A stretch of 64,000 bases of DNA from Hamadaea flava (lineage in GTDB: Bacteria > Actinomycetota > Actinomycetes > Mycobacteriales > Micromonosporaceae): contig NZ_JAMZDZ010000001.1 of assembly GCF_024172085.1 (NCBI RefSeq), positions 1,426,001-1,490,000 of the forward strand, in the 5' to 3' direction. Each line of letters opens with the position of its first letter. Positions within the stretch are counted from its first letter, which is position 1. The notes under the pieces were generated by a model. The model was not told the DNA's origin. It did no database searches and saw only the letters and a program-made list of their open reading frames with translations. The position numbers and the translations under genes were made by a program. Of the stretch, positions 1 to 64,000 are shown in pieces.

Positions 1-144
1 GGCTTCGAGATCGTCCGGCGCGGTCGGCGCGTACGCGTCCTCGGCCTCGCGGGCGAGCCGAATGGCGGCGGCGAAGTCGCCGCTGCTCGCGTACTCCTGA
101 GCCCGCGCGAGTGGATCCGGCTGCACAAGGTCATCGTCGCACAC
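1..144 (-). CDS. Partial hypothetical protein, N-terminal end
   Basis: An open frame enters from the left edge and begins at a GTG at 144, overlapping the end of the upstream exporter gene by 14 bases. The 48 visible residues include an amphipathic alanine-rich helix pair (ARAQEYASSGDFAAAIRLAR) resembling a TPR-type helix hairpin. The codon pattern fits real coding sequence better than the other frame starting at the ATG at 134. I do not recognise the family. The overlap suggests translational coupling to the exporter. The frame continues outside the window. Confidence 0.4.
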   Translation of the reverse strand, partial: MCDDDLVQPDPLARAQEYASSGDFAAAIRLAREAEDAYAPTAPDDLEA

Positions 145-1393
145 CTGGCTGGTCGCCACGCCACGGGAGCAGCACAGACGAGGCGATCAGGAGGACCGAG
201 TACACGATCAGGACGGTACGCGCGCTGGTGGCCGCGGCGAGCGCGCCGGCGGCGGCGATGAAGATCGGCTGAGCGATCTTCGTGCTGATCGACCAGGCCA
301 CCGCGACCCGGGACATGTGCTGGTCGTCGGTGGCGTTCATCCGGTAGGTGGCGAAGGTCGGGTTGAACACGCCGACGAACAGCAGCAGCAGGAACTCCGA
401 GACCGTGATCAGGACGAAGCCGCTGGTCCCGGTGGTGGCGAACGGGATGAGACCCAGCCACAGGTTCCGGCCGACTCCGGTGATCAGCAGGACGTGGTGC
501 TGGCTGAACCGGGCCAGGATCGGCTTGACCAGCAGCGACCCGGCGATCCCGGCGATGCCGGACAGGCCGAAGGACACCCCGTACTGCCAGGGTTCGAAGC
601 CGAGGTCGCGCACCATGAAGACGGTGATCAGCGGCGACGTCCCCATGATGCAGCCGCCGAAGAGCAGCGAGTTCCAGAACAGCGCGGCCAGCCCGCGATG
701 ATCCAGGATGTAGCGCCAGCCCGCCACCAGGTCCCGCGACCAGCGCTGATCGTGGGCCCGTTGCGGTGGCGGCGGCTCGGGCGTGCGTACGCGACTGACG
801 CCGAACGCGGAGGCGAGGAAGCTGACCGCGTTGACGACCATCGAGGCCGCCGCGCCCAACGCCGAGATCAGCACGCCGCCGACGGGCGGGCCGAGGGTGT
901 ACGCCGTCCACAGCGTCGTCTCGAAGCGGCTGTTCGCCTCGGCGCGGAAGGCAGCCGGGACGAGCGTACGCAGATCGGCGGTGCTGGCGGCGTTGAACGC
1001 GAGCAGGGCCGCCATCTGCGTGATCGCGACCGCGCAGAGCTGCCAATACGTCAGCCACCCGAAGTACGCCGAGACCGGGATCGAGCCGACGGCCACGAAC
1101 CGCAGGACGTCGGCCCCGATCATGATCGGCCGTTTGCGGTGGTACTCGATCCACGGCCCGAGCGGGACGGCGAGGATGGCGCTCACCACCGACGACAGCA
1201 CCGACAGCAGGGACACCCGGAAGTCCGAGGCGTTCAGGACCAGGACGGCGACGATGGGCAACGCCGAGTAGCCGACGGCGCTGCCCGCTTCGCTGGCCGA
1301 CTGGGCGGCCCACCGCCAGCGGAAATCCCGTCGCCACCGGCCGCTCGTCTCGTCGTCGACCGTTTCCGGAGAGACGAGCGTGCCGGTGATCAT
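131..1393 (-). CDS. MFS transporter, EntS/MFS_3-like exporter
   Basis: A 420-residue integral membrane protein with about 12 hydrophobic segments, typical length for the major facilitator superfamily. The cytoplasmic loop after TM2 carries the basic motif PWIEYHRKRP, and the central region (MRDLGFEPWQYGVSFGLSG) resembles the MFS_3 group, which includes the enterobactin exporter EntS and macrolide exporters. The start is set at the ATG at 1393; a longer frame upstream would run into the acyltransferase gene and lacks membrane-protein character. It lies 10 bases downstream of the Lnt-like gene and is probably the last full gene of the operon starting with the TetR gene at 3444. The substrate cannot be inferred; drug or siderophore export is a family expectation. 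Confidence 0.85.
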   Translation of the reverse strand: MITGTLVSPETVDDETSGRWRRDFRWRWAAQSASEAGSAVGYSALPIVAVLVLNASDFRVSLLSVLSSVVSAILAVPLGPWIEYHRKRPIMIGADVLRFVAVGSIPVSAYFGWLTYWQLCAVAITQMAALLAFNAASTADLRTLVPAAFRAEANSRFETTLWTAYTLGPPVGGVLISALGAAASMVVNAVSFLASAFGVSRVRTPEPPPPQRAHDQRWSRDLVAGWRYILDHRGLAALFWNSLLFGGCIMGTSPLITVFMVRDLGFEPWQYGVSFGLSGIAGIAGSLLVKPILARFSQHHVLLITGVGRNLWLGLIPFATTGTSGFVLITVSEFLLLLFVGVFNPTFATYRMNATDDQHMSRVAVAWSISTKIAQPIFIAAAGALAAATSARTVLIVYSVLLIASSVLLPWRGDQPGVRR

Positions 1394-1403
1394 TCGGCGT
1401 ACG

Positions 1404-2885
1404 TTACACGCGGGCGTCCTCGCGGACGGGCTCCGCCGAAGCCGGGCCGACCGGCGCCCGCCGCCGAACGGAAGCGAGCACCAGGAGCCCAGCTGCGAGG
1501 ACGGTGATCGCGGCCGCCAACCACGCGGCCCAGTCCCCGATCCGGGTGTACGGCGTGTCGCTCGAACCGGGCCGGACGGGCGCGACCACCACCGTGACGG
1601 CGTCGGCCTCGCCCACATGTTCCTCCGCGAGCACCCGGCCGCGCCCGTCGGCGATCATCGCGGTCCCGTAGCGCCCGGCCCAGACGACGGCCAGGCCGTT
1701 CTCGACGCCCCGCAGGACCGCGGTGTGGGCATGCTGCCAGCCGTCCTCGTCGTTGTCGGCCGCCGGGATCAGCAGCGTCGTCGCCCCGGCGTCGGCATAG
1801 TCCCGAGCGGGGTCGGGGAAGTTCACGTCCCCGCAGATCACCAACGCCGATCGCCCCACACCGCCGTTCGCGCCGGGCACGCTGGGCACGAAGACGAGGT
1901 CGTCGCCCAGGACGCTCGTCAGGTCGTGGTGTTTGAGGTAGCTCACCGGCGTCCCGCCGTCGCCCGGCACCGCGAGCGACTCGTTGTACTTGCGGCCGTC
2001 CGAGCTGCGCGCGTAACCCACCACGACCGTCGTCCGCCGGCCGGTCGCCAGCGCCGACACCTTGTCCCGCAAGATCGGCAGCGACGCGTCGTCCACCCCG
2101 AACGCGGCCTCCGGCAGCACGACCGTGGTCACCTCGGCGGGCAGCGCCGCGATCGCGGCGGCGTACTGGTCGAAGAGGGTCTGACCGTCCGGCGACGTGA
2201 TGTCCACACCCCACGGTGCGGTGTCGTGGACCATCGCCGCCACGAGCTGCGCCGGGGCCGCCTTGTCGTCGGACAGCCGCAGTACGCCGTACCCGCCGAC
2301 GGCCAGGGCGAAGGTGAGCAGGACGGCGGCCACGCGGACCGGGGCGAAGCGTAGCGCGGCCAGCAGCGCCGGGCCGAGCATGAGGAGGAACTCCACGCCC
2401 CAGGCCCCGGCCACAGCGGCCGTCTGCAGCACGACCGGTACGCCGACCTGCGAGCCGGCGAGCGTGCCGCTGATCCCGGTCGGATTCACCGACGCGGTGA
2501 GGTAGAGCAGCGCGACCCAGACCGCCGGGACCGAGAACGCCGCCAGCAGCGGCCACCCGCGTTGCACCCACGCCCGGAACAGCCACACTCCGAGGGCGAA
2601 GGCGACGGAGTAGCCGATGCTGATGCCGATGCCCGCCGGCAGCGGCACGTCGTAGGAATGCGCGTAGTACGCCCAGCTGTTCGACGTGCTGACCAGGTAC
2701 GCCCCGAACGCCACCAGCAGCGCCGTCCGCAGCGAGACCCGCGGTGCCAGCACCAGCGCGGGCAGCGGCGCGAACCAGGTCAGCCAGCCGATCGGCGTCA
2801 ACCCGGTGCCGAAGTAGAGCATGACGGCCGTCGCCACGAACGCTCCGGCGACGATCCAGCGACTCGGCCTAGCCTCGGATTCCAT
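1404..2885 (-). CDS. lnt: Apolipoprotein N-acyltransferase-like membrane protein
   Basis: A 493-residue protein with an N-terminal half of about six membrane segments followed by a C-terminal carbon-nitrogen hydrolase (nitrilase-fold) domain, the architecture and length of apolipoprotein N-acyltransferase. The expected catalytic triad is visible: Glu in VLPEAAFG (about residue 259), Lys in SYLKHHD (318) and Cys in VICGDVNFPD (351). The family transfers an acyl chain to the N-terminal cysteine of diacylated lipoproteins at the outer face of the cytoplasmic membrane. Here it sits in an apparent TetR-controlled operon with an MFS exporter, which is unusual for a housekeeping Lnt, so it may be an accessory paralogue. 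The start at 2885 overlaps the end of the TetR gene by 17 bases. Confidence 0.85.
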   Translation of the reverse strand: MESEARPSRWIVAGAFVATAVMLYFGTGLTPIGWLTWFAPLPALVLAPRVSLRTALLVAFGAYLVSTSNSWAYYAHSYDVPLPAGIGISIGYSVAFALGVWLFRAWVQRGWPLLAAFSVPAVWVALLYLTASVNPTGISGTLAGSQVGVPVVLQTAAVAGAWGVEFLLMLGPALLAALRFAPVRVAAVLLTFALAVGGYGVLRLSDDKAAPAQLVAAMVHDTAPWGVDITSPDGQTLFDQYAAAIAALPAEVTTVVLPEAAFGVDDASLPILRDKVSALATGRRTTVVVGYARSSDGRKYNESLAVPGDGGTPVSYLKHHDLTSVLGDDLVFVPSVPGANGGVGRSALVICGDVNFPDPARDYADAGATTLLIPAADNDEDGWQHAHTAVLRGVENGLAVVWAGRYGTAMIADGRGRVLAEEHVGEADAVTVVVAPVRPGSSDTPYTRIGDWAAWLAAAITVLAAGLLVLASVRRRAPVGPASAEPVREDARV

Positions 2886-3444
2886 TCAGGACTCTCCCCA
2901 CCGTGCGGGCGCACAACGCCCGGAAATCGGCCTCGGGCAGCCCCATGCGGCCGCCGAGGTATTGCTGCACGAGCCCCTGCACGCTGCTGGTCAGGGCCAG
3001 CGCCACCTCCAGCGGGTCGTCGGCGCGCAGGACGCCGGTCGCCATCCAGCCGCGGACGGCGGCGACGACCGGATCGAAGGTCGGCGAGCCACCGGCGGCG
3101 AAGTCCTCCGGAAACCGGCGCGCGCCGTCGCGTACGTCGGTGAGCAGGAAGCCGTAGAGGTGCGGCTGGCCGAGGGCGAAGTCGAGGAAGTCGTCGAGCA
3201 TCCCGGCCAGCTGGCTGTCGAAGTCGGACCCGCCGCGCTGCCCCCACTTCGCCGCCACGTCGCGCTGCGCCGCGACGGCGACCGTCCGCAACAGCACCTC
3301 GCGGTTCGGGAAATGGCGGTAGGTGGCCATCGTGGTGACGCCCGCGTCGGCGGCGACGCGCCGCATGGTGACGGCCGGCGCCCCCTCGGCGATCAAGATC
3401 GCAAGGGCGGCGTCGGCCAGTCGTTGCGCGGTTCCAGAAGCCAT
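2869..3444 (-). CDS. TetR family transcriptional regulator
   Basis: A 191-residue regulator. The N-terminal helix-turn-helix is clear (VTMRRVAADAGVTTMATYRHF, residues roughly 26-46), followed by an all-helical ligand domain with no recognisable specificity. The start used is the ATG at 3444; a GTG at 3459 would add five residues. Neither has a convincing Shine-Dalgarno sequence, so the message may be leaderless. A perfect inverted repeat lies across the start codon, so the protein probably represses its own operon, which continues into the Lnt-like gene (17-base overlap) and the MFS exporter at 131-1393. Confidence 0.88.
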   Translation of the reverse strand: MASGTAQRLADAALAILIAEGAPAVTMRRVAADAGVTTMATYRHFPNREVLLRTVAVAAQRDVAAKWGQRGGSDFDSQLAGMLDDFLDFALGQPHLYGFLLTDVRDGARRFPEDFAAGGSPTFDPVVAAVRGWMATGVLRADDPLEVALALTSSVQGLVQQYLGGRMGLPEADFRALCARTVGRVLNGIRG

Positions 3445-3461
3445 GTGTACAACGTACACAT
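3443..3461. promoter_or_regulatory. TetR operator overlapping the regulator's start codon
   Basis: ATGTGTAC-AAC-GTACACAT is a perfect 8-bp inverted repeat with a 3-bp spacer. It covers the proposed ATG of the TetR gene (3444) and the alternative GTG (3459). Dyads built on TGTAC are common TetR-family sites. Autorepression of the TetR/Lnt/MFS operon is the inference. Confidence 0.7.
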
Positions 3462-3472
3462 CGGCGGCCGTC

Positions 3473-4885
3473 TTAGGAAGCCCCCACCTCCGCCCGGACC
3501 GCCACCCGCTCCACGTCGGACACCGGCTTCCGCGTTCGGAGCAGCGTGTACGCCAAAAGGAAGGCCACGATCAGCAGCCCGGTGCCGATGGCGTACGCGA
3601 GGCGGTAGCCGCCCGTGAGCGCCGCCGGCTCGCCGAGCCCGGCGCTCAGCAGATCCCCCGTACGCGCGGCGGCCTGAGTGGACAGCACGGCCACCCCGAT
3701 CGCCATCCCGATCTGCTGAGTCGTGTTGAACAGGCCGGAGGCGAGCCCGGCGTCGTCGGCCTTCGCGCCGGACATCCCCAGCGTCGTCAGCGCGGGCAGG
3801 ACCAGCCCGAACCCGGCGGCGAGCAGCATGATCGGCAGCAGGTCGGTGACGTAGTCGGCGTGCACCGGCACCCGGGCCAGCAGGCCGAGCATCACGGTCA
3901 ACAGCGCGAGACCGGTCAGCAGCACCTTCCGCTCGCCGAACCGGGCGTTGAGCCGGGCGGCCAGGCCGAGCGAGACCGCCCCGATCATCACGGCCGCGGG
4001 CAGAATGGCGAGGCCCGTCTCGGTCGCGTCATAACCGGCGACGCGCTGCAGGTAGAGGGCGGTGAGCACCTGGAAGGCGAAGCATGCCGCGACGGTCAGC
4101 GCCTGCACCACGTTGGCGACGGAAACCTCACGCGACCGGAAGATCCGCAACGGCATCAACGGGCTCCGTGCGGTCTTCTGGCGTACCACGAAGGACAGCA
4201 GCAGCACCGCGGCGAGCGAGCCGGCCCACAGCCAGTGACCCGAGACCACTGCATAGATGCCCAGGATCAGGCCGCCGGTGACCAGCAGCGCGCCCAGCAC
4301 GTCGGCACCAGCGGCGAGTCCGAGCCCGCGGTCGGCCGGGAGCGTGCGGACGGCGGCGACCAGCGCGGCGACGCCGATCGGCAGGTTGATGAGGAAGATC
4401 CAGTGCCAGCCGAGGGCGTCCGTGAGCAGACCCCCGGCGACCTGGCCGATCGCCGCCCCGGCCGCGCCGGTGAAGCTGTAGACGGCGATGGCCCGCGAGC
4501 GTTCGCGGACGTCGGTGAACAGCGTGACCAGGATGCCGAGGCTGACGGCGGTGGCCGTGGCGCTGCCGACGCCCTGCAGGAAGCGGGCCGCGATCAGGAC
4601 GGCCGGGCTGGTCGCGGCGCCCGCGAGCAGCGAGGCCGCGGTGAACAGCGCGATGCCCACGAGGAAGAGGCGGCGACGGCCCAGCAGGTCGCCCAGCCGC
4701 CCGGCGAGCAGCAACAGGCTGCCGAAGGCGATGAGGTACGCGTTGACGATCCAGCTCAACCCGGCCGGGGTGAACCCGAGGTCAGCGGAGATGGCGGGCA
4801 TCGCGACGGTGACGATGCTGCCGTCGAGGATCGTCATGAGCATTGCGGTGGCGAGTACGCCGAGCGCGGTCCAACGGTGAGACAT
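3473..4885 (-). CDS. DHA2-family (14-TM) MFS drug exporter
   Basis: A 470-residue exporter with about 14 hydrophobic segments, as in the EmrB/QacA (DHA2) group. The family motif on TM1 is visible (TILDGSIVTVAMPAI), as is motif A after TM2 (GRLGDLLGRRR) and the motif C-like stretch in TM5 (FTGAAGAAIGQVAGGLL). The ATG at 4885 is preferred because the upstream TTG at 4921 falls inside an inverted repeat and adds a non-hydrophobic leader. It follows the MarR gene in the same direction after 51 bases, the usual layout for MarR-controlled multidrug pumps. The substrate is unknown. Confidence 0.9.
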   Translation of the reverse strand: MSHRWTALGVLATAMLMTILDGSIVTVAMPAISADLGFTPAGLSWIVNAYLIAFGSLLLLAGRLGDLLGRRRLFLVGIALFTAASLLAGAATSPAVLIAARFLQGVGSATATAVSLGILVTLFTDVRERSRAIAVYSFTGAAGAAIGQVAGGLLTDALGWHWIFLINLPIGVAALVAAVRTLPADRGLGLAAGADVLGALLVTGGLILGIYAVVSGHWLWAGSLAAVLLLSFVVRQKTARSPLMPLRIFRSREVSVANVVQALTVAACFAFQVLTALYLQRVAGYDATETGLAILPAAVMIGAVSLGLAARLNARFGERKVLLTGLALLTVMLGLLARVPVHADYVTDLLPIMLLAAGFGLVLPALTTLGMSGAKADDAGLASGLFNTTQQIGMAIGVAVLSTQAAARTGDLLSAGLGEPAALTGGYRLAYAIGTGLLIVAFLLAYTLLRTRKPVSDVERVAVRAEVGAS

Positions 4886-4917
4886 ACCTAGGACCGTAGC
4901 GGATAGTTCCGTTACAG

Positions 4918-4930
4918 ACAATCTTATTGT
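4918..4930. promoter_or_regulatory. Possible MarR operator ahead of exporter gene
   Basis: ACAAT-CTT-ATTGT is a short perfect inverted repeat in the 51-base gap between the MarR gene and the exporter. MarR-family sites are often AT-rich dyads of this kind, and the stretch is strikingly AT-rich for this genome. It is short, so the assignment is tentative. Confidence 0.4.
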
Positions 4931-4936
4931 GGAGTT

Positions 4937-5410
4937 TTACTGGCGCGCGCGCCGCGCGGCGTTCTCCACCGGTTGCGCCAGCTGCCCTTCCACCAGGCGT
5001 TCCATCGCCCGCAGGAAGACGTCGCGATCTTTGGCGGGCAGCGCGCCGAGCGCCTCCTCGTGCACCCGATCCACGATCTCCTGGCTGCGGTGGGCGAGCT
5101 TGGCCCCGGCCGGCGTCACCGCGACGATCCGGGCCCGGCGATCGGTGGACGACGGGCGGCGCTCGGCCAGCCCGGCCTTCTCCAGGGCGTCCACCGTGAC
5201 GACCATCGTCGTCTTGTCCATGTCGCCCAGCTCCGCCAGCTGGATCTGCGTACGCTCCTCCTCCAGAGCGTGCACGAGGACGCAGTGCATCCGCGCGGTG
5301 AGCCCGATCTCCGCCAGCTCGGCCGCCATCCGCGTGCGCAGGACGTGGCTGGTGTGGTCCAGGAAGAACGACAAGTCGGGCGCGGTGCGGTTCGGGGCCA
5401 TGGCGGTCAT
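4937..5410 (-). CDS. MarR family transcriptional regulator
   Basis: A 157-residue winged-helix regulator. The recognition region IQLAELGDMDKTTMVVTVDALEKAGL (about 56-81) and the wing ERRPSSTDRRARIVAVT (83-99) are characteristic of MarR. It is the first gene of a leftward pair with the DHA2 exporter, so it most likely controls drug efflux by releasing the promoter on ligand binding. The ATG at 5410 is used; a second ATG three codons in is possible. Confidence 0.9.
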   Translation of the reverse strand: MTAMAPNRTAPDLSFFLDHTSHVLRTRMAAELAEIGLTARMHCVLVHALEEERTQIQLAELGDMDKTTMVVTVDALEKAGLAERRPSSTDRRARIVAVTPAGAKLAHRSQEIVDRVHEEALGALPAKDRDVFLRAMERLVEGQLAQPVENAARRARQ

Positions 5411-5453
5411 GGACCCAGGATAGCCAACTCGATCCGTTGCAGATCTTTTTGCT

Positions 5454-5512
5454 GCAGATCACGGTTGTGCATGCCTCCGCGGCCCAAGATGGCCTGCAGA
5501 TCCGTGATCTGC
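5454..5512. repeat. Family A hairpin repeat, copy 1 (degenerate)
   Basis: The left arm GCAGATCACGGTTGTGCATG matches the other family A copies closely. The right arm keeps only the terminal part (CCGTGATCTGC), its inner half being diverged. It lies 6 bases downstream of the histidine kinase stop codon and could act as a terminator there. Confidence 0.65.
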
Positions 5513-5517
5513 ACGGA

Positions 5518-6699
5518 TCAGGTGGCGGGGAGGGTGACGGTGACGCTCAGGCCGCCGCCCGTACGGGGTTCGGCGGTCACCTCGCCGCCGTGGGCGCGCG
5601 CCACCGCCCGCACGATCGACAGCCCCAGCCCGAACCCGCGTTCGGCGGTGCGTTCACTGCGTACGCGTTCGCCGCGGAGCCGGCGGAACGGCTGGAACAG
5701 CGTCTCGATCTCGTACTTGGGCACGGTCGGGCCGGAGTTGCTCACAACAAGCTGCGCCCGGCCGTCGACCGTCGCCGTGTGCACCGACAGCCAGCCGCCC
5801 TCGGCCAGGTTATGCCGGATCGCGTTCTCCACGAGGTTCTGGGTGAGCCGTTCCAGCAGCACCGGATCGCCGGTCGTCGGCGCCGTGCGCAGCTGGGCGG
5901 AGACCTTCCGGTCGGTCGGCGGCGCCTGGTCGAGCACGTGCTGGGCCACCTCGGCCAGGTCGACCGGCACGGTCTCCACGATCGCCGTCTCGCTCTCGGC
6001 CAAGGTGAGCAGTCCGTCGATGAGGCGCTCGTGCCGTTCGTTGACCGACAGCAGAGACTCGCCGAGCTGACGTGTCTGAGGCACGGTGTCCGGCCGGGCG
6101 ACCGCCAGCTCCACCAGCGCCCGGTTCAGGGCGAGCGGCGTACGCAGCTCGTGGGAGGCGTTGGCGACGAAGCGCCGCTGCCCGTCGAAGGACCGGTCGA
6201 GCCGTTCGATCATCGTGTCGAAGGTGTCGGCCAGCTCCTTGACCTCGTCCTTGGGACCGGCCAGCGCGATGCGTTCGTGCAGCCCGCGATCCGGTGCCGA
6301 GGCGATCCGGCGGGCGGTCTCGGTGATCCGGCTCAGCGGCTGCAACGCCCGGCCCGCGACGAGCCAGCCGAATGCGCCCGCGACGACGCCGACCCCGGCC
6401 AGCGCGATCGCTCCGCCGGTCACCAGCGAGTCGAGGGTGTCCTTGCGGAACTGCTCCTGCTGGGCGCGGTAGTCGATGATCGCCTGCGGAATGTTGATCT
6501 TCTGGCCGTTGACCTCGATCGTGCCCACTCCGTTCAGCTTCTTGGGCAGGACGTCGAGGTTGCCGGCCGACGTTCCCATGCGGCTGTCGAGGCTGCGCTC
6601 CACCAGGAAGTAGGTCACCCCGAGCAGCAGCGCCCCGGCGAAGACGAACAGTCCCCCGTAGAGGACCGTCAGGCGTACGCGAAGACTCCAGCGCACCAT
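5518..6699 (-). CDS. Two-component sensor histidine kinase
   Basis: A 393-residue membrane kinase. There is an N-terminal membrane segment (LTVLYGGLFVFAGALLLGVTYFL), an extracytoplasmic loop of about 80 residues, and a second membrane segment (GGAIALAGVGVVAGAFGWLVA). A HAMP linker, the H-box (ANASHELRTPLAL, phospho-accepting His), N-box (NLVENAIRHN) and G-box (GFGLGLSIVRA) follow. The ATG at 6699 overlaps the response-regulator stop by one base (TGATG), so the two are coupled. The pair is divergent from a lipoprotein/MacAB-type efflux operon, which is its likely target; an envelope-stress or antimicrobial-peptide stimulus is inference. Confidence 0.92.
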   Translation of the reverse strand: MVRWSLRVRLTVLYGGLFVFAGALLLGVTYFLVERSLDSRMGTSAGNLDVLPKKLNGVGTIEVNGQKINIPQAIIDYRAQQEQFRKDTLDSLVTGGAIALAGVGVVAGAFGWLVAGRALQPLSRITETARRIASAPDRGLHERIALAGPKDEVKELADTFDTMIERLDRSFDGQRRFVANASHELRTPLALNRALVELAVARPDTVPQTRQLGESLLSVNERHERLIDGLLTLAESETAIVETVPVDLAEVAQHVLDQAPPTDRKVSAQLRTAPTTGDPVLLERLTQNLVENAIRHNLAEGGWLSVHTATVDGRAQLVVSNSGPTVPKYEIETLFQPFRRLRGERVRSERTAERGFGLGLSIVRAVARAHGGEVTAEPRTGGGLSVTVTLPAT

Positions 6700-7355
6700 C
6701 ACAGCACCCGGTATCCCGCGCCGGCCACCGTCTCGACCAGCGGCGGCTCGCCGAGTTTGCGGCGCAGCTTCATCATCGTGACCCGCAGGACGTTGGTGAA
6801 CGGGTCGATGTTCTCGTCCCATACCTTCTCCAGCAGGTATTCGGCGCTGACGACGGTGCCCTCGGCCCGCAGCAATTCGGCCAGCAACGCGAACTCCTTG
6901 TTCGCCAGTGAGATCGGCTGCCCGTCGCGCCACACCTCCCGCCGCGCCGGATCAAGGCGTACGCCGGACCGGGCCAGCACCGGCGGAGCGGCCGGTCGCG
7001 CCCGCCGGGCGAGGGCGTGCACCCGGGCGGACAGCTCGGCGAAGGCGAACGGCTTGGCGAGGTAGTCGTCGGCGCCCAGACGGAGCCCGGCGACCCGGTC
7101 ACGGACGGCGGCGGCAGCGGTCAGCATCAGAATCCGCGTCGCCGCGTCCGACTCCACGACGGCCCGGCAGACGTCGTCGCCGTGCACCACCGGGAGATCC
7201 CGGTCGAGGACGAGCACGTCATAGTCGTTGACCCCGAGCCGCTCCAGCGCCGCGTCCCCGTCGTACGCGACGTCGACCGCGAACGCCTCGCGGCGCAGCC
7301 ACTCGGCTATGCCGTCGGCGAGGATCGCCTCGTCCTCCACCACCAGAATGCGCAT
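6699..7355 (-). CDS. OmpR/PhoB-family response regulator
   Basis: A 218-residue regulator. The receiver domain shows the acidic pair (VVEDEA), the phospho-accepting Asp51 (VLVLDRDLP) and the conserved Lys (YLAKPF). The C-terminal winged helix has the OmpR/PhoB pattern (LANKEFALLAELLRAEGTVV and VTMMKLRRKL). The start at 7355 has a strong Shine-Dalgarno sequence (AAGGGG, about 7 bases upstream). It is the first gene of the regulator-kinase operon. Confidence 0.95.
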   Translation of the reverse strand: MRILVVEDEAILADGIAEWLRREAFAVDVAYDGDAALERLGVNDYDVLVLDRDLPVVHGDDVCRAVVESDAATRILMLTAAAAVRDRVAGLRLGADDYLAKPFAFAELSARVHALARRARPAAPPVLARSGVRLDPARREVWRDGQPISLANKEFALLAELLRAEGTVVSAEYLLEKVWDENIDPFTNVLRVTMMKLRRKLGEPPLVETVAGAGYRVL

Positions 7356-7467
7356 CGTGTCCCCTTTGCCGGACCGGTCGGCCGTCCCCATCGTGCCCGC
7401 CCTCCCATAACGCCGCCGTAACGCCCCGGACCCCCACGCTCGCATTCGGGCTCGCGCCGCGATGGCC

Positions 7468-7526
7468 GCAGATCACGGTTATGCATGCTTCCGACGCCCC
7501 GGGAGGCATGCATACCCGTGATCTGC
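7468..7526. repeat. Family A hairpin repeat, copy 2
   Basis: A 25-base left arm (7468-7492, beginning GCAGATCACGGTTATGCATG) pairs with a right arm at 7502-7526 with two mismatches, around a 9-base loop. It lies between two divergent start codons, so it is not a simple terminator here. Confidence 0.85.
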
Positions 7527-7540
7527 ATCCCGAAAGACGC

Positions 7541-7643
7541 GAGCCCGAAGGGGGCGAGCCCGAAGGGGCGAGCCCGAAGGGGCGAGCCCGAAGGGGGCGA
7601 GCCCGAAGGGGGCGAGCCCGAAGGGGGCGAGCCCGAAGGGAGC
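7541..7643. repeat. Seven tandem 14/15-bp G-rich repeats
   Basis: Seven head-to-tail copies of GAGCCCGAAGGGG(G)C, alternating between 14 and 15 bases because of one variable G. Each copy carries a run of four or five G on the plus strand, except the last, where the run is broken. The block ends about 42 bases before the lipoprotein start and may lie in its leader RNA. The unequal unit length shows it is not coding. Confidence 0.85.
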
Positions 7644-7685
7644 GGGTTACGCGGGGGTTATCGGGGAGTCGCTCTACTGGCCGGC

Positions 7686-8216
7686 ATGAGACGACTGATC
7701 CTGAGCGTGACAGCGGCCGCCGCAATAAGCCTCGCCGCAGTGAGCCTCGCCGCGTGCGGCAAGAGCGACGAGGGTTCCGGCATCGCCACCGTCGGGAACG
7801 GCGGTGCGACGCCGACCGCGAGCGCCACCGCGTCCGCCGCCGACATGATGAAGTTCACGCAGTGCATGCGGGACAACGGCGTACCGGTGGGCGATCCGGA
7901 TCCCTCGACCGGCCGGCCTGAGTTCGGCAAGGACGTGGCGGGGACTCCCCAGTTCCAGGCAGCCGTGAAGAAGTGCCAGGGCCTGTTGCCTGGTGGCGTA
8001 CTGGGGATGCTGGACGCGAACCAGGTCGAGCAGTTGCGAGTGTTCGCCCAGTGCATGCGCGACCACGGCGTGGACATGCCCGACCCCGATCCCAACGGCG
8101 GCTTCGCCGGCGCGATGGGCAAGATCGACCGGAACAGCCCGACGGTCAAGAAGGCCGTGGCGGCCTGCCAGGACAAGCTGACCGCGGTGTTTCCCAGCCT
8201 TGGGGCGCGCTCGTGA
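7686..8216 (+). CDS. Secreted lipoprotein with two CMRDxG repeats
   Basis: A 176-residue lipoprotein. The signal peptide ends in the lipobox LAAC (AVSLAACGKSD), and a Ser/Thr/Ala linker follows. Two repeats then occur: FTQCMRDNGVPVGDPDP and FAQCMRDHGVDMPDPDP. Each is followed later by a further Cys (VKKCQG and VAACQD), suggesting two disulfide-linked modules. Proteins of this type are common in actinobacteria next to MacAB-type exporters. The start is set by the signal peptide. The stop overlaps the next gene (GTGA), so it is the first gene of the efflux operon. Its biochemical role is not established. Confidence 0.88.
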   Translation: MRRLILSVTAAAAISLAAVSLAACGKSDEGSGIATVGNGGATPTASATASAADMMKFTQCMRDNGVPVGDPDPSTGRPEFGKDVAGTPQFQAAVKKCQGLLPGGVLGMLDANQVEQLRVFAQCMRDHGVDMPDPDPNGGFAGAMGKIDRNSPTVKKAVAACQDKLTAVFPSLGARS

Positions 8217-9292
8217 GCGCCCGACGGCGACGACGCGTACGCACCGCCGCCGGAGCGGGTGGCGTGGCGCTGGTCGCCGGGGTGGCGGTGGCCGCCGCTT
8301 TCGGGTTCGGCGGCGGGACGGAGACTCCGGCCGCCGGGGCGCATCAGCCGCCGGCGACCGCCCCGGTCACCCGGGAGACGTTGACAGAGACCAAGACGGT
8401 CAGCGGCACGCTCGGCTACGGCGATCCCACGACGGTCAGCGCGAGGGGCGCGGCGGGGACGGTCACCTGGCTGGCCCCGGAGGGCTCCACGGTCGCCCGG
8501 GGGAAGCCGGTGTACAAGGTGGACTCCGATCCGGTCGTCCTCCTCTACGGCAGTACGCCGTTCTACCGCACGCTGGCGGCCGGGCTCGACGGCGATGACG
8601 TCAATACGTTGGAGAGCAACCTCAAAGCCTTGGGCTACACCGGTTTCACCGTCGACGACGAGTACACCTCGGCGACCGCCGACGCCGTCCGGCAGTGGCA
8701 GGAGGATCTCGGCGTACCGGAGACGGGCCGGGTCGAGGTGTCCCGCGTCGTCGTCGCGCCGGGGCAGATCCGCGTCGCCGGGCACAAGACCGATCCGGGC
8801 GCGGCGGCCACCGGGCCGCTCCTGGCGTACACGGGGATGACCAGAGTGGTCACCGTGGCGCTGGACGTGGCCGACCAGCAGCTGGTCCACCGGGGGGTGG
8901 CCGCCCAGATCACCTTGCCGGACGGCGCGGCGGTGACCGGGACCGTGGCGAGCGTGGGCACGGTCGCGACCAAGGCGACCAGCGGGAGCGGCGCGAGCCA
9001 GACCTCCACCACCACGATCGACGTGGTGGTGACCGTCGCCGACCAGCAGAAGCTGGGCGCCCTCGACGAGGCGCCGGTGGATGTCGTGCTGGTCGCCGAG
9101 CAGCACCGGAACGTGCTGACGGTGCCGGTCGGCGCGCTCGTCGCACTGCGCGAGGGCGGCTACGGCGTGCTCGTCGTGGACGGCTCCGGCACCCGGTACG
9201 CCGCGGTCGAGACGGGGTTGTTCGCGGCTGGGAAGGTGGAGGTGACCGGCGGCGACGTCACCGAGGGCATGACCGTGGGGGTGCCGAAGTGA
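8213..9292 (+). CDS. Periplasmic adaptor / membrane-fusion protein with peptidoglycan-binding domain
   Basis: A 359-residue protein with one N-terminal membrane segment ([19 protein letters not shown]). Beta-barrel/lipoyl-like segments resembling HlyD/MacA adaptors follow. A PG_binding_1-type helical module is inserted near residues 125-170 ([33 protein letters not shown]). The combination is typical of Gram-positive adaptors that link an ABC exporter to the cell wall. It begins at a GTG that overlaps the lipoprotein stop by four bases, and its stop overlaps the ATPase start. Confidence 0.87.
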
Positions 9293-10038
9293 CCGCCACC
9301 GCGGATCAGGCGACCTCCGCCGGGGGAGATGCGACCGCCACCGCGGCTCAAGCGGCCTCCGTCGTGGGAGATGCGACGGCCATCGTCGAACTCGACGACG
9401 TCTCGAAGACCTATCCCGGCGGCGTCGTCGCGGTGGATCAGGTGAGTCTGCGGATCGATCGAGGCGAGTTCGTGGCGATCGTAGGGCCGTCCGGTTCCGG
9501 GAAGTCCACGATGCTGCATCTGATCGGGGCGCTCGACCGGCCGTCGACCGGCGTCGTCGCCATCGACGGTCATCGGCTCGACCAGTTGACCGACCGGCAG
9601 CTGTCCGCCTTGCGGGCGCGTACGCTCGGCTTCGTCTTCCAGCAGTTCCACCTCGCCCCCGGAGTGTCCGCTGTGGACAATGTGGCCGACGGACTGCTGT
9701 ACGCCGGGGTGGCGCTGGCCGAACGACGGCGGCGGGCGACGGCGGCGCTGGTCCGGGTCGGGCTCGGTCATCGGCTGGACCACGAGCCGCACGAGCTGTC
9801 CGGTGGTGAGCGGCAGCGGGTGGCGATCGCCCGCGCGGTGGTCGGCGAACCGCCGTTGCTGCTGGCCGACGAGCCGACCGGCAACCTGGACTCGGCCGCC
9901 GGAGCCGGCGTGATGACGCTGCTCGGCGACCTGCACGACGCGGGCACGACGATCGTCGTGATCACCCACGATCAGGAGATCGCCGCGTCGCTGCCCCGCC
10001 AGGTACGCATGAAGGACGGGCGGGTGGCGGCATGGTGA
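9289..10038 (+). CDS. MacB-type ABC transporter ATP-binding protein
   Basis: A 249-residue ATPase with Walker A (GPSGSGKST), Q-loop ([11 protein letters not shown]), ABC signature (LSGGERQR), Walker B ([13 protein letters not shown]) and H-loop (VITHDQ). Sequence and context place it in the LolD/MacB efflux group. It starts at a GTG overlapping the adaptor stop and overlaps the permease start by seven bases. The first 30 residues are a low-complexity Ala/Thr extension, so the mature start could be further in. Confidence 0.93.
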
Positions 10039-11270
10039 CCCTCGCCCTCTCGCCGGCGCGGCTGCGACCCCGGGACGTACTGCGGGTCGGCGGGGCCGGA
10101 CTGCGTACGCGGCCGTTGCGGGTGTTCCTGTCGGCCCTCGGGATCGCCATCGGCATCGCGGCGATGATCGCGGTCGTGGGCATCTCGGCATCCAGCCGCG
10201 AAGACCTGAACCGGCAGCTCGCCGCCCTCGGCACCAATCTGCTCACGGTCGGTCCCGGGCAGAGCCTGTTCGGCGACGACTCCCACCTGCCGACCGAGGC
10301 CGAGGACATGATCGGCCGGATCGCGCCGGTCACCGACGTCTCGGCCACCGGCAGGGTGCCCGGCACGCACGTCTACCGCAACGACAAGATCCCGGCTGGG
10401 CAGTCCGGTGGCATCGCGGTGCTCGCCGCGCGTACGGACCTGCCCGCCGCGGTCGGGGCGACGATGTCCGCCGGCGTCTTCCTCAACGACGCCACCGCGG
10501 CGTACCCGGCCGTCGTGCTCGGCGCCAAGTCCGCCGAGCGACTCGGCGTCACCGCGCCGGGCGAGCAGGTCTGGCTAGCCGGGGAACGCTTGCGTGAGCC
10601 GCCAGGAGTGCAGTCAGCCGGCCAGTGGTTCACGGTGGTCGGGCTGCTCGCCCTGGTCCCGCTCGCCCCCGAACTCGACACGGCCGCCGTCGTCGGGTGG
10701 CCGGTCGCGACCACCAGGCTTCACTTCGACGGGTACGCGACCACGGTGTACACCCGCTCGGACGAGCGCTACGTCGCCGAGGTTCAGGCGGTGCTGGCCG
10801 CGACGGCGAACCCGGAAGCGCCCAACGAGGTCAACGTGTCGCGGCCGTCGGACGCGCTGGCCGCCAAGCAGGCGACCGACGCCACCCTCAACGGGCTGCT
10901 GCTGGGCCTGGGCGCGGTCGCGCTGCTGGTCGGCGGGGTCGGCGTGGCCAACACGATGGTCATCTCCGTCCTCGAACGGCGGGCGGAGATCGGGTTGCGC
11001 CGTTCGCTCGGCGCGACCCGGGGGCAGATCCGTACGCAGTTCCTCGCCGAGTCGCTGCTGTTGTCCCTGCTCGGCGGGGCCGGTGGCGTCGTGCTCGGCG
11101 TCCTGGTGACCGGGGCGTACGCCGCTTATCAGGACTGGCCGACGGTGGTGCCCGCCTGGGTGTCGCTCGGCGGGGCCGGGGCGACGCTGGTCATCGGCGG
11201 GCTCGCCGGGCTCTATCCGGCGATCCGGGCCGCCCGGCTCTCGCCGACCTCGGCGCTCGCCGGCCGCTGA
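10032..11270 (+). CDS. MacB-like ABC transporter permease
   Basis: A 412-residue permease with the MacB/FtsX topology: one N-terminal membrane helix ([21 protein letters not shown]), a large extracytoplasmic domain (about residues 50-280), then three C-terminal helices. The FtsX signature [25 protein letters not shown] follows the second helix. With the ATPase, adaptor and lipoprotein it should form an envelope exporter. The substrate is unknown; MacAB-type systems export macrolides, peptides or lipoproteins. Confidence 0.93.
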
Positions 11271-11280
11271 CCCTTCGGTG

Positions 11281-11336
11281 CAGATCACGGTTATGCATGC
11301 CTCCGGAGCCCGCGGAGGCATGCATAACCGTGATCT
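11281..11336. repeat. Family A hairpin repeat, copy 3
   Basis: A perfect 24-bp stem (11282-11305 with 11313-11336, beginning AGATCACGGTTATGCATGCC) with a 7-base loop. It starts 11 bases after the permease stop, so it may terminate the efflux operon before the acetyltransferase gene. Confidence 0.92.
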
Positions 11337-11365
11337 TGTCGTATCGCCATGGCAGGGTGATCCGT

Positions 11366-11866
11366 ATGAGTGACGTGGAAGTACGGCTGGTGCCCTGGTC
11401 GGAGCCGGACCTGGAGATCCTCCAGCGGGCGAACACCCCGGAGATGAAGGCGCACCTGGGCGGCCCGGAGACCGAGGAGCAGGTGCTCGCCCGCCACCAG
11501 CGCTACCTCAAGCTGGACAACGGCCGGATGTTCCGGGTCGAGCTCGCGCCGGGCGGCGAGGTCGCGGGCAGCATCGGTTACTGGGATCGCGAGTGGGACG
11601 GCGAGACCGTCTACGAGTCCGGCTGGCACGTGCTGCCGGAGTTCCAGGGCCGGGGTATCGCGACCGCGGCGGCTCGGGCGATCATCGCCGAGGCGCGGCG
11701 CGACGGCCGTCACCGCTGGCTCCACGCCTACCCGGACGTGGACAACCCGCCGTCGAACGGGATCTGCCGCAAGGCCGGGCTCGAACTGGTCGGCCCGGTC
11801 GACTTCGAGTTCCCGAAGGGCCGGCCGATGCGCAGCAACGACTGGCGCATCGATCTGACGGCGTAG
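11366..11866 (+). CDS. GNAT family N-acetyltransferase
   Basis: A 166-residue protein with the GNAT acetyl-CoA loop pattern in GWHVLPEFQGRGIATAAARAII (about residues 91-112), where QGRGIA is motif A. The later VDNPPSNGICRKAGLELVGP matches the C-terminal half of RimJ/RimL-like members (NxxSxxxxEKxGF). The substrate is unknown. It stands alone between the hairpin repeat and a convergent small membrane protein gene. Confidence 0.88.
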   Translation: MSDVEVRLVPWSEPDLEILQRANTPEMKAHLGGPETEEQVLARHQRYLKLDNGRMFRVELAPGGEVAGSIGYWDREWDGETVYESGWHVLPEFQGRGIATAAARAIIAEARRDGRHRWLHAYPDVDNPPSNGICRKAGLELVGPVDFEFPKGRPMRSNDWRIDLTA

Positions 11867-11869
11867 CGC

Positions 11870-12133
11870 TCACGCACTGTCGGAGGACTCCGACTGCAGG
11901 GCCTTGGCGATCGCGGCCGTCATCCGCCGTTCGGACTCGGCGAGTTCACGGCGGACGTCGGCCGCCGTCAGCAGCACGTGGGCGGCGGTCGTCCCGGTGA
12001 CGATCAGCAGCGCGGCGGCGACCACGATGCCCCGGACCATGCCGTCCCGGGTCGTGGCGACGATCCAGATCCCGGTCGTCAGCAGCGCGGCGACCACCGC
12101 GTACGCGATGCGCAGAGCGATCGTGCGCGCCAC
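11870..12133 (-). CDS. Small two-helix membrane protein
   Basis: An 87-residue protein with two hydrophobic helices (RIAYAVVAALLTTGIWIVA and IVVAAALLIVTGTTAAHVLL) and a charged cytoplasmic C-terminal helix (VRRELAESERRMTAAIAKAL) that may form a coiled coil. I do not recognise a family. It starts with GTG at 12133 and converges on the acetyltransferase gene. Confidence 0.65.
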   Translation of the reverse strand: MARTIALRIAYAVVAALLTTGIWIVATTRDGMVRGIVVAAALLIVTGTTAAHVLLTAADVRRELAESERRMTAAIAKALQSESSDSA

Positions 12134-12169
12134 CGAACCCCCCAGAAGCAGCCGATCGACAACTACCTT

Positions 12170-12184
12170 TGTCCATGATGGACA
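12170..12184. promoter_or_regulatory. Inverted repeat upstream of small membrane protein gene
   Basis: TGTCCAT-G-ATGGACA is a perfect 7-bp dyad with a 1-base centre. It lies 37 bases upstream of the small membrane protein start. A repressor or activator site is possible, but no regulator gene is adjacent. Confidence 0.4.
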
Positions 12185-12272
12185 TCAGCACCCGCCCGGA
12201 CCTTCTACAGTGGAGGAACCGGGCGTCCAGAAAGGTTAGTCTGGCAAGCCCGCCGCCTCGATCGATAGGGTC

Positions 12273-13157
12273 TTAAGTCCCGGCTTGCGCGCCGGGCACG
12301 ATGACGACCGGGCAGTCGGAGTGGTAGAGCGCCGCCTGACTGACCGAGCCGAGCAGCATCCCCTTGAAGCCGCCGAAGCCCCGGCTGCCGAGCACGATGA
12401 TTTGCGCGCCGCGCGTCGCCTCCAGGATCGTCCGGCGTACGCGCCCGTGCACGACCTGCGTACGCAGGTCGACGTCGGGGAACTCGGTCCTCCACCTGGC
12501 CAGGGCGTCGATGATCAGCCGCTCCTCGTTCTCCCGCGCGACCGACTCGTCGAAGATCAGCGGCTGCATCTCGGTCGCCACGTCGGCCGTCGGGTGCGCC
12601 CAGACGTGCAACGCCCACAGCGGCACGTTCCGCAGCGCGGCCTCCTGGAAGGCGAAGCCGACGGCGGCGTCCCCGGCGGGCGATCCGTCCACCGCCAGCA
12701 GCACCGGCGTACTCGGGTCGGTCGTGCCGCGGACCACCATCACCGGGCAGGCGGCATGGGCGGCGACGTGGATCGACACCGAACCCGCGAGCAGCCCGGC
12801 GAACGCGCCGAGCCCTCGATCGCCCACGACGACGATCGACGCGCCGCCAGACGCCCGGATCAGCGCCTGGGCGGCCGAACCGGTGATCACCTCGCCGGTC
12901 ACCTCCACCCCGGGCGCGGCGGCCCGCACGGCGGCGACCCCCTCGGCGACGATCTGCCGGGCCTGGTTCTCCAGCCCGCCTTCGGCCGGCCCGAGCGCGG
13001 CCGGCCCCAACGGGACGTTGCGCATGGCCGGCCAGATGAATCCGTGCACGATCCGCACGGGTACGCCCCGCAGCACGGCCTCCCGGGCGGCGACCGCGGC
13101 GGCGGCCAGGCTCTCCGGCGATCCGTCCACCCCGGCGACGATGGGCAGAGATGTCAT
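12273..13157 (-). CDS. Tandem universal stress protein
   Basis: A 294-residue protein made of two UspA domains. Each has the initial VDGSP motif (VAGVDGSPES and LLAVDGSPAG) and the nucleotide-binding glycine motif (VVGDRGLGAFAGLLAGSVS near residue 125, and VLGSRGFGGFKGMLLGSVS near 270), so both halves are of the ATP-binding type. The ATG at 13157 has a good ribosome-binding site (AAGGGGG). Proteins of this type in actinobacteria are usually induced by hypoxia or dormancy regulators. No such site was identified here. Confidence 0.93.
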   Translation of the reverse strand: MTSLPIVAGVDGSPESLAAAAVAAREAVLRGVPVRIVHGFIWPAMRNVPLGPAALGPAEGGLENQARQIVAEGVAAVRAAAPGVEVTGEVITGSAAQALIRASGGASIVVVGDRGLGAFAGLLAGSVSIHVAAHAACPVMVVRGTTDPSTPVLLAVDGSPAGDAAVGFAFQEAALRNVPLWALHVWAHPTADVATEMQPLIFDESVARENEERLIIDALARWRTEFPDVDLRTQVVHGRVRRTILEATRGAQIIVLGSRGFGGFKGMLLGSVSQAALYHSDCPVVIVPGAQAGT

Positions 13158-13200
13158 GATTTCCCCCTTTACCGTCCCCAACGGTTCCGGGGCTGCCGGG

Positions 13201-13536
13201 CTACGCCGTCCCGCGCGACCCGTACGCCGGGCCGAACACCACGAGCAGCGCGAGGTCCTCGGTGACGTCGGTGAACCGGTGCTCCTCTCCGGCCGGGACG
13301 AAGATCACCGCACCCGGGCCGACCTCGGCCGCGCCGTCCGGGGTGACGATCCGGGCCCGGCCGGCCGTGACGACGTAGATCTCGTCCTCCGTGTGCGGGC
13401 TCTGGTCGTCCACTCCCCCGGCGGGAATGCAGTAGGTCCCGACGGACAGGTCGGGCACTCGAAGGTTCTCCACCCAGTCGTTGGCCGTGCCCTGGGCCGG
13501 CGGCGCCCACTGCCCCGCTCCGTCGATGATCCGCAT
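13201..13536 (-). CDS. Small cupin-domain protein
   Basis: A 111-residue single-domain cupin. Motif 1 is partly visible (HTEDEIYVVTAGRARI) and motif 2 follows (GPGAVIFVPAGEEHRF), giving two candidate metal His and one Glu. The function is unknown. It is divergent from the ECF41 sigma factor gene. ECF41 factors commonly control neighbouring small metabolic enzymes, so this cupin is a candidate target. Confidence 0.85.
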   Translation of the reverse strand: MRIIDGAGQWAPPAQGTANDWVENLRVPDLSVGTYCIPAGGVDDQSPHTEDEIYVVTAGRARIVTPDGAAEVGPGAVIFVPAGEEHRFTDVTEDLALLVVFGPAYGSRGTA

Positions 13537-13554
13537 CGTCGAAGCGTACGCCGC

Positions 13555-13574
13555 TGATGATCAGGTGATGATCA
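13555..13574. repeat. Direct repeat TGATGATCA x2 in divergent promoter region
   Basis: TGATGATCA occurs at 13555-13563 and again at 13566-13574, separated by GG. It lies between the cupin and sigma-factor starts and could be a regulator site. Confidence 0.45.
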
Positions 13575-13592
13575 ACAGGGCGATAGTGTGGA

Positions 13593-13619
13593 CCTCACAC
13601 CCTGGCGGGCCACGTCGTC
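13593..13619 (+). promoter_or_regulatory. Candidate ECF41-type promoter of the sigma factor gene
   Basis: CCTCACA, 16 bases, then CGTC. ECF41 factors are described as recognising a TGTCACA-like -35 and a CGTC -10, so this matches five of seven -35 bases and the whole -10, at the spacing I recall for the group. It is 37 bases upstream of the sigma factor start, consistent with autoregulation. Recall of the consensus is from memory. Confidence 0.45.
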
Positions 13620-13655
13620 GAGCTGACGAGGACCATGCCGGGGAGGGAGGCACCG

Positions 13656-14537
13656 ATGGACCCGAGCGTGCTCATGAGCGAGCGGCGTCAGCTGATCAAC
13701 CTGGCGTACCGCATGCTCGGATCGCTGGCCGAGGCCGAGGACGTCGTGCAGGAGACGTACGCGCGCTGGTACGGCCTGTCCGCCGCGCAGCAGGACGAGA
13801 TCCAGAACCCCGCCGCCTGGCTGACCCGGGTGGCCGGCCGGATCTGCCTCGACGTGCTCGGCTCCGCCCGGGTCCGGCGTGAACGCTACGTCGGCGAATG
13901 GCTGCCCGAGCCGCTGCCGGAGCAGGCGGACTGGGCGGCTTCGGCCGACCCCGCCGACCGGGTGACGCTGGACGAGTCGGTGAACCTCGCGTTCCTGGTC
14001 GTGCTCGAGTCGATGACCCCGGCCGAACGCGTCGCCTTCATCCTCCACGACGTCTTCCGCTACCCGTTCCCCGAAGTCGCCGACATCGTCGGGCGTACGC
14101 CGGCCGCCTGCCGGCAACTGGCGTCGTCGGCCCGCCGTCGTGTCCGCGACGCGCGTACGCCCGAGGCCCCGCCGACGTCCCCGGATCGGCGAGCCGACCT
14201 CGTCCGGGATTTCCAGGCGGCGTGGGCGGCCAAGGACATCGGCGCGCTGATCGGGCTGCTCGATCCGGCGGCCGTCGCGGTCGCCGACGGCGGCGGGATC
14301 GTCACGGCGAAGCTGGAACCGATCGAGGGAGCCGAGCAGATCGCGCGCGGTCTCCTGGAGATCACCACGCAGTTGCCGGGCCTGACGGTCGTCGCCCGGA
14401 CGGTCAACGGCCAGCCCGGTCTGGTCGTGCAGGAGAACGGCGTGACGACGACGGTGATGGCCTTCGAGTTCGCCGGCGACCGCATCAGCCGCCTCTACGC
14501 CGTCCGCAATCCCGACAAGCTGCGCCCGTGGGCCTGA
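13656..14537 (+). CDS. sigJ: ECF41 (SigJ-like) sigma factor with C-terminal SnoaL-like domain
   Basis: A 293-residue extracytoplasmic-function sigma factor. Region 2 (INLAYRMLGSLAEAEDVVQETYARWY) and region 4 (LESMTPAERVAFILHDVFRYPFPEVADIVGRT) are followed by a NTF2/SnoaL-like domain. Group-defining motifs of ECF41 are present: WLPEP in the linker (GEWLPEPLPE), DGGG (VADGGGI) and the terminal NPDKL. In this group the fused C-terminal domain controls sigma activity instead of a separate anti-sigma factor. The ATG at 13656 follows a strong GGGAGGGAGG. It is divergent from the cupin gene. Confidence 0.93.
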   Translation: MDPSVLMSERRQLINLAYRMLGSLAEAEDVVQETYARWYGLSAAQQDEIQNPAAWLTRVAGRICLDVLGSARVRRERYVGEWLPEPLPEQADWAASADPADRVTLDESVNLAFLVVLESMTPAERVAFILHDVFRYPFPEVADIVGRTPAACRQLASSARRRVRDARTPEAPPTSPDRRADLVRDFQAAWAAKDIGALIGLLDPAAVAVADGGGIVTAKLEPIEGAEQIARGLLEITTQLPGLTVVARTVNGQPGLVVQENGVTTTVMAFEFAGDRISRLYAVRNPDKLRPWA

Positions 14538-14580
14538 CCCGCTGTAGCCGACCTGTAGGAAACGTGTAATCAGCGCACAT

Positions 14581-14629
14581 ACATTCCCCTTCATGAGTGC
14601 ACCGACCGGCGCAACATGAAGGGGAATGT
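14581..14629 (+). promoter_or_regulatory. RBS-sequestering hairpin in the leader of the M23 peptidase gene
   Basis: ACATTCCCCTTCATG (14581-14595) pairs perfectly over 15 bases with CATGAAGGGGAATGT (14615-14629) across a 19-base loop. The right arm contains the AAGGGG ribosome-binding site of the peptidase gene, whose ATG is at 14633. Folding would block translation, so this looks like an RNA-level switch or thermometer. No known riboswitch consensus was recognised. Confidence 0.75.
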
Positions 14630-14632
14630 CCT

Positions 14633-15502
14633 ATGAGACGACGGACCCTCGCTGGCGGGCTGGCGATCGCCACGGCCGCCCTCCTGACCGTCCTGATTCC
14701 GAGCCCGGCGCACGCCGCGGTCTCCCACAAGTCGCCGTTCGACTGCGGCAAGACGTTCTACGCGAACAACTGGACACCCGGGCACAGCCCGTCGGGCGCG
14801 ATCGACTGGCAGAGCTACGGCACCGACGCGATCAACCTCGAGACCGTACGCGCGACCGCGGCCGGCACGGCGTACTTCAAGAACGCCGGGAGCACGAGCT
14901 ACGGCCAGTGGGTGGAGATCATCCACAGCGACGGCACCAGCACCCGGTACGCCCACCTCTCCTCGATGGTGAAGGCGGCCGGCACGAGCATGTCCGTCGG
15001 CCAGGGCACGAAGATCGGCAACGTCGGCTCGACCGGCAACTCGAGCGCGCCGCACCTGCACTACGAGCAGCGCACCTCGGGTGGGGCGGTCGACACCAGC
15101 CCGACCGTCGAGGGCGTCACCGTGTCGCTGGGCCAGAAGAAGGCCGTCACCAGCACCAACGGCTGCGGCAGCTCGAACCCGTACACCGCCGAGGAGGTCT
15201 GCGGCAGCGGGTACGACATCATCGACTCGGCGGCGCTCGGCACCGTGGGCAAGGTCTTCCTGACCTACAACTCGAGCAACGGCTACAACTGCGTCGTCAC
15301 GCTGAAGTACACGAGCGTCGGCACGGCGAGCGCGGTGTCGGCGTTCCTCGAACCGGAAGGCTCGACGCGGACCACCGACTCCGGCAGCTTCAGCTACTAC
15401 GCCGGGCCGGTCAAGCGCAGCGCCCCCGGAGTATGCGTGAAGTGGGGCGGCTCCGTCGGCAGCACCAGCTATACCAGCGGTTTCGAGCACTGCGGCTCGT
15501 GA
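14633..15502 (+). CDS. Secreted M23/LytM-type peptidase
   Basis: A 289-residue exported protein with a Tat- or Sec-type signal (MRRRTLAGGLAIATAALLTVLIPSPAHA, cleavage after AHA). The M23 fold follows: first zinc ligands in GHSPSGAIDW and the HxH motif in APHLHYEQR. Four or more later cysteines and a beta-rich C-terminal domain (about residues 165-289) of unknown function complete it. M23 enzymes cleave peptidoglycan cross-bridges in the wall. Compared with canonical M23, the second half is an added secreted domain. Translation may be gated by the hairpin directly upstream. Confidence 0.88.
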   Translation: MRRRTLAGGLAIATAALLTVLIPSPAHAAVSHKSPFDCGKTFYANNWTPGHSPSGAIDWQSYGTDAINLETVRATAAGTAYFKNAGSTSYGQWVEIIHSDGTSTRYAHLSSMVKAAGTSMSVGQGTKIGNVGSTGNSSAPHLHYEQRTSGGAVDTSPTVEGVTVSLGQKKAVTSTNGCGSSNPYTAEEVCGSGYDIIDSAALGTVGKVFLTYNSSNGYNCVVTLKYTSVGTASAVSAFLEPEGSTRTTDSGSFSYYAGPVKRSAPGVCVKWGGSVGSTSYTSGFEHCGS

Positions 15503-15520
15503 CGCACACCTTGAGGTAGC

Positions 15521-15552
15521 GAGGCCGGGCAGGATCAGTCCTGCCCGGCCTC
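15521..15552. terminator. Bidirectional terminator hairpin
   Basis: A perfect 14-bp stem, GAGGCCGGGCAGGA (15521-15534) with TCCTGCCCGGCCTC (15539-15552), and loop TCAG. It sits between the convergent M23 and STAND genes. The loop contains the STAND stop codon, so the terminator overlaps its last codons. Confidence 0.9.
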
Positions 15553-18500
15553 TCGCGGCTCAGTGGTGGAAGTGTTCGCGAACCCCGGGTCGACCGTGCC
15601 GAGGAAGTCGAGCCGGTGCAGCCCGCCGTAGGTCACCACCACGATCCCGTCCGCGTTCCAGGAGACGGCCAGGACGGCGTCGGCGAAGCGGAACGCCGCG
15701 AGCGGCTGTCTCCCGCGTACGTCCCAGACGGCGACCAGCCCGTAGCGCCCGCCCGCGAGGAGCAGCATCCCGGCCGGGTCGAAGGCCATCGCCACGATCG
15801 CCTCGTCGAAGCCTTCGAGGTGACCGCGTCCCTCCGCCCGGGTGAGGTCCAGCCAGACCCAGCCGGCTCCGTCACCCGCCGCCACGATCTCCGTCACCGG
15901 TGCGACGGCGACCGCAGTGCTCTCGTACGCGTACGGCCCGTACTCGCCGATGACGGTTCCGTCGAGGCCCACTGCCATCGAAGTGCGATCGGTGGCGGCC
16001 AGGAACACCGCCCGCCGGCCGGGGAAGAACGCCGCCGCCGCCACGTCCGGGCGTTCGAATACGAGCTGCCGAGTCTCGCAGTCCCAGACACGCAACCGGG
16101 AGGTCTTGTCGACCAGGAGGGCGAGCCGGTGGTCATCGGCGAAACACGCGCGGCCGTCCTCGGCCGTGTCGTCGAGCAGCTCCGGCTCCCCGTAGCCGAC
16201 GCCGTCCCAGGTCGCCAGCCACAGCCCGGGCTTGTTCCACTTCGTGTAGACGGCCAGCCGCCCGTCGCCGGAGATCGCCAGCGCGTCCGGCCGGCCGAGG
16301 TCACGCTGCGACTGCCCCAGATCGGTCGTGTCGTGGACGGTGACCGCGTCGACGAAATGAGTGCCCATCATCGCGGTACGCCCGTCGGGCGAGAGCGCGG
16401 CCGACGCGATGGCGTACACCGGCTCGGTTTCCGGCGGCTCAACCGCGGCCCGATCCCAGACGCGTACCGTGCCGTCGACGCTCGAACTGGCCAGCCAGGA
16501 CCCGTCCGGCCCGACGGCGACGTCGCCCACCCACCGCGAATGTCCACGAAGGACGCCCAGCGGCCGGCCGGACTCGCTCGCCCAGAGCCGGAGCGACCCG
16601 TCGTCCCCCGCCGACACGAACCAGCTGCCGTCCGGGGCGAAGGTGATGCAGTAGACGGCGCCACGGTGGCCGGGGAACGAACGGATCTGCTCCCCCGTCA
16701 GCGCGTCGAAGCTGCGCAGGCCGCCGTCCAGCGACGCACCGAGTAGAAGGGTGCGGCTGTCGGGCGAGGCCCTGACAGTGGACTCCCAACCGGTGATGCG
16801 TGCCCGCTCGGTGGCTGTGGCCAGGTCCCAGACGCGTACCGTCTCATCGCCGCCGACGCTGGCCAGCCAGGTGCCGTCGGGCGCGACCGTGAGCTGGTCG
16901 ACCCCACCGGTGTGCCCACGCAACGCCGGCTGCTGCCACGGCGTCGGAATCGCCGAGAGCCGGACCTCGCCGTTCGTCCGGCCGAAGGCGAGACGGCCGT
17001 CCGGCAACGCCGCCAGGGCGGTGACACCGGTACCCCGCAACAGCACCCGGCCGGTCAGCGGATCCCAGGCCCGCAGCACGTCGTCCACGTCGCACGTCGC
17101 GACCCAGCGGCCACCCAGATCGACGGCCAAGTCCCGAATCCGCGCCGCGTGCCCGGTGAACACCGCGATCGGCTGACCCGACGCGACATCCCAGACCCTC
17201 GCCGAACCGTCGGCGTACGCGGCGGCGATCCAGCGCCCGTCCGGGCCGATCTGCATCGGCGTGACGAAGTGCTCCTCGTTCGTGAGGGCGGCCCGTTCGA
17301 GCCCGGTCGCGGCGTCCCAGACGCGCACGACCCGATTCCGGGCGGCCGCCAGCCACGTGCCGTCCGGGGCGATGCCCAAGGCGTACACGATGGTGCCGGG
17401 CCCGGTGAGCGCGAACCGCAAGCCGGGCGGGGCCGGCGGGAACGGATCCCGCAGCCGAAGCCGCGGCCGGTCGGCCCCGCCCACCTGGAGCGTCGCGGCC
17501 TGATCCGCCCAATCGGGGTCGGCGGCGAGGATTGCGAGCAGGACGTCGCTCACCGACGCCGGCGGCTTGGTCGGCGCGAGCAGATGGGCGTTGTGCCCCC
17601 AAACCTCGCGCATCCGCAGCGCCCGCGGCGTGCCGGCGGTGACCAGGTCCGCCTGCGGCGCCTCGGCCCCGGACCGCAGCAGCCGCGCCGTCGCCCAGCG
17701 CAGATCGGTGGCCACCTTCTCGGCCGCCGCCGGCCCGGACGCGCCCCGCACGTGCTCGACCACGTGATCCCACAGGTAACGGTGCTGATGATCGAGCTGC
17801 CACCAGGCCGGCTCACCGTCGATCCGAGCCAACTCGGCCGAGACGATCTCCAGCAGCCGCCCGTGCAACCGGGCGAGTTCGTCCGACGCCATCGACTGAC
17901 GCAGATAGTCGCGCAGCACGTCGTGCATGCCCACCCGACCGCCGTCGTCGGCGTCGAGCGTGATCAACCCGAGCCCGGCCAACCGCCGGCACAAGGCACG
18001 AGTGTCCATCTCGGCCAGTCCAGCGCCGACCGCCCACAACCGTCCGATCAGGTCCAGCGGGATCGCCTCGTCCTCGGCGAAGATCGTCAACTCCCGCAAC
18101 CGCGCCAGCTCGTCGGGCTCCAGCAGCTCGGTACTAGCGGTCACGGTGGCCTGCACAGCCTCCGCGCGCTGCCGCGAGTCGGACACGTCCAGCCCGCGCG
18201 CCCCGTCACCGACCGCGTCGACCGCTGCCGGTCCGCGACTCTCGATCCGCGCGCAGAGTTCTGACGCGTACGCCGAAAGATCGCGTACGCCGGTCTGCTC
18301 GGCGCTGGCCAGGATGCGGTTGACCAGACTGAGCAGCAGCGCCCACCGGCCCGTCGCGGCCAGCAGCGCGTCCTCGACCGGACCGCCGAGGGGAGCCGTC
18401 AGGCCCCCGACGAGCAGCCGCCGAGCCTGCGCGTCGGTCATCTGGTCGACCTTCACCGACAGCCCCCGGCCGACCATCAACTCCTGGTTCCGCGTCGTCA

Positions 18501-19203
18501 CGAGGCGTACGCAGTGCTTGGCACCCAACAGGAAAGGCTCGAGCTGCCGCAGCCGCCACACGTCGTCGATCACCAGCAGCCGGGGCGGTCCCTGCGACAA
18601 CACGGACGCCAACTGCCGGCCCGCCTCCCCAGCGTCCGACGAGGCGGCGACCACGTCCGGCGGCCCGACCTGCGCGATGACCTCGTTCACCTTCGCGGCG
18701 AGATCGCCGGAACCGGCGACGTCCCGGCCGAGCGTCACCCACGTGACATGCTCGCCGAACCGCGATCGGATCCGCGGGTCGGCGCACACCATCCGCGCCA
18801 GCGTCGTCTTGCCGAACCCGCCCGCACCGTGCACCCCCGTCGTCAGGCCGACCGTCGTGGCAGCCTTCCCCGCCGGTGCGGGGCCGACCAGACCGGCGAC
18901 GATCGCCTCCAGCTCGTCCGGCCGCTCCACAGTCGACTGCGTACCGGGTTGGAGCGCCATCGCCTGACGTCGCGCGTACGACCGCCGCCACCGGTCGGTC
19001 TCCGCGAAGACCGCCGCCGCGAGGCCGATCGGGCCGAGATCGCTGACCCAGTCGAGCACCAGGCGTACGCCCCGACCAGGGATCATCAGCCCCACGAGGT
19101 CCAACCAGATCGGCAGCCACAGCACCGCCGCCACCCCGATCACGACCGACGCCGTAAGGGGGAACGCCCGCTGGATCAGCCAGTGACCGGCCGCTCGCAT
19201 CAT
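15535..19203 (-). CDS. Membrane-anchored STAND NTPase (NB-ARC) with WD40 repeats
   Basis: A protein of about 1222 residues. Two N-terminal membrane segments (about 12-40 and 50-70) are followed by an NB-ARC-type NTPase: P-loop GVHGAGGFGKTTLA (about 125-140), Walker B RLLVIDDVW and the arginine-sensor strand VRLVTTRN. A winged helix with MHD motif (VGMHDVLRDYL) and a helical linker come next. The C-terminal half is a series of WD40 repeats (for example TVRVWDLATATERARITG and SVDGTVRVWDRA), probably one or two propellers. Such proteins act as ligand-triggered switches; bacterial relatives include AfsR-like regulators and antiphage Avs-type sensors. No DNA-binding or effector domain is visible besides the membrane segment. 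The start is ATG 19203 or 19200. Confidence 0.9.
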   Translation of the reverse strand: MMRAAGHWLIQRAFPLTASVVIGVAAVLWLPIWLDLVGLMIPGRGVRLVLDWVSDLGPIGLAAAVFAETDRWRRSYARRQAMALQPGTQSTVERPDELEAIVAGLVGPAPAGKAATTVGLTTGVHGAGGFGKTTLARMVCADPRIRSRFGEHVTWVTLGRDVAGSGDLAAKVNEVIAQVGPPDVVAASSDAGEAGRQLASVLSQGPPRLLVIDDVWRLRQLEPFLLGAKHCVRLVTTRNQELMVGRGLSVKVDQMTDAQARRLLVGGLTAPLGGPVEDALLAATGRWALLLSLVNRILASAEQTGVRDLSAYASELCARIESRGPAAVDAVGDGARGLDVSDSRQRAEAVQATVTASTELLEPDELARLRELTIFAEDEAIPLDLIGRLWAVGAGLAEMDTRALCRRLAGLGLITLDADDGGRVGMHDVLRDYLRQSMASDELARLHGRLLEIVSAELARIDGEPAWWQLDHQHRYLWDHVVEHVRGASGPAAAEKVATDLRWATARLLRSGAEAPQADLVTAGTPRALRMREVWGHNAHLLAPTKPPASVSDVLLAILAADPDWADQAATLQVGGADRPRLRLRDPFPPAPPGLRFALTGPGTIVYALGIAPDGTWLAAARNRVVRVWDAATGLERAALTNEEHFVTPMQIGPDGRWIAAAYADGSARVWDVASGQPIAVFTGHAARIRDLAVDLGGRWVATCDVDDVLRAWDPLTGRVLLRGTGVTALAALPDGRLAFGRTNGEVRLSAIPTPWQQPALRGHTGGVDQLTVAPDGTWLASVGGDETVRVWDLATATERARITGWESTVRASPDSRTLLLGASLDGGLRSFDALTGEQIRSFPGHRGAVYCITFAPDGSWFVSAGDDGSLRLWASESGRPLGVLRGHSRWVGDVAVGPDGSWLASSSVDGTVRVWDRAAVEPPETEPVYAIASAALSPDGRTAMMGTHFVDAVTVHDTTDLGQSQRDLGRPDALAISGDGRLAVYTKWNKPGLWLATWDGVGYGEPELLDDTAEDGRACFADDHRLALLVDKTSRLRVWDCETRQLVFERPDVAAAAFFPGRRAVFLAATDRTSMAVGLDGTVIGEYGPYAYESTAVAVAPVTEIVAAGDGAGWVWLDLTRAEGRGHLEGFDEAIVAMAFDPAGMLLLAGGRYGLVAVWDVRGRQPLAAFRFADAVLAVSWNADGIVVVTYGGLHRLDFLGTVDPGFANTSTTEPREAGQD

Positions 19204-19208
19204 GTCCC

Positions 19209-19221
19209 GAGTCTGAGACTC
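19209..19221. promoter_or_regulatory. 13-bp palindrome at the STAND gene start
   Basis: GAGTCT-G-AGACTC is a perfect dyad ending 5 bases before the ATG of the STAND gene and overlapping the probable ribosome-binding region. It may be an operator or a translational hairpin. Confidence 0.4.
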
Positions 19222-19429
19222 CCTTGAGGACGGCGGTACGCCCGGACGCCGCACACCGCGTGGCTGATGCGGTGACGGGCTTGGCCGATGCGGCGACGGC
19301 GTCCGGTCGCTCGGCGCTGTCTATGGGCCTGCGGGCGAAATCGCGCATCCGACACGACGCGCACATCCCCTACGGCGTCCTAGGCTACTTGTGTATTGAC
19401 AAGTCTCTTTCCAGTGGGAGACCATGCCG

Positions 19430-19443
19430 TGAGAGCGCTCTCA
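19430..19443. promoter_or_regulatory. CebR-like LacI-family operator
   Basis: TGAGAGCGCTCTCA is a perfect 14-bp palindrome that differs at two symmetric positions from TGGGAGCGCTCCCA, the site of the cellobiose-sensing LacI regulator CebR in Streptomyces. It is 34 bases upstream of a signal-peptide-only gene remnant. A TTGACA box (19396-19401) lies upstream. Confidence 0.7.
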
Positions 19444-19477
19444 TGACCTCCGTCCCTACTCCCGGAGAGGCGCCTTC

Positions 19478-19609
19478 ATGGCCACTCACCTTTCTCGCGT
19501 ACGGGCCGGCGCGGCCGTCCTCGCGCTGGTCGCCGCGACCCTCGTGTCGGGCTCCGCGGGCTCCGCGACGGCCGCGGCGCACAGAAGTTCGCCCTGTCCT
19601 GACCCCTGA
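19478..19609 (+). pseudogene. Truncated secreted-protein gene: signal peptide only
   Basis: A 43-codon frame with a good ribosome-binding site (GGAGAGG) begins MATHLSRVRAGAAVLALVAA and continues into a complete Sec signal ending in a cleavage-like ATAAA. About nine unrelated residues and a stop follow. Nothing remains of a mature domain. With the CebR-like operator upstream, this looks like the remnant of a secreted glycoside hydrolase whose body was deleted. A family A hairpin starts eight bases after the stop and may mark the deletion point. Alternatively it is a real tiny secreted peptide, which I think less likely. Confidence 0.6.
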
Positions 19610-19617
19610 CCCGTTCC

Positions 19618-19680
19618 CTGCGGATCACGGTTGTGCATGCCTCCCATGGGCTCGGAGGCATGCACAACCGTGATCCGCAG
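19618..19680. repeat. Family A hairpin repeat, copy 4 (perfect)
   Basis: A perfect 27-bp stem (19618-19644 with 19654-19680) whose left arm includes GATCACGGTTGTGCATGCC, around a 9-base loop. This is the best-preserved copy. It lies between the truncated secreted-protein gene and the phosphotriesterase promoter. Confidence 0.95.
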
Positions 19681-19700
19681 CCAAAACATCCGGCTGATAG

Positions 19701-19718
19701 TGTCTAGACAGCTAGATT
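19701..19718 (+). promoter_or_regulatory. GntR operator upstream of the phosphotriesterase gene
   Basis: TGTCTAGACAGCTAGATT matches TGTCTAGACTGCTAGACT found upstream of the neighbouring GntR gene (21426-21443, minus strand) at 16 of 18 positions. The shared site links the two convergent genes to one regulator. Confidence 0.75.
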
Positions 19719-19745
19719 GGGTGGGAGGAAGGGGGCGGCGGGGAA

Positions 19746-20687
19746 ATGAGCGGGGGCGTGCAGACCGTGCTGGGGACGGTCCCGGCGGACCGGTTGGGCC
19801 GAGTCGACGCCCACGAGCACCTGTTCCTGCGTACGCCCGCGCTGCCAGGCGACGAGTTCGACGACCTGGACCGGATGGTCGAGGAAGCCGGCGACGTGCG
19901 CTCCGCCGGCATCGGCACGATCGTCGACCTGACCCCGATCGGGCTCGGCCGCGATCCGGTCAAGCTCGCCGCGCTCAGTGAGCGTACCGGGGTGCATGTG
20001 GTCGCGGCGTCCGGCTTCCACCGCGACGCCCACTATCCGGCGGGCCACTGGGTCTACCGCGAATCCGTGGAGGTCCTCGCCGAGGTGGTGACGGCCGACC
20101 TCACCACCGGCATGGACGCGCGGGACTGGCAAGGGCCGCGCCCGGCGCCGACACCGCATCGGGCCGGCATCGTCAAGCTGGGCGCTTCCTACCAGCGGAT
20201 CAGCCCGGCCGAAGCACGCCGGCTGGAGGCGGGTGGGCAGGCTGCGGCGCGGGCGGGCGTGCCGGTCGCGGTGCACTGCGAGATCGGCACCATGGCGTAC
20301 GCGATCCTCGATCGGCTCGCCGCGACCGGGGTTCCGGCTTCTCGCGTACTCCTGGCTCATCTGGATCGGAATCCCGATCCGGAGTTGCACGCGGACCTGG
20401 CCGCGCGCGGAGCCTGGCTGCTCTATGACACGGTCGGGCGGGTCAAGCACCGGCCGGAGTCGGCACTGCTGGACCTGATCGAGGCGATGGCCGCGACCGG
20501 GCACGGCGATCGGCTGCTGCTGGGCACCGACGTCGGACGGCGGGGCATGCTGCGCGCCTACGGCGGCGGGCCAGGCATGGCGGTGCTGGGCGAGCAGTTC
20601 TTGCCGCGCCTCGCCGCGCGACTCGGAAATTCCTTTGTGGAGCAAGTGATGGTCGCGAATCCAGCGGTCGCGCTCGTTCAGTCCTGA
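19746..20687 (+). CDS. Phosphotriesterase-family amidohydrolase
   Basis: A 313-residue TIM-barrel metal hydrolase. The binuclear metal ligands of the family are visible: HxH in VDAHEHLF (about residue 22), the carbamylated Lys in AGIVKLGASYQ, His in VAVHCEIG, His in LLAHLDRN and the final Asp in LLGTDVGRR. Related proteins are phosphotriesterases, lactonases and aryldialkylphosphatases; the native substrate may be a lactone or phosphoester and cannot be told from sequence. It converges on its probable repressor, a GntR gene, with a 10-base overlap of the two 3' ends. Confidence 0.9.
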   Translation: MSGGVQTVLGTVPADRLGRVDAHEHLFLRTPALPGDEFDDLDRMVEEAGDVRSAGIGTIVDLTPIGLGRDPVKLAALSERTGVHVVAASGFHRDAHYPAGHWVYRESVEVLAEVVTADLTTGMDARDWQGPRPAPTPHRAGIVKLGASYQRISPAEARRLEAGGQAAARAGVPVAVHCEIGTMAYAILDRLAATGVPASRVLLAHLDRNPDPELHADLAARGAWLLYDTVGRVKHRPESALLDLIEAMAATGHGDRLLLGTDVGRRGMLRAYGGGPGMAVLGEQFLPRLAARLGNSFVEQVMVANPAVALVQS

Positions 20688-21388
20688 CGTAGCAACTCGA
20701 TGTCGAAGCGATAGCGGTCGCCGACGTAGCGCGACTCGGTGTACTCGACCGGCGTGCCGTGCTGGTCCAAAATGGTGCGCTGCTCCACCAGCAGCGGCGC
20801 GCCCACGGCGACGTCGAGCTGCTTGGCCTCGGTCGTCCCGGCGGGCGCGGCGGTCAGCGTGCCGAGCGCCCGCGTCGGCACCCGGCCGAGCCCTTCGAGC
20901 GCGGTGAACAGCGAGGTCGTCGCCAGGTCGGCGGACAGCACAGCGGCGCAGACGGCGGGCAGCCGCACGTCCTCCACGGCCATCGGGACGTCGTCGGCGA
21001 AGCGGATCCGGCGAAGCGTCGCCACCTGCGCCTTGGCCGGCAGTTGCAGGGCACGGCTCTCCTCGTCGAGCGCGGCCCGGACGCCGGAGTCGATGATCTC
21101 CGACCGGGCGGTCAACCCGCGGCGGGCCATCTCCTCGGTGAACGACAACAGGCGGTTCATCCGCTGGTGGACGGGATCCTGCGCGACGAACGTGCCCCGG
21201 CCGGAGACCCGATAGAGCAATCCCTCGGCGGCCAGCCGCTGCACCGCCTGCCGGGCGGTCATCCGGCTGACCCCGAAACGTTCGCACAGCTCCGCATCGG
21301 ACGGCAGGGCATCGCCCGGCTGCGCGTCCCGGATGATCCGGCGCAGCTCCTGCTCGATCACGAGGTACGCGGGTGTAGCGGCTCGCAT
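20678..21388 (-). CDS. GntR family regulator, HutC subfamily with UTRA domain
   Basis: A 236-residue regulator. The N-terminal winged helix (DALPSDAELCERFGVSRMTARQAVQRLAAEGLL, about 26-58, wing RVSGRGTFV) is followed by a UTRA ligand domain (about 75-235) with the typical end YVGDRYRF. UTRA domains bind small sugars, phosphosugars or acids. A matching operator precedes this gene and the phosphotriesterase gene, so it very likely controls both. The start is ATG 21388. Confidence 0.93.
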   Translation of the reverse strand: MRAATPAYLVIEQELRRIIRDAQPGDALPSDAELCERFGVSRMTARQAVQRLAAEGLLYRVSGRGTFVAQDPVHQRMNRLLSFTEEMARRGLTARSEIIDSGVRAALDEESRALQLPAKAQVATLRRIRFADDVPMAVEDVRLPAVCAAVLSADLATTSLFTALEGLGRVPTRALGTLTAAPAGTTEAKQLDVAVGAPLLVEQRTILDQHGTPVEYTESRYVGDRYRFDIELLRQD

Positions 21389-21425
21389 GAGACTCCATCT
21401 TGACGGACCGGGCCTGATTCTCAGT

Positions 21426-21443
21426 AGTCTAGCAGTCTAGACA
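21426..21443 (-). promoter_or_regulatory. GntR operator upstream of the gntR gene
   Basis: On the minus strand this reads TGTCTAGACTGCTAGACT, 38 bases upstream of the GntR start. It shares 16 of 18 bases with the site at 19701-19718. The repeated CTAGAC half-sites are consistent with a dimer operator and autoregulation. Confidence 0.75.
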
Positions 21444-21559
21444 ACCTGCTTGCGCTGGACGGCCGGTTCGCGGCGTACTGGCGGCAGCGGGAGCAGGCGG
21501 CCGGGTGGATGCTGACGGCCGCCCGAACCGTCCCGCCGTCCGGGCGGCCGCAAACGCAC

Positions 21560-22546
21560 TCAGAACGTGTACGGCGTCAGGTACTCCGGCACGAGGATGC
21601 GCGTACGCGGGGCATTCGCGCGGACGGCTGCGACGAAGAGGTCTAGCCGCCGACGGTCGCTCTCACTGACCGTCGGCGGGTTCTGCAACGCCGTCTCGAA
21701 GTCGTCCCAGTGCACCGGGACCACGACCGGCGGATAGTCCAGCGCCGCCAGCAGCCGGGGCACGTACGCGTGAGTCACGTCGGTCGCCGGCACGGCCAGC
21801 ATCGCCACATCGGGGGCGAGCCCGGTGAGGTTCCGCTCGGCGAAGTCGCTGGCGCCCATGAAGAACACCTTCGGGCCGCCCGCGACGCTCACCTGGTACG
21901 CGAGGGTGTCGCCCTCCGGCAGATCCTGCACGGTCCGCGGCCGGGGCGGCACCGCCACGCGTACGCCGGGGAAGGCCAGCGAGTAAGAACCGTTCCGGCT
22001 GTGCAGCGAGCCGGCCACCTCCACTGTGTACGCGCCGAAGTCCATCACCTCGCCGCCCTTGACCGGGCTCAGCTGCCCAGCCGGAACCTGGTAAGCCAGC
22101 CCGAGGTGGTACGCCGTCAGGGTGCCGAACACGCGGGCGCCGGACCGCTGAGCGATGTGCGGGACGTCGTTGTAGTGGTCCCAGTGCGTGTGGGTGACGA
22201 GGATGGTCTCCGGCGTGCCGGGATGGTCGCCGATCCGCCCCTCGTCCACGATCAACTCGGTCGCCGGATCGAAGTGCCCGTCGAACAGGCCCGTCGAGTA
22301 CCGGCTGAGGTAGGGGTCCACCAGCACCGTCTTGTCTCCGACGTCGATCCGCCAGCCGGAGGTGCCCAGCCAGCGGAACGTCGCCTTCGCTGAAGCGCCG
22401 GTCGCGCCGGCGGTACCGGGTGCGGTGCGGCGGGCGGGTGACGGGGCGGCGGCGGCCGGAGCGCCCGCGCCGGTCAGGGCGGCCCCGGTGCCGACGAGGG
22501 CGGCGGATCCGATGAACCTGCGGCGAGAAGAAGTCGAAGAAGCCAT
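21560..22546 (-). CDS. Exported metallo-beta-lactamase-fold hydrolase (UlaG-like)
   Basis: A 328-residue protein with a twin-arginine signal (SSRRRFIGSAALVGTG near the N-terminus, Ala-rich to about residue 50). The metallo-beta-lactamase fold follows, with the metal motif THTHWDHYND, a later His (VAGSLHSRNGS), Asp (FMGASDFAER) and His (VPVHWDDF). This pattern is closest to the UlaG / YtnP-type MBL hydrolases. The Tat signal implies export in a folded, metal-loaded state. The start at 22546 is chosen for the Tat motif. The substrate is unknown; no partner genes are adjacent. Confidence 0.87.
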   Translation of the reverse strand: MASSTSSRRRFIGSAALVGTGAALTGAGAPAAAAPSPARRTAPGTAGATGASAKATFRWLGTSGWRIDVGDKTVLVDPYLSRYSTGLFDGHFDPATELIVDEGRIGDHPGTPETILVTHTHWDHYNDVPHIAQRSGARVFGTLTAYHLGLAYQVPAGQLSPVKGGEVMDFGAYTVEVAGSLHSRNGSYSLAFPGVRVAVPPRPRTVQDLPEGDTLAYQVSVAGGPKVFFMGASDFAERNLTGLAPDVAMLAVPATDVTHAYVPRLLAALDYPPVVVPVHWDDFETALQNPPTVSESDRRRLDLFVAAVRANAPRTRILVPEYLTPYTF

Positions 22547-22666
22547 GGCCCCAGGCAAGCATCGCCGTGGCGGGCGGGTCCAAGACGATCGAACCGCGGC
22601 CACGATATCCGTACGCGTATCGGCCCAGCGCCGTCGCGGTGTGCGTACCAGTCGATGAGGCCCTGA

Positions 22667-23527
22667 TCACACGGAGCGCAAGGTGTCGACGGCTGTGCGC
22701 GCGGCCTGGCCGATCGCCAGGTCCACGTCGATGCCTCGGGTGTCGGGCCGCCGGGTGCGGGCCCCGATCGCGACCGCGTAGCGCCCGCCGTCGGGGTATT
22801 CGACGACGCCCGCCTCCAGGTGCAGGCCGGGCAGGGTGCCGGTCTTGCCCGCGACCCGGACGGAGGGCGGGAAGCCGGACGGCAGCCGGGTTCGCGACAG
22901 TTGCCGGGACATCCAGTCACGGACCATCGCGCAGGCCGCCGGCGGTCCGGCCTGGTCGTGCCAGATCAGCGTGAGCAGCCGCGTCAGCTCGCGAGGCGTG
23001 CTGGAGTTGGTCCGGGCGGGATCGTAGACGCGCAGCGCGCGGATCTGATCGTCGGGCAGGTCGCCGAAGACGCGCGCGAACTCGTCGGCGTCACGCGCGC
23101 CCACGTCGGCGAAGAGCGATTCGAGGACCTGCCGAGGGCTGCCGATGACCTGGGTCCGAGGCAGCCCCAGTTCGGCCGCGAGCACCGGCAGCAGGTCCGG
23201 GCCGACCCGCTGGGCGAGGAGGTCGGCGGCGGTGTTGTCGCTGACCGACATCGCGAAGTACGCCAGATCGCGCAGCGACAGCTCGACGTCGTCCGCACAG
23301 CCGGCGGTGCCCCAGCCGCCGAGCCGGTCGGCGGCCCGGACGACGACCCGTTCGGCCGGATCGAGCTGGCCCGCCGCGACCTGCCGAGCGAACTCCAGGA
23401 CCAGCAGCACCTTGACGATCGACGCGATCACCACCGGATCGTCGGCGCCGAACCCGATCTCGCGGCCGGTGCCGAGGTCGACGGCATGCAGCCAGGCGTC
23501 CACGTCGAGCTTGTCGAAGATCTCCAC
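22667..23527 (-). CDS. Class A beta-lactamase-like serine hydrolase, no signal peptide
   Basis: A 286-residue member of the serine beta-lactamase/DD-peptidase fold. The active-site SxxK (Ser36-Ile-Val-Lys39), the SDN loop (MSVSDNTAAD) and the KTG triad (VAGKTGTLPG) are present. The class A Glu166 omega-loop motif is not obvious: the equivalent stretch reads YDPARTNSSTPREL. There is no signal peptide, and the GTG start is only 17 bases from the divergent LysR start; an internal GTG at 23503 is possible. It may be a cytoplasmic hydrolase of another ester or lactam rather than a resistance enzyme. Confidence 0.82.
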   Translation of the reverse strand: MEIFDKLDVDAWLHAVDLGTGREIGFGADDPVVIASIVKVLLVLEFARQVAAGQLDPAERVVVRAADRLGGWGTAGCADDVELSLRDLAYFAMSVSDNTAADLLAQRVGPDLLPVLAAELGLPRTQVIGSPRQVLESLFADVGARDADEFARVFGDLPDDQIRALRVYDPARTNSSTPRELTRLLTLIWHDQAGPPAACAMVRDWMSRQLSRTRLPSGFPPSVRVAGKTGTLPGLHLEAGVVEYPDGGRYAVAIGARTRRPDTRGIDVDLAIGQAARTAVDTLRSV

Positions 23528-23544
23528 CGACGTATTGTCGGGGA

Positions 23545-24504
23545 ATGGATCTCTTCCGGCATCTGCGGTACTTCGTGGTGACCGCTGAGGAGATGCACTT
23601 CGGCCGGGCCGCCGACCGGCTGGGCATCGCCCAGCCGCCGCTCAGCCAGTCGATCCAGCGGCTGGAACGGGAGCTGGAGGTCGAGCTGTTCGACCGGTCG
23701 CGCCGCCGGATCGAGCTGACCGCGGCCGGCCGGCTGCTCCTCGACGAGGCGCGTACGCTGCTCGCCGGGGAGGAGCGGCTGCGGTCGCTGATGCGGCTGG
23801 CCCGCGACGGCCACCTCGGTACGCTGCGCGCCGGAGTGCAGCCGGACACCCCGCCGGCGACGTTGCAGGCGTTGCTGCGTGAACTGAGCGAACAGGCGCC
23901 GGGGCTCGACGTCGACCTGCAGGAGCTGACGACCGGCGAACAGGTTCGGCTGCTAACCGAGGCCCGGCTGGACGTCGGCCTGATCAGCCATCCGGTCGAC
24001 GCGCCGGATCTGCGGTTCGGCCCACCGGTCACGGTGGCGTTGGGTGTACTGGTGCCGCGGTTGTCGCCGCTGGCCCGGCTCGGCACGGTGCGGCTGTCCG
24101 ATCTGGCCGGTCAGGATCTCGTCCTGCCGCCGCGGGCGACCGCGCCGGGCTGGCACGACCACGTGCTGGAAGTGTGCCGGGACAACGGCTTCGTCCCGAA
24201 CCGCGTACGCCACGCGAGCAACTCGGAGTTCCTGCTCGGCCTCGTCCTGGCGGGCCGAGGGGTCGCGATCGAGCCCGAGTCGGCCGCCCGCCGGGAACCT
24301 CGCGTCGTCTGGCGCGCCCTGGACGGCAGCCCGCTGCGGCGTACGGTGTCGGCGGCCTGGCCGGCGCAGTCGCCGCATCCGGCGGCCGAACGGTTCGGCC
24401 GCGTGGCGGCGGAGACGCTGGCGGGGCCGTCCCCGACGGCACAGATCGGGCCGGTCACCGCGCCCCGGCCGTGGACCGTGGTGTTCACGCCGTCTTATCG
24501 TTAA
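23545..24504 (+). CDS. LysR family transcriptional regulator
   Basis: A 319-residue LysR-type regulator. The N-terminal helix-turn-helix is typical (FRHLRYFVVTAEEMHFGRAADRLGIAQPPLSQSIQRLERELEVELFDRSRRRIELT). A periplasmic-binding-like co-inducer domain follows. It is divergent from the beta-lactamase-like gene with a 17-base gap, an AmpR/AmpC-like arrangement, so that gene is the obvious candidate target. The stop is followed by an unusually AT-rich stretch. Confidence 0.93.
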   Translation: MDLFRHLRYFVVTAEEMHFGRAADRLGIAQPPLSQSIQRLERELEVELFDRSRRRIELTAAGRLLLDEARTLLAGEERLRSLMRLARDGHLGTLRAGVQPDTPPATLQALLRELSEQAPGLDVDLQELTTGEQVRLLTEARLDVGLISHPVDAPDLRFGPPVTVALGVLVPRLSPLARLGTVRLSDLAGQDLVLPPRATAPGWHDHVLEVCRDNGFVPNRVRHASNSEFLLGLVLAGRGVAIEPESAARREPRVVWRALDGSPLRRTVSAAWPAQSPHPAAERFGRVAAETLAGPSPTAQIGPVTAPRPWTVVFTPSYR

Positions 24505-24541
24505 GACTATAACCAATTTAGAAATACAAAGTTATCAGTTT

Positions 24542-24562
24542 CATTCCTAGATTCCAGGAATG
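24542..24562 (+). promoter_or_regulatory. Short hairpin covering the S1 protease start codon
   Basis: CATTCCT (24542-24548) pairs with AGGAATG (24556-24562), the latter holding the only SD-like AGGA and the ATG itself. It resembles on a small scale the RBS-sequestering hairpin of the M23 gene. The 7-bp stem could also be chance. The upstream 24500-24545 region is AT-rich and probably the promoter. Confidence 0.4.
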
Positions 24563-25918
24563 GTCAACAGATCCAAGCTGACAACATGTCTGATCGCCGT
24601 GGCGGCGGTGGCCGCCGCCATGGTGATCACGTCGGCGGCTGCCGCCGGTCCGGGCGCGCCCGCAACCGTGCCGGTCGCCGCCGACCGCAGCATGGTCGAG
24701 CAACTCGCCCGCACCCTGGGCGTCAGTCCCGACCAGGCGCTGGCCCGGCTCGGTCGCCAGGCGGCGTTCGCGCGGGCCGAGGAGCGCCTGCGCCTCGGCC
24801 TCGGCGACCGGTTCGGCGGCGCGTACCTCAACGAGGACGCCTCGGTGCTGACCGTCGGCGTGACGAGCGCCGCCGACAGCGCTCGCGTCCGGGCAGACGG
24901 GGCCGTCCCCGTCGTGGTCGACCGCAGCGAAGCCCGGCTGCTCACCTACGCCGGGCGGCTTACCGGCCGCGCGGCGTCGGCGCCCAACCAGATTCCCGGC
25001 TGGTACGCCGACGTGCGTACCAACCGTGTCGTCGTGCTCTACCGTGACGGCGGCCTCACCGCGGCCCGTGCCTGGGCGGCGGCCAGCGGCGTACCGGCGG
25101 ACTCGGTGCGCTTCGAGTCCAGTGTGGAGCAGCCTCGGCCGCTGATCGACGTCATCGGCGGCAACGCGTACTACATCGGCGCGGGCACCCGATGCTCGGT
25201 CGGGTTCGCGGTGACCGGGGGCTTCGTGTCGGCCGGGCACTGCGGCACGACGGGCGCCACCACGACGCAGCCCAGTGGCACGTTCGCCGGATCGAGCTTC
25301 CCCGGCAACGACTACTCGTGGGTGCGTACGGCGGCGGGCAACACGTCGCGGCCGCAGGTCAACCGGTACCCGGGCACGGTCTCGGTGGCCGGTTCGCAGG
25401 CCGCCGGGGTCGGCGCGACGGTCTGCCGGTCGGGTTCGACGACCGGCTGGCACTGCGGCACCATCAACGCCCTCAACGCCTCCGTGACCTACTCCCAGGG
25501 GACGGTCACGGGGCTGATCCGCACCAACGTCTGCGCCGAGCCCGGCGACTCCGGCGGCTCCCTCATCGCCGGTGACCAGGCGCAGGGCGTGACCTCCGGT
25601 GGTTCGGGCGACTGCACCTCCGGCGGCACGACCTACTTCCAGCCGGTCAACGAGATCCTCCAGACCTACGGCCTCACGTTGACCGTCACCGGCACCACCC
25701 CGCCGACGAGTTCGCCGACCACCGGTCCGACCGGCGGCCCGACGACTCCGCCGCAGGGCTGCGGCGGCCTGCCCGGCTGGAGTTCCACGACGGGATACGC
25801 CCCCGGCGACGACGTGTCCTACAACGGCCGTCGCTGGGAGTCGACCTGGTGGTCCACCGGAGCCGAACCCGGCGCGCCCGGCTCCTGGGCCGCCTGGGCC
25901 GACCGCGGCGCCTGCTAG
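24560..25918 (+). CDS. Secreted streptogrisin-like S1 protease with CBM5/12 module
   Basis: A 452-residue preproprotein. In order: a signal peptide (MVNRSKLTTCLIAVAAVAAA), an alpha-lytic-type prodomain (about 40-190), and a chymotrypsin-fold catalytic domain with triad His (VSAGHCG), Asp (GNDYSWV) and Ser (EPGDSGGS). A Pro/Thr linker and a C-terminal CBM5/12 chitin-binding module (WSSTTGYAPGDDVSYNG, ending AAWADRGAC) follow. The prodomain acts as folding chaperone and is removed. The layout is that of streptogrisin C-type enzymes. It is followed by its own terminator, and the next two genes also encode secreted enzymes with the same kind of binding module. Confidence 0.93.
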   Translation: MVNRSKLTTCLIAVAAVAAAMVITSAAAAGPGAPATVPVAADRSMVEQLARTLGVSPDQALARLGRQAAFARAEERLRLGLGDRFGGAYLNEDASVLTVGVTSAADSARVRADGAVPVVVDRSEARLLTYAGRLTGRAASAPNQIPGWYADVRTNRVVVLYRDGGLTAARAWAAASGVPADSVRFESSVEQPRPLIDVIGGNAYYIGAGTRCSVGFAVTGGFVSAGHCGTTGATTTQPSGTFAGSSFPGNDYSWVRTAAGNTSRPQVNRYPGTVSVAGSQAAGVGATVCRSGSTTGWHCGTINALNASVTYSQGTVTGLIRTNVCAEPGDSGGSLIAGDQAQGVTSGGSGDCTSGGTTYFQPVNEILQTYGLTLTVTGTTPPTSSPTTGPTGGPTTPPQGCGGLPGWSSTTGYAPGDDVSYNGRRWESTWWSTGAEPGAPGSWAAWADRGAC

Positions 25919-25941
25919 AGACCTCACGGTTTCCTCCCCCC

Positions 25942-25977
25942 TGCCGGCCTGGGCGTCCACCAGCGCCCAGGCCGGCA
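25942..25977 (+). terminator. Terminator hairpin after S1 protease gene
   Basis: TGCCGGCCTGGGCG (25942-25955) pairs perfectly over 14 bases with CGCCCAGGCCGGCA (25964-25977), loop of 8. There is no U-tract, as is usual in actinomycetes. Confidence 0.85.
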
Positions 25978-26006
25978 TCCCCCACCCCCAAAAGGAGAAC
26001 AACCCC

Positions 26007-28379
26007 GTGAAGCCCATCCCACTTCGGATCACCCTCGCGGCCACCGCCGCGGTGGCGGGTCTGGCCCTGGTCATGCCAGGCGTCTCGCTCGCCAGCGCCC
26101 GGCCGCAGGCGCAGCCGGCGGCCCAGACGGCGTCGACGGCTCAGTCGGCCGCGCTCGCCGCGACGGCTGCCGACCGGGTCGCCGACGGCGGCCTCGACGC
26201 GCTGGCCAAGGGTCCGAACGAGTCCTTCGTACGCCGGGACGTCGTCGCCGGATCCGGCGGCCTGCAGTATGTCTCCTACGAACGCAGCTTCCGCGGCCTG
26301 CCGGTGCTCGGCGGCGACGCCGTCGTCGTGACCGACAAGGCCGGCACCGTGCGGGACACGGCTTCCGCGCTCGGCCGGGGCGTACGCCTCGCGTCGGTCA
26401 CGCCGAAGGTCTCGGCGAGCCGGGCGACCGCCGTCGCCCGCAAGCAGCTCAGCAAGATCGAGCAGGCCACCCCGGCGCGGCTGGTCGTGTTCGCCACCCC
26501 GAGCGGCGATCGGCTCGCCTACGAGGTCGTGCTGGAGGGCGTACGCGCGAACGCGCCGAGCCGCCTGCACGTCGTCGTGGACGCCGCCGACGCCCAGGTG
26601 ATCGACCTTCGGGACGACGTCCGGGAGGGCTCCGGCAACGGCTACTACAACGGCCAGGTGACCCTGACGACCAGTGGTTCCGGCAGCTCGTACTCGATGA
26701 CCGACAACACCCGACCGGGCCTGCAGTGCGGCGGCCAGACCGGCGGCGCGTACACCGGCACCGACGACTCGTGGGGCAACGGGACCGGCACCAGCCTGGA
26801 GACGGCCTGCGTCGACGCCCTGTACGCCGTCCAGCGCGAATGGGACATGCTCGGCGCGTGGCTCGGCCGCAGCGGCATCAACGGCAGCGGCGGCGGCTTC
26901 CCCGCCCGCGTCGGCCTGAACGAGGTCAACGCGTACTGGAACGGCAGCTACACCAACTTCGGCCACAACCAGTCCAACACCGGTCAGGCCACCTCGATCG
27001 ACGTCGTGGCGCACGAGTTCGGCCACGCGATCTTCCAGACGACCCCGGGCGGGGCCGGTTCCGGCAACGAGAACGGCGGCCTCAACGAGTCCACGGGGGA
27101 CATCTTTGGCGCGCTGACCGAGGCGTACGCCAACAACCCGAACGACCCGCCGGATTTCCTCGTCGGCGAAGAGGTCAACCTCACCGGCGCGGGCCCGATC
27201 CGCAACATGTACAACCCGTCCGCGCTCAGCGACCCGAACTGCTACTCGTCGGCCATCCCCAACACCGAGGTGCACTCGGCGGCCGGGCCGAACAACCACT
27301 GGTTCTACCTGACCGCGATCGGCTCCGCCGGGGGCGGCGGCAACCCGTCGAGCCCCACCTGCAACGGCGGGTCCGTCACTGGCATCGGCATCCAGAAGGC
27401 CGGCCAGATCTACATGGGGGCGCTCAACCTGAAGACGTCCGGTTGGCGGTACGTCAACGTGCGTACGGCGACGCTGCGCGCGGCAGTCAACCTGTTCGGG
27501 GCGTCGTCGGCCGAGTGCCGCACGGTCAAGGCGGCGTGGGACGCCGTCAGCGTGCCCGCGCAGAGCGGTGAGGCCCAGTGCTCCACGGCCACCAACGACT
27601 TCTCGGTGTCGGTCAGCCCGGCCAGTGGCACCGTCCAGCGTGGAGCCACCGGGAGCACGACCGTCTCGACCGCGACGACCTCGGGCAGCGCCCAGTCGGT
27701 CGCGCTCTCGGCCAGCGGCCTGCCGTCCGGGGTGACCGCGACGTTCTCCCCGGCGACGGTGACCTCCGGCGGTTCCAGCACGCTGACACTGGCCGCGAGC
27801 GCGTCCGCCGCGCTCGGGTCGGCGACGGTCACGGTGACCGGAACCGGCTCGAGCGCGACCCACACCGCCTCGTACACCGTGACGGTCACGAGCCAGCCGG
27901 GCGGGAACGACTTCTCGGTCTCGCTCTCGCCCTCGTCCGCCACGGTCGCGCCGGGCAACTCGGCCACCGCGTCGGTCGCGACGGCGACCACGTCCGGGAG
28001 CGCCCAGTCGGTGGCCCTCTCCGTCACTGGTACGCCCACCGGTGTCACCGCGTCGGTGAGCCCTGGCACGGTGACCTCGGGCGGCAGCGCGACGCTGTCG
28101 ATCGCGGTCGCGGCCGGCGCGACGGCGGGCACCTACTCCCTCACCGTCACCGGTGTGGGCACGTCGGCGTCGCACAGTGCGGTGTTCACGCTGACGATCA
28201 GCGGCGGCGGTGGCGGCGGCTGTGGCGGCCTGCCGGAGTGGACCGCCACCACGCCGTACGCGCCGGACGACCTCGTGTCGTACAACGGCCACCGCTGGAA
28301 GTCGACCTGGTGGTCGACGGGTGCCCAGCCCGGCGCGCCCGGTTCCTGGGCGGTCTGGTCCGACCAGGGCGCCTGCTGA
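26007..28379 (+). CDS. Secreted M4 (thermolysin-family) metalloprotease with CBM5/12 module
   Basis: A 790-residue preproprotein with a GTG start and strong AAAAGGAG. Domains in order: signal peptide, FTP/PepSY propeptide (about 50-205), and M4 catalytic domain with zinc motif VVAHEFGHAIF and third ligand in GLNESTGDIFG. Two beta-sandwich repeats follow, each starting NDFSVS (about 531 and 632), and a C-terminal CBM5/12 module (WTATTPYAPDDLVSYNG, ending SDQGAC). The two sandwiches share almost identical SGSAQSVALS segments, so one arose by duplication. Neutral protease acting on protein associated with chitin or similar polymer is the inference from the binding module. Confidence 0.93.
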   Translation: MKPIPLRITLAATAAVAGLALVMPGVSLASARPQAQPAAQTASTAQSAALAATAADRVADGGLDALAKGPNESFVRRDVVAGSGGLQYVSYERSFRGLPVLGGDAVVVTDKAGTVRDTASALGRGVRLASVTPKVSASRATAVARKQLSKIEQATPARLVVFATPSGDRLAYEVVLEGVRANAPSRLHVVVDAADAQVIDLRDDVREGSGNGYYNGQVTLTTSGSGSSYSMTDNTRPGLQCGGQTGGAYTGTDDSWGNGTGTSLETACVDALYAVQREWDMLGAWLGRSGINGSGGGFPARVGLNEVNAYWNGSYTNFGHNQSNTGQATSIDVVAHEFGHAIFQTTPGGAGSGNENGGLNESTGDIFGALTEAYANNPNDPPDFLVGEEVNLTGAGPIRNMYNPSALSDPNCYSSAIPNTEVHSAAGPNNHWFYLTAIGSAGGGGNPSSPTCNGGSVTGIGIQKAGQIYMGALNLKTSGWRYVNVRTATLRAAVNLFGASSAECRTVKAAWDAVSVPAQSGEAQCSTATNDFSVSVSPASGTVQRGATGSTTVSTATTSGSAQSVALSASGLPSGVTATFSPATVTSGGSSTLTLAASASAALGSATVTVTGTGSSATHTASYTVTVTSQPGGNDFSVSLSPSSATVAPGNSATASVATATTSGSAQSVALSVTGTPTGVTASVSPGTVTSGGSATLSIAVAAGATAGTYSLTVTGVGTSASHSAVFTLTISGGGGGGCGGLPEWTATTPYAPDDLVSYNGHRWKSTWWSTGAQPGAPGSWAVWSDQGAC

Positions 28380-28385
28380 ACCGCC

Positions 28386-28418
28386 CCGGGGACGGTTGCC
28401 GCCGGCGGCCGTCCCCGG
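28386..28418 (+). terminator. Terminator hairpin after M4 protease gene
   Basis: CCGGGGACGG (28386-28395) pairs with CCGTCCCCGG (28409-28418) over 10 bases. It separates the protease gene from the dioxygenase gene. Confidence 0.75.
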
Positions 28419-28451
28419 TCCCCCCTCCCAACCACCGCGAACGGAGAAGTG

Positions 28452-29288
28452 ATGAGCGACGAAGAAAGCCGCACCGAGGAGCCCCGGCCCACCGGAGTGT
28501 CCCGGAAGACCCTGCTGCGCGCGGCGATGATCGCGCCCGCCGTCCCGCTGCTGGCCGGCGTGCCCGCCCTCGCGCGTACGCCGTCCGGGCAGCCGCTGGC
28601 GGCCACGCCCGAGTCGTGTGACGACGACGATCTCACCCCGCCGCAGATCGAAGGCCCCTACTTCAAGCCGGGATCGCCGCTGCGGACCTCGATCGCCGAC
28701 GGTCCGGGCACCGCGCTGACCCTGACCGGCTACGTCGTCGGGCTGGCCTGCCAGCCCATCGCCGGGGCGCTGCTGGACTTCTGGCAGGCCGACAACGGCG
28801 GCAACTACGACAACGTGGGCAACCGGTTCCGGGGTCACCAGCTCACCGACACGCAGGGCAAGTTCACCCTGACCAGCATCGTGCCGGGGCTGTACCCGGG
28901 GCGTACCCGGCACATCCACGTGAAGGTGCAGGCGCCGGGCCGCCCGATCCTGACCACCCAGCTCTACTTCCCGAACGAGCCCCGCAACTCGACCGACACC
29001 CTGTACGACCCGGCGCTGCTGATGAACGTGCAGATCGTCGGATCGGGCCGGCAGGCCACGTTCGACTTCGTCCTGAACATCCAGGGCACGCCACCGTCGC
29101 CGTCGCCCACTCCCACGAAGACCACCAGTCCCACTCCGCCGACCGGCGGCACCTGGGCGCCCTATGTGGCGTACGCCCTCGGCGCGCAGGTCACCTACGG
29201 CGGGCTGAGCTACGCCTGCCAGATCGCGCACACCTCGCTGCCGGGCTGGGAGCCGCCGAACACGCCCGCCTTGTGGCGACGCGTGTAG
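28452..29288 (+). CDS. Secreted intradiol dioxygenase-like protein with CBM5/12 module
   Basis: A 278-residue exported protein. The N-terminus (GVSRKTLLRAAMIAPAVPLLAGV) resembles a Tat-type signal with a single-Arg-Lys variant. The intradiol ring-cleavage fold follows with candidate iron ligands Tyr (EGPYFKP), Tyr (GGNYDN or GLYPGRT) and His (RTRHIHVKV). After a Pro/Thr linker comes a carbohydrate-binding module of CBM5/12 type (GTWAPYVAYALGAQVTYGG, ending PALWRRV). A similar fusion is known from a biomass-degrading Streptomyces (SACTE_2871), where it acts on lignin-derived catechols. The ATG at 28452 is preferred over the preceding GTG because of spacing to GGAG. Confidence 0.88.
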   Translation: MSDEESRTEEPRPTGVSRKTLLRAAMIAPAVPLLAGVPALARTPSGQPLAATPESCDDDDLTPPQIEGPYFKPGSPLRTSIADGPGTALTLTGYVVGLACQPIAGALLDFWQADNGGNYDNVGNRFRGHQLTDTQGKFTLTSIVPGLYPGRTRHIHVKVQAPGRPILTTQLYFPNEPRNSTDTLYDPALLMNVQIVGSGRQATFDFVLNIQGTPPSPSPTPTKTTSPTPPTGGTWAPYVAYALGAQVTYGGLSYACQIAHTSLPGWEPPNTPALWRRV

Positions 29289-29470
29289 GACTCTGATCCC
29301 GTCAGATTCCTGCTGATCCCTGGGGAGATTCCGCCGTCGACGTCGTGCCTGGCGATGTCGGCGGCCTTCCCGTGTTCATCCACAGGCGACGGTCAGCCGA
29401 TTGCCGTCCATCGACACAGCTAATACCTTGGCTGCGGACTGTCCGAGTACGGGGGACACGGGGAGGGCTC

Positions 29471-30001
29471 ATGGGATCGAAGCGATCCGTCGGCAAGCTC
29501 GCCGGGGAGGCCGCTGAGGGGCTGATGCGGCCGCTGGCGAAGCTCATCAAGAAGGGCGACCGGCTGCCGTCGGTCTCCCGGGCGGTGCGTCCGCCGGTGC
29601 ACGCGCATCCGGGACTGCACTCCCGCTCCGGCGCGCTGACCAACCGCGAGGTGATGGAGCAGGGCGTCGGCCTGCCGCGGACGCCGGAGACGGTCGACCA
29701 CTACTCCCGGCTGGCCGGAGTGGACATGCGCGGCAAGCCCGTCGACATCGTCGAGGCGCCGGACGACATCGCGTACCTGGACTATCAGGGAGCCGTGGCG
29801 CGGACCGACGACCTGGGCGTCCAGCTCGGCCCGGCCGCGTTCCAGGACGAGGAGACCCTCGTGCGGACCCTCGGCCACGAGAGCGTGCACGTGAAGCAGT
29901 ACGAGGACGGCCGGGTATCGTCCATGACAGGGCCGCTGGAGGACGAGGCGTACGCCGCGGAGGACGCCTTCGTCGACACCTGGAGGAGGAACACCCGATG
30001 A
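29471..30001 (+). CDS. HExxH protein, DUF4157-like putative metallopeptidase
   Basis: A 176-residue protein with no signal peptide. The zinc-binding-type motif HESVHVKQYEDG (about residue 139) and the downstream acidic helix (EDEAYAAEDAF) resemble DUF4157-type HExxHxxQ domains, which occur in toxins and contractile-injection cargo as well as in housekeeping contexts. The N-terminal 30 residues are basic and amphipathic. It is coupled to the next small gene by an ATGA overlap, so the two products probably work together. Function unknown. Confidence 0.75.
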   Translation: MGSKRSVGKLAGEAAEGLMRPLAKLIKKGDRLPSVSRAVRPPVHAHPGLHSRSGALTNREVMEQGVGLPRTPETVDHYSRLAGVDMRGKPVDIVEAPDDIAYLDYQGAVARTDDLGVQLGPAAFQDEETLVRTLGHESVHVKQYEDGRVSSMTGPLEDEAYAAEDAFVDTWRRNTR

Positions 30002-30252
30002 GTTCGCAGCTCACCGTCGAGCGGACGTTCAAGCTGACCGGCCGCCCCTGGCTGCTGGTGACCGGGCGGCTCGACGGCGAACCGCTGAACATCGGCGACC
30101 AGGTGACCATCGCCGATCCCGGCCGGCCGGCGGTCGCCGGGGTGGTGCGGTCGATCGAGCTGCACAGCGCGCCCGGGACGACCACCATCGCCGTCGACCT
30201 CGAGCTGGACGACCGGATCCAGCCGGGCACCGTCCTCTCCCGCGCCGAATAG
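29998..30252 (+). CDS. Small beta-barrel protein coupled to the HExxH protein
   Basis: An 84-residue protein predicted to be all beta. The stretch ERTFKLTGRPWLLVTGRLDGEPLNIGDQVTI with a later VRSIELHS resembles domain II of translational GTPases (EF-Tu-like barrel) standing alone. The start overlaps the previous stop (ATGA). An inhibitor, chaperone or immunity role for the HExxH partner is possible but unsupported. Confidence 0.7.
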   Translation: MSSQLTVERTFKLTGRPWLLVTGRLDGEPLNIGDQVTIADPGRPAVAGVVRSIELHSAPGTTTIAVDLELDDRIQPGTVLSRAE

Positions 30253-30279
30253 ATCACGGGACCAGTACGCTCTGTGGGG

Positions 30280-31266
30280 ATGATCGAGCCCGGGATCGAC
30301 CCCTCCTCCGCCACCACCGCCGCCGAGTTCGTGGAGCTGCTGCGGCGCGTCCGGATCAGCTCCGAGCTGAGCTACCGGCAGATCGCGCAGCGCGCCCGCG
30401 CACACGGCGTCGCCCTGCCGATCAGCACTCTCGCGACCGCGCTGAACCGGGATACGATGCCCCGGCCGGAGGTCGTCACGGCGATGCTGCTGGCCTGCGG
30501 CTGCAGCCGGGAAGAGCTGGCCCGGTGGCTGACCGTGCGCCGCCGGATCGTCCTCGGCCCGCTCTCCACTGCGGACAGACCGGAGCCGGACCGCGCCGAA
30601 CCGAACCCACCATCGCCCGATGAAGTGAAGCCCGACGAGGCGGAGTCCCGGGAGACGCTCGCCACGCCGGTCGCGATGGACCTCCAGAACCGATGGCGGC
30701 GGCTGCGGGCTCGCGTACCCCTATGGGCGATCTTGGCGGTCGCCATCGCGGTCAGCGCGGGCGGCGCCTTGTGGTCCGCGGACCGCACGCACCATGCCGC
30801 GACCTCGCCGCCGGTCGGCTCGCCCCCGGCGACCGGCTCGCCCTCGCCGATCATCGCGGCGGAGTCCATCCGGGTACGCCCGATGACCGGCGCCGGATGC
30901 CTGAGCGAGCGCAGCGGAACCACCGGATACCTGTTCATCGAGCCGTGCGAGCAGGCGTTCCCGGCGCTGTCGACGGAGCCCGCCGACGGCGGCGCGTTCC
31001 GGATCCGCACCGATCACCCCGAGTTCGGGCCGGGGTGCATGGGCGTCGACCCGGTCGCGACCGACGACCGGCCGTCCGACGGCTACTGCCCCGACGTCAA
31101 GCATCAGCTCTTCACGCTGATCGCGGCGGGCGGCGGGATGCTGGTCCGCAATGTCGAACTCGGACAGTGCCTCGTGGTACGCCCGGAGGCCGGATCGCGC
31201 GCGGTGATCTTCGCGGACTGCTCGGGTGACGACCCCGCGCAGCTGTTCGTCATCGACCGAGTCTGA
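30280..31266 (+). CDS. Membrane-anchored XRE-type regulator with extracytoplasmic domain
   Basis: A 328-residue protein. The N-terminal 80 residues form a helix-turn-helix (SELSYRQIAQRARAHGVALPISTLATALN) of the type seen in actinobacterial XRE proteins. An acidic Pro-rich linker, one membrane helix (PLWAILAVAIAVSAGGALW) and an outer domain of about 140 residues follow. The outer domain has paired cysteines (GCLSERSG, IEPCEQ, GCMGVDP, DGYCPD, GQCLVV, FADCSG) and a weak ricin-B-like pattern. This suggests a one-component transmembrane sensor. It is 13 bases upstream of nothing obvious; the split NRPS genes begin 164 bases downstream. Confidence 0.8.
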   Translation: MIEPGIDPSSATTAAEFVELLRRVRISSELSYRQIAQRARAHGVALPISTLATALNRDTMPRPEVVTAMLLACGCSREELARWLTVRRRIVLGPLSTADRPEPDRAEPNPPSPDEVKPDEAESRETLATPVAMDLQNRWRRLRARVPLWAILAVAIAVSAGGALWSADRTHHAATSPPVGSPPATGSPSPIIAAESIRVRPMTGAGCLSERSGTTGYLFIEPCEQAFPALSTEPADGGAFRIRTDHPEFGPGCMGVDPVATDDRPSDGYCPDVKHQLFTLIAAGGGMLVRNVELGQCLVVRPEAGSRAVIFADCSGDDPAQLFVIDRV

Positions 31267-31290
31267 TCGAGCACACGGCCCTTCACCTGC

Positions 31291-31330
31291 GCGAACGTTC
31301 GGGTCGAACGCCTTCGAACGATGCCGAACG
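31291..31330 (+). promoter_or_regulatory. Phased CGAACG heptamer repeats ahead of the NRPS operon
   Basis: Four direct heptamers occur: GCGAACG (31291-31297), TCGAACG (31304-31310), TCGAACG (31314-31320) and CCGAACG (31324-31330). The last three are exactly 10 bases apart, that is on one face of the helix. They end 9 bases before a TTGACC -35 candidate, the position expected for an activator. SARP-type activators use direct heptamers, though usually at an 11-bp period. Confidence 0.65.
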
Positions 31331-31339
31331 CGTTCAGCG

Positions 31340-31369
31340 TTGACCTCGATCAACTGCCGCGGCTAACAA
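31340..31369 (+). promoter_or_regulatory. Candidate promoter of the split NRPS operon
   Basis: TTGACC (31340-31345), 18 bases, then TAACAA (31364-31369). The -35 matches the consensus well and the -10 partially. It lies directly after the heptamer array and 61 bases before the first start codon. Confidence 0.45.
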
Positions 31370-31430
31370 TCGACCCCGGGACCGCCGGGTTCCGCCGGCC
31401 GGCGGTCCCCACATACGGGGGGTGCACACG

Positions 31431-32450
31431 ATGACGATTCTGCTGACCGGGGGCAGCGGGGCTGTGGGCGCGGCCGTGCTGGGGAAGGTGGCGGCCGGAG
31501 GGCCGAAGGAGCGAGTCGTCGCGCTGGTGCACCGCGGTGATGTCGCCGCCGCGACTGTCGCAGGCGACATCACCGCACCCCGGCTGGGCTTGGCCGCCGA
31601 CGTGTACGCCCGGCTCGCCGGACAGATCACCACTGTCGTCCACTGTGCTGGGGCGACCGAGTTCACCGCCGCGGACGAGGTGATCCGGGCGCTGAACGTG
31701 GACGGCACCCGGCATGTGCTGGAGTTCGCGGCCGACGCCGGGGCGCGGGTCGTCTTCGCCTCGACCGCGTTCGTGGTCCGGCGGGAGAGCGCCGCGCCGC
31801 TGACGCAGTCCTATCTGGAGACCAAGCTGGCGGCCGAGGATCTGGTCCGCTCGGCGGGGCTGCCCGCCTCGATCGCCCGGATCGGCGTCGTCATGGGCGA
31901 CGCCCGGACCGGGCGGATGAGCCGCTTCCAGGGTCTGCACTCCACCGTGGACGCCGTCCTGCGCAACCTGTTGCCGGTGCTCCCGTTCGCCCGGGACGCC
32001 GTGATCGACGCGCTCCCCCGCGACATCGTGGCCGACGAACTCCTCCGGCTCTGCGCCACCGACGACGCGACCGGTGACGGCGTAGCGGGCGCGGCTCACG
32101 ATGCCGGGGTCGGCGAGCATTGGATCACCGCTGGACGGGACGCGCTCACCATCGGGCGCATGGTGGAGCTGATCGCCGAGCGGGCGCCCCACCTGGGGCG
32201 GACCGTCCATCCGCCGCGCTTTGTACGCCCGGCACTCGTCGACCGGGTGGTACGCCCGGCGTACATCGATCCGCTGCCCGCGGCCCAACGCCGCAAGTTC
32301 GCCAATCTCATGGCTCTGGCCTCGCTGTTCGACGACGTGCCCGCGTTTCCGAGCACGCTGACGGACCCACCCACCACTCAGCAGCTCGAGGACGCGTTCG
32401 TCGCCACCGTCGACTACCTGGCCGCGAGCAAGGGCCTCGTCGCCGCCTGA
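31431..32450 (+). CDS. Thioester-reductase-like NAD(P)-dependent SDR
   Basis: A 339-residue extended SDR. The dinucleotide motif is TGGSGAVGAAV (about residues 6-16) and the active-site pair is in SYLETK (YxxxK). The order of motifs, with VHCAGATEF and a late RFVRPALVDRVVRPAYIDPL segment, resembles the NAD_binding_4 reductase domains that release NRPS thioesters as aldehydes or alcohols, and some stand-alone epimerases. It is the first gene of the NRPS set. As a free-standing R-like protein it could release the final peptidyl thioester. ATG 31431 is chosen for the GGGGGG box 8 bases upstream. Confidence 0.8.
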   Translation: MTILLTGGSGAVGAAVLGKVAAGGPKERVVALVHRGDVAAATVAGDITAPRLGLAADVYARLAGQITTVVHCAGATEFTAADEVIRALNVDGTRHVLEFAADAGARVVFASTAFVVRRESAAPLTQSYLETKLAAEDLVRSAGLPASIARIGVVMGDARTGRMSRFQGLHSTVDAVLRNLLPVLPFARDAVIDALPRDIVADELLRLCATDDATGDGVAGAAHDAGVGEHWITAGRDALTIGRMVELIAERAPHLGRTVHPPRFVRPALVDRVVRPAYIDPLPAAQRRKFANLMALASLFDDVPAFPSTLTDPPTTQQLEDAFVATVDYLAASKGLVAA

Positions 32451-32506
32451 CCGAGTTCCGCCGCCTGACCGAGTTCCGCCGCCTGACCGAGTTCCGCCGC
32501 CTGATC
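32441..32506. repeat. 18-bp tandem repeat between reductase and C1 genes
   Basis: CGCCGCCTGACCGAGTTC occurs three times in perfect tandem (32441-32494) plus a partial fourth copy. The first copy contains the stop codon of the reductase gene, so its last codons are part of the repeat. No stem is formed. It looks like recent slippage duplication and widens the gap to the next gene to 97 bases. Confidence 0.9.
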
Positions 32507-32547
32507 GCCTTGGCAAAGCGTCGCCTGACCAACCTGGGGAGTTGCTC

Positions 32548-33921
32548 ATGACCGCCGAAGCACCGTTGTCCTATGCCCAGCAACTGCTCGCCGCGTTCGC
32601 CGTGCACGACGGCGGCAGCGTCTTCGGCGGCGGATTCGTCAACTGGTGCGCCCACGAGCTGACCGGCCCGGTCGAGCCGGAGCTGCTCCAGGAGGCGCTG
32701 GACGAACTGGTCGTGCGGCACGGCGGGCTGCGTACGGTGGTGGTCCGGGACGAGGGTTTCCCGTTCCAGCGTGTCGTCGCGCCCGCGCCGGTTCCGTTAC
32801 GCGTCCACGACGCCGCTGTGTCCATACCGGACGAACGGGTCCGCGCGACCGCCCGGATCACGGCCGAGGCCCTGGCCCGGCCGTTGCCACCCGGCCAGGT
32901 TCCGTTGATCGCCGCCGACCTCGTCCGGTTCGGCCCGGACGAGTCGGCCCTGATCCTGCTGATCCACCGCACCGTCGCCGACGGCTGGACGATGCAGGTC
33001 GCCATCCGCGACGTCGTCACCGCGTACGAACGTCGTCGCCGGGGTTCGGCCGACGCCGTCGAACCACCGCCCCAGTACGCCGATCACGCGCTGACCGAAT
33101 CCTCCCCGGAACGGGAGAAGCGGATTCAGGAAGCGCTGCCCTACTGGCGGGAGCAGCTGTCCGGCGTACGCCGGGTGGGCATCCCTGCCGACCGGCCCCG
33201 CCCGGACGCTGCCGCAGACACCGGTCGAGAGAAGGCGCTGCACACCTTCGAACTGCCCGACGCGGTCGTCGCCGGGCTGCGCGCCCGGGCCCGGACGCTA
33301 CGGACCACCGAGTTCACCCTGCTGCTGACCGCGTACGCCGTCGCCCTGGCCGGGCACGCGGGCCAGCCGCGGATCGCCCTGCCGGTGCTGTCGGCCGGAC
33401 GCGGTGCCGGGGACTGGGACGGCATCGGCTTCTACCTCAACGGCCACGTGCTCCGGCTGACCCTGTCCGGTGCGATGACGGCGGCGGAGGCGGCGGCGCA
33501 CGTGCACCAGGTCAACGCCGAGGCGCTTCAGCATGACGTGCCGCTCATCCGGGTCCTGGAGGAACTGCCGGAGCTGGCCGAGGCGGCGTTCGACGCCCGG
33601 GACATCGTGCCCGCGCCGATGCAGTTGTGCCGGCCGATCCCGCGCGCCGACGATCCCGGTGCGGCCGTCCACTATCGACGGCTGACGCTGCCGCCCGACG
33701 TCGTCCGCGAGACGCCGGTCATGCCGGTGGACTTCCTCTGGGTGATGGAGCCGTACGACTCCTTCGTCGTCCGGGTGACCTACGACCCCGCGATGTTCGA
33801 GGCGGCGTCGGTGGACCGGATCGCCCGCCGGTTCCGTGCGACCGCCGACAGGCTCGTGACCTCGCCGAACACGCCGCTGGCAAGTCTGCTGGCGGCCACA
33901 CCCGAGGAGGTAGGCGGATGA
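32548..33921 (+). CDS. Free-standing NRPS condensation-domain protein (C1)
   Basis: A 457-residue protein spanning exactly one condensation domain. Visible core motifs are LSYAQQLL (C1), RHGGLRTVV (C2) and the active-site region LLIHRTVADGW (C3, His140-Arg141), followed by a C5-like IGFYLNGHVLRL. The canonical HHxxxDG reads HRTVADG, so the second, catalytic His is replaced by Arg141. It may be a non-catalytic or repurposed C domain, for example an ester- or P450-recruiting (X-like) type. The stop overlaps the PCP start (ATGA). Confidence 0.88.
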   Translation: MTAEAPLSYAQQLLAAFAVHDGGSVFGGGFVNWCAHELTGPVEPELLQEALDELVVRHGGLRTVVVRDEGFPFQRVVAPAPVPLRVHDAAVSIPDERVRATARITAEALARPLPPGQVPLIAADLVRFGPDESALILLIHRTVADGWTMQVAIRDVVTAYERRRRGSADAVEPPPQYADHALTESSPEREKRIQEALPYWREQLSGVRRVGIPADRPRPDAAADTGREKALHTFELPDAVVAGLRARARTLRTTEFTLLLTAYAVALAGHAGQPRIALPVLSAGRGAGDWDGIGFYLNGHVLRLTLSGAMTAAEAAAHVHQVNAEALQHDVPLIRVLEELPELAEAAFDARDIVPAPMQLCRPIPRADDPGAAVHYRRLTLPPDVVRETPVMPVDFLWVMEPYDSFVVRVTYDPAMFEAASVDRIARRFRATADRLVTSPNTPLASLLAATPEEVGG

Positions 33922-34196
33922 ACCGCCAGGCGCTGGAGCTGAGCACCGACTACACCGCGCCGCGGGACGCGGTCGAACAGCAGCTGGCCGAGTTGTGGTC
34001 GGCTCGCCTGGAGGTCGAGCCGATCGGCGTCCACGACGACTTCTTCGAGCTGGGCGGGGACTCCCTGCTCGCCGCCGAGCTGCAACTGGCGATCGACCGG
34101 ATGTTCGGCGTCGAGGTGCCCACGTGGACGTTGTTCCTGAGTCCCACCGTGGCCGAACTCGCCGCCACCATCGTCGCCGAGCTGGCGTCGGCGTGA
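33918..34196 (+). CDS. Free-standing peptidyl carrier protein
   Basis: A 92-residue acyl/peptidyl carrier protein. The phosphopantetheine site is in DDFFELGGDSLLAAEL (Ser49). The sequence is PCP-like rather than ACP-like. It overlaps the C1 stop by four bases and the P450 start by four bases (GTGA). As the only carrier in the cluster it must accept the amino acid from the A protein and present it to the P450 and both C proteins. Confidence 0.93.
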   Translation: MNRQALELSTDYTAPRDAVEQQLAELWSARLEVEPIGVHDDFFELGGDSLLAAELQLAIDRMFGVEVPTWTLFLSPTVAELAATIVAELASA

Positions 34197-35413
34197 CCGG
34201 TCTCGTCGACCTCGCCGATCCGGGCCTGTACGCCACGGGCGAGGCGCACACGGTGTTCCACGCCTTGCGAGACAGCGACCCGGTGCACTGGCAGCCCCCG
34301 GCGGGCGACCGGCCCGGGTTCTGGTCGGTGACCCGGTACGCCGACGTCGACCGGGTGCTCTCGGACTACGAGGCGTTCACCAGTGAGCGCGGTACGCTCC
34401 TCAATCTGCTCGGCCGTCCCGATCCGGCCGCCGGACGGCAGCTCGCCGCGACCGATCCGCCCCGGCACGACCGGATGCGCGCGCCGGTGCAGCAGGCGTT
34501 GAACGCCCGGGCCGTCGACCGCCATATGTCCGCTGTGGACGCCGCGGTGGACGCCGTCCTCGAACCGGTCCGGGCGTCGGCCGGGTCGGTTGTGGACCTG
34601 GTGGAGGTGTTCCGGCTGCTGCCGCTGGCCGCCGTCGGGCCGCTGCTGGGCGTACCGGAGTCGGATCGCGCGCGGCTGGCGGAGCTGGCAGCGATGTGCG
34701 CCGCCGAGGACGATCCCGACGTGCGGCTGCCGGGCGGGGTCGCCGCGACCCTCCAGCGCGGCCATCGGGAGCTGTTCGCGTACTTCGCCGACCTGGTCCG
34801 CCAGCGGCTCCGGCGGCCCGGCGGCGATCTGCTCAGCGTGCTGGCCACGATGCGGTTCGAGGGTGCTCCGCTGCCCGTCGGAGCCGTCATCGCCAACGCG
34901 TACAGCCTGCTCCTCGGCGCGGCGGTGACGCTGCCGTGCGTGCCGGCGGCCGTGCTGGCCCAGGTGGCGAAGACCGGCGCCTTCCGGGTCTGGGCCGAGC
35001 GGCCGGACCTGCTGGACAGCGGGGTCGAGGAGGCGTTGCGGTTCGCCACTCCCGGCATGCATTTCGTCCGGCACGCCCGGCGGCCGGTCCGGCTTGGAAA
35101 CCATTACATCGAGTCCGGCCAGCCCGTCGTCGCATGGCTGACCGCGGCCAACCGCGATCCGGCGGTGTTCGACGACCCGGACGGGTTTCACCCGGACCGG
35201 CGGCCCAATCGGCACCTCGCCTTCGGCAGCGGTCGGCATTACTGCATCGGCTCCCACATCGCCCGCCGGACATTGCGCCTGCTCTTCGGCCGGCTCCTCG
35301 CCGAGGTGGCCGACCTCGACCTGGCAGGTCCCGCGGTCCGGGTCCACTCGGCGTTCCTCGCCGGATTCAAACACGTGCCGGTCGTGGTCCGGCTGCGCGG
35401 AGGTCTCGCATGA
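34193..35413 (+). CDS. Cytochrome P450, probably acting on carrier-bound substrate
   Basis: A 406-residue soluble bacterial P450. ExxR is at Glu280-Arg283 (EEALRFATP), and the heme loop FGSGRHYCIGSHIARR carries Cys351. The I-helix (YSLLLGAAVTLPCV, about 237-250) lacks the usual acid-alcohol pair AGxET, so proton delivery must differ. Translational coupling to a discrete PCP on one side and a C protein on the other suggests that it modifies an aminoacyl- or peptidyl-PCP, as NovI- or Oxy-type enzymes do. No ferredoxin is adjacent. Confidence 0.92.
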   Translation: MTGLVDLADPGLYATGEAHTVFHALRDSDPVHWQPPAGDRPGFWSVTRYADVDRVLSDYEAFTSERGTLLNLLGRPDPAAGRQLAATDPPRHDRMRAPVQQALNARAVDRHMSAVDAAVDAVLEPVRASAGSVVDLVEVFRLLPLAAVGPLLGVPESDRARLAELAAMCAAEDDPDVRLPGGVAATLQRGHRELFAYFADLVRQRLRRPGGDLLSVLATMRFEGAPLPVGAVIANAYSLLLGAAVTLPCVPAAVLAQVAKTGAFRVWAERPDLLDSGVEEALRFATPGMHFVRHARRPVRLGNHYIESGQPVVAWLTAANRDPAVFDDPDGFHPDRRPNRHLAFGSGRHYCIGSHIARRTLRLLFGRLLAEVADLDLAGPAVRVHSAFLAGFKHVPVVVRLRGGLA

Positions 35414-36588
35414 TCCCCCTCACCTACGCCCAGGAGCTGCTCGACCTGCTCGAACGGCACGATCCGGGCCGCACCACCGGCGATCGGTTCGTCGTCGAAC
35501 AGTCCTTCCGAGTGACCGGGACGGTCGAGCAGGAGACGCTGCGGGCGGCACTCGGCGACGTGGTGTTCCGGCACGAGGCGCTGCGCAGCGTCCGGGAGCC
35601 CGGCGGCAGCCGGGTCGAGCCACCGAGACCGGTCACCGTGGACGGTTACGCCGATCCCTTCCCGGCCGGCGAACTGCCCGCGCTGCGGGCTCGGCTGTGC
35701 GACGACCGGCTCGATCTGGCCGCGCACCACAGCGCGGCCGATCCGTGGTCGCTCGCCGTGATCGCGCGCGATCTGGCCACCGCCTATCACGCGCGGCTGC
35801 GGGGCGACCGGCTCTCCCCCAAGGTCATGCAGTACGCCGAGATCGCCGCCGACGACCGCTCGCCGCAATGGCAGCAACGCATCGCAGAGGTGCTGCCGAA
35901 CTGGCGCGCACGGCTGGCCGGGCTCGACGCGGCGGAGCGGCCCGAGTGCGGTCCGGTCGCCGGCCGGTACGCCGAAGTCCCGTTCCGGCTCGGCGACGAT
36001 CTCTGGCAGGCCGTGGTGGGCAGCGCCCGGCGCGCGCGGAGCACACCGTTCACGGTGCTGCTGTCGGCGTACGCGGCGACGCTGTATCCGGCGGGACGGA
36101 CGCCGGAGGCGCTGCTGCCGGTCATCACGCCGGGCCGGATCCCGTCGGAGTGGGACACCGTCGGCTTCCTGCTCAACGTGCTCACGATGCGGGTGTCGAT
36201 CCCGGCCGCCGACGATCCGCCGGAGCTGCTGCGGCGCGTCGACGTGGCGTGCCGTCAGGCGTACGCCGACGACATCCCGCTCGTGCCGGTGTTGGGCGAG
36301 GTTCCGGCGCTGCTGACCGCGCTCACCGGTACGCGAGCCGCCCCGGCCTTCCGGTTCGTCGCCCGGCCGTCGATGACCCCGCCGCCCGTCCAGCCACAAT
36401 GGACAGCTGCGCCGGTCGGGCCGGAGACGTCCCCGTCGGTGGTCCTCGGCTGCCCGCTGCTGTTCACCGTCCATCCGGGCGGCACCGGGATCGTCACGTA
36501 CGACACCGGGGCGTACTCGGCGGACCGGATCGGCGACCTGGTCTCGGCGTACCTGTCGCGGGTGCCGTTGTTCGCCGGAGCCCGCTGA
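35410..36588 (+). CDS. Free-standing NRPS condensation-domain protein (C2)
   Basis: A 392-residue condensation domain, somewhat shorter than the usual 430-450. It starts with LTYAQELLDLL and RHEALRSV. The active site reads HHSAADP (His106-His107, Asp111), so both histidines are intact but the motif Gly is Pro112. A C5-like VGFLLNVLTMRV and a late segment PLLFTVHPGGTGIVTYDTG are also present. The ATG overlaps the P450 stop (ATGA) and the stop overlaps the A-protein start by one base. With C1 defective at the catalytic His, this is the more likely bond-forming enzyme. Confidence 0.88.
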   Translation: MIPLTYAQELLDLLERHDPGRTTGDRFVVEQSFRVTGTVEQETLRAALGDVVFRHEALRSVREPGGSRVEPPRPVTVDGYADPFPAGELPALRARLCDDRLDLAAHHSAADPWSLAVIARDLATAYHARLRGDRLSPKVMQYAEIAADDRSPQWQQRIAEVLPNWRARLAGLDAAERPECGPVAGRYAEVPFRLGDDLWQAVVGSARRARSTPFTVLLSAYAATLYPAGRTPEALLPVITPGRIPSEWDTVGFLLNVLTMRVSIPAADDPPELLRRVDVACRQAYADDIPLVPVLGEVPALLTALTGTRAAPAFRFVARPSMTPPPVQPQWTAAPVGPETSPSVVLGCPLLFTVHPGGTGIVTYDTGAYSADRIGDLVSAYLSRVPLFAGAR

Positions 36589-38024
36589 TGTGGCCCGACC
36601 ATATCCTCAGCCTGGTGGAGCCGCACCTGTTCGGCGACGCTGTGGCGGTCCGCGACCGGGACGGGCAGCTGTCCTATGCCGACCTCGGCGACCTCAGCGC
36701 CCGGGTCGCGGCAGCCGTGATCCGCGCGGGGGTGGCCGAGGGCGAGCCGGTGCTCGTGCACGCGAGCCTGTCACGGTGGGCGATCGCCGGCATGCTGGGG
36801 GTGCTGCGCGCCGGAGCCTGTTACGTGCCGATCGACGCCGCCTTCCCGGCAGACCGCCAACGCCAGTACGCCGAAGCGTCTGGAGCGCAGGTGGTGCTCA
36901 CCGAACCTGGGCTGCCGCGGTTGCGGCCTGAGCTGACGCCCATCGACCTGACCACACTGCCACCCGGCCGGGCGGCCCGGCACGGGCGGCTCGCATACAC
37001 CTGTTACACCAGCGGCTCCACCGGCACACCGAAACCGGTCACCGTGTCGGCGGCGGCGTTGGCGTACTCGACGGCCGCCCGGCTGCGGTACTACCGGGAT
37101 CGGGTGGGCGGATTCCTGCTGTGCTCGTCGATCTCGTTCGACAGCTCGGTCGCCGGGATCTACTGGACGCTGGCCAGCGGCGGGGCCGTCCTCATCCCGA
37201 GCCCACGGCCCGGCGACCTGGTCGCGCTCGGCCGGACGGCCCGGGCGTACCGGCCGACGCATCTACTGCTCGTGCCGTCCCTGTACGCGGTCGCGCTGCG
37301 CGGCGGGCTCGCCGACGACCTGCGGAGTCTGCGTACCGTGGTCGTCGCGGGCGAAGCGTGCCCGCCCAGCCTGGTCGGCGAGCACTTCGCGCGGCTGCCC
37401 GGCACCCGCATGTTCAACGAGTACGGCCCGACCGAATGCACCGTGTGGTGCACCGTCCACGAGTGCACGCCCGAGGACGCCGGGCAGCGCTCGGTGCCGA
37501 TCGGCCACCCCATCCCCGGTACGCGCGTCGCCCTCCTCGACGGCGTACTGCACGTGAGCAGTCCCGGCCTGGCCGAGCCGGACACCGTCACTCGGACCAC
37601 AGTGGACGGCCTTCCGTACTACCGAACCGGCGACCTGGTGACCCAGCGTGCCGACGGGGCGCTGCTGTATCACGGACGCGGCGACGACCAGCTGAAACTC
37701 GGTGGGATGCGGATCGAGCGGGCCGAGATCGAACACGCGCTCGCCGGGTCGCCCGGGATCGCGTACGCCGCCGTGGGCATGGCCGGCGGCCACCTGGTCG
37801 GCTTCCTCGTCACCGCCGAAGACGCCGTCGACCGCCGGGCCGTACGGCACCATCTGCTGGCGGCGCTGCCCGCGGCCGCGCTGCCGGCGCAGTTGATCGA
37901 AGTCGACGAGGTCCCGTCGTTGCCCAACGGCAAAGTCGACCACGGCGAACTGGATCGGCGTGCCGCCGCCGCGCTGGCGGCGCTCACCGGTAGCACGTCG
38001 TTGACCTATCGGGTGGCCGGATAG
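36588..38024 (+). CDS. Free-standing NRPS adenylation protein
   Basis: A 478-residue amino-acid-activating enzyme. Core motifs: A3 CYTSGSTGTPK (about 139-149), A5 NEYGPTECT, A7 YYRTGDL, A8 GRGDDQLKLGGMRIERAEIE and A10 PNGK. By alignment to GrsA the pocket keeps Asp235 (SFDSSVAG), indicating an alpha-amino acid rather than an aryl acid; position 236 is Ser, 239 Ala, 322 Glu, 330 Val and 331 Trp. I do not recognise this code. No MbtH-like gene is nearby. It converges with soxR, the 3' ends overlapping by 19 bases. Confidence 0.93.
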   Translation: MWPDHILSLVEPHLFGDAVAVRDRDGQLSYADLGDLSARVAAAVIRAGVAEGEPVLVHASLSRWAIAGMLGVLRAGACYVPIDAAFPADRQRQYAEASGAQVVLTEPGLPRLRPELTPIDLTTLPPGRAARHGRLAYTCYTSGSTGTPKPVTVSAAALAYSTAARLRYYRDRVGGFLLCSSISFDSSVAGIYWTLASGGAVLIPSPRPGDLVALGRTARAYRPTHLLLVPSLYAVALRGGLADDLRSLRTVVVAGEACPPSLVGEHFARLPGTRMFNEYGPTECTVWCTVHECTPEDAGQRSVPIGHPIPGTRVALLDGVLHVSSPGLAEPDTVTRTTVDGLPYYRTGDLVTQRADGALLYHGRGDDQLKLGGMRIERAEIEHALAGSPGIAYAAVGMAGGHLVGFLVTAEDAVDRRAVRHHLLAALPAAALPAQLIEVDEVPSLPNGKVDHGELDRRAAAALAALTGSTSLTYRVAG

Positions 38025-38494
38025 GTCGGCTGCGTACCACCCGCTCGACGCATCAGCCGCGGCCCTGGGCCCTCGCCGCCCAGCACGTCCCGGGGATTCG
38101 TCAGGTGGCACGCCCGCAACGACAGGCAGCCGCAGCCGATGCAGCCGGTGAGGTCGTCCCGCAGTGCCTGGAGCTGGGCGATGCGCTCGTCGAGGACGGC
38201 CCGCCACCCGCTCGACAGGCGCACCCAGTCCTCCCGGGTCGGCGTCCGTTCGCTGGGCAGTTCGTCGAGGGCTTCCCGGATCGCCGTGAGCGAGATCCCG
38301 ACGTTCTGCGAGGCCCGGATGAAGGCGACCCGGCGGAGCGTGTCCCGGCTGTACCGCCGCTGGTTGCTCGCCGTCCGGGTGCTGCTGATGAGGCCCTTGC
38401 GCTCGTAGAAGTGCAACGCGGAGACGGCCACCCCGCTGCGGTCGGCGACCTGGCCGACGGTCAGCTCGTGGAACGTGGTGCGGGCCCTCGGCAT
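38006..38494 (-). CDS. soxR: SoxR redox-sensing MerR family regulator
   Basis: A 162-residue MerR protein. The DNA-binding region is VGQVADRSGVAVSALHFYERKGLI (about 13-36), with an arm NQRRYSRDTLRRVAFI. The [2Fe-2S] cysteines form the SoxR-specific motif CIGCGCLSLRAC near residue 122. In actinomycetes SoxR responds to redox-active metabolites rather than superoxide and regulates exporters and oxidoreductases. A SoxR box lies just upstream of this gene. Its 3' end overlaps the A gene, so it may guard against a redox-active product of that pathway; that is inference. Confidence 0.94.
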   Translation of the reverse strand: MPRARTTFHELTVGQVADRSGVAVSALHFYERKGLISSTRTASNQRRYSRDTLRRVAFIRASQNVGISLTAIREALDELPSERTPTREDWVRLSSGWRAVLDERIAQLQALRDDLTGCIGCGCLSLRACHLTNPRDVLGGEGPGPRLMRRAGGTQPTYPATR

Positions 38495-38515
38495 GCCACC
38501 GACCGTAGCACTTGA

Positions 38516-38533
38516 CCTGAACCAAGGTTGAGG
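38516..38533 (-). promoter_or_regulatory. SoxR box upstream of soxR
   Basis: On the minus strand this reads CCTCAACCTTGGTTCAGG, an 18-bp near-perfect dyad with one mismatch. The known SoxR operator pattern is CCTCAA(N)TTGAGG-like. It is 22 bases upstream of soxR, indicating autoregulation. No other copy was noticed in the window. Confidence 0.75.
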
Positions 38534-38581
38534 CCAAAGAATCGCGACGTCCATCACTGCGATCAGGGTCGGCGCTTTCGG

Positions 38582-38646
38582 GCGCTGGATAAGGGTTCTC
38601 GGTCGAATCTTGACCCATGATTCGACCCGGATCCCTGATCCAGCGC
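38582..38646. repeat. Family B hairpin repeat, copy 1
   Basis: An outer stem GCGCTGGAT...ATCCAGCGC and an inner stem GGTCGAATC...GATTCGACC with minor mismatches between. It lies 30 bases downstream of the stop of the 38676 gene and upstream of soxR, so a terminator role is possible. Confidence 0.85.
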
Positions 38647-38675
38647 TCAGGTACGGGCGAGATGGGGCGAACCGG

Positions 38676-39104
38676 TCAAAGGCAGATCCAGACGTACATC
38701 GCCCGGTCTTCGACTGCGGCCCGCGCCACCGCTCGCAGCTCCGGGATCAGTTTCTCGAGCCAGTCGGGTTCGGGAGCCATCCACTCCTCGGCCTCGCTCC
38801 ATGTCGCGGCGAGAGCCGGAACACGCTCGTCGGGAATGCCCGCGATCGCGGCCCGGCACTCCTCCCGGATTCGGATGATCCACGGGCCTTCCTCGTCGGC
38901 TGGTTCGAGCATCTCGTCGTCGCCGTGGTGTTTGTTCACCTTGTACTTGACCCCGTCGACCGCCGCCCACAACTGTCCGAGCAGGATCGTCGGCTCCAGC
39001 CACTTGGCCGCCACCTTCGGCAGTTCGGTCGGAAGCGGGCCATGCTCCCGGCAGGCCGCCGCCTCGGCCGGGGTGGCGGCGAAGTAGTCCGTCAGGATGC
39101 CCAT
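38676..39104 (-). CDS. Conserved hypothetical protein
   Basis: A 142-residue soluble, acidic protein (MGILTDYFAATPAEAAACREHG...). It has mixed alpha helices, many Trp/Glu residues and no motif I can assign. It has clean codon usage, a stand-alone position and a family B hairpin after its stop. Similar small proteins of unknown function are frequent in actinomycetes. Confidence 0.75.
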   Translation of the reverse strand: MGILTDYFAATPAEAAACREHGPLPTELPKVAAKWLEPTILLGQLWAAVDGVKYKVNKHHGDDEMLEPADEEGPWIIRIREECRAAIAGIPDERVPALAATWSEAEEWMAPEPDWLEKLIPELRAVARAAVEDRAMYVWICL

Positions 39105-39405
39105 CGGCCGACCCTAGCGGCGACCACCGACAGCAAGCCCGACCGGCGAGCCCCACCGACCGACGTCCTCGCCGCTACCGCGCCCGATCAGCTTTACGGC
39201 TGGTGGAGCGGCGGTGGCGCGTTCGTCCAGGCGCCCGCGCATCCGCCGATTCTGTCGGATCTGCCGGAGGGCGCTCGCGTCGCTGCCCGTGCTCGCACCG
39301 TTCGGTGTGGACAGTCGGCTCGTCGGCGCGGTCACCGCGATCTGGCAGCGCCGGCGACGAGCCCTGACCGCCCCGAACGGCCGAAAACGCAGCCAGAATC
39401 CAGAT
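39105..39405. other. Gene-free stretch, possibly holding a decayed gene fragment
   Basis: No intact gene is seen in these 301 bases. On the plus strand one frame reads DQLYGWWSGGGAFVQAPAHP from about 39187, and a second frame reads FGVDSRLVGAVTAIWQRRRR further on. Both look protein-like but are out of register and lack a start, as in a frameshifted remnant. This is weak evidence. Confidence 0.3.
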
Positions 39406-40101
39406 TCAGCTGAGCGCGTTGAAGACCGCCTCGGCCTTGTCGCGCTTGGTGTACAGCTCCCAGGCCGCCTCGGCGAGCTCGTCGGGGTCGAGGATCGGCA
39501 GGCCGCCGGTCGCCTGGGCGCTCATGAACGTGTGGATGTCGCCGCGTTCGATCAGGCCGCCGATGGTCAGCGTGCTGGCGTACACGCCTTGGTCGGCGAG
39601 CGCGGCGTGCAGGGTCACCGCGTAGTTGCGCAGCGCCGCCGAGGAGAGGGCCAGGCTGCCCAGGGCCGGCATCGGCACTACGGAGCTGAGTCCGCCCGCG
39701 AACAGCAGACCGCCGTCGCCGCGCTCGACCATGCCCGGCAGCACCGCGCCGACGAGGTCGACGGCCGCGTAGACCCAGCCCATCGCGTCCCGCACGGAAT
39801 CGCTGCCGGCCTGGGTGAGAGGCGTCGGCCGGTCGAGCCCGGCCGGGCCGTAGTACACGATGTCCGGTGCGCCGAATCGGTTGGTGATGGCGTCGACGGC
39901 GGCGATCAGCTGCGCCCGGTCGCGTACGTCGGCGGTGAAGGCGTCCGCCTCGATGCCCGCCTCGGCGAGCGACTCGAGATATCCGGCGTGCCGGTTCGCC
40001 GTACGCGAGACGAGCGCGACCCGGTGGCCCTCCCGTCCGAAGCGGTGCGCGATGGACATGCCGAGCCCGGGTCCGACGCCGAAGACCGCCAGTGTTCCCA
40101 C
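39406..40101 (-). CDS. SDR-family protein lacking the catalytic Tyr and Lys
   Basis: A 231-residue Rossmann protein with the SDR nucleotide motif GVGPGLG at the N-terminus and ADVRDRAQL for the adenine pocket. The serine of the active site is kept (GGLSSVV), but the YxxxK position reads LALSS, so Tyr is Leu and Lys is Ser. Normal SDR chemistry is therefore unlikely; a sensor, binding protein or altered enzyme is possible. The GTG at 40101 is chosen because AGGAGG lies just upstream. It is divergent from a TetR gene with two matching operators between them. Confidence 0.85.
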   Translation of the reverse strand: MGTLAVFGVGPGLGMSIAHRFGREGHRVALVSRTANRHAGYLESLAEAGIEADAFTADVRDRAQLIAAVDAITNRFGAPDIVYYGPAGLDRPTPLTQAGSDSVRDAMGWVYAAVDLVGAVLPGMVERGDGGLLFAGGLSSVVPMPALGSLALSSAALRNYAVTLHAALADQGVYASTLTIGGLIERGDIHTFMSAQATGGLPILDPDELAEAAWELYTKRDKAEAVFNALS

Positions 40102-40115
40102 GCTTCCTCCTAAAA

Positions 40116-40129
40116 TGAGGTCTCCCTCA
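40116..40129. promoter_or_regulatory. TetR operator O1 (SDR side)
   Basis: TGAGG-TCTC-CCTCA, an inverted repeat with a 4-base spacer, 14 bases upstream of the SDR start. The same architecture recurs at 40155-40168. Confidence 0.75.
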
Positions 40130-40154
40130 GATTGTCTCGACCGTAGCACGAACC

Positions 40155-40168
40155 TGAGGTGGCCCTCA
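40155..40168. promoter_or_regulatory. TetR operator O2 (regulator side)
   Basis: TGAGG-TGGC-CCTCA, flanked by AAC and GTT, 18 bases upstream of the TetR start. The centres of O1 and O2 are 39 bases apart. Together they would repress both divergent genes. Confidence 0.75.
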
Positions 40169-40186
40169 AGTTTGTAGGATGGTGGG

Positions 40187-40828
40187 GTGACCACGGGAAC
40201 GAAGCCGCTCCGGGCGGACGCCGCGCGCAACCGCGACCGGCTCCTCGCCGCCGCGGAACAGGTGTTCGCCGAACGCGGCCTGGACGCGCCGCTGGAGGAG
40301 ATCGCCCGCCGCGCGGGGGTGAGCATCGGCACGCTCTACAACCACTTCCGCACCCGCGACGACCTGTTCGACGCGATCTTCCCGGCGCGGATGGCCGTGC
40401 TGGACGCGGCGGCGGCGAAGGCGGTCGCCGATCCGGACGCCTGGGCGGGATTCGCCGCGTTCACCGAGACGCTGTTCGCGCTGCACGCCGAGGACCGGGG
40501 GCTCAACGACGCGCTGGCGCAACGCGTACCGCTGTCACCGGGGGTCGTCGAGGCCTGCCACCGCTGCTTCCGGCACATCGAGGACCTGGTGGCGCGCGCG
40601 AAGCAGAGCGGGCAGCTCCGCGACGACTTCGAGGTGGCCGACTACGCCGCCCTGATCTGGGCGATGTCGCAGATCATCCGGGAGAGCGCCGGGGTCGCGC
40701 CGCAGGCGTGGCGACGGAGTCTGGCCTTCTTCCTGGACGGGCTGCGATCCGGCGCCGCGCATCCGCTGCCCGTCCCGGCGCTCACCGCGAAGCAGCTCGC
40801 GGCCATCATGGCCGCGCCACCCGACTGA
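40187..40828 (+). CDS. TetR family transcriptional regulator
   Basis: A 213-residue regulator. The helix-turn-helix is APLEEIARRAGVSIGTLYNHF (about 34-54). The C-terminal domain (ending LTAKQLAAIMAAPPD) matches the group of actinobacterial TetR proteins usually divergent from an SDR gene. It starts with GTG at 40187. Twin TGAGG-N4-CCTCA operators lie in the 85-base divergent gap, so autorepression and repression of the SDR gene are likely. Confidence 0.92.
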   Translation: MTTGTKPLRADAARNRDRLLAAAEQVFAERGLDAPLEEIARRAGVSIGTLYNHFRTRDDLFDAIFPARMAVLDAAAAKAVADPDAWAGFAAFTETLFALHAEDRGLNDALAQRVPLSPGVVEACHRCFRHIEDLVARAKQSGQLRDDFEVADYAALIWAMSQIIRESAGVAPQAWRRSLAFFLDGLRSGAAHPLPVPALTAKQLAAIMAAPPD

Positions 40829-40830
40829 CG

Positions 40831-42183
40831 CTATCGAGTCGCTGCGTCCTCGCGTACCAGCTGAAGATGTTCTTGAGGATCCCCGCCCGTGACGAAGGCG
40901 CGGCGCGGGTGCTGGACCGAGGCGAGCGAGACGATGTCGCGGCCGAACAGCGCGGCGGTGAGCCAGATCGCCGCGACGCGGACCTTGCGCTCCCAGCTGG
41001 GCACGGCGAGCACGTGATACCCGCGATGCATGAACCAGGCGAGCAGGCCGGTGATCACGATGCGGTGGTACTGGAAGATGCCGCGGCCCAGCCCCAGCGT
41101 GGCGATCGTGCCCAGGCTGTGGTGCACGTAGGGCTTGGGCGTGCGGCCCCGCAGGCTCGCGACGATGTTCTTGGCCAGCAGCTTGCCCTGCCGGACCGCG
41201 TGCTGGGCGTTCGGCACGGTGACCGCGCCGTGGCCCAGCGCCAGGTCGGGCACGGCCGCGTCGTCGCCCGCGCCCCAGGCGTCCGGCACCGGCTCGGCCT
41301 CCGTGCCCACGCGCAGGTCCGCACGGACCACGAGCAGGCCCCGGTCGTTGATCGGCAGGTCGGTGTGGCTGCGGACCATCGGGTTCGCGCCGTTGCCCGC
41401 GGTCCAGACGATCAGCCCCGAGTCGAACTCCTCGCCGGTCGACAGCACCACATGCCCGCCGGTCGCCGACTGCACCTGGGTGTTCAGATGCACGTGGCCG
41501 CCGCGCCGCTCCAGCGAGCGCACGACCCACTCCCCCGGCCCATCGGTGACCTCGGGCAGAATCCGGCCACGGGCCTCCACCAGGTGGAAGGCCAGCTCAG
41601 TCTGCTTGATCTCCGGGTACGCCTTGAGCAGCGACGTGGCCAGCGAGAGGAGTTCGCCGAACCCTTCGACTCCCGAGAACCCGCCGCCGACGAAGGTGAC
41701 GGTGAGCAGCCGCTGTCGTTGCGGTCCCGGCGGCAGCGCCGACGCGCGGTCGAACGAGGTCAGCAGGCGGTCCCGGATGGCGACCGCCTCCTCGACGTGC
41801 TTCATGCCGATCGCCTGCTCGGCGACCCCGGGGATGGCGAACTTGCGGGTCACCGCGCCGGCGGTGACCACGATGACGTCGTACGCGAGCGGGAACGGCT
41901 CGCCGTCGACCGGCTGCACCGTGACGGTCCGCTCCGCGTGGTCGATCCGGTTCACCGAACCGGCGATCAGCCGCGTCCGGCGCAGGTGGCGCCGCAGCGA
42001 CACGGCGGCGTGCCGGGCCTCGACCGAGCCGGCCAGCACCTCGGGCAGGAACGGCTGGTAGGTCATGTACGGCCGGGGGTCGACGACGATGATCCGGGCC
42101 TCGTCACGCCGGAGCTTCTTCTCCAGTTTCCAGGCGGTGTAGAAGCCGGCGTATCCGCCGCCGACCACCAGAATCGTTCGCAT
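40831..42183 (-). CDS. ndh: Type II NADH dehydrogenase (NDH-2)
   Basis: A 450-residue FAD enzyme that oxidises NADH and reduces menaquinone at the inner face of the membrane without pumping protons. FAD motif: VVGGGYAGFYTAWKL. NAD motif: VTFVGGGFSGVEGFGEL. The quinone-site pattern of NDH-2 is AQHAVRQGKLLAKNI, and the family's central segment is IVWTAGNGANPMV. A C-terminal amphipathic region (AWFMHRGYHVLAVPSWERKVRV) fits membrane attachment. The ATG at 42183 has GGAGG. It is close to, but convergent with, the TetR gene. Confidence 0.93.
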   Translation of the reverse strand: MRTILVVGGGYAGFYTAWKLEKKLRRDEARIIVVDPRPYMTYQPFLPEVLAGSVEARHAAVSLRRHLRRTRLIAGSVNRIDHAERTVTVQPVDGEPFPLAYDVIVVTAGAVTRKFAIPGVAEQAIGMKHVEEAVAIRDRLLTSFDRASALPPGPQRQRLLTVTFVGGGFSGVEGFGELLSLATSLLKAYPEIKQTELAFHLVEARGRILPEVTDGPGEWVVRSLERRGGHVHLNTQVQSATGGHVVLSTGEEFDSGLIVWTAGNGANPMVRSHTDLPINDRGLLVVRADLRVGTEAEPVPDAWGAGDDAAVPDLALGHGAVTVPNAQHAVRQGKLLAKNIVASLRGRTPKPYVHHSLGTIATLGLGRGIFQYHRIVITGLLAWFMHRGYHVLAVPSWERKVRVAAIWLTAALFGRDIVSLASVQHPRRAFVTGGDPQEHLQLVREDAATR

Positions 42184-42410
42184 GCGGTCCTCCGAAGTGA
42201 TGCCGTGTCGCGCAGTCACCGCATAGACCGGACAGCCCTCGGTTTCGTGACAGGAACCGGGCCGGTTGTGACGGACACCGCGTTGATCTTCGACGAGCAG
42301 GCCGTGCCCTGCGATGCTGTCACAGACGCCGCCGCCGCGTTGTCTTACCTGGAGGCCGGCGTGAGCCGGCGCCATCGCCGAATCAGGCGCGATCAAGAGG
42401 GGCAGGGTGC

Positions 42411-43022
42411 ATGAGAACCAGTCGGCTGGAAGCCTTCAGCGACGGAGTGCTGGCCATCATCATCACGATCATGGTGCTGGAACTGAAGCCGCCGGCCGGG
42501 CACAGCCTGTCCGACCTCGTCCACACCACCGGCGTGGGCCTGCTGACCTACCTGCTCAGCTTCGTCTACGTCGGCATCTACTGGAACAACCACCACCACA
42601 TGTTCCATCTGGTCCAGCGGGTCACCGGCGGCATCCTGTGGGCGAACCTGGCGCTGCTGTTCTGCCTGTCCCTCTTCCCCTTCACCACAGCGTGGATGGA
42701 CGAGTCGGACTTCGCGCACACCCCCGTCGTGATCTACGGCGTGAACCTGCTGGCCGCGGCGATCGCGTACTTCGTCGTGCAAAATGTGATCATCCGGCAC
42801 CAGGGTGCTCACTCGCCCCTGCGCAAAGCCGTCGGCCGCGACCTCAAAGGCAAGATCTCCCCGATCTTCTACCTCGCCGGGATCTTCAGCGCGGTGCTCA
42901 TCGACCCGCACGGCAAGATCGGCGTCGCGATCGCCCTGGCCTGCTTCGTCGCCGTAGCGATCATGTGGATCATCCCCGATCGCCGCATCGACCGGGTGGT
43001 CCACCAAATCGAGGAACACTGA
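42411..43022 (+). CDS. TMEM175-family (DUF1211) potassium channel-like protein
   Basis: A 203-residue membrane protein with six hydrophobic helices. The family signature RxxxFSD is at the very N-terminus (MRTSRLEAFSDGVLAIIITIM), lining the pore in known bacterial TMEM175 channels. A second helix pair has the expected FVYVGIYWNNHHHMFH. Bacterial members form tetrameric K+ leak channels in the cytoplasmic membrane. It stands alone. Confidence 0.92.
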   Translation: MRTSRLEAFSDGVLAIIITIMVLELKPPAGHSLSDLVHTTGVGLLTYLLSFVYVGIYWNNHHHMFHLVQRVTGGILWANLALLFCLSLFPFTTAWMDESDFAHTPVVIYGVNLLAAAIAYFVVQNVIIRHQGAHSPLRKAVGRDLKGKISPIFYLAGIFSAVLIDPHGKIGVAIALACFVAVAIMWIIPDRRIDRVVHQIEEH

Positions 43023-43073
43023 GTTCGCGGAACCTCCCAGTCCGTATCAACGCCGAGTTCTAGGGTCGGAACC

Positions 43074-43406
43074 ATGAACAAGCTCTCACTGCTGGCCACC
43101 GGACGCGAGCAGCTGGACCGCGCCCAGCGATCCGGGGCCGGCCGGTCCGCCGCCACGGTGTACGGCGGCCACGAGCACGTCCTACGCCAGACGGTCATCG
43201 CCATCGCGGCCGGAGCCGAACTCGCCGAGCACGCCAACCCCGGCGAGGCGACCGTCTTCGTCATCGACGGACGCGTACGCCTGACCGGCGCGGCCGCCTC
43301 CTGGGAGGGGCTGGCCGGGGATCTGCTGATCGTGCCGGACGAGCCGCATTCGCTGAGCGCGCTGGAGGACGCCGTCGTCCTGCTGACCGTGGCGAAACTC
43401 GGCTGA
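43074..43406 (+). CDS. Cupin-domain protein
   Basis: A 110-residue cupin. The first motif is degenerate (EHANPGEATVFVIDGRVRL) and the second is GDLLIVPDEPHSL, leaving two or three possible metal ligands. Small cupins of this type are annotated as LuxR- or AraC-associated sensors or as unknown. It follows the TMEM175 gene after 51 bases and could be cotranscribed with it. Confidence 0.8.
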   Translation: MNKLSLLATGREQLDRAQRSGAGRSAATVYGGHEHVLRQTVIAIAAGAELAEHANPGEATVFVIDGRVRLTGAAASWEGLAGDLLIVPDEPHSLSALEDAVVLLTVAKLG

Positions 43407-43413
43407 GGCGGAC

Positions 43414-43989
43414 TCAGTGGACGCGTACGCCCTGCTGCCGTTCGACTTCCAGGTCGAGGCGTACGCGTAACTCCGGCCGGTCGAGGGCTTGCCGGGCGTG
43501 CGCCACGGCATCTCGCTCGACGCGGTCGCGGATCGCGGCGAGGTCAGCATCGAGGTCGGTGCCCACCCGGAGAGTCAGCACCGGATCGTCCGCTTCGCCG
43601 ACCAGCCGAGCGCGGACCGACCGCACTCCGCGATAGGTCTCCACTTCGGCGCGGACGGCGTCGCTGACGGCGGGCGCGGCCAGCGTCACCCGGTCGCGGC
43701 TGCCCTCGGTTCGCAGCCGCAGGCTCCGGAGCCGATCGGTGCCGAACAGGATGGCGATGAGCCAGCGCACCGCCAGCGCGAGGACGACGAGGGCGAGCAC
43801 CCCCACCACCGGCCAGAACCAGCGCCCGTTGTCACCGGCGAAGGTCCAGACCCGGTTGGCGGTCAGCAGGCGCCCGGCTCGGGCGTCGCCGAAGCCGCCG
43901 AAGGCGGTCAACGCCACGATCACACCCCCGGCGAGCAGCAGGAAGCCGATGATCGTCAGGATGACGCGGTTCGTGCGATCGGCGTGCAT
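43414..43989 (-). CDS. amaP: AmaP-like alkaline-shock-associated membrane protein
   Basis: A 191-residue protein with two N-terminal membrane helices (VILTIIGFLLLAGGVIVALTAF and FWPVVGVLALVVLALAVRWLIAIL) and a C-terminal cytoplasmic alpha/beta domain resembling the Asp23 fold. This is the architecture of AmaP, which anchors Asp23 to the membrane. It is the last of six overlapping or adjacent genes. Its ATG shares one base with the upstream stop (TGATG). Confidence 0.82.
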   Translation of the reverse strand: MHADRTNRVILTIIGFLLLAGGVIVALTAFGGFGDARAGRLLTANRVWTFAGDNGRWFWPVVGVLALVVLALAVRWLIAILFGTDRLRSLRLRTEGSRDRVTLAAPAVSDAVRAEVETYRGVRSVRARLVGEADDPVLTLRVGTDLDADLAAIRDRVERDAVAHARQALDRPELRVRLDLEVERQQGVRVH

Positions 43990-44522
43990 CACGTCCTCCG
44001 ATCGACGGTGACGGACAGGCGTGGGCGGCGGGTCAGCCGGAGCCGGTCGAGATGCGTACCCGCCGTTTCGGCCACTTCATCCCGGAGCCCGGCCTGCTCC
44101 GGACCGGCGTCGCGGGCGGTGGCGAGCACCCGGATCTGATTCCGGCCGACCTTGACCCGGCCGGGCGTCACGCCTTCGACCTCCCCGGTCGCCGCCGTCA
44201 GATCCTGCGCCACGCCTCGGCGCGTCACGGCCGCATCCATATTGGAATCGGCGCTCTCGACGGGTAGGCGGCGTACGCGCGACGGCCACAGCTCGAACAC
44301 CAGGAGCCCGAGTCCGACCACGGCGAGCAGCAGCCCGGCCGCCTTCAGCGCGGTGTCGTCCCAGCGCGTACGCCGGGCCCAGTCCAGCGCGCCGGACCAG
44401 TCGACCAGCACCGGCGACGCCCCGGCCGCGGCGGCGACGACCTCGACGAGGACCACCACGGAAGCGGCGATCAGCGCCAGGGCGATGACGACCCCGAGCA
44501 ACCGGTTGACGACCTTCCTCAT
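43989..44522 (-). CDS. DUF6286-type membrane protein
   Basis: A 177-residue protein with two membrane helices (VVIALALIAASVVVLVEVVAAAAG and AAGLLLAVVGLGLLVFELW) and a C-terminal soluble region. It matches the DUF6286 proteins that accompany Asp23 operons in actinobacteria. It is separated from the Asp23 gene upstream by 14 bases and coupled to the AmaP-like gene downstream. Confidence 0.82.
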   Translation of the reverse strand: MRKVVNRLLGVVIALALIAASVVVLVEVVAAAAGASPVLVDWSGALDWARRTRWDDTALKAAGLLLAVVGLGLLVFELWPSRVRRLPVESADSNMDAAVTRRGVAQDLTAATGEVEGVTPGRVKVGRNQIRVLATARDAGPEQAGLRDEVAETAGTHLDRLRLTRRPRLSVTVDRRT

Positions 44523-44536
44523 CGCGATCCCTCCAC

Positions 44537-44944
44537 CTAGGAAACTCTCGCGTGCGGCGCGGCCGTGATCAGGTCGGACACCTCGATCCGGATCTCGCCG
44601 ACCTCCAGCCCGGTCAGTTCGCGTACGCGTGTGCGCAGGTGCTGCCGCAGGTCGGCGGTCACCTGACCGACCGACGCGGGCCAGCGGACGCTGGCCGTGA
44701 CGTCGAGGTACGCCTGGCCGCCGTCGACGCGGGCCGACACGGCCGGTCGCCGGTGCAGCTCCGCCCGGCCGCCGATGTCGGGCACCTCGGTCGCCAGGTA
44801 CGCCGCGAGCTTCGCCACGACGTTCTCCTTGATCTGGATGACTCCGAGTTCCCGGCGATCCCGGCGATCCCGGGTCGGCGCCTGGCCCTGGACGGCATCG
44901 AGATCCCGGGTCGGCAGATCCGCGGTGTCGGCCTCGGCGGTCAC
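44537..44944 (-). CDS. Asp23/Gls24 family protein (second copy)
   Basis: A 135-residue protein with an acidic N-terminal tail and an Asp23 domain (GVIQIKENVVAKLAAYLATEVPDIGG, TADLRQHLRTRVRELTGLEVGEIRIEVSDL). It starts at a GTG overlapping the DUF2273 stop. Asp23 proteins are abundant envelope-stress proteins in Gram-positive bacteria, held at the membrane by AmaP. Confidence 0.85.
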   Translation of the reverse strand: MTAEADTADLPTRDLDAVQGQAPTRDRRDRRELGVIQIKENVVAKLAAYLATEVPDIGGRAELHRRPAVSARVDGGQAYLDVTASVRWPASVGQVTADLRQHLRTRVRELTGLEVGEIRIEVSDLITAAPHARVS

Positions 44945-45141
44945 CGCGTGCTCCGCCGCTGCTGTCCGATGCTGCTCAACGCGCTGAGATCCAGCTCGCG
45001 GCCGAGCACCTTGGCGACGGCCCAGCCGATCAGCGCGAACAATCCCACGATCAGCATCTGGCCGAAGCCGACCAGGACGACGACCAGGCCCAGGATCAGG
45101 CCGACGGCCGTGCCGAAAATCGTTCTCGTCATCGGGTTCAT
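44941..45141 (-). CDS. DUF2273-type small membrane protein
   Basis: A 66-residue protein with two adjoining membrane helices (FGTAVGLILGLVVVLVGFG and MLIVGLFALIGWAVAKVLG). It is the usual small hydrophobic member of Asp23 operons (DUF2273). It overlaps both neighbours by four bases. Confidence 0.82.
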   Translation of the reverse strand: MNPMTRTIFGTAVGLILGLVVVLVGFGQMLIVGLFALIGWAVAKVLGRELDLSALSSIGQQRRSTR

Positions 45142-45521
45142 CGCGTGCCCCTCCCCTTCCGTCCCCCAGCCGAGCCGCCTTCTGGTCCGCTCGGTTCGCT
45201 GTCTGATTCGCTGGGCTCGCCGACGAGGTCGGCTACCAGGACGTCTACCGGCCGTCCGCCCGCCAGGGGCGCGACGGCGGTGCGTACCGCCGCCGCGATC
45301 TCCGGGATCGGCCGGCCCCAGCGCACTTGGATCTGCACCGACACCGCCGACTCGGCGACGCGTACGCCCACCACGCGGCGACCCGGCAGATACGTGGCCA
45401 GTTCGGCCGGCGATCCGGCGTACAGGTCTTCGACGCCCGGGCAGCGGCGTACCGCCTCCGCGATCGCGTCGACGTCCACGTCGTCGGTCAGGTCGCCCGG
45501 AGCCACGGCCGGTGCGGTCAT
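45138..45521 (-). CDS. Asp23-operon hypothetical protein
   Basis: A 127-residue soluble protein whose centre (VRRCPGVEDLYAGSPAELATYLPGRRVVGVRV) and beta-alpha pattern look like a diverged Asp23 domain. The C-terminal tail is disordered (Ser/Glu/Gly). Coupled to both flanking genes. The ATG at 45521 is preferred over the GTG one codon earlier because it overlaps the previous stop. Confidence 0.75.
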   Translation of the reverse strand: MTAPAVAPGDLTDDVDVDAIAEAVRRCPGVEDLYAGSPAELATYLPGRRVVGVRVAESAVSVQIQVRWGRPIPEIAAAVRTAVAPLAGGRPVDVLVADLVGEPSESDSEPSGPEGGSAGGRKGRGTR

Positions 45522-45985
45522 CACGACACCCGGGCGGGCGTGCTCTGCTCGTCGTCGGGCAGGTGGACGTCGTCGACGTTCACGTTGACCTCGACGACCT
45601 CCAGCCCGGTCATCCGCTCGACCGACTGCTTCACGTTGCGCTGGACGCTGTGCCCGAGTTCGGCGATGCTCGCCCCGTAGTCGACCACGATGTCGAGGTC
45701 GACCGCCGCCTGCGTCTCGCCGACCTCCACGCCGACGCCCTGGGAGACGTTGGGCCCGGAGCTGCCGGGGATACGTTCCCTTATGGCGGCGAACGCCCGG
45801 GTCGAGCCGGTGCCCATCGAGTAGACCCCGGCGACCTCCCGGCAGGCCATACCGGCGATCTTCTGGACTACCCCTTGCGCCACGTGGATCTTGCCTTCTT
45901 GGGTGGTGAGGCGGTCGCTGCCGGCCGTCGGCTGCGTGCCGGTCTCCGACGGGCGGGTCGACGGCCGTTCGGTGGTCTGAGTCAT
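45521..45985 (-). CDS. Asp23/Gls24 family envelope stress protein
   Basis: A 154-residue protein with a Thr/Ser-rich N-terminal tail and a full Asp23 domain (GKIHVAQGVVQKIAGMACREVAGVYSMG, VGETQAAVDLDIVVDYGASIAELG, VKQSVERMTGLEVVEVNVNVDDV). It is the first gene of the operon that continues through DUF2273, a second Asp23, DUF6286 and AmaP. The operon product is thought to form a membrane-associated scaffold. The upstream 150 bases hold no clear promoter that I can assign. Confidence 0.92.
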   Translation of the reverse strand: MTQTTERPSTRPSETGTQPTAGSDRLTTQEGKIHVAQGVVQKIAGMACREVAGVYSMGTGSTRAFAAIRERIPGSSGPNVSQGVGVEVGETQAAVDLDIVVDYGASIAELGHSVQRNVKQSVERMTGLEVVEVNVNVDDVHLPDDEQSTPARVS

Positions 45986-46135
45986 CGCTCGCGCTCCTTC
46001 ACTCCAGGTGACGGCATGACTACATGTCGTTTACCTGGAACTCGGCAGCCAAACCTCCTCGCCACCGCCACCCGGGCCGCCTGGAGTCGACAAGTACCCG
46101 TCTAGGAGCCGTTGTCTCGTTTGAACCATTTATGA

Positions 46136-47155
46136 TCACCCGGGTTTCCGGGCCACCACCAGTTCCCAGGCCGACGGCAGCACCTCGACATGATCGAACC
46201 CGGTCTTCTCCAGCAGCTCGGTATAGAACGACACGTCACGGAGCCGGCTGACGCAGCTGTCCACCCCGATCAGGAAGTACGACCAGAAGAACTGCATCGC
46301 CAGCCGGTCGGGCGTCCGGAACTCCTCGCAGATCACCAGTCGGCCGCCCAGCTCCAACGCCGCGTACGCCGATTCGACGAGTCGCCGGGCGACGTCGGCG
46401 GGCCAGTCGTGCAGGACGCGGACGAACGCCATCGTGTCGTACCCGCCGGGCAGCGGCTCGGCGAAGAAGTCCCCCGCGACGAAGCCCAGCCGGGCCGGAT
46501 CGGCACAGCGCGTACGCGTCTGCTCGACGAGCGGGCCGACGGCGGCCAGGTTGTAGACGTCGGCGTGAACGTGGGGCGCGTCGGCGACGACGCTCGCGGC
46601 CAGCGTCCCCGCGCCGCCGCCCACGTCGAGGAACCGGCGGCGGCCGTCCCACAGGCGGTCGGCGTACCGGTGGAATACCTCCAGCACCGGGCCCAGCCCG
46701 AGCGACATGCTGCTCTCGAACGACGCCGTCTGCTCGTCGGTCTGGGGCGGCCAGGCGAAGTCGTCCTCGGTCATGCCGACTTCGCCGCGCAGGCTGTCGG
46801 CCAGCCGCCCATGCAGCACCCGCCACGGATACGTGTCGCGATCCCGTTCGATGGCGTCCGGCCCGAGCGCCGCCACCACCGCGTCCCGCAGCCCCGGCAC
46901 CGCCCGGTACTCGGTGTCGGCTAGGTCGTCGCCGTGATCCTCCCGGCGCAGCATGCCCAGACTCTCCAGACAGTCCAGGAACTTGTACAGCCGCAACGGT
47001 TTGAGCCCGTGCCGCTCGGCGAGGTCGGCCAGGCGTACCGGGCCGGGTTCCAGCTCGTCGAGCAGGCCCAGCTCCAGCGCCGTCTCCAGGACGTCAACCG
47101 CCTTGGCCCCGTTGAAGAGCAGGCTCATCAGCGCTCGGGGGGACATCTCCGTCAT
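46136..47155 (-). CDS. SAM-dependent O-/C-methyltransferase (Methyltransf_2 type)
   Basis: A 339-residue methyltransferase with an N-terminal winged-helix dimerisation domain (KAVDVLETALELGLLDELEPG...LKPLRLYKFLDCLESLGML) and a C-terminal Rossmann domain. The SAM motif is RRFLDVGGGAGTLAASVV, and the catalytic region is MAFVRVLHDWPADVARRLVESAYAAL. This fold methylates small aromatic or antibiotic substrates. It is the last gene of the kynurenine-type operon (ATGA overlap), so a tryptophan-derived aromatic such as a hydroxykynurenine or hydroxyanthranilate is the likely substrate. Confidence 0.9.
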   Translation of the reverse strand: MTEMSPRALMSLLFNGAKAVDVLETALELGLLDELEPGPVRLADLAERHGLKPLRLYKFLDCLESLGMLRREDHGDDLADTEYRAVPGLRDAVVAALGPDAIERDRDTYPWRVLHGRLADSLRGEVGMTEDDFAWPPQTDEQTASFESSMSLGLGPVLEVFHRYADRLWDGRRRFLDVGGGAGTLAASVVADAPHVHADVYNLAAVGPLVEQTRTRCADPARLGFVAGDFFAEPLPGGYDTMAFVRVLHDWPADVARRLVESAYAALELGGRLVICEEFRTPDRLAMQFFWSYFLIGVDSCVSRLRDVSFYTELLEKTGFDHVEVLPSAWELVVARKPG

Positions 47156-48270
47156 CGGTGCCACTCCTGTTCCAAGGCGTCCATGAACTCGTCGATCTCG
47201 TCCAGCGTGTTGTAGACGTGCGGGCCGATCCGCAGGTAGCCGCGCCAGCTGCAGATCAGGTTCCGCTTGGCCAGCCGGTACTTCACCGCCTCGCCGTCCG
47301 GAACGTCCAGGCACACCACGCCGCCGCGCTCGGGCCCGGCCGGGCTGACCACCGGGATCCCGGCCGCCGCGGCCCGTTCCAGTACTCGGCCGGTCGCCGT
47401 CAGCGAATGGGCGCGGATCGCCTCGATGCCCACGCCGGCCAACAGGTCCAGGCCGACCCGCGAGACGAGCGCCGTAAGCGGGAACGGGGTACCGCCCGCG
47501 AAACGCTGCGCGCCGGGCGCCCAGGCGGTCGCGGGCTGGAACGACAACGCGTGTTCGCCCGCCTGCCAGCCGGTCGCGGTGGGCTCCAGCCCGTCCGCCA
47601 GCTCCGGCCGCACGTACAGGAACGCGGTGCCCACGCCGCACATCCACTTGTGCGAGCCACCGAGCACGAAGTCCACTCCCAGGGCGGTCACGTCCAACGG
47701 CATCACGCCCACGCTCTGGAAGGCGTCGACGATCACCAGCGCGCCCACCTCGCGGGCCCGGCGGACCAGACTCGCCAGATCCAGCGTCGCGCCCGACGAG
47801 AAGCTCGCGTGGGGCACGCAGACGATAAGGGTACGCTCATCGATCCGTCGTTCCAGCTCGGCCTGGTCGATCACGGGACCGCCGTCGCCGACGATGTCGA
47901 CCTCGGCCCCGAGTCGTTGCTGCGCCTGCCAGACGAACGGGATCGTGGGGAACTCGCGGTCGGTGATGACCACGCGGTTCCGGTGCGGCCGGAAGGCGAA
48001 GCACGACGCGACCCGGGACAGCAGCGTACTGAGGTTGGCGTCGGTGACGACGCTGCCCGGCGTGGCCCCGATGAACCGCTCCAGAGTGGACACGTACGCG
48101 TCCAGCTCCTCGTGCCAGCCGAGCCAGGCGTCGTCGCGCCAGCTTCGCAGGGTGTCCCAGTAGCGTTCCAGCACCGTCTGCGCCCCGCGCGGGATCGCGC
48201 CCGTCGAGTTGCTGTTGACGTAGACGCAGCTCTCCAGCAGCGGGAACTCCTGGCGCAGCGAATGACTCAC
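47152..48270 (-). CDS. kynU: Kynureninase
   Basis: A 372-residue PLP enzyme of aminotransferase class V. Kynureninase features: CVYVNSNSTGAIPRG at the N-terminus, VTDANLSTLLSRV, and the PLP Lys in GGSHKWMCGVGTAFLYV. It hydrolyses kynurenine or 3-hydroxykynurenine to anthranilate or 3-hydroxyanthranilate plus alanine. The GTG start overlaps the stop of the upstream dioxygenase-like gene (GTGA). The active-site details do not tell which substrate is preferred, and a class V desulfurase-like role cannot be excluded. Confidence 0.85.
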   Translation of the reverse strand: MSHSLRQEFPLLESCVYVNSNSTGAIPRGAQTVLERYWDTLRSWRDDAWLGWHEELDAYVSTLERFIGATPGSVVTDANLSTLLSRVASCFAFRPHRNRVVITDREFPTIPFVWQAQQRLGAEVDIVGDGGPVIDQAELERRIDERTLIVCVPHASFSSGATLDLASLVRRAREVGALVIVDAFQSVGVMPLDVTALGVDFVLGGSHKWMCGVGTAFLYVRPELADGLEPTATGWQAGEHALSFQPATAWAPGAQRFAGGTPFPLTALVSRVGLDLLAGVGIEAIRAHSLTATGRVLERAAAAGIPVVSPAGPERGGVVCLDVPDGEAVKYRLAKRNLICSWRGYLRIGPHVYNTLDEIDEFMDALEQEWHR

Positions 48271-49457
48271 GAGGACTCCTCCTGCTGGGGCTCGAAGACC
48301 GGAATGTCCCGGACGGCGGCCAGATACGGGGTGCCCTCGGTGTAGCCGGTGCCGGGACGCGTACCGAGCATTCGCACCGCGATCCGGTAGTGCGTCTGCC
48401 GCCATTGCAGCAACACCGTGCTGAACTCGGTCATCCGGCGGTCGAGCAGGTCCCGCTGCGGTCCGGTCAGCTCGGCCGACCCGTACGCCTCGGCCACCGA
48501 CGGCTGACCGGCCAGCACCGTATCGCGGACCTCCGGCACCGACCGGTACGCCGTCGAGTCGAGCCGGGGCTGGGCCGGCATCCGGCACAGCGACTCGACC
48601 CGCTTGTACGACCGGGATTGGATGGCGCTGGCGCCTTCGGTGTAGACGCGGAACGTCCGAAAGGACTCCGGCTGCACCGTGGCCATCAGGGAGAACAACG
48701 GAGCCGCCCCGTCCAGCAACTGCCGGGCGTACGCGAGCCGCTCCGCCGCCGAGTCGGCCTGCCCGGTCGTCACGTCCTCGACGGCCTGGCCCAGTTCGGT
48801 GGCCAGCGCCGCGAAGGTCGTCTCGTAGCCTTGCAGGACCCGGATGAACAGGTACTCGTCGTGCACCTGGTCGACCGGCAGCATGCTCGCGTCGAGCGCC
48901 CGTCGTTCGGTGGTGTCCTGCCGGGTGAGCGCCACCTCGCACAGCTGCGCCGCGGCGGCGGCCGGGTCGGGAGCGGCCGTGGTCAGCAGACCCAGCCGGC
49001 TCAGCGCCGGGGCGAACGCCCGGACGCCCAGCCGATACCGCTTGGTCACGAGTGTCACGGCGGGCCGCTGCCGGGGCAGCAACTTGGTCGCGCCCGACGC
49101 GGCCGCCAGTTCGAACCGCAGCGCGTCGGCGATCAGCTGCACCGTCAGCTCGTCATGACGACGGCGTACGGTCGCCGGGTCGTCCGGCAGCCGGATCAAG
49201 CTCAGCGCCAGATAGGTCTGGTAGTCGTAGCGCCCGTCGTACTTGTCGAGCGTCACGTCGAGGAAATCACGCAGGAAGCGATCGGCCGACTGCGCGCCGG
49301 CCGGGGCCACCGCGGTACGCCGGGCCTGGTCGAGCAGCACCAGCAGGTCTTTGGCCACGAAGTGCTTACCGGTTCGCTGGAACTCCGCCACGACGGCGTC
49401 ATAGGGGAACCTGTCCGGCCGGCGGTCGCCGGACAGCCACGACGCCAGCTCACGCAC
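48267..49457 (-). CDS. TDO-superfamily heme protein lacking the distal His
   Basis: A 396-residue protein, longer than a normal tryptophan dioxygenase. Family features are the proximal-His region TQWRQTHYRIAVRMLG (read here as WRQTHYRIAVRMLG) with GTGYTEGTPYL, and FRVYTEGASAIQSRSYKRV. The stretch that normally reads LFQVVHQxxELW is HDEYLFIRVLQGYETTF, so the distal His is Leu. This suggests altered chemistry, as in TDO-like secondary-metabolism enzymes. It overlaps the canonical TDO gene upstream by 8 bases, so the two may form a hetero-oligomer. Confidence 0.82.
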   Translation of the reverse strand: MRELASWLSGDRRPDRFPYDAVVAEFQRTGKHFVAKDLLVLLDQARRTAVAPAGAQSADRFLRDFLDVTLDKYDGRYDYQTYLALSLIRLPDDPATVRRRHDELTVQLIADALRFELAAASGATKLLPRQRPAVTLVTKRYRLGVRAFAPALSRLGLLTTAAPDPAAAAAQLCEVALTRQDTTERRALDASMLPVDQVHDEYLFIRVLQGYETTFAALATELGQAVEDVTTGQADSAAERLAYARQLLDGAAPLFSLMATVQPESFRTFRVYTEGASAIQSRSYKRVESLCRMPAQPRLDSTAYRSVPEVRDTVLAGQPSVAEAYGSAELTGPQRDLLDRRMTEFSTVLLQWRQTHYRIAVRMLGTRPGTGYTEGTPYLAAVRDIPVFEPQQEESS

Positions 49458-50139
49458 CCGCGTGGCCGCCCAGCACCCGCAGCTGCCAGAGTTCGGGGAA
49501 GAAGCGGTAGTCGATCAACTTGGCCAGCCAGTCGGCCGGACTGTTCGGGGTGCCGATCATCCCGTGCCCGCCGATGCGGATCGCGATCGTGTAGTGGCGT
49601 ACGCGCCACAGCGCGACCTGTTCGTCCCACTCGATCATGGCCTCGGCCAGCCGGTACGCCGAATCGGTGGCGACCCCTGGATACAGCGTCGCGGGATCGA
49701 TCTCGCGTTCGCGGAGGTGGGCCTGGAAGGCCAGACCCAATCGGCGGCTCGCCTTCTGCGCGTCGCGCCAGCCTGGCGATTCCGCGCCCGATCCGTTGCC
49801 CAAAGCCGGTTTCATCGCCTCGAAGTCGGCCGGCTTGAGATATCGGAACATGTCGAGCTGATCGGTCACCAGCCGGATGGCCAGCGACGCCCGGCCCAGC
49901 AGCAGCTCCGCGCCGGGCAGATCGTCCTTGCCGACCAGGACGGCCGCCTCGTCGATCTCGGCGACCGCGAGTTTGAGCCAGAGTTCGCTGGACTGGTGCA
50001 CTACTTGGAAGAGCAACTCGTCCCGGTGAACCATGTCGTCGGGGTGCCGTTGCAGGCTGAGCAAGGTGTCGAGCCGCATGTAGCGCGCGTAGTCGGTGTC
50101 GCCTTCGCCGGGCAGTTCAGGTGAGGTGTGCTTCTTCAC
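49450..50139 (-). CDS. kynA: Tryptophan 2,3-dioxygenase
   Basis: A 229-residue heme dioxygenase. The family markers are present: DYARYMRLDTLLSLQ, HRDELLFQVVHQSSELWLKL with the distal His, the proximal-His segment WRVRHYTIAIRIGG, and the end RFFPELWQLR. It converts L-tryptophan to N-formylkynurenine. It is somewhat shorter than usual (about 280). The GTG at 50139 is preferred because GGAAGGA precedes it. It is the first gene of the operon; no formamidase is adjacent. Confidence 0.88.
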   Translation of the reverse strand: MKKHTSPELPGEGDTDYARYMRLDTLLSLQRHPDDMVHRDELLFQVVHQSSELWLKLAVAEIDEAAVLVGKDDLPGAELLLGRASLAIRLVTDQLDMFRYLKPADFEAMKPALGNGSGAESPGWRDAQKASRRLGLAFQAHLREREIDPATLYPGVATDSAYRLAEAMIEWDEQVALWRVRHYTIAIRIGGHGMIGTPNSPADWLAKLIDYRFFPELWQLRVLGGHAGA

Positions 50140-50190
50140 CGAGCGTCCTTCCGTCAATCCGGGCGGTTACCCCGGCCAACGTAAGGACAC

Positions 50191-50219
50191 ATAGGATCAT
50201 CGACGTGTCTGCATGTCAA
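50191..50219 (-). promoter_or_regulatory. Candidate promoter of the tryptophan dioxygenase operon
   Basis: On the minus strand: a perfect TTGACA (50219-50214), 17 bases, then TCCTAT (50196-50191), which matches the -10 consensus at only three positions. It is 52 bases upstream of the first start codon. Confidence 0.35.
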
Positions 50220-50241
50220 CCTTACGGAAACGGTTGTGTTA

Positions 50242-51210
50242 TCAACGATCTGCGTCCGGGTCGCCCGCGGTCAGCCGGATCGTGAAGCCGGTGGCGTCTC
50301 GATGCATGCTGACGTGGTCGCACAGTTGGTGGCTCAGCCACAGGCCAAGTCCGCCCGGATCGGCCTCGGCCAACGGCAGCAGCCCGGCGAACGGATCCTT
50401 CGGCCCGGCGCCTTGATCGGTGACGGCGAGCACCATCCGCTGTGACGAGATCCACAACCGTACGCGGATCGGCCCGCGGCCATGCCGGAGCGCGTTGGTG
50501 ACGCCCTCGCTGACGGCGACCATGAAGCCGCCGAGATCGGCGCCCGTCGAGGTCAGCGTGGCCGGGGCGGCGCTGCGCACCGCCTGCCGGACGGCGGCCG
50601 GCGTCGGGTCGACCAGGGTCCACGCCGGGGCCTGCCGCAGCAGTGGGTCGGCCGGGGCGGGCTGGGGCTCGCCGAGATAGCTCACCGGGTCCAGGTAGGT
50701 CTCGTTCGGGGTGTGCTCCCCGTTCGGCCCGGCCGTCCGGGGATGCGTACGCAGGACGTCGGCCATCACCCCGGGCGGCGTCGTCGCCGTCTCGTACGCG
50801 CACATGCTCCACAGCGGGAACTCGTCGTACGCGTGGTTGATCGCCGATTCGTAGCGCGCCCACCAGTCCCAGGTCGCGCCGAACGCCGAGGCGGCCAGCT
50901 CGCCGATGATCCGGATCTGCTGCGCTCCCTCGGCGACGAGCCGGGCCAGGAGCTTGCGGTATTCGGCGATGGCCCCGGCGGGGCGGGCGTACATGTCGCC
51001 GCCGGCCAGGTAGATGATGCCGGGATCGTCGGCGGTGGCGCGCCGGATCAGGTCGGCGTGCGGACCGCTGAAGGCGACCAGCGTCGGCTCGCCCGCGGCC
51101 ACCCCGCCGAGCAGGAACGGCACCGCGATGTCGAGCAGCTCCCGTTCCGAGGAGTAGACGGCGGCCTCGTGGAAGTAACCGGTGTGCCCCGCAGCGGCTC
51201 CGGTTCTCAC
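50242..51210 (-). CDS. RsbA-like MEDS/histidine-kinase-ATPase anti-sigma regulator
   Basis: A 322-residue protein. The N-terminal half is a MEDS sensor domain (GYFHEAAVYSSERELLDIAVPFLLGGVAAGEPTLVAFS). The C-terminal half is an HATPase_c_2 domain of the RsbW type (MVAVSEGVTNALRHG as N-box, VTDQGAGPKDPF as G1-box, GGLGLWLSHQL as G2). In actinomycetes this combination is called RsbA-like and is thought to control SigB-type factors. The GTG start overlaps the stop of the STAS-bearing partner upstream. Confidence 0.88.
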   Translation of the reverse strand: MRTGAAAGHTGYFHEAAVYSSERELLDIAVPFLLGGVAAGEPTLVAFSGPHADLIRRATADDPGIIYLAGGDMYARPAGAIAEYRKLLARLVAEGAQQIRIIGELAASAFGATWDWWARYESAINHAYDEFPLWSMCAYETATTPPGVMADVLRTHPRTAGPNGEHTPNETYLDPVSYLGEPQPAPADPLLRQAPAWTLVDPTPAAVRQAVRSAAPATLTSTGADLGGFMVAVSEGVTNALRHGRGPIRVRLWISSQRMVLAVTDQGAGPKDPFAGLLPLAEADPGGLGLWLSHQLCDHVSMHRDATGFTIRLTAGDPDADR

Positions 51211-52034
51211 ACGATCACCTCCAATCCGGCGTCGTTCAGGCTCAGCATGTCGGCCAGGCGCTTGGCCACGGCCGGGCCGCCCCGCAGCACGATCCGGCCG
51301 CCCGATTCCTGGGCCAGCCGGGCCAGCGCCACGAGCCCGGCGTGGTGGACGTAGTCCAGACCGGCGCCGTCCAGTTCCACCGCCGATCCGGTGGCCGGCA
51401 ACCCCATCGACCGCAGCACCTCCGTCAGCAACTCGACGTTGTCGTAGTCGATGTCGCCGGCCAGCCGCAGGCCGCCGGACTCGGCGTACACCCGAAACGG
51501 AGCATAACCGGGGCTGGAACTGGGGTGCCGGCACGCCAGCCGACGCAGGTCGGCGGGCGCGATCGCCGCCCGGTCATAGCCGCACATGCCCCGGAACGGG
51601 TGGCCGTCCATGTACCCGTCGACGAGGTGCTCGTAGCGGATCAGCCGATCCATCGCCGGGGGCGGCCCGGCGAGGCCGGTCGCGTCAGCGAACGCGCGGA
51701 GGCCCCGGAAGCCGTCGCGGATCGCTCGATCGGTCGCGTCGCGATAGACGTCGACCTGGTCCGACGGGTCGGCCAGGTCGTCGGCGTACGCCGTCTTCCG
51801 GTGCAGCAGCTCGGCGCGGCCGCTGCGTAAGGCGGCGCCGAGGACGTCGTCGGCTTCCCACCAGCAGTCCTCCCCCGGGTCGGCCACCATCAGCACGCGC
51901 TGCTCGGCGGCCAAGCCGGAGACCGCGAACGACCTCGCCGCGGCGCGCCACTCGGCTCGCTCGGTGTAGACGAAGCAGACGTGGTCGTGCGCGCCGACGG
52001 AGTCCACCTCGCCGATCACCCCAGTCCGCCGCAT
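51207..52034 (-). CDS. MEDS-STAS protein, putative anti-sigma antagonist
   Basis: A 275-residue protein with an N-terminal MEDS domain (HDHVCFVYTERAEWRAAARSF, ending GMCGYDRAAI) and a C-terminal STAS domain (VYAESGGLRLAGDIDYDNVELL, AVELDGAGLDYVHHAGLVALARL). The usual phosphorylatable Ser/Thr of STAS antagonists corresponds to VHHAG, where no Ser is seen. It is coupled to the RsbA-like gene, suggesting a partner-switching pair. ATG 52034 is used (GGTGGGG upstream); ATG 52091 is an alternative. Confidence 0.8.
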   Translation of the reverse strand: MRRTGVIGEVDSVGAHDHVCFVYTERAEWRAAARSFAVSGLAAEQRVLMVADPGEDCWWEADDVLGAALRSGRAELLHRKTAYADDLADPSDQVDVYRDATDRAIRDGFRGLRAFADATGLAGPPPAMDRLIRYEHLVDGYMDGHPFRGMCGYDRAAIAPADLRRLACRHPSSSPGYAPFRVYAESGGLRLAGDIDYDNVELLTEVLRSMGLPATGSAVELDGAGLDYVHHAGLVALARLAQESGGRIVLRGGPAVAKRLADMLSLNDAGLEVIV

Positions 52035-52145
52035 GCGGCCCCACCTACCCCGATGCCCGCCGTCGTCAAACAACATCAACAACGGATTCATGATCTCCGC
52101 GTCTACGGCGGCACCACCAGCGTCGGAACCCACTCCAGGCGCGCA

Positions 52146-52177
52146 CGAAGGGCGCCCGATGGTCCGGGCGCCCTTCG
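52146..52177. terminator. Terminator hairpin after propeller gene 1
   Basis: CGAAGGGCGCCCG (52146-52158) pairs perfectly over 13 bases with CGGGCGCCCTTCG (52165-52177), loop of 6. It is 17 bases beyond the propeller stop codon on the minus strand. Confidence 0.88.
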
Positions 52178-52194
52178 CGTGACTGCGTCGCCTG

Positions 52195-54459
52195 CTACCG
52201 GCCGACGTCCGACCGTGCGGCGGCGGACACGACGGCATCCTTCTCGGACCCGGTCAGCACCGTTGTGCGTACCAAATCCTCGGTGACCTGGGCGACGTGC
52301 GCGACGAACGCGCCGTGGCCCGGCCAGTCCGCCTCGTCGCGGATGAGGTCGTTGACGGTGCAGCCGCTGCCCGCGTAACGATTGGCCACAGTGGAGTCGA
52401 TGCCGCCGATCGTGACGTGGGCGCGGAGGTCCGAACCCACGCAACTGTCCGGTTCCGGCACGTACCGCAGCAGGTGGGAGCCGTACTGCACCGCGCCGTT
52501 GGCCGCCTTCACCCCGTTACGGAACCACAGATTGCCCTGCGAGTCCTGGGTGAGCCGGTAGGTCTCGGCGTCCCGCAGCACCCGGACCTGCCTCGACAGC
52601 GGGTCGATCTGCAGCAGGTTGCCGTCGAGTGAGGCGTAGACGTGTTCGTCGGCCGGGTTGACGACCAGCTCGTCCTGGACGCCCGAGGCGCGGCCCGGGA
52701 TGTCCTGCCGGTGCACGACCGCGCCGGTCGCGGGGTCGAGGATGAACAGCTCGCCGTCGGCGAGGCCCCAGATGAGGCCGTCGGGCCCGGCCACGATCGA
52801 CGAGATCGAGTCCGCGCCGGGCACCGGGGTGAACTCGTCGAGTTTCTCGCCCGTCGCGAGGTCCGCGGTGAAGACCTTGGCCTCGGTCGCCTTGGGCGTC
52901 GTGCCGCCGCCACCGCCGATCGTCGTGCCGGCCCACAGCCGGTCACCGGCCACCGCCAGCGCGATCACGCCCTGGTCCGCGACGATGTCCTTCCTAGTGG
53001 TACGCGTGCCGGTGGCAGTGTCGTAGACCGTCAGGGCGCCACCCCAGAGCCCGTAGTCGGGGGTACTGCCGAGGTAGACCTTCGAACCGTTCGCGGCGAA
53101 CGCCAGCGGCCGGTTCTGTCCATCCGGCTGCAACCGGAACAGCTCGCGTGGGTTGGTCCCGAAGACGTACGCCTTCGCGGGGTCGTATTCCAGCACGCCG
53201 CCGTAGGGGTAGACGCCCTGGTACATCTTGCCGTTCAGCCAGCCGAAGCCGTCGGCCTGGCCGAGCCGCCCGAGGTTGGTGGGCGTGCCGGTGGCCGGGT
53301 CGAGGACGGACAGGTTTCCGTTGATGTAGAGGTTGGTGTAGATCCGGCCGTCCGGCCCCGCGCTGATGCTGTTGATGTCCAGCGCCTGCGGCGGGAACGG
53401 CAGTCGGTACTGCTCACTCGACTTGGTCGCCGGGTCGTAGGAGAGGGCCTGACCGGCGTAGTTGCCGATGGTGGCGTAGAGCCGGTCGCCGAGGAAGCCG
53501 AAGCCGATCCCGGCACCACCGGCGGCCACGGGCGATCCGTTCGCGCTGGTGACCGGACCGTAGGCGTCCGTCTGGACGTCGTACCGCCAGAGCTGGTTCG
53601 ACGTCGAGGTGAAGTAGACCGAGCGGCCGTCCGGTGCCAGCGGCGAGGTGCCGCGCGAGCTGATCACGAAATCGTCGGCCAGGACCGCACCGGTGTCGGG
53701 GTCGAGCACCAGCGCCTCGAGCTTGCTGCGCTTGACGAACAGCCGTCCCCCGGCCAGGTTGATGTCGTAGGGGTAGCTGGCGTCGCCGCGCAACGCCGCC
53801 GGGAGGATGTCGCGTTTCTCCCCCGTGGTCAGGTCCAGCCGTACGAGGTGCCCGTGGCTGCCGATGGCCGCCCAGAGCACGTTGCGGACCGGGTCGACCG
53901 CCACGTCGACGGCGTACTGCTCGCCGGGGAACATCGCGCCGTAGTCGCGGAACCCTTCGGACGGCGAGTACGAGAAGACGTGCGCGCTGGGGTAGGTGCC
54001 GCCGTAGATCCGGCCGTCCGCACCCGGCCGCAGCCCGTAGAGGACGGTCTGGTCCGGCACCGGCGCGCCGACGTCGGTCGTGGTCCTCGTCAGCGGGTCG
54101 TACGCGTAGATGTGGGCGTTGGGGTAGCTGCCGGCGTACACGGTGCCGTCGGTCGCCTGGGTGATGCCCCACGCGCCGGACGAGTCGGGCAAGTACGCCG
54201 TGTCGACCAGTTCGCGGGTGACGGGGTCGACGACGCTGAGCACGCCGGGCGATCCCATTTGGACGCCGTACGCCACCGCGCGGTCGCCGGCGGTGCCGTA
54301 GTAGGACTCGAACACGGTCAGGGCGGTCTGCTGCACCCCGAAGTCGGTGACGGTCCCCGCGGTCTTACCGGTCTCCGCGGCGTCGGCTGCGGCTGGGGCG
54401 GTGATCGTTGCGGCGGCGAGGGCGAGGGCTAATCCACTTCGGACGATACGGCCGGTCAT
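52195..54459 (-). CDS. Secreted beta-propeller protein 1 with C-terminal module
   Basis: A 754-residue exported protein. A signal peptide (IVRSGLALALAAATITAPAAADA) is followed by 12 or more propeller-like repeats of the form GGTYPSAHVFSYSPSEG and GNLSVLDPATGTP, probably two seven-bladed propellers. Residues after about 670 form a separate cysteine-bearing module (SCVGSDLRAHVTIGGIDSTV, ending VSAAARSDVGR) resembling the C-terminal modules on some Micromonosporaceae hydrolases. Two paralogues lie next to it, and a shared 20-bp operator precedes each gene. No catalytic residues are recognisable; a lyase, PQQ-like enzyme or carbohydrate-binding role is possible. Confidence 0.85.
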   Translation of the reverse strand: MTGRIVRSGLALALAAATITAPAAADAAETGKTAGTVTDFGVQQTALTVFESYYGTAGDRAVAYGVQMGSPGVLSVVDPVTRELVDTAYLPDSSGAWGITQATDGTVYAGSYPNAHIYAYDPLTRTTTDVGAPVPDQTVLYGLRPGADGRIYGGTYPSAHVFSYSPSEGFRDYGAMFPGEQYAVDVAVDPVRNVLWAAIGSHGHLVRLDLTTGEKRDILPAALRGDASYPYDINLAGGRLFVKRSKLEALVLDPDTGAVLADDFVISSRGTSPLAPDGRSVYFTSTSNQLWRYDVQTDAYGPVTSANGSPVAAGGAGIGFGFLGDRLYATIGNYAGQALSYDPATKSSEQYRLPFPPQALDINSISAGPDGRIYTNLYINGNLSVLDPATGTPTNLGRLGQADGFGWLNGKMYQGVYPYGGVLEYDPAKAYVFGTNPRELFRLQPDGQNRPLAFAANGSKVYLGSTPDYGLWGGALTVYDTATGTRTTRKDIVADQGVIALAVAGDRLWAGTTIGGGGGTTPKATEAKVFTADLATGEKLDEFTPVPGADSISSIVAGPDGLIWGLADGELFILDPATGAVVHRQDIPGRASGVQDELVVNPADEHVYASLDGNLLQIDPLSRQVRVLRDAETYRLTQDSQGNLWFRNGVKAANGAVQYGSHLLRYVPEPDSCVGSDLRAHVTIGGIDSTVANRYAGSGCTVNDLIRDEADWPGHGAFVAHVAQVTEDLVRTTVLTGSEKDAVVSAAARSDVGR

Positions 54460-54495
54460 GTGGCCTCCGATCGGGCAAGGGGTTTCGCCGACTCT

Positions 54496-54515
54496 ATTAC
54501 GGGTCCGTCCGAAAC
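54496..54515. promoter_or_regulatory. Shared propeller operator, site 1
   Basis: ATTACGG-GTCCGT-CCGAAAC, 37 bases upstream of propeller gene 1. It has the 7-6-7 layout shared with sites 2 and 3, with the right half-site being the least conserved. Confidence 0.7.
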
Positions 54516-54560
54516 TCCACCACTCGACGTAGCTTCCCGAATGTGGTGAGCTAGATCCTC

Positions 54561-54580
54561 ATTACGGATCAGGCCGAAAT
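54561..54580. promoter_or_regulatory. Shared propeller operator, site 2
   Basis: ATTACGG-ATCAGG-CCGAAAT, 25 bases upstream of propeller gene 2. It matches site 3 at both half-sites with one mismatch in the right arm. Confidence 0.75.
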
Positions 54581-54605
54581 TGAACTCACCGTATCGGAGG
54601 AACCG

Positions 54606-56570
54606 TTGCGACGCCGAACCCTGCCCCTGATTCTGACTTCCCTCACCCTGGCCACCTCCGCGATGGCCGTACCCGCCAATGCCGTGCCCGCCGACGCTGT
54701 GGCCGCCGGTGCCGTGGAGCCGACGGCCACGGCTGCCCCGCCCGGGACGGTGACCGATCTGGGTCCCGCCTCCGAGGTCACCTCGGTCAACGGGGCCGAA
54801 CTGATCGACGGCACCGTCTACACCGCCACCGGCGGCGTCTCGCCGACCATCGTCGGCGCGTACAGCCTGGACAAGCAGACGGTCGACCGGCGCTACGAGC
54901 TGCCGACCGGGGGTGGCGCGTGGGCGACCGCCGCCGTCGGCACGGATCTGTACGTCGGCACCTACACCCCCGGTGACCTCTACCGGATCGACACCACCTC
55001 GACCACGGTGACGAAGGTCGCCAGCGTCGCGCCCGACTCGTTCATCTGGGCGCTGGCCTCGTCGCCGGACGGCAAACTGTACGGCGGCACCTATCCGAGT
55101 GGCCGCGTCGTGGAATACGACCCGGCGACCGGCAAACTGCGGGACTACGGTGCGGCGGTGGCGGGCGAGCAGTACGTCCGCAGCATCGCGGTGGACGCCA
55201 CGACGATCTACGCCGGCGTCGGCTCGCACGCCCACCTCATCGCCATCGACCGGGTGACCGGGGCGAAGCGGGAGATCCTGCCGGCCGCGTACGCCGACCG
55301 CACGTTCGTCGCCACGCTGGCGCTGGAGAACGGCATCCTCGCCGCCGGGCTCTCGGCGACCGGGACGATGCTGCTGATCGACACCGCCGACCCGACGCGG
55401 TACGAGGTCGTGCAGACCGCGGACAACTACGTCACCGCGATCGCCGTCGACTCGGCGCGCAACGACGTCTACTTCGGCACCCGGCCGTCTGGCACGCTGC
55501 GGAAGTACGACCGCGACACCGGCGAACTCAGCACCCTGGCGATCCCCTACGACGGGGCGGCGTTCGGCCGGATCTTCGTCACCGGCGACAAGCTGCGCGG
55601 CGTCGTCACGAACACCGTCGTCACCTACGACCTGACCACCGGCGAGCTGAGCGGGGTCGACCTGACCCAGGCCGGCATGCCGCCCGCGCCGGAGCTGGCC
55701 ATGGCGATAGCGACCGACGGCCCGCGCGTCTACGTCTCCGGCAAGGCCGGCGTCCAGGTGCACGACCTCGTCGCCGGCACGTCCGAGCGGCGTTTCCTGC
55801 CCGGTGAGGCCAAGGCGATGACACCGATCGGCGGGGACATCTGGATGTCGGTGTACACCTTGGCGTACCTGTTCAAGATGGCTCCGGAAGGCGATCCGGC
55901 GCGGGTCGCCGCGATCGGGCACGATCAGACCCGCCCGCTCGACGCCGTCTACTCCCCCTCCGACAAGCTCCTCATCGTCGGCACCGAACCGGAATACGGC
56001 CGCTACGGGGGCGCGGTGGCGCTCTACGATCCGCGGACCGGTGCGCTGGACGCGTACCGGGATGTGCTCACCGACCAGTCCGTGCGATCGGTCGCGGTCA
56101 AGCACGGCACGGCGTACCTCGGCGGGAGCATCAACAACGGCTTCGGCACCACACCGCGTACGACGGAGGCGCACCTGGCCGGATTCGACCTCGCCACCCG
56201 GACCAAGACCTGGGACATCGTCCCGGTGCCCGGCGCCACCCAGATCGTGAGCCTGATCGCCACCGGCAACCGCGTCTACGGGCTCACCGAGACCGGCGTG
56301 CTGTTCGCCGTCGACCCGGCGCGGCGGACCGTCGTCGCGACCACCACGGTGGCGCCCGGCCAAGGGCGCATGGTCCAGGTCGGCGGCGTCTTCTACGGCA
56401 CCAGTGGCAAGGACATCTGGCGGTTCGACCCGGCCACGATGACGGCGACCACCTTCGTCGCCGGGCTCAACGCCCAGTGGTACGGCGGATCCGCCCTGCT
56501 GACCGCCTCACCTGATGGGTCCGCGCTGTACGCGCTCCGCGGCCGGAACCTGGTCCGCATCCAGCTCTGA
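54606..56570 (+). CDS. Secreted beta-propeller protein 2
   Basis: A 654-residue exported protein with TTG start and strong GGAGGA. A signal peptide (RRRTLPLILTSLTLATSAMA) is followed by propeller repeats such as GGTYPSGRVVEYDPATG, GEQYVRSIAVD and GTRPSGTLRKYDRDTG. The C-terminal module of protein 1 is absent. Blocks such as DIVPVPGATQIVSL and TTPRTTEAHL line up with proteins 1 and 3, so the three are paralogues. It is divergent from gene 1 and convergent with gene 3. Confidence 0.85.
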   Translation: MRRRTLPLILTSLTLATSAMAVPANAVPADAVAAGAVEPTATAAPPGTVTDLGPASEVTSVNGAELIDGTVYTATGGVSPTIVGAYSLDKQTVDRRYELPTGGGAWATAAVGTDLYVGTYTPGDLYRIDTTSTTVTKVASVAPDSFIWALASSPDGKLYGGTYPSGRVVEYDPATGKLRDYGAAVAGEQYVRSIAVDATTIYAGVGSHAHLIAIDRVTGAKREILPAAYADRTFVATLALENGILAAGLSATGTMLLIDTADPTRYEVVQTADNYVTAIAVDSARNDVYFGTRPSGTLRKYDRDTGELSTLAIPYDGAAFGRIFVTGDKLRGVVTNTVVTYDLTTGELSGVDLTQAGMPPAPELAMAIATDGPRVYVSGKAGVQVHDLVAGTSERRFLPGEAKAMTPIGGDIWMSVYTLAYLFKMAPEGDPARVAAIGHDQTRPLDAVYSPSDKLLIVGTEPEYGRYGGAVALYDPRTGALDAYRDVLTDQSVRSVAVKHGTAYLGGSINNGFGTTPRTTEAHLAGFDLATRTKTWDIVPVPGATQIVSLIATGNRVYGLTETGVLFAVDPARRTVVATTTVAPGQGRMVQVGGVFYGTSGKDIWRFDPATMTATTFVAGLNAQWYGGSALLTASPDGSALYALRGRNLVRIQL

Positions 56571-56590
56571 CCCGCTGTCCCGCCTCTGAT

Positions 56591-56658
56591 GGGCGCTGGA
56601 TCAGGGATCTCGGTCGAATCTTGGGGAAGATTCGCCTCGGATCCCTGATCCAGCGCCC
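56591..56658. repeat. Family B hairpin repeat, copy 2 (best preserved)
   Basis: A perfect 19-bp outer stem, GGGCGCTGGATCAGGGATC (56591-56609) with its complement at 56640-56658, and an inner stem CGAATCTT / AAGATTCG. It lies exactly between the convergent propeller genes 2 and 3, 20 bases after one stop and 4 bases from the other. Confidence 0.95.
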
Positions 56659-56662
56659 GTCT

Positions 56663-58705
56663 TCAGCTGACGGTGACTCGGAAGACCTCGGGGCCGTCGC
56701 CGAGGAACAGCCGCCCGTCCGGGTGGACGGCCAGGAACTCCGCCGAGCGGTCCAGCAGCAGCGTGGGCGTACCGGTGGCGAGGTCCACCCTGACGAGCAG
56801 GTGACCGTTGACCAGTGCGTACATCACGTTGCGGGTGGCGTCGTAACCGAGGCGGCCCCGGCTGTCGGCCACACCGGGCGCGAGCTGGATGCGCTGCACG
56901 ACCGTCCGCGAGGCGACGTCGACGGCGAACAACTGCCCGCCGGCCAGACCCCACAGCCGTCCCGCGCCGTCCAGCGCCAGCGCCGGGATCGCGGTCGCAC
57001 CGGGCACCGGCACGAACTCGAACGCCTTGCTGTCACTGGCGACGTCCCAGCCGAACAGCCGCGCCTCGGTCTGGGTGGGCGGCGGCACGCTGTAGCCGCC
57101 GTCCTTCGAGGTGCCGCCCACGATCAATCCCGACTGGTACGCCAGACTGACGATCGAGGAGTCCGTCACGACTGGACGGTGCACTGTGGAGGCACCGGTC
57201 GCCTTGTCCACGATGGCCAGCACCCCGCCGAGCGTGGTGTTCGGCATCGTCCCGTACGCCACCTTGTCCCCCGCGTCGGTCAGCGCCCGGGCGCGTACCT
57301 GGTCGTAGGACTTGAGGTCGACGAGCTTCACGGGGTTCTCCGGGGTCCCAGCCGGACCGGGCGAGTACTCAGAGCTGCTCCACGCCTTGCCGAGGTCGTA
57401 CCGGTAGAGCCGCGAATCAGGGTACGCCCCCAGGTACACCTGATCGCCGACTTCCAAGACGCTCTCCACCTGCGAGAACCGCTGGAAGTCGGCCTTGCCG
57501 GTGTCGGGGTCGATCTTGGCCAGCCCGCCGTTGAGGTAGCCGCCGGCGTACACGGTGCCGGAGGCTCCCGCGCTCAGCGCGGCGAGCGGGATCGGCTCGC
57601 CGGGGACGTCGGTCCGCATGACGTCCGACCGGCCGGTCACGGGGTTGTACCGGAACATCTCGCCACGCCAGAGCAAGCCGACGAGCGTACGCCCCGGCCA
57701 GTCCCGGTCGGCCAGCGTCACCCAGCCGATGCCGCGGTTGTTGACCACTCGCCCGGCGAACGACAGTCCGGTGTCGACGAACGTGCGGGTCGCCGGCTGA
57801 TATCCGGTCAGGTGACCGGCCCGGGTGAGGTAGACCATCCCCTTCGGACCCGGCTCGGACACGTCGAGCCCGGCGACGTCGGGGATCAGGTCGGTCCAGC
57901 GACCGGCCCGGGTGTCATAGACGCCCAGCTGGCCGTTGATGGCCGAGCCGTACCGGGCGTACACCCGGCCGTCGTACGCGTTGAGGTCGTAGACCGTCAG
58001 ACCGGTGCCACTGGCGAGCCCGTCCGGCAACGGCAGCTCCCGGCGCGTACCGGTGACGGCGTCGATCTCGAGCAGATGGGCGTCCGGCTGCGTACCGGCG
58101 TAGATCTTGCCGTCCGCGACCGCGATGCTGCGGACGTACTGCACGCCAGGCAGCACCTGGCCGTAGTCGCGGGTGGCGCCGGTCGCCGGGTTGTACGCGA
58201 ACACGCGAGCCCCGGGATAGGTGCCGCCGTAGACGATGCCGGCCGAGTCCACCGACAGCCGCCAGATGTACGTCTCGGACGGCAACGGGCGGCCGAGGTT
58301 CTCGATCGGACTGTTCTTGCCGGGCTTGCGCCGGTAGAGGTCGCCCGTGCCGTACGCGCCGACGTAGATCGTGCCGTCAGGGGCGGCCGCGACCGCGTAC
58401 GAGCCGGGTGCCCCGGTCAGTTCCTGCACCGACACCGTGGTTCCGGTGGCCGGGTCGATCGCGGCGAGGTGGGCCGGTTCCCCGGAGACGGCCGACCAGA
58501 GGACCGGGCGTCCGTCCGGACCGGGCGCGACGATGCCGCCGATCATCAGCACGTCGCGCAACGGGATGCCGAGGGAGTCGACGGTGACCGCCGCCGCGGC
58601 CGTGACTGTGCTGGTGGGACTGGCTTGCGCGGCCGGCGGGCCGCCGAGGGTGAGCGCTGTCGCTGCCACCGCCGCGAAGGCGGTGAACCGGCGAACGAGG
58701 GACAT
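56663..58705 (-). CDS. Secreted beta-propeller protein 3
   Basis: A 680-residue exported protein. A signal peptide (LVRRFTAFAAVAATALTLGGPPAAQA) is followed by the same propeller repeats (GGTYPGARVFAYNPATG, GVQYVRSIAVADG, GYLNGGLAKIDPDTG, EFVPVPGATAIPAL). It ends soon after the last repeat with no extra domain. The start at 58705 is set by the signal peptide. It carries the best copy of the shared operator 118 bases upstream. Function unknown as for its paralogues. Confidence 0.85.
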   Translation of the reverse strand: MSLVRRFTAFAAVAATALTLGGPPAAQASPTSTVTAAAAVTVDSLGIPLRDVLMIGGIVAPGPDGRPVLWSAVSGEPAHLAAIDPATGTTVSVQELTGAPGSYAVAAAPDGTIYVGAYGTGDLYRRKPGKNSPIENLGRPLPSETYIWRLSVDSAGIVYGGTYPGARVFAYNPATGATRDYGQVLPGVQYVRSIAVADGKIYAGTQPDAHLLEIDAVTGTRRELPLPDGLASGTGLTVYDLNAYDGRVYARYGSAINGQLGVYDTRAGRWTDLIPDVAGLDVSEPGPKGMVYLTRAGHLTGYQPATRTFVDTGLSFAGRVVNNRGIGWVTLADRDWPGRTLVGLLWRGEMFRYNPVTGRSDVMRTDVPGEPIPLAALSAGASGTVYAGGYLNGGLAKIDPDTGKADFQRFSQVESVLEVGDQVYLGAYPDSRLYRYDLGKAWSSSEYSPGPAGTPENPVKLVDLKSYDQVRARALTDAGDKVAYGTMPNTTLGGVLAIVDKATGASTVHRPVVTDSSIVSLAYQSGLIVGGTSKDGGYSVPPPTQTEARLFGWDVASDSKAFEFVPVPGATAIPALALDGAGRLWGLAGGQLFAVDVASRTVVQRIQLAPGVADSRGRLGYDATRNVMYALVNGHLLVRVDLATGTPTLLLDRSAEFLAVHPDGRLFLGDGPEVFRVTVS

Positions 58706-58822
58706 GAGGGTGCCTGCTTCCTGCCGGTAGGGCCGGCGGCACATGCCGTCGGCTCGGGTTGAGGGCTTTTCCGATATCTGCCGTACGGAGCTGGCCGCAG
58801 GTGATCTGTGCACGTGATCGCC

Positions 58823-58842
58823 ATTACGGCCCTGGCCGTAAT
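58823..58842. promoter_or_regulatory. Shared propeller operator, site 3 (perfect dyad)
   Basis: ATTACGG-CCCTGG-CCGTAAT. The two 7-base arms are exact inverted repeats, and most of the spacer is also symmetric. It is upstream of propeller gene 3 and 88 bases upstream of the divergent hypothetical gene. Confidence 0.8.
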
Positions 58843-58930
58843 CAGACTAGCCGCCGGACGCAGACCTGTCGATCATCAGCGGCCGGCCCCGGCTGGTGAG
58901 CACCGGGCCGATTCCGGGTAACCGGCGATC

Positions 58931-59284
58931 ATGCCCAACAAGTACGAGCTGAACCCGGACGCGGTGACCTTCGCCCGCGAGCTGATCGACTCCCGCCGGT
59001 ACGTGCTCGACAGCGACTGGGGCGCGGTCCAGCCGAAAGCCGACGCGCAGAACGCGTACCTGGACAAGCACGACTGGGACGAGTACGCCGCCTGGCACCT
59101 CGGGCTGACCGTCGGCGCGGCCGACGAGACCAAGGCCCGGTACGCCTTCGTCTACGGCGACTTCCGGCGGCTGCACCGGACGGGGTTGATCGCCTGCGTC
59201 TACCGAGCCGCCGAGTACCGGCACAAGGACGTCGAGCTGGCCGCCCACGACCTGCTGCAATACCTGGACTCGAACAGCGGCTAG
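58931..59284 (+). CDS. Conserved hypothetical protein
   Basis: A 117-residue protein (MPNKYELNPDAVTFARELIDSR...) of a compact, highly conserved type found across actinobacteria and other soil bacteria. It has the characteristic run KARYAFVYGDFRRLHRTGLIAC. No function is known to me. The 3' end overlaps the convergent sigma factor gene by four bases. Confidence 0.85.
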   Translation: MPNKYELNPDAVTFARELIDSRRYVLDSDWGAVQPKADAQNAYLDKHDWDEYAAWHLGLTVGAADETKARYAFVYGDFRRLHRTGLIACVYRAAEYRHKDVELAAHDLLQYLDSNSG

Positions 59285-60186
59285 TCCAGCAGACGAGGCA
59301 GGCCGAACGTGGTCACGTGGCGTCCGCCGACGAACGCGTTGACCTCGGCGATCCGCCCGTCCACGATCCGGAGCACGTCGACCACCAGCGCGTCGTACCG
59401 CGATCGGCCCGGCTGGCGCAGATAGTTCGCCGCCGCCGCCCGGCCGTTCGCCGTGACGGGGAACGTCCGCCAATCGAGCGGCCGGGTGAGGAAGGCGGCC
59501 ACCGCGTCACGCCCGATCACCGGCTCGTCCGGCGGCATCGTGAGGCGTACGTCGGCGGCGAGGAGTTCCCGCATCTCGTCCGGATCGGTCGTGCTGAGGT
59601 AGCGGCTCAGGATCTCCTTGTCCGCCTCGGTCAGGTGCGGCCGCCGCCAGTCCGCCGGGTCGGCCGGGGCGTGGCGCCGTACGGTCTCGCGGGCCCGCTG
59701 AACGAGACTGTTCGCGGCCGGGACCTCGACCTCCAGCGCCTCGGCGATCTCAGCCGGGGTCCAGCCCGACACGTCCCGCAGGACGAAGGCGGCCCGCTGC
59801 CGAGGCGGCAGGTGCATGAGGGCGGCGATGAGGGCCAGTTCGACGATCTCGGCACCGGCCTGATCGGCTTGCGGATCGCCGTCGAGCAGCGTGTCGGGAT
59901 ACGGCCCGATCTCGGTGCACCACTCCAGCGCGTCACCGACCGGCTGCGTACGCCGCTCGGCCGCCTTGCGGCTGTCGAGGAACACATTGGTCGCGATCCG
60001 GTAAAGCCAGGTCCGGACGGACGCGCGGCCCTCGAAGGCGTCCCGCGCCTTCCACGCCCGCAGGAACGTCTCCTGCACGAGGTCGTCCGCGTCGGCCACG
60101 TTCCCCGCGAGGCGATAGCAGTGCGCGTGCAGCTCACGGCGGTGATCGTCGTACGCGCCCGTCAGCCAGTCGCCGGAGCCGGTCAT
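59281..60186 (-). CDS. sigG: SigG-like ECF sigma factor with SnoaL-like C-terminal domain
   Basis: A 301-residue sigma factor. Region 2 (HRRELHAHCYRLAGNVADADDLVQETFLRAW) and region 4 (MHLPPRQRAAFVLRDVSGWTPAEIAEALEVEVPAANSLVQRARETV) are followed by an NTF2/SnoaL-like domain of about 110 residues (ending HVTTFGLPRLLD). This combination matches the SigG-type group. The linker lacks the WLPEP motif of the ECF41 factor at 13.7 kb, so the two belong to different groups. It is divergent from the DUF899 gene, a likely target. Confidence 0.9.
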   Translation of the reverse strand: MTGSGDWLTGAYDDHRRELHAHCYRLAGNVADADDLVQETFLRAWKARDAFEGRASVRTWLYRIATNVFLDSRKAAERRTQPVGDALEWCTEIGPYPDTLLDGDPQADQAGAEIVELALIAALMHLPPRQRAAFVLRDVSGWTPAEIAEALEVEVPAANSLVQRARETVRRHAPADPADWRRPHLTEADKEILSRYLSTTDPDEMRELLAADVRLTMPPDEPVIGRDAVAAFLTRPLDWRTFPVTANGRAAAANYLRQPGRSRYDALVVDVLRIVDGRIAEVNAFVGGRHVTTFGLPRLLD

Positions 60187-60288
60187 CGTTCCACGGTAGC
60201 GGTCGGCCGACCTCGATCCATGACGGTCCGATGACGGTTGCCGTCGTGTGTCGTCAGTACTCGGGACAGTCCCACTTGAGGAGGAACG

Positions 60289-60999
60289 ATGACCGCACTG
60301 CCCGAGATCGTCGACCGAGACATCTGGCTGCGCCGACGCGCCGAGTTGCTCGTCCGGGAGAAGGCGCACACCCGGGCCGGTTCGGCGCTCGCGGCCGCCC
60401 GGCGACGGCTGCCGATGACCGAGGTGGACGGAACCGTCGAGCTGACCGGCGTACGCGGGCCGACCCGGGTGCTGGACATGTTCGAGGGGCGTGATCAGCT
60501 CCTCGTCTGCAAGCACATGTGGAGTCTCGGCCGGCCGTTCGAGGACCAGTGCCGGGGCTGCACCGCGACCGTGTGGAACTTCCAGGACGCGACCTATCTG
60601 GAGGCGCGCGGGGTCACCTTCGCTGTCTGGTGCCAGGGCCCGTACGCCGAGTTCGCGCCGTTCCGGGAGTTCATGGGGTACCAGGCGCCCTGGTATTCGG
60701 TGCACGGCGTCGACGCGCCCGGCATCTCCGACGGTTGGATCACCTGCTACCTGCGGGTGGGCGACCGCGTCTTCCAGACCTACGAGACCGACGGGCGCGG
60801 GGTCGAGGCGATGATGCCGGCGCTGCAACTGCTCGACCTGACGGTGTACGGGCGTCAGGAGGATTGGGAGGACTCCCCCGAGGGCTGGCCGCAGGACCCC
60901 GCCCAGAGCTGGTTCCGGCGGGACGGCCGCCCGATCCCCCAGTGGAAGGTGCTTAAACCCGTCGTGGAGGAAGCCTCACCGGTAGACTTTGTGCGTTAA
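60289..60999 (+). CDS. DUF899 thioredoxin-fold protein
   Basis: A 236-residue protein of the DUF899 family, a thioredoxin-like fold of unknown substrate. Family blocks are visible: LLVREKAHTRAGSALAAARRRLPM and ELTGVRGPTRVLDMFEGRDQLLVCKHMW with CRGCTA (CxxC). The LSQG-like later block is diverged. The start has GAGGAGG. DUF899 genes often sit next to ECF sigma factors and oxidative-stress genes; here it is 58 bases upstream of katG and may be cotranscribed. Confidence 0.88.
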   Translation: MTALPEIVDRDIWLRRRAELLVREKAHTRAGSALAAARRRLPMTEVDGTVELTGVRGPTRVLDMFEGRDQLLVCKHMWSLGRPFEDQCRGCTATVWNFQDATYLEARGVTFAVWCQGPYAEFAPFREFMGYQAPWYSVHGVDAPGISDGWITCYLRVGDRVFQTYETDGRGVEAMMPALQLLDLTVYGRQEDWEDSPEGWPQDPAQSWFRRDGRPIPQWKVLKPVVEEASPVDFVR

Positions 61000-61000
61000 G

Positions 61001-61029
61001 TTGACTTGTTCCAGTTAATTCCGTTTCAT
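61001..61029 (+). promoter_or_regulatory. Candidate katG promoter
   Basis: TTGACT (61001-61006), 17 bases, then TTTCAT (61024-61029), four of six -10 matches. It fits in the 58-base gap before katG. The site overlaps the AT-rich stretch just after the DUF899 stop. Confidence 0.45.
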
Positions 61030-61036
61030 GCGGTGA

Positions 61037-63250
<2,214 letters not shown>

Positions 63251-63287
63251 GTCCAGCCTCGGCCCGCTCGGCCCGCTCGGCCGGCTC

Positions 63288-63355
63288 GGGCACTGGATCA
63301 GGGATCTAAGTCGAATCATGCGCCAAGATTCGACCCGGATCCCTGATCCATCGCC
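63288..63355. repeat. Family B hairpin repeat, copy 3
   Basis: TGGATCAGGGATC pairs with GATCCCTGATCCA (outer 13-bp stem), and GTCGAATC pairs with GATTCGAC (inner 8-bp stem). It sits between the convergent katG and the edge gene. Confidence 0.92.
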
Positions 63356-63376
63356 AAAGGAGCGTCTGAACGGGAG

Positions 63377-64000
63377 TCAGCGGCTGAGGACCCAGGCTTC
63401 GGTGGTGGCGAGTAGGTCGCGCAGGGGCTCCTCGCGCCAGGCTCCGGCGGTCACCGGGCCGGCGGCGCGGTCGAGGCCCAGCCGCTCGGCCTGGTCCCGG
63501 AACCCGACCGGCGCGGGCAGGCCGAGCGGTGTGCGTACGCGATCCCAGGCGTCGGCCAGCCGCTGGGCGGCGGCGGAGTCGCCGAGGTCGGCGGCCAGCG
63601 ACGCGGCGGTGAGCACCGACGGCGTGGTCCACGAATACGTCGTCCGTGTCCGGGCGGTCGCCAGCCCGTCCCGCAACCCGGCCAGGGCGGCGCCGAGGTT
63701 CCCGGCCCGCCGCTGTGCTTCGGCGAGGAGCAGGCGCAAGGCGTACGCCCGGGACAGGGCGGGCGGGTTGGCCTCCGACACCGCCTCGATCAGTCCCGTG
63801 ATGGTCACCGCTGCCGCCGGTGGCGACTGGGTCACCAGGGCGTACAGGGCCAGTGAGTAGGCCGGGGTGTTGATGGTCAGATAACCGGGCTGGACGAGCT
63901 TGTCGCGCAGCCGCCGAGCGGTGACGGCCGCTTCGGTCAGCTCCCCCGCGCCCAGCTCGTTCAGCAGCCGGATCGACCGATACCGCATCTCGTCGCCGTC
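63377..64000 (-). CDS. Partial TPR-like protein, C-terminal part
   Basis: An open frame of about 208 residues enters from the right edge and ends at 63377. The residues form successive helix pairs of TPR type (GYLTINTPAYSLALYALVTQ, LSRAYALRLLLAEAQRRAG, TPSVLTAASLAADLGDSAAAQRLADAW). Such a region often ends AfsR/BTAD or LuxR-type regulators. The start is outside the window, so neither the length nor the function can be given. Confidence 0.6.
   Translation of the reverse strand, partial: DGDEMRYRSIRLLNELGAGELTEAAVTARRLRDKLVQPGYLTINTPAYSLALYALVTQSPPAAAVTITGLIEAVSEANPPALSRAYALRLLLAEAQRRAGNLGAALAGLRDGLATARTRTTYSWTTPSVLTAASLAADLGDSAAAQRLADAWDRVRTPLGLPAPVGFRDQAERLGLDRAAGPVTAGAWREEPLRDLLATTEAWVLSR

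Follow-up and report, generated by a model that had tools for sequence, protein, structure and literature searches.

Organization of the locus

Six plus-strand genes, each encoding its own protein, lie at 31431-38024 of the window, the 64,000-nucleotide stretch of DNA that we analyzed (positions 1426001-1490000 of a single 8.86-Mb contig). The first gene (31431..32450, + strand, ATG start) encodes a stand-alone, thioester-reductase-like SDR of 339 aa with a STAF...YxxxK signature and a PF07993 match of 108 bits against a cut-off of 20.1. Downstream of it are a 457-aa free-standing condensation-fold protein (C1; 32548..33921, + strand, ATG start; motif HRTVADG; PF00668, 135 bits); a 92-aa free-standing carrier (PCP; 33918..34196, + strand; DDFFELGGDSL; PF00550, 59 bits); a 406-aa P450 of the aminoacyl-PCP hydroxylase kind (34193..35413, + strand, GTG start; ExxR, heme Cys, and GAAVT); a 392-aa free-standing condensation protein (C2; 35410..36588, + strand; HHSAADP; PF00668, 66 bits); and a 478-aa stand-alone adenylation protein (A; 36588..38024, + strand; code DSALVAEVWK; PF00501, 197 bits). 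Pfam cut-offs were passed for NAD_binding_4, Condensation (twice), PP-binding, p450, and AMP-binding; AMP-binding_C in the A protein scored slightly under its cut-off (23.1 vs 24.5 bits), and the C-terminal NGK motif is present. None of the six ORFs contains an internal stop, and their third-position GC is 0.89-0.94. The initial annotation had described six adjacent genes for single NRPS-type activities, and both the open frames and the Pfam domain calls agree with it, with slight shifts in the starts. Its end point at 38024 also stands, but its start at 31291 falls 140 bases 5' of the SDR ATG at 31431.

The genes from C1 to A had been described as overlapping by 1-4 bases, and we measured overlaps of 4 bases at C1/PCP, PCP/P450, and P450/C2 and 1 base at C2/A. 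SDR and C1 are separated by 97 bases, and this gap contains most of a tandem repeat (18-bp unit, 3.6 copies, 32441..32504, no strand; 100% matches by Tandem Repeats Finder) that begins in the end of the SDR gene. A promoter and terminator scan found nothing. We found no acyl-donor gene, transporter, or MbtH in the cluster. Likewise, no Pfam match to a thioesterase (PF00975) was obtained within the window, and the sole MbtH match in the whole genome lies at 23.6 kb, a long way from the cluster, with none in or beside the A protein, as the initial annotation had said of both functions.

Upstream of the SDR gene lies the gene for a 330-aa DNA-binding protein (30274..31266, + strand; Pfam HTH_31), a possible pathway regulator. 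It is found upstream of SDR in all three genus copies described below, adjoining SDR on contig C454 of G002, and its product is 69.5% identical to the G003 copy, with a dN/dS of 0.41. Its N-terminal 86 residues are 50% identical to a STAND regulator beside the cassette in another locus (L059).

Conservation and distribution of the cassette

The order SDR-C1-PCP-P450-C2-A is present in three of four same-genus genomes (the window, G002, and G003). In the G002 copy, SDR is split across two contig ends and A is truncated by a contig end; in the fourth genome, G001, no A match reaches E<=1e-70. The overlapping starts and stops are retained in the genus copies, and the six genes have dN/dS values of 0.13-0.30 (the SDR value being from G003 alone), with C1 at 0.19-0.22. 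The six genes are under purifying selection. Because the order is kept in two other genus genomes at these dN/dS values, the cluster is not a product of chance. One could still read it as a decaying, non-functional remnant, given the changed catalytic motif of C1, but the lack of internal stops, the dN/dS values, and the retained start/stop overlaps make this extremely improbable.

We then considered how widely the parts of the cluster occur. A proteins matching at E<=1e-70 were found in 26 of 354 Micromonosporaceae genomes, and 23 of these proteins were read; three genomes with a match but no called A protein (G283, G390, and G293) are outside this count, while two (G363 and G397) are inside it though no such P450/PCP pair is called beside their A. 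At the class level, a search at E<=1e-80 returned 1 of 394 genomes, namely the window itself only. An A-alignment scan of named genomes gave at least 80 loci, the first nine of them 46-56% identical and the other matches listed at most 43%, and the gene neighborhoods of six of these loci were read. The order PCP-P450-C-A occurs in the three genus copies, in L023, L057, and L058, and in Streptomyces fumanus (L080), and the order C-PCP-P450-A, with a class V aminotransferase after it, occurs in eight Micromonospora loci (L065-L072). An SDR of this kind is missing from most related cassettes. The complete SDR-C1 addition was seen in this genus only; in one further genome (G410), an SDR is accompanied by a partial C1 relative whose match starts at residue 125, and no A protein there reaches E<=1e-70. 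Since PCP-P450-C-A recurs in other Micromonosporaceae and in S. fumanus, the window cluster seems to combine a recurrent histidine cassette with an SDR-C1 pair. The earlier statement that the gene order resembles no described pathway is therefore right in part: searches of open PMC papers, which cannot query gene order, named no cluster with this order, but the PCP-P450-C-A core is recurrent and not a one-off.

Predicted activation of histidine

By alignment, in what we take to be PheA position numbering, the A protein has the code DSALVAEVWK. The pattern DSA(L/M/T)(V/I)AEVW is shared by all 23 family A proteins read, so that D, S, A, V/I, A, E, V, and W are kept throughout; the final K is readable in 21 of the 23, L021 and L074 ending before it. 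The same mapping yields strings of DALLIGGTFK, presumably a Val-type code, in unrelated A proteins, which supports the code indexing. The exact string DSALIAEVWK, found in five of the 23, is given among histidine codes in PMC12283262, where it is also said to be able to accept beta-OH-His. The window code differs from this published code by one conservative change, V for I at 299. Together, the family-wide code and the published one lead us to predict from sequence that the substrate, for which the initial annotation had made no proposal, is L-histidine. The cassette carriers are similarly uniform, with GG[DH]SL in 22 of 22 read.

The P450 and its likely chemistry

The best PDB match of the P450 is 4l0e (1.4e-67), which we take to be P450sky; 3mgx was also matched. 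PMC10424215 describes P450sky and NikQ as beta-hydroxylases of amino acids tethered to an NRPS, histidine being the NikQ substrate. The window P450 keeps ExxR and the heme Cys, but its I helix reads GAAVT, having lost the acid and kept the Thr, vs GGDET in 4l0e. The acid is lacking in all 22 cassette P450s read, and the Thr is kept in seven of them, including the window P450, and lost in 15. With the acid absent throughout and the Thr absent in most, hydroxylation is not assured, and the enzyme might instead perform other chemistry on His-S-PCP, such as desaturation, ring oxidation, or peroxide-driven oxidation. We consider this unlikely, as the wider clade is acid-less too: a wider search of 20 loci, some of them near-duplicates, gave 25 P450s above 230 bits, with the acid in none of the 24 that were readable and a gap in the other. 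Moreover, many members of this clade sit in sets like the polyoxypeptin genes that PMC3943440 proposes to make beta-hydroxyleucine.

Many P450s of the wider clade adjoin a Val-type A protein and an apparent thioesterase (recognized by eye; annotated in L226). The I-helix acid can be retained by less closely related P450s of these loci (L172, GGNET). Because the acid is also missing in P450s beside Val-type codes, its loss is a trait of the clade and not a mark of histidine, and this rules out a histidine-specific, substrate-assisted mechanism as its explanation. As the clade also occurs next to A proteins with Val-type codes, the P450 alone is no indicator of histidine. In a plasmid search, three of the four P450 relatives read lay beside Val-type sets and one (L229) had no A gene in view; none of the four carried a NikQ annotation.

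In L061 (M. parastrephiae) and L079 (Kitasatospora aureofaciens), A, PCP, and P450, the latter two fused in L061, occur with a PF00975 thioesterase, and both sets also hold a threonine-aldolase-type Beta_elim_lyase and an IMPDH. In nikkomycin-type pathways, retro-aldol cleavage of beta-OH-His gives an imidazole aldehyde. The thioesterase and the aldolase-type lyase fit release and retro-aldol cleavage of beta-OH-His, which supports beta-hydroxylation. The P450 family points to beta-hydroxylation of a carrier-bound amino acid as the predicted reaction.

Two condensation-fold proteins

SgcC5 (4znm) is the nearest solved relative of both C1 (1.1e-45) and C2 (4.8e-34). The C2 motif, HHSAADP, conforms to HHxxxD, and C2 relatives adjoin the same kinds of P450, PCP, and A in other loci. 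The C1 motif, HRTVADG, has Arg in place of the second His in all three genus copies; it departs from HHxxxD and, as HRxxxDG, differs from the HRxxxDD of X domains. Among relatives, the start of the motif varies (HH, QH, HR, and others). The initial annotation counted two C proteins, and by Pfam both are Condensation proteins, but C1 is without the usual second His, so one cannot take for granted that both C enzymes work.

How, then, might C1 act? PMC11546977 describes a free-standing C enzyme with HQxxxDM that is active and states that X domains carry HRxxxDD, from which we reason that C1 may be either an altered enzyme or a scaffold. The latter option would make C1 a non-condensing, free-standing protein that brings the P450 to the loaded PCP in the manner of a glycopeptide X domain. 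Such a role would suit the HRxxxDG motif kept across the genus under purifying selection, the HRVAVDE that L057 and L058 have in their C2-like protein, and the Arg at the same place in X domains. However, the C1 model (pLDDT 86.3; 18 sequences) has SgcC5 as its best fold match (TM 0.84; ranks 1-2), with the teicoplanin X domain at ranks 24 and 39, and no X domain is named among the 28 PDB sequence matches of C1. To our knowledge, neither P450sky nor NikQ requires an X domain, which also counts against such a scaffold, as does the active HQxxxDM enzyme. We therefore regard a purely scaffolding C1 as quite unlikely, and C1 as a true X domain, with SgcC5 first and the X domain 24th, is unsupported by fold rank.

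The SDR and proposed product release

The best PDB sequence match of the SDR is MxaA (5.7e-12). In Foldseek, its model (pLDDT 86.3; 9 sequences) had MxaA R and the S. coelicolor PKS thioreductase at ranks 1-6 (TM 0.66-0.71), followed from rank 7 by sugar epimerase-type enzymes and other reductases with similar scores; at a TM of 0.70, the resemblance is moderate. Against TIGR01746 it scored 85.7 bits, under the cut-off of 213.35. All nine SDR sequences keep the Ser, Thr, Tyr, and Lys without change. Outside the genus, 15 matches were found (121 genomes), and a class III aminotransferase is adjacent in each of the best six of these 15, whose SDR identity is 33-40%, as would be predicted for an aldehyde-producing enzyme. 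The SDR is nearest to NRPS/PKS terminal reductase domains, and from its fold and family we infer thioester reduction. The P450-tailored, reductively released amino-acid product suggested in the initial annotation is consistent with this evidence.

A different role for the SDR follows if the cluster only supplies PCP-bound beta-OH-His. C2, acting as SgcC5 does in the C-1027 system, would then pass this unit to an acceptor produced outside the cluster, and the SDR would act on a side chain or on the acceptor and not on the thioester. This arrangement fits the closeness of SgcC5 to both C proteins by sequence and to C1 by fold, the four-gene PCP-P450-C-A cassettes that are without this SDR (L023 and L080), and the SDR's score under the TIGR01746 cut-off, with epimerase-type enzymes close behind the R domains in fold. 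It fits less well with the terminal R domains that make up the top six fold matches, with the lack of a thioesterase match in the window, or with the position of SDR upstream of C1 in all three genus copies and the partial SDR-C1 pair in G410. We judge it somewhat unlikely.

A proposed dissociated NRPS line

Our preferred reading, to which we assign a probability of roughly 0.58, is that the six genes encode a dissociated NRPS line in which histidine is loaded on the PCP, beta-hydroxylated by the P450, coupled by C2, and released by the SDR as an aldehyde or alcohol. Histidine loading and beta-hydroxylation are predictions that the sequences support, and coupling and reductive release are steps that we infer. 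In this scheme, the A protein would activate L-His and load it onto the PCP, as predicted from its code. The P450 would oxidize the beta-carbon of His-S-PCP in a NikQ-like manner, a step suggested by its family and by the gene neighbors in related clusters. The SgcC5-like C2 would join the oxidized histidine to a partner encoded elsewhere, either an acyl donor or an acceptor, while C1 might assist with altered chemistry or act as a docking scaffold. Judging from its fold and family, the SDR would then take the place of a thioesterase and release an aldehyde or alcohol by reducing the PCP thioester. As the product, we would expect a small derivative of beta-hydroxyhistidinal or histidinol that probably bears an N-acyl group. 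A bolder version, which we think rather improbable, is that the recurrent PCP-P450-C-A histidine cassette is plugged into varied release and tailoring sets and that, in this genus, its partners are a free-standing, catalytically altered C-fold protein, which offers the carrier to the acid-less P450, and a free-standing reductase, so that the line makes a new class of aldehydes or alcohols derived from beta-hydroxyhistidine.

The individual parts of the cluster all belong to known kinds, and searches of open PMC papers named no cluster that combines them. The system is very small and fully separated, so every NRPS step can be addressed with a single protein, and it belongs with an A-protein family whose histidine code hardly varies and with a corresponding P450 clade that has lost the I-helix acid. 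If reductive release is true, the line would yield beta-hydroxyhistidine aldehydes or alcohols.

Comparison with known systems

The six closest stand-alone, R-domain-like SDRs outside the genus have an aminotransferase neighbor, and some lie near genes that look PKS-like by eye, neither of which is present in the window cluster. P450sky of skyllamycin (4l0e) is the nearest solved P450, but it differs from the window P450 in its I helix, as described above. In the type II NRPS of C-1027, A and PCP (SgcC1 and SgcC2) are free-standing, as is its C protein, SgcC5, the nearest relative of C1 and C2, which attaches a beta-tyrosine unit to the enediyne core. However, the C-1027 system is not known to include a P450 or reductase partner of the window kind.

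The polyoxypeptin genes PlyC, PlyD, PlyQ, PlyR, and PlyS are similar in having a free-standing A protein and PCPs, a P450, and discrete thioesterases for proposed hydroxylated amino acids, but, in PMC3943440, PlyR is proposed for Leu, and thioesterase release is followed by reactivation, without a C protein or SDR. The NikP1/NikQ pair of nikkomycin, with NikQ likened by its description, resembles the window cluster in the predicted activation of histidine, the carrier-bound substrate, and the dedicated P450 of the aminoacyl-PCP kind. NikP1 is a histidine-specific A-PCP protein with an MbtH, and NikP2 is the thioesterase that carries out release. In the window cluster, by comparison, A and PCP are separate, there is no MbtH or thioesterase, and the set is enlarged by two C proteins and an SDR.

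Features Flanking the Cluster

Upstream of the six-gene cluster, three proteins encoded within window positions 24668-29288 carry a C-terminal match to CBM_5_12: an alpha-lytic protease prodomain protein and an M4 protease, in both of which the match falls slightly under the cut-off, and an intradiol-dioxygenase-like protein. Look-alikes of these proteins are likewise found upstream in G003, a genome of the same genus that carries the cluster. Within the cluster, a tandem repeat of an 18-bp unit (3.6 copies, zero mismatches; 32441-32504) begins at the end of the SDR gene and runs onward.

Directly downstream of the cluster lies a long, near-perfect palindrome (38570-38652) with an RNA fold z of -4.6. 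It was found at ~40 sites in its own genome (79 matches over both strands; 40 of 144 candidates scored) and in many copies in both congeneric genomes with the cluster (G002 and G003), and no copy was among the matches listed for G001, a congener lacking an A match at E<=1e-70. The palindrome is a REP- or MITE-like dispersed element.

Further downstream, 8 kb 3' of the cluster, four genes (46136-50139) encode an O-methyltransferase, a kynureninase-like protein, and two Trp_dioxygenase-family proteins. The sole match to this block among 229 locus records (some overlapping), at 59-71% identity, adjoins the histidine cassette (PCP, P450, C, and A predicted for L-histidine) in Micromonospora locus L070. 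This proximity may be either coincidence or a linked tryptophan-derived partner.

Related Gene Sets in Other Genomes

In all six of the best loci outside the genus with relatives of the cluster SDR (L219-L224), a class III aminotransferase adjoins the stand-alone R-domain-like SDR, and the two possibly form an acyl-to-amine release pair. In L219, the locus tested, a polyketide-cyclase-like protein is also next to the SDR.

The Micromonospora histidine cassettes (L065-L072) are accompanied by two further enzymes, namely a second C protein and a class V aminotransferase, as well as by a STAND regulator and MFS transporters; this is a composite list of which some parts are uncalled in some loci. 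In Micromonospora parastrephiae (L061) and Kitasatospora aureofaciens (L079), histidine A-PCP-P450 genes occur together with a thioesterase, a threonine-aldolase-like enzyme, and IMPDH; an L079 ORF (7892-8422) was read as a putative phosphoribosyltransferase. The gene set of these two loci looks like an imidazole-nucleoside pathway.
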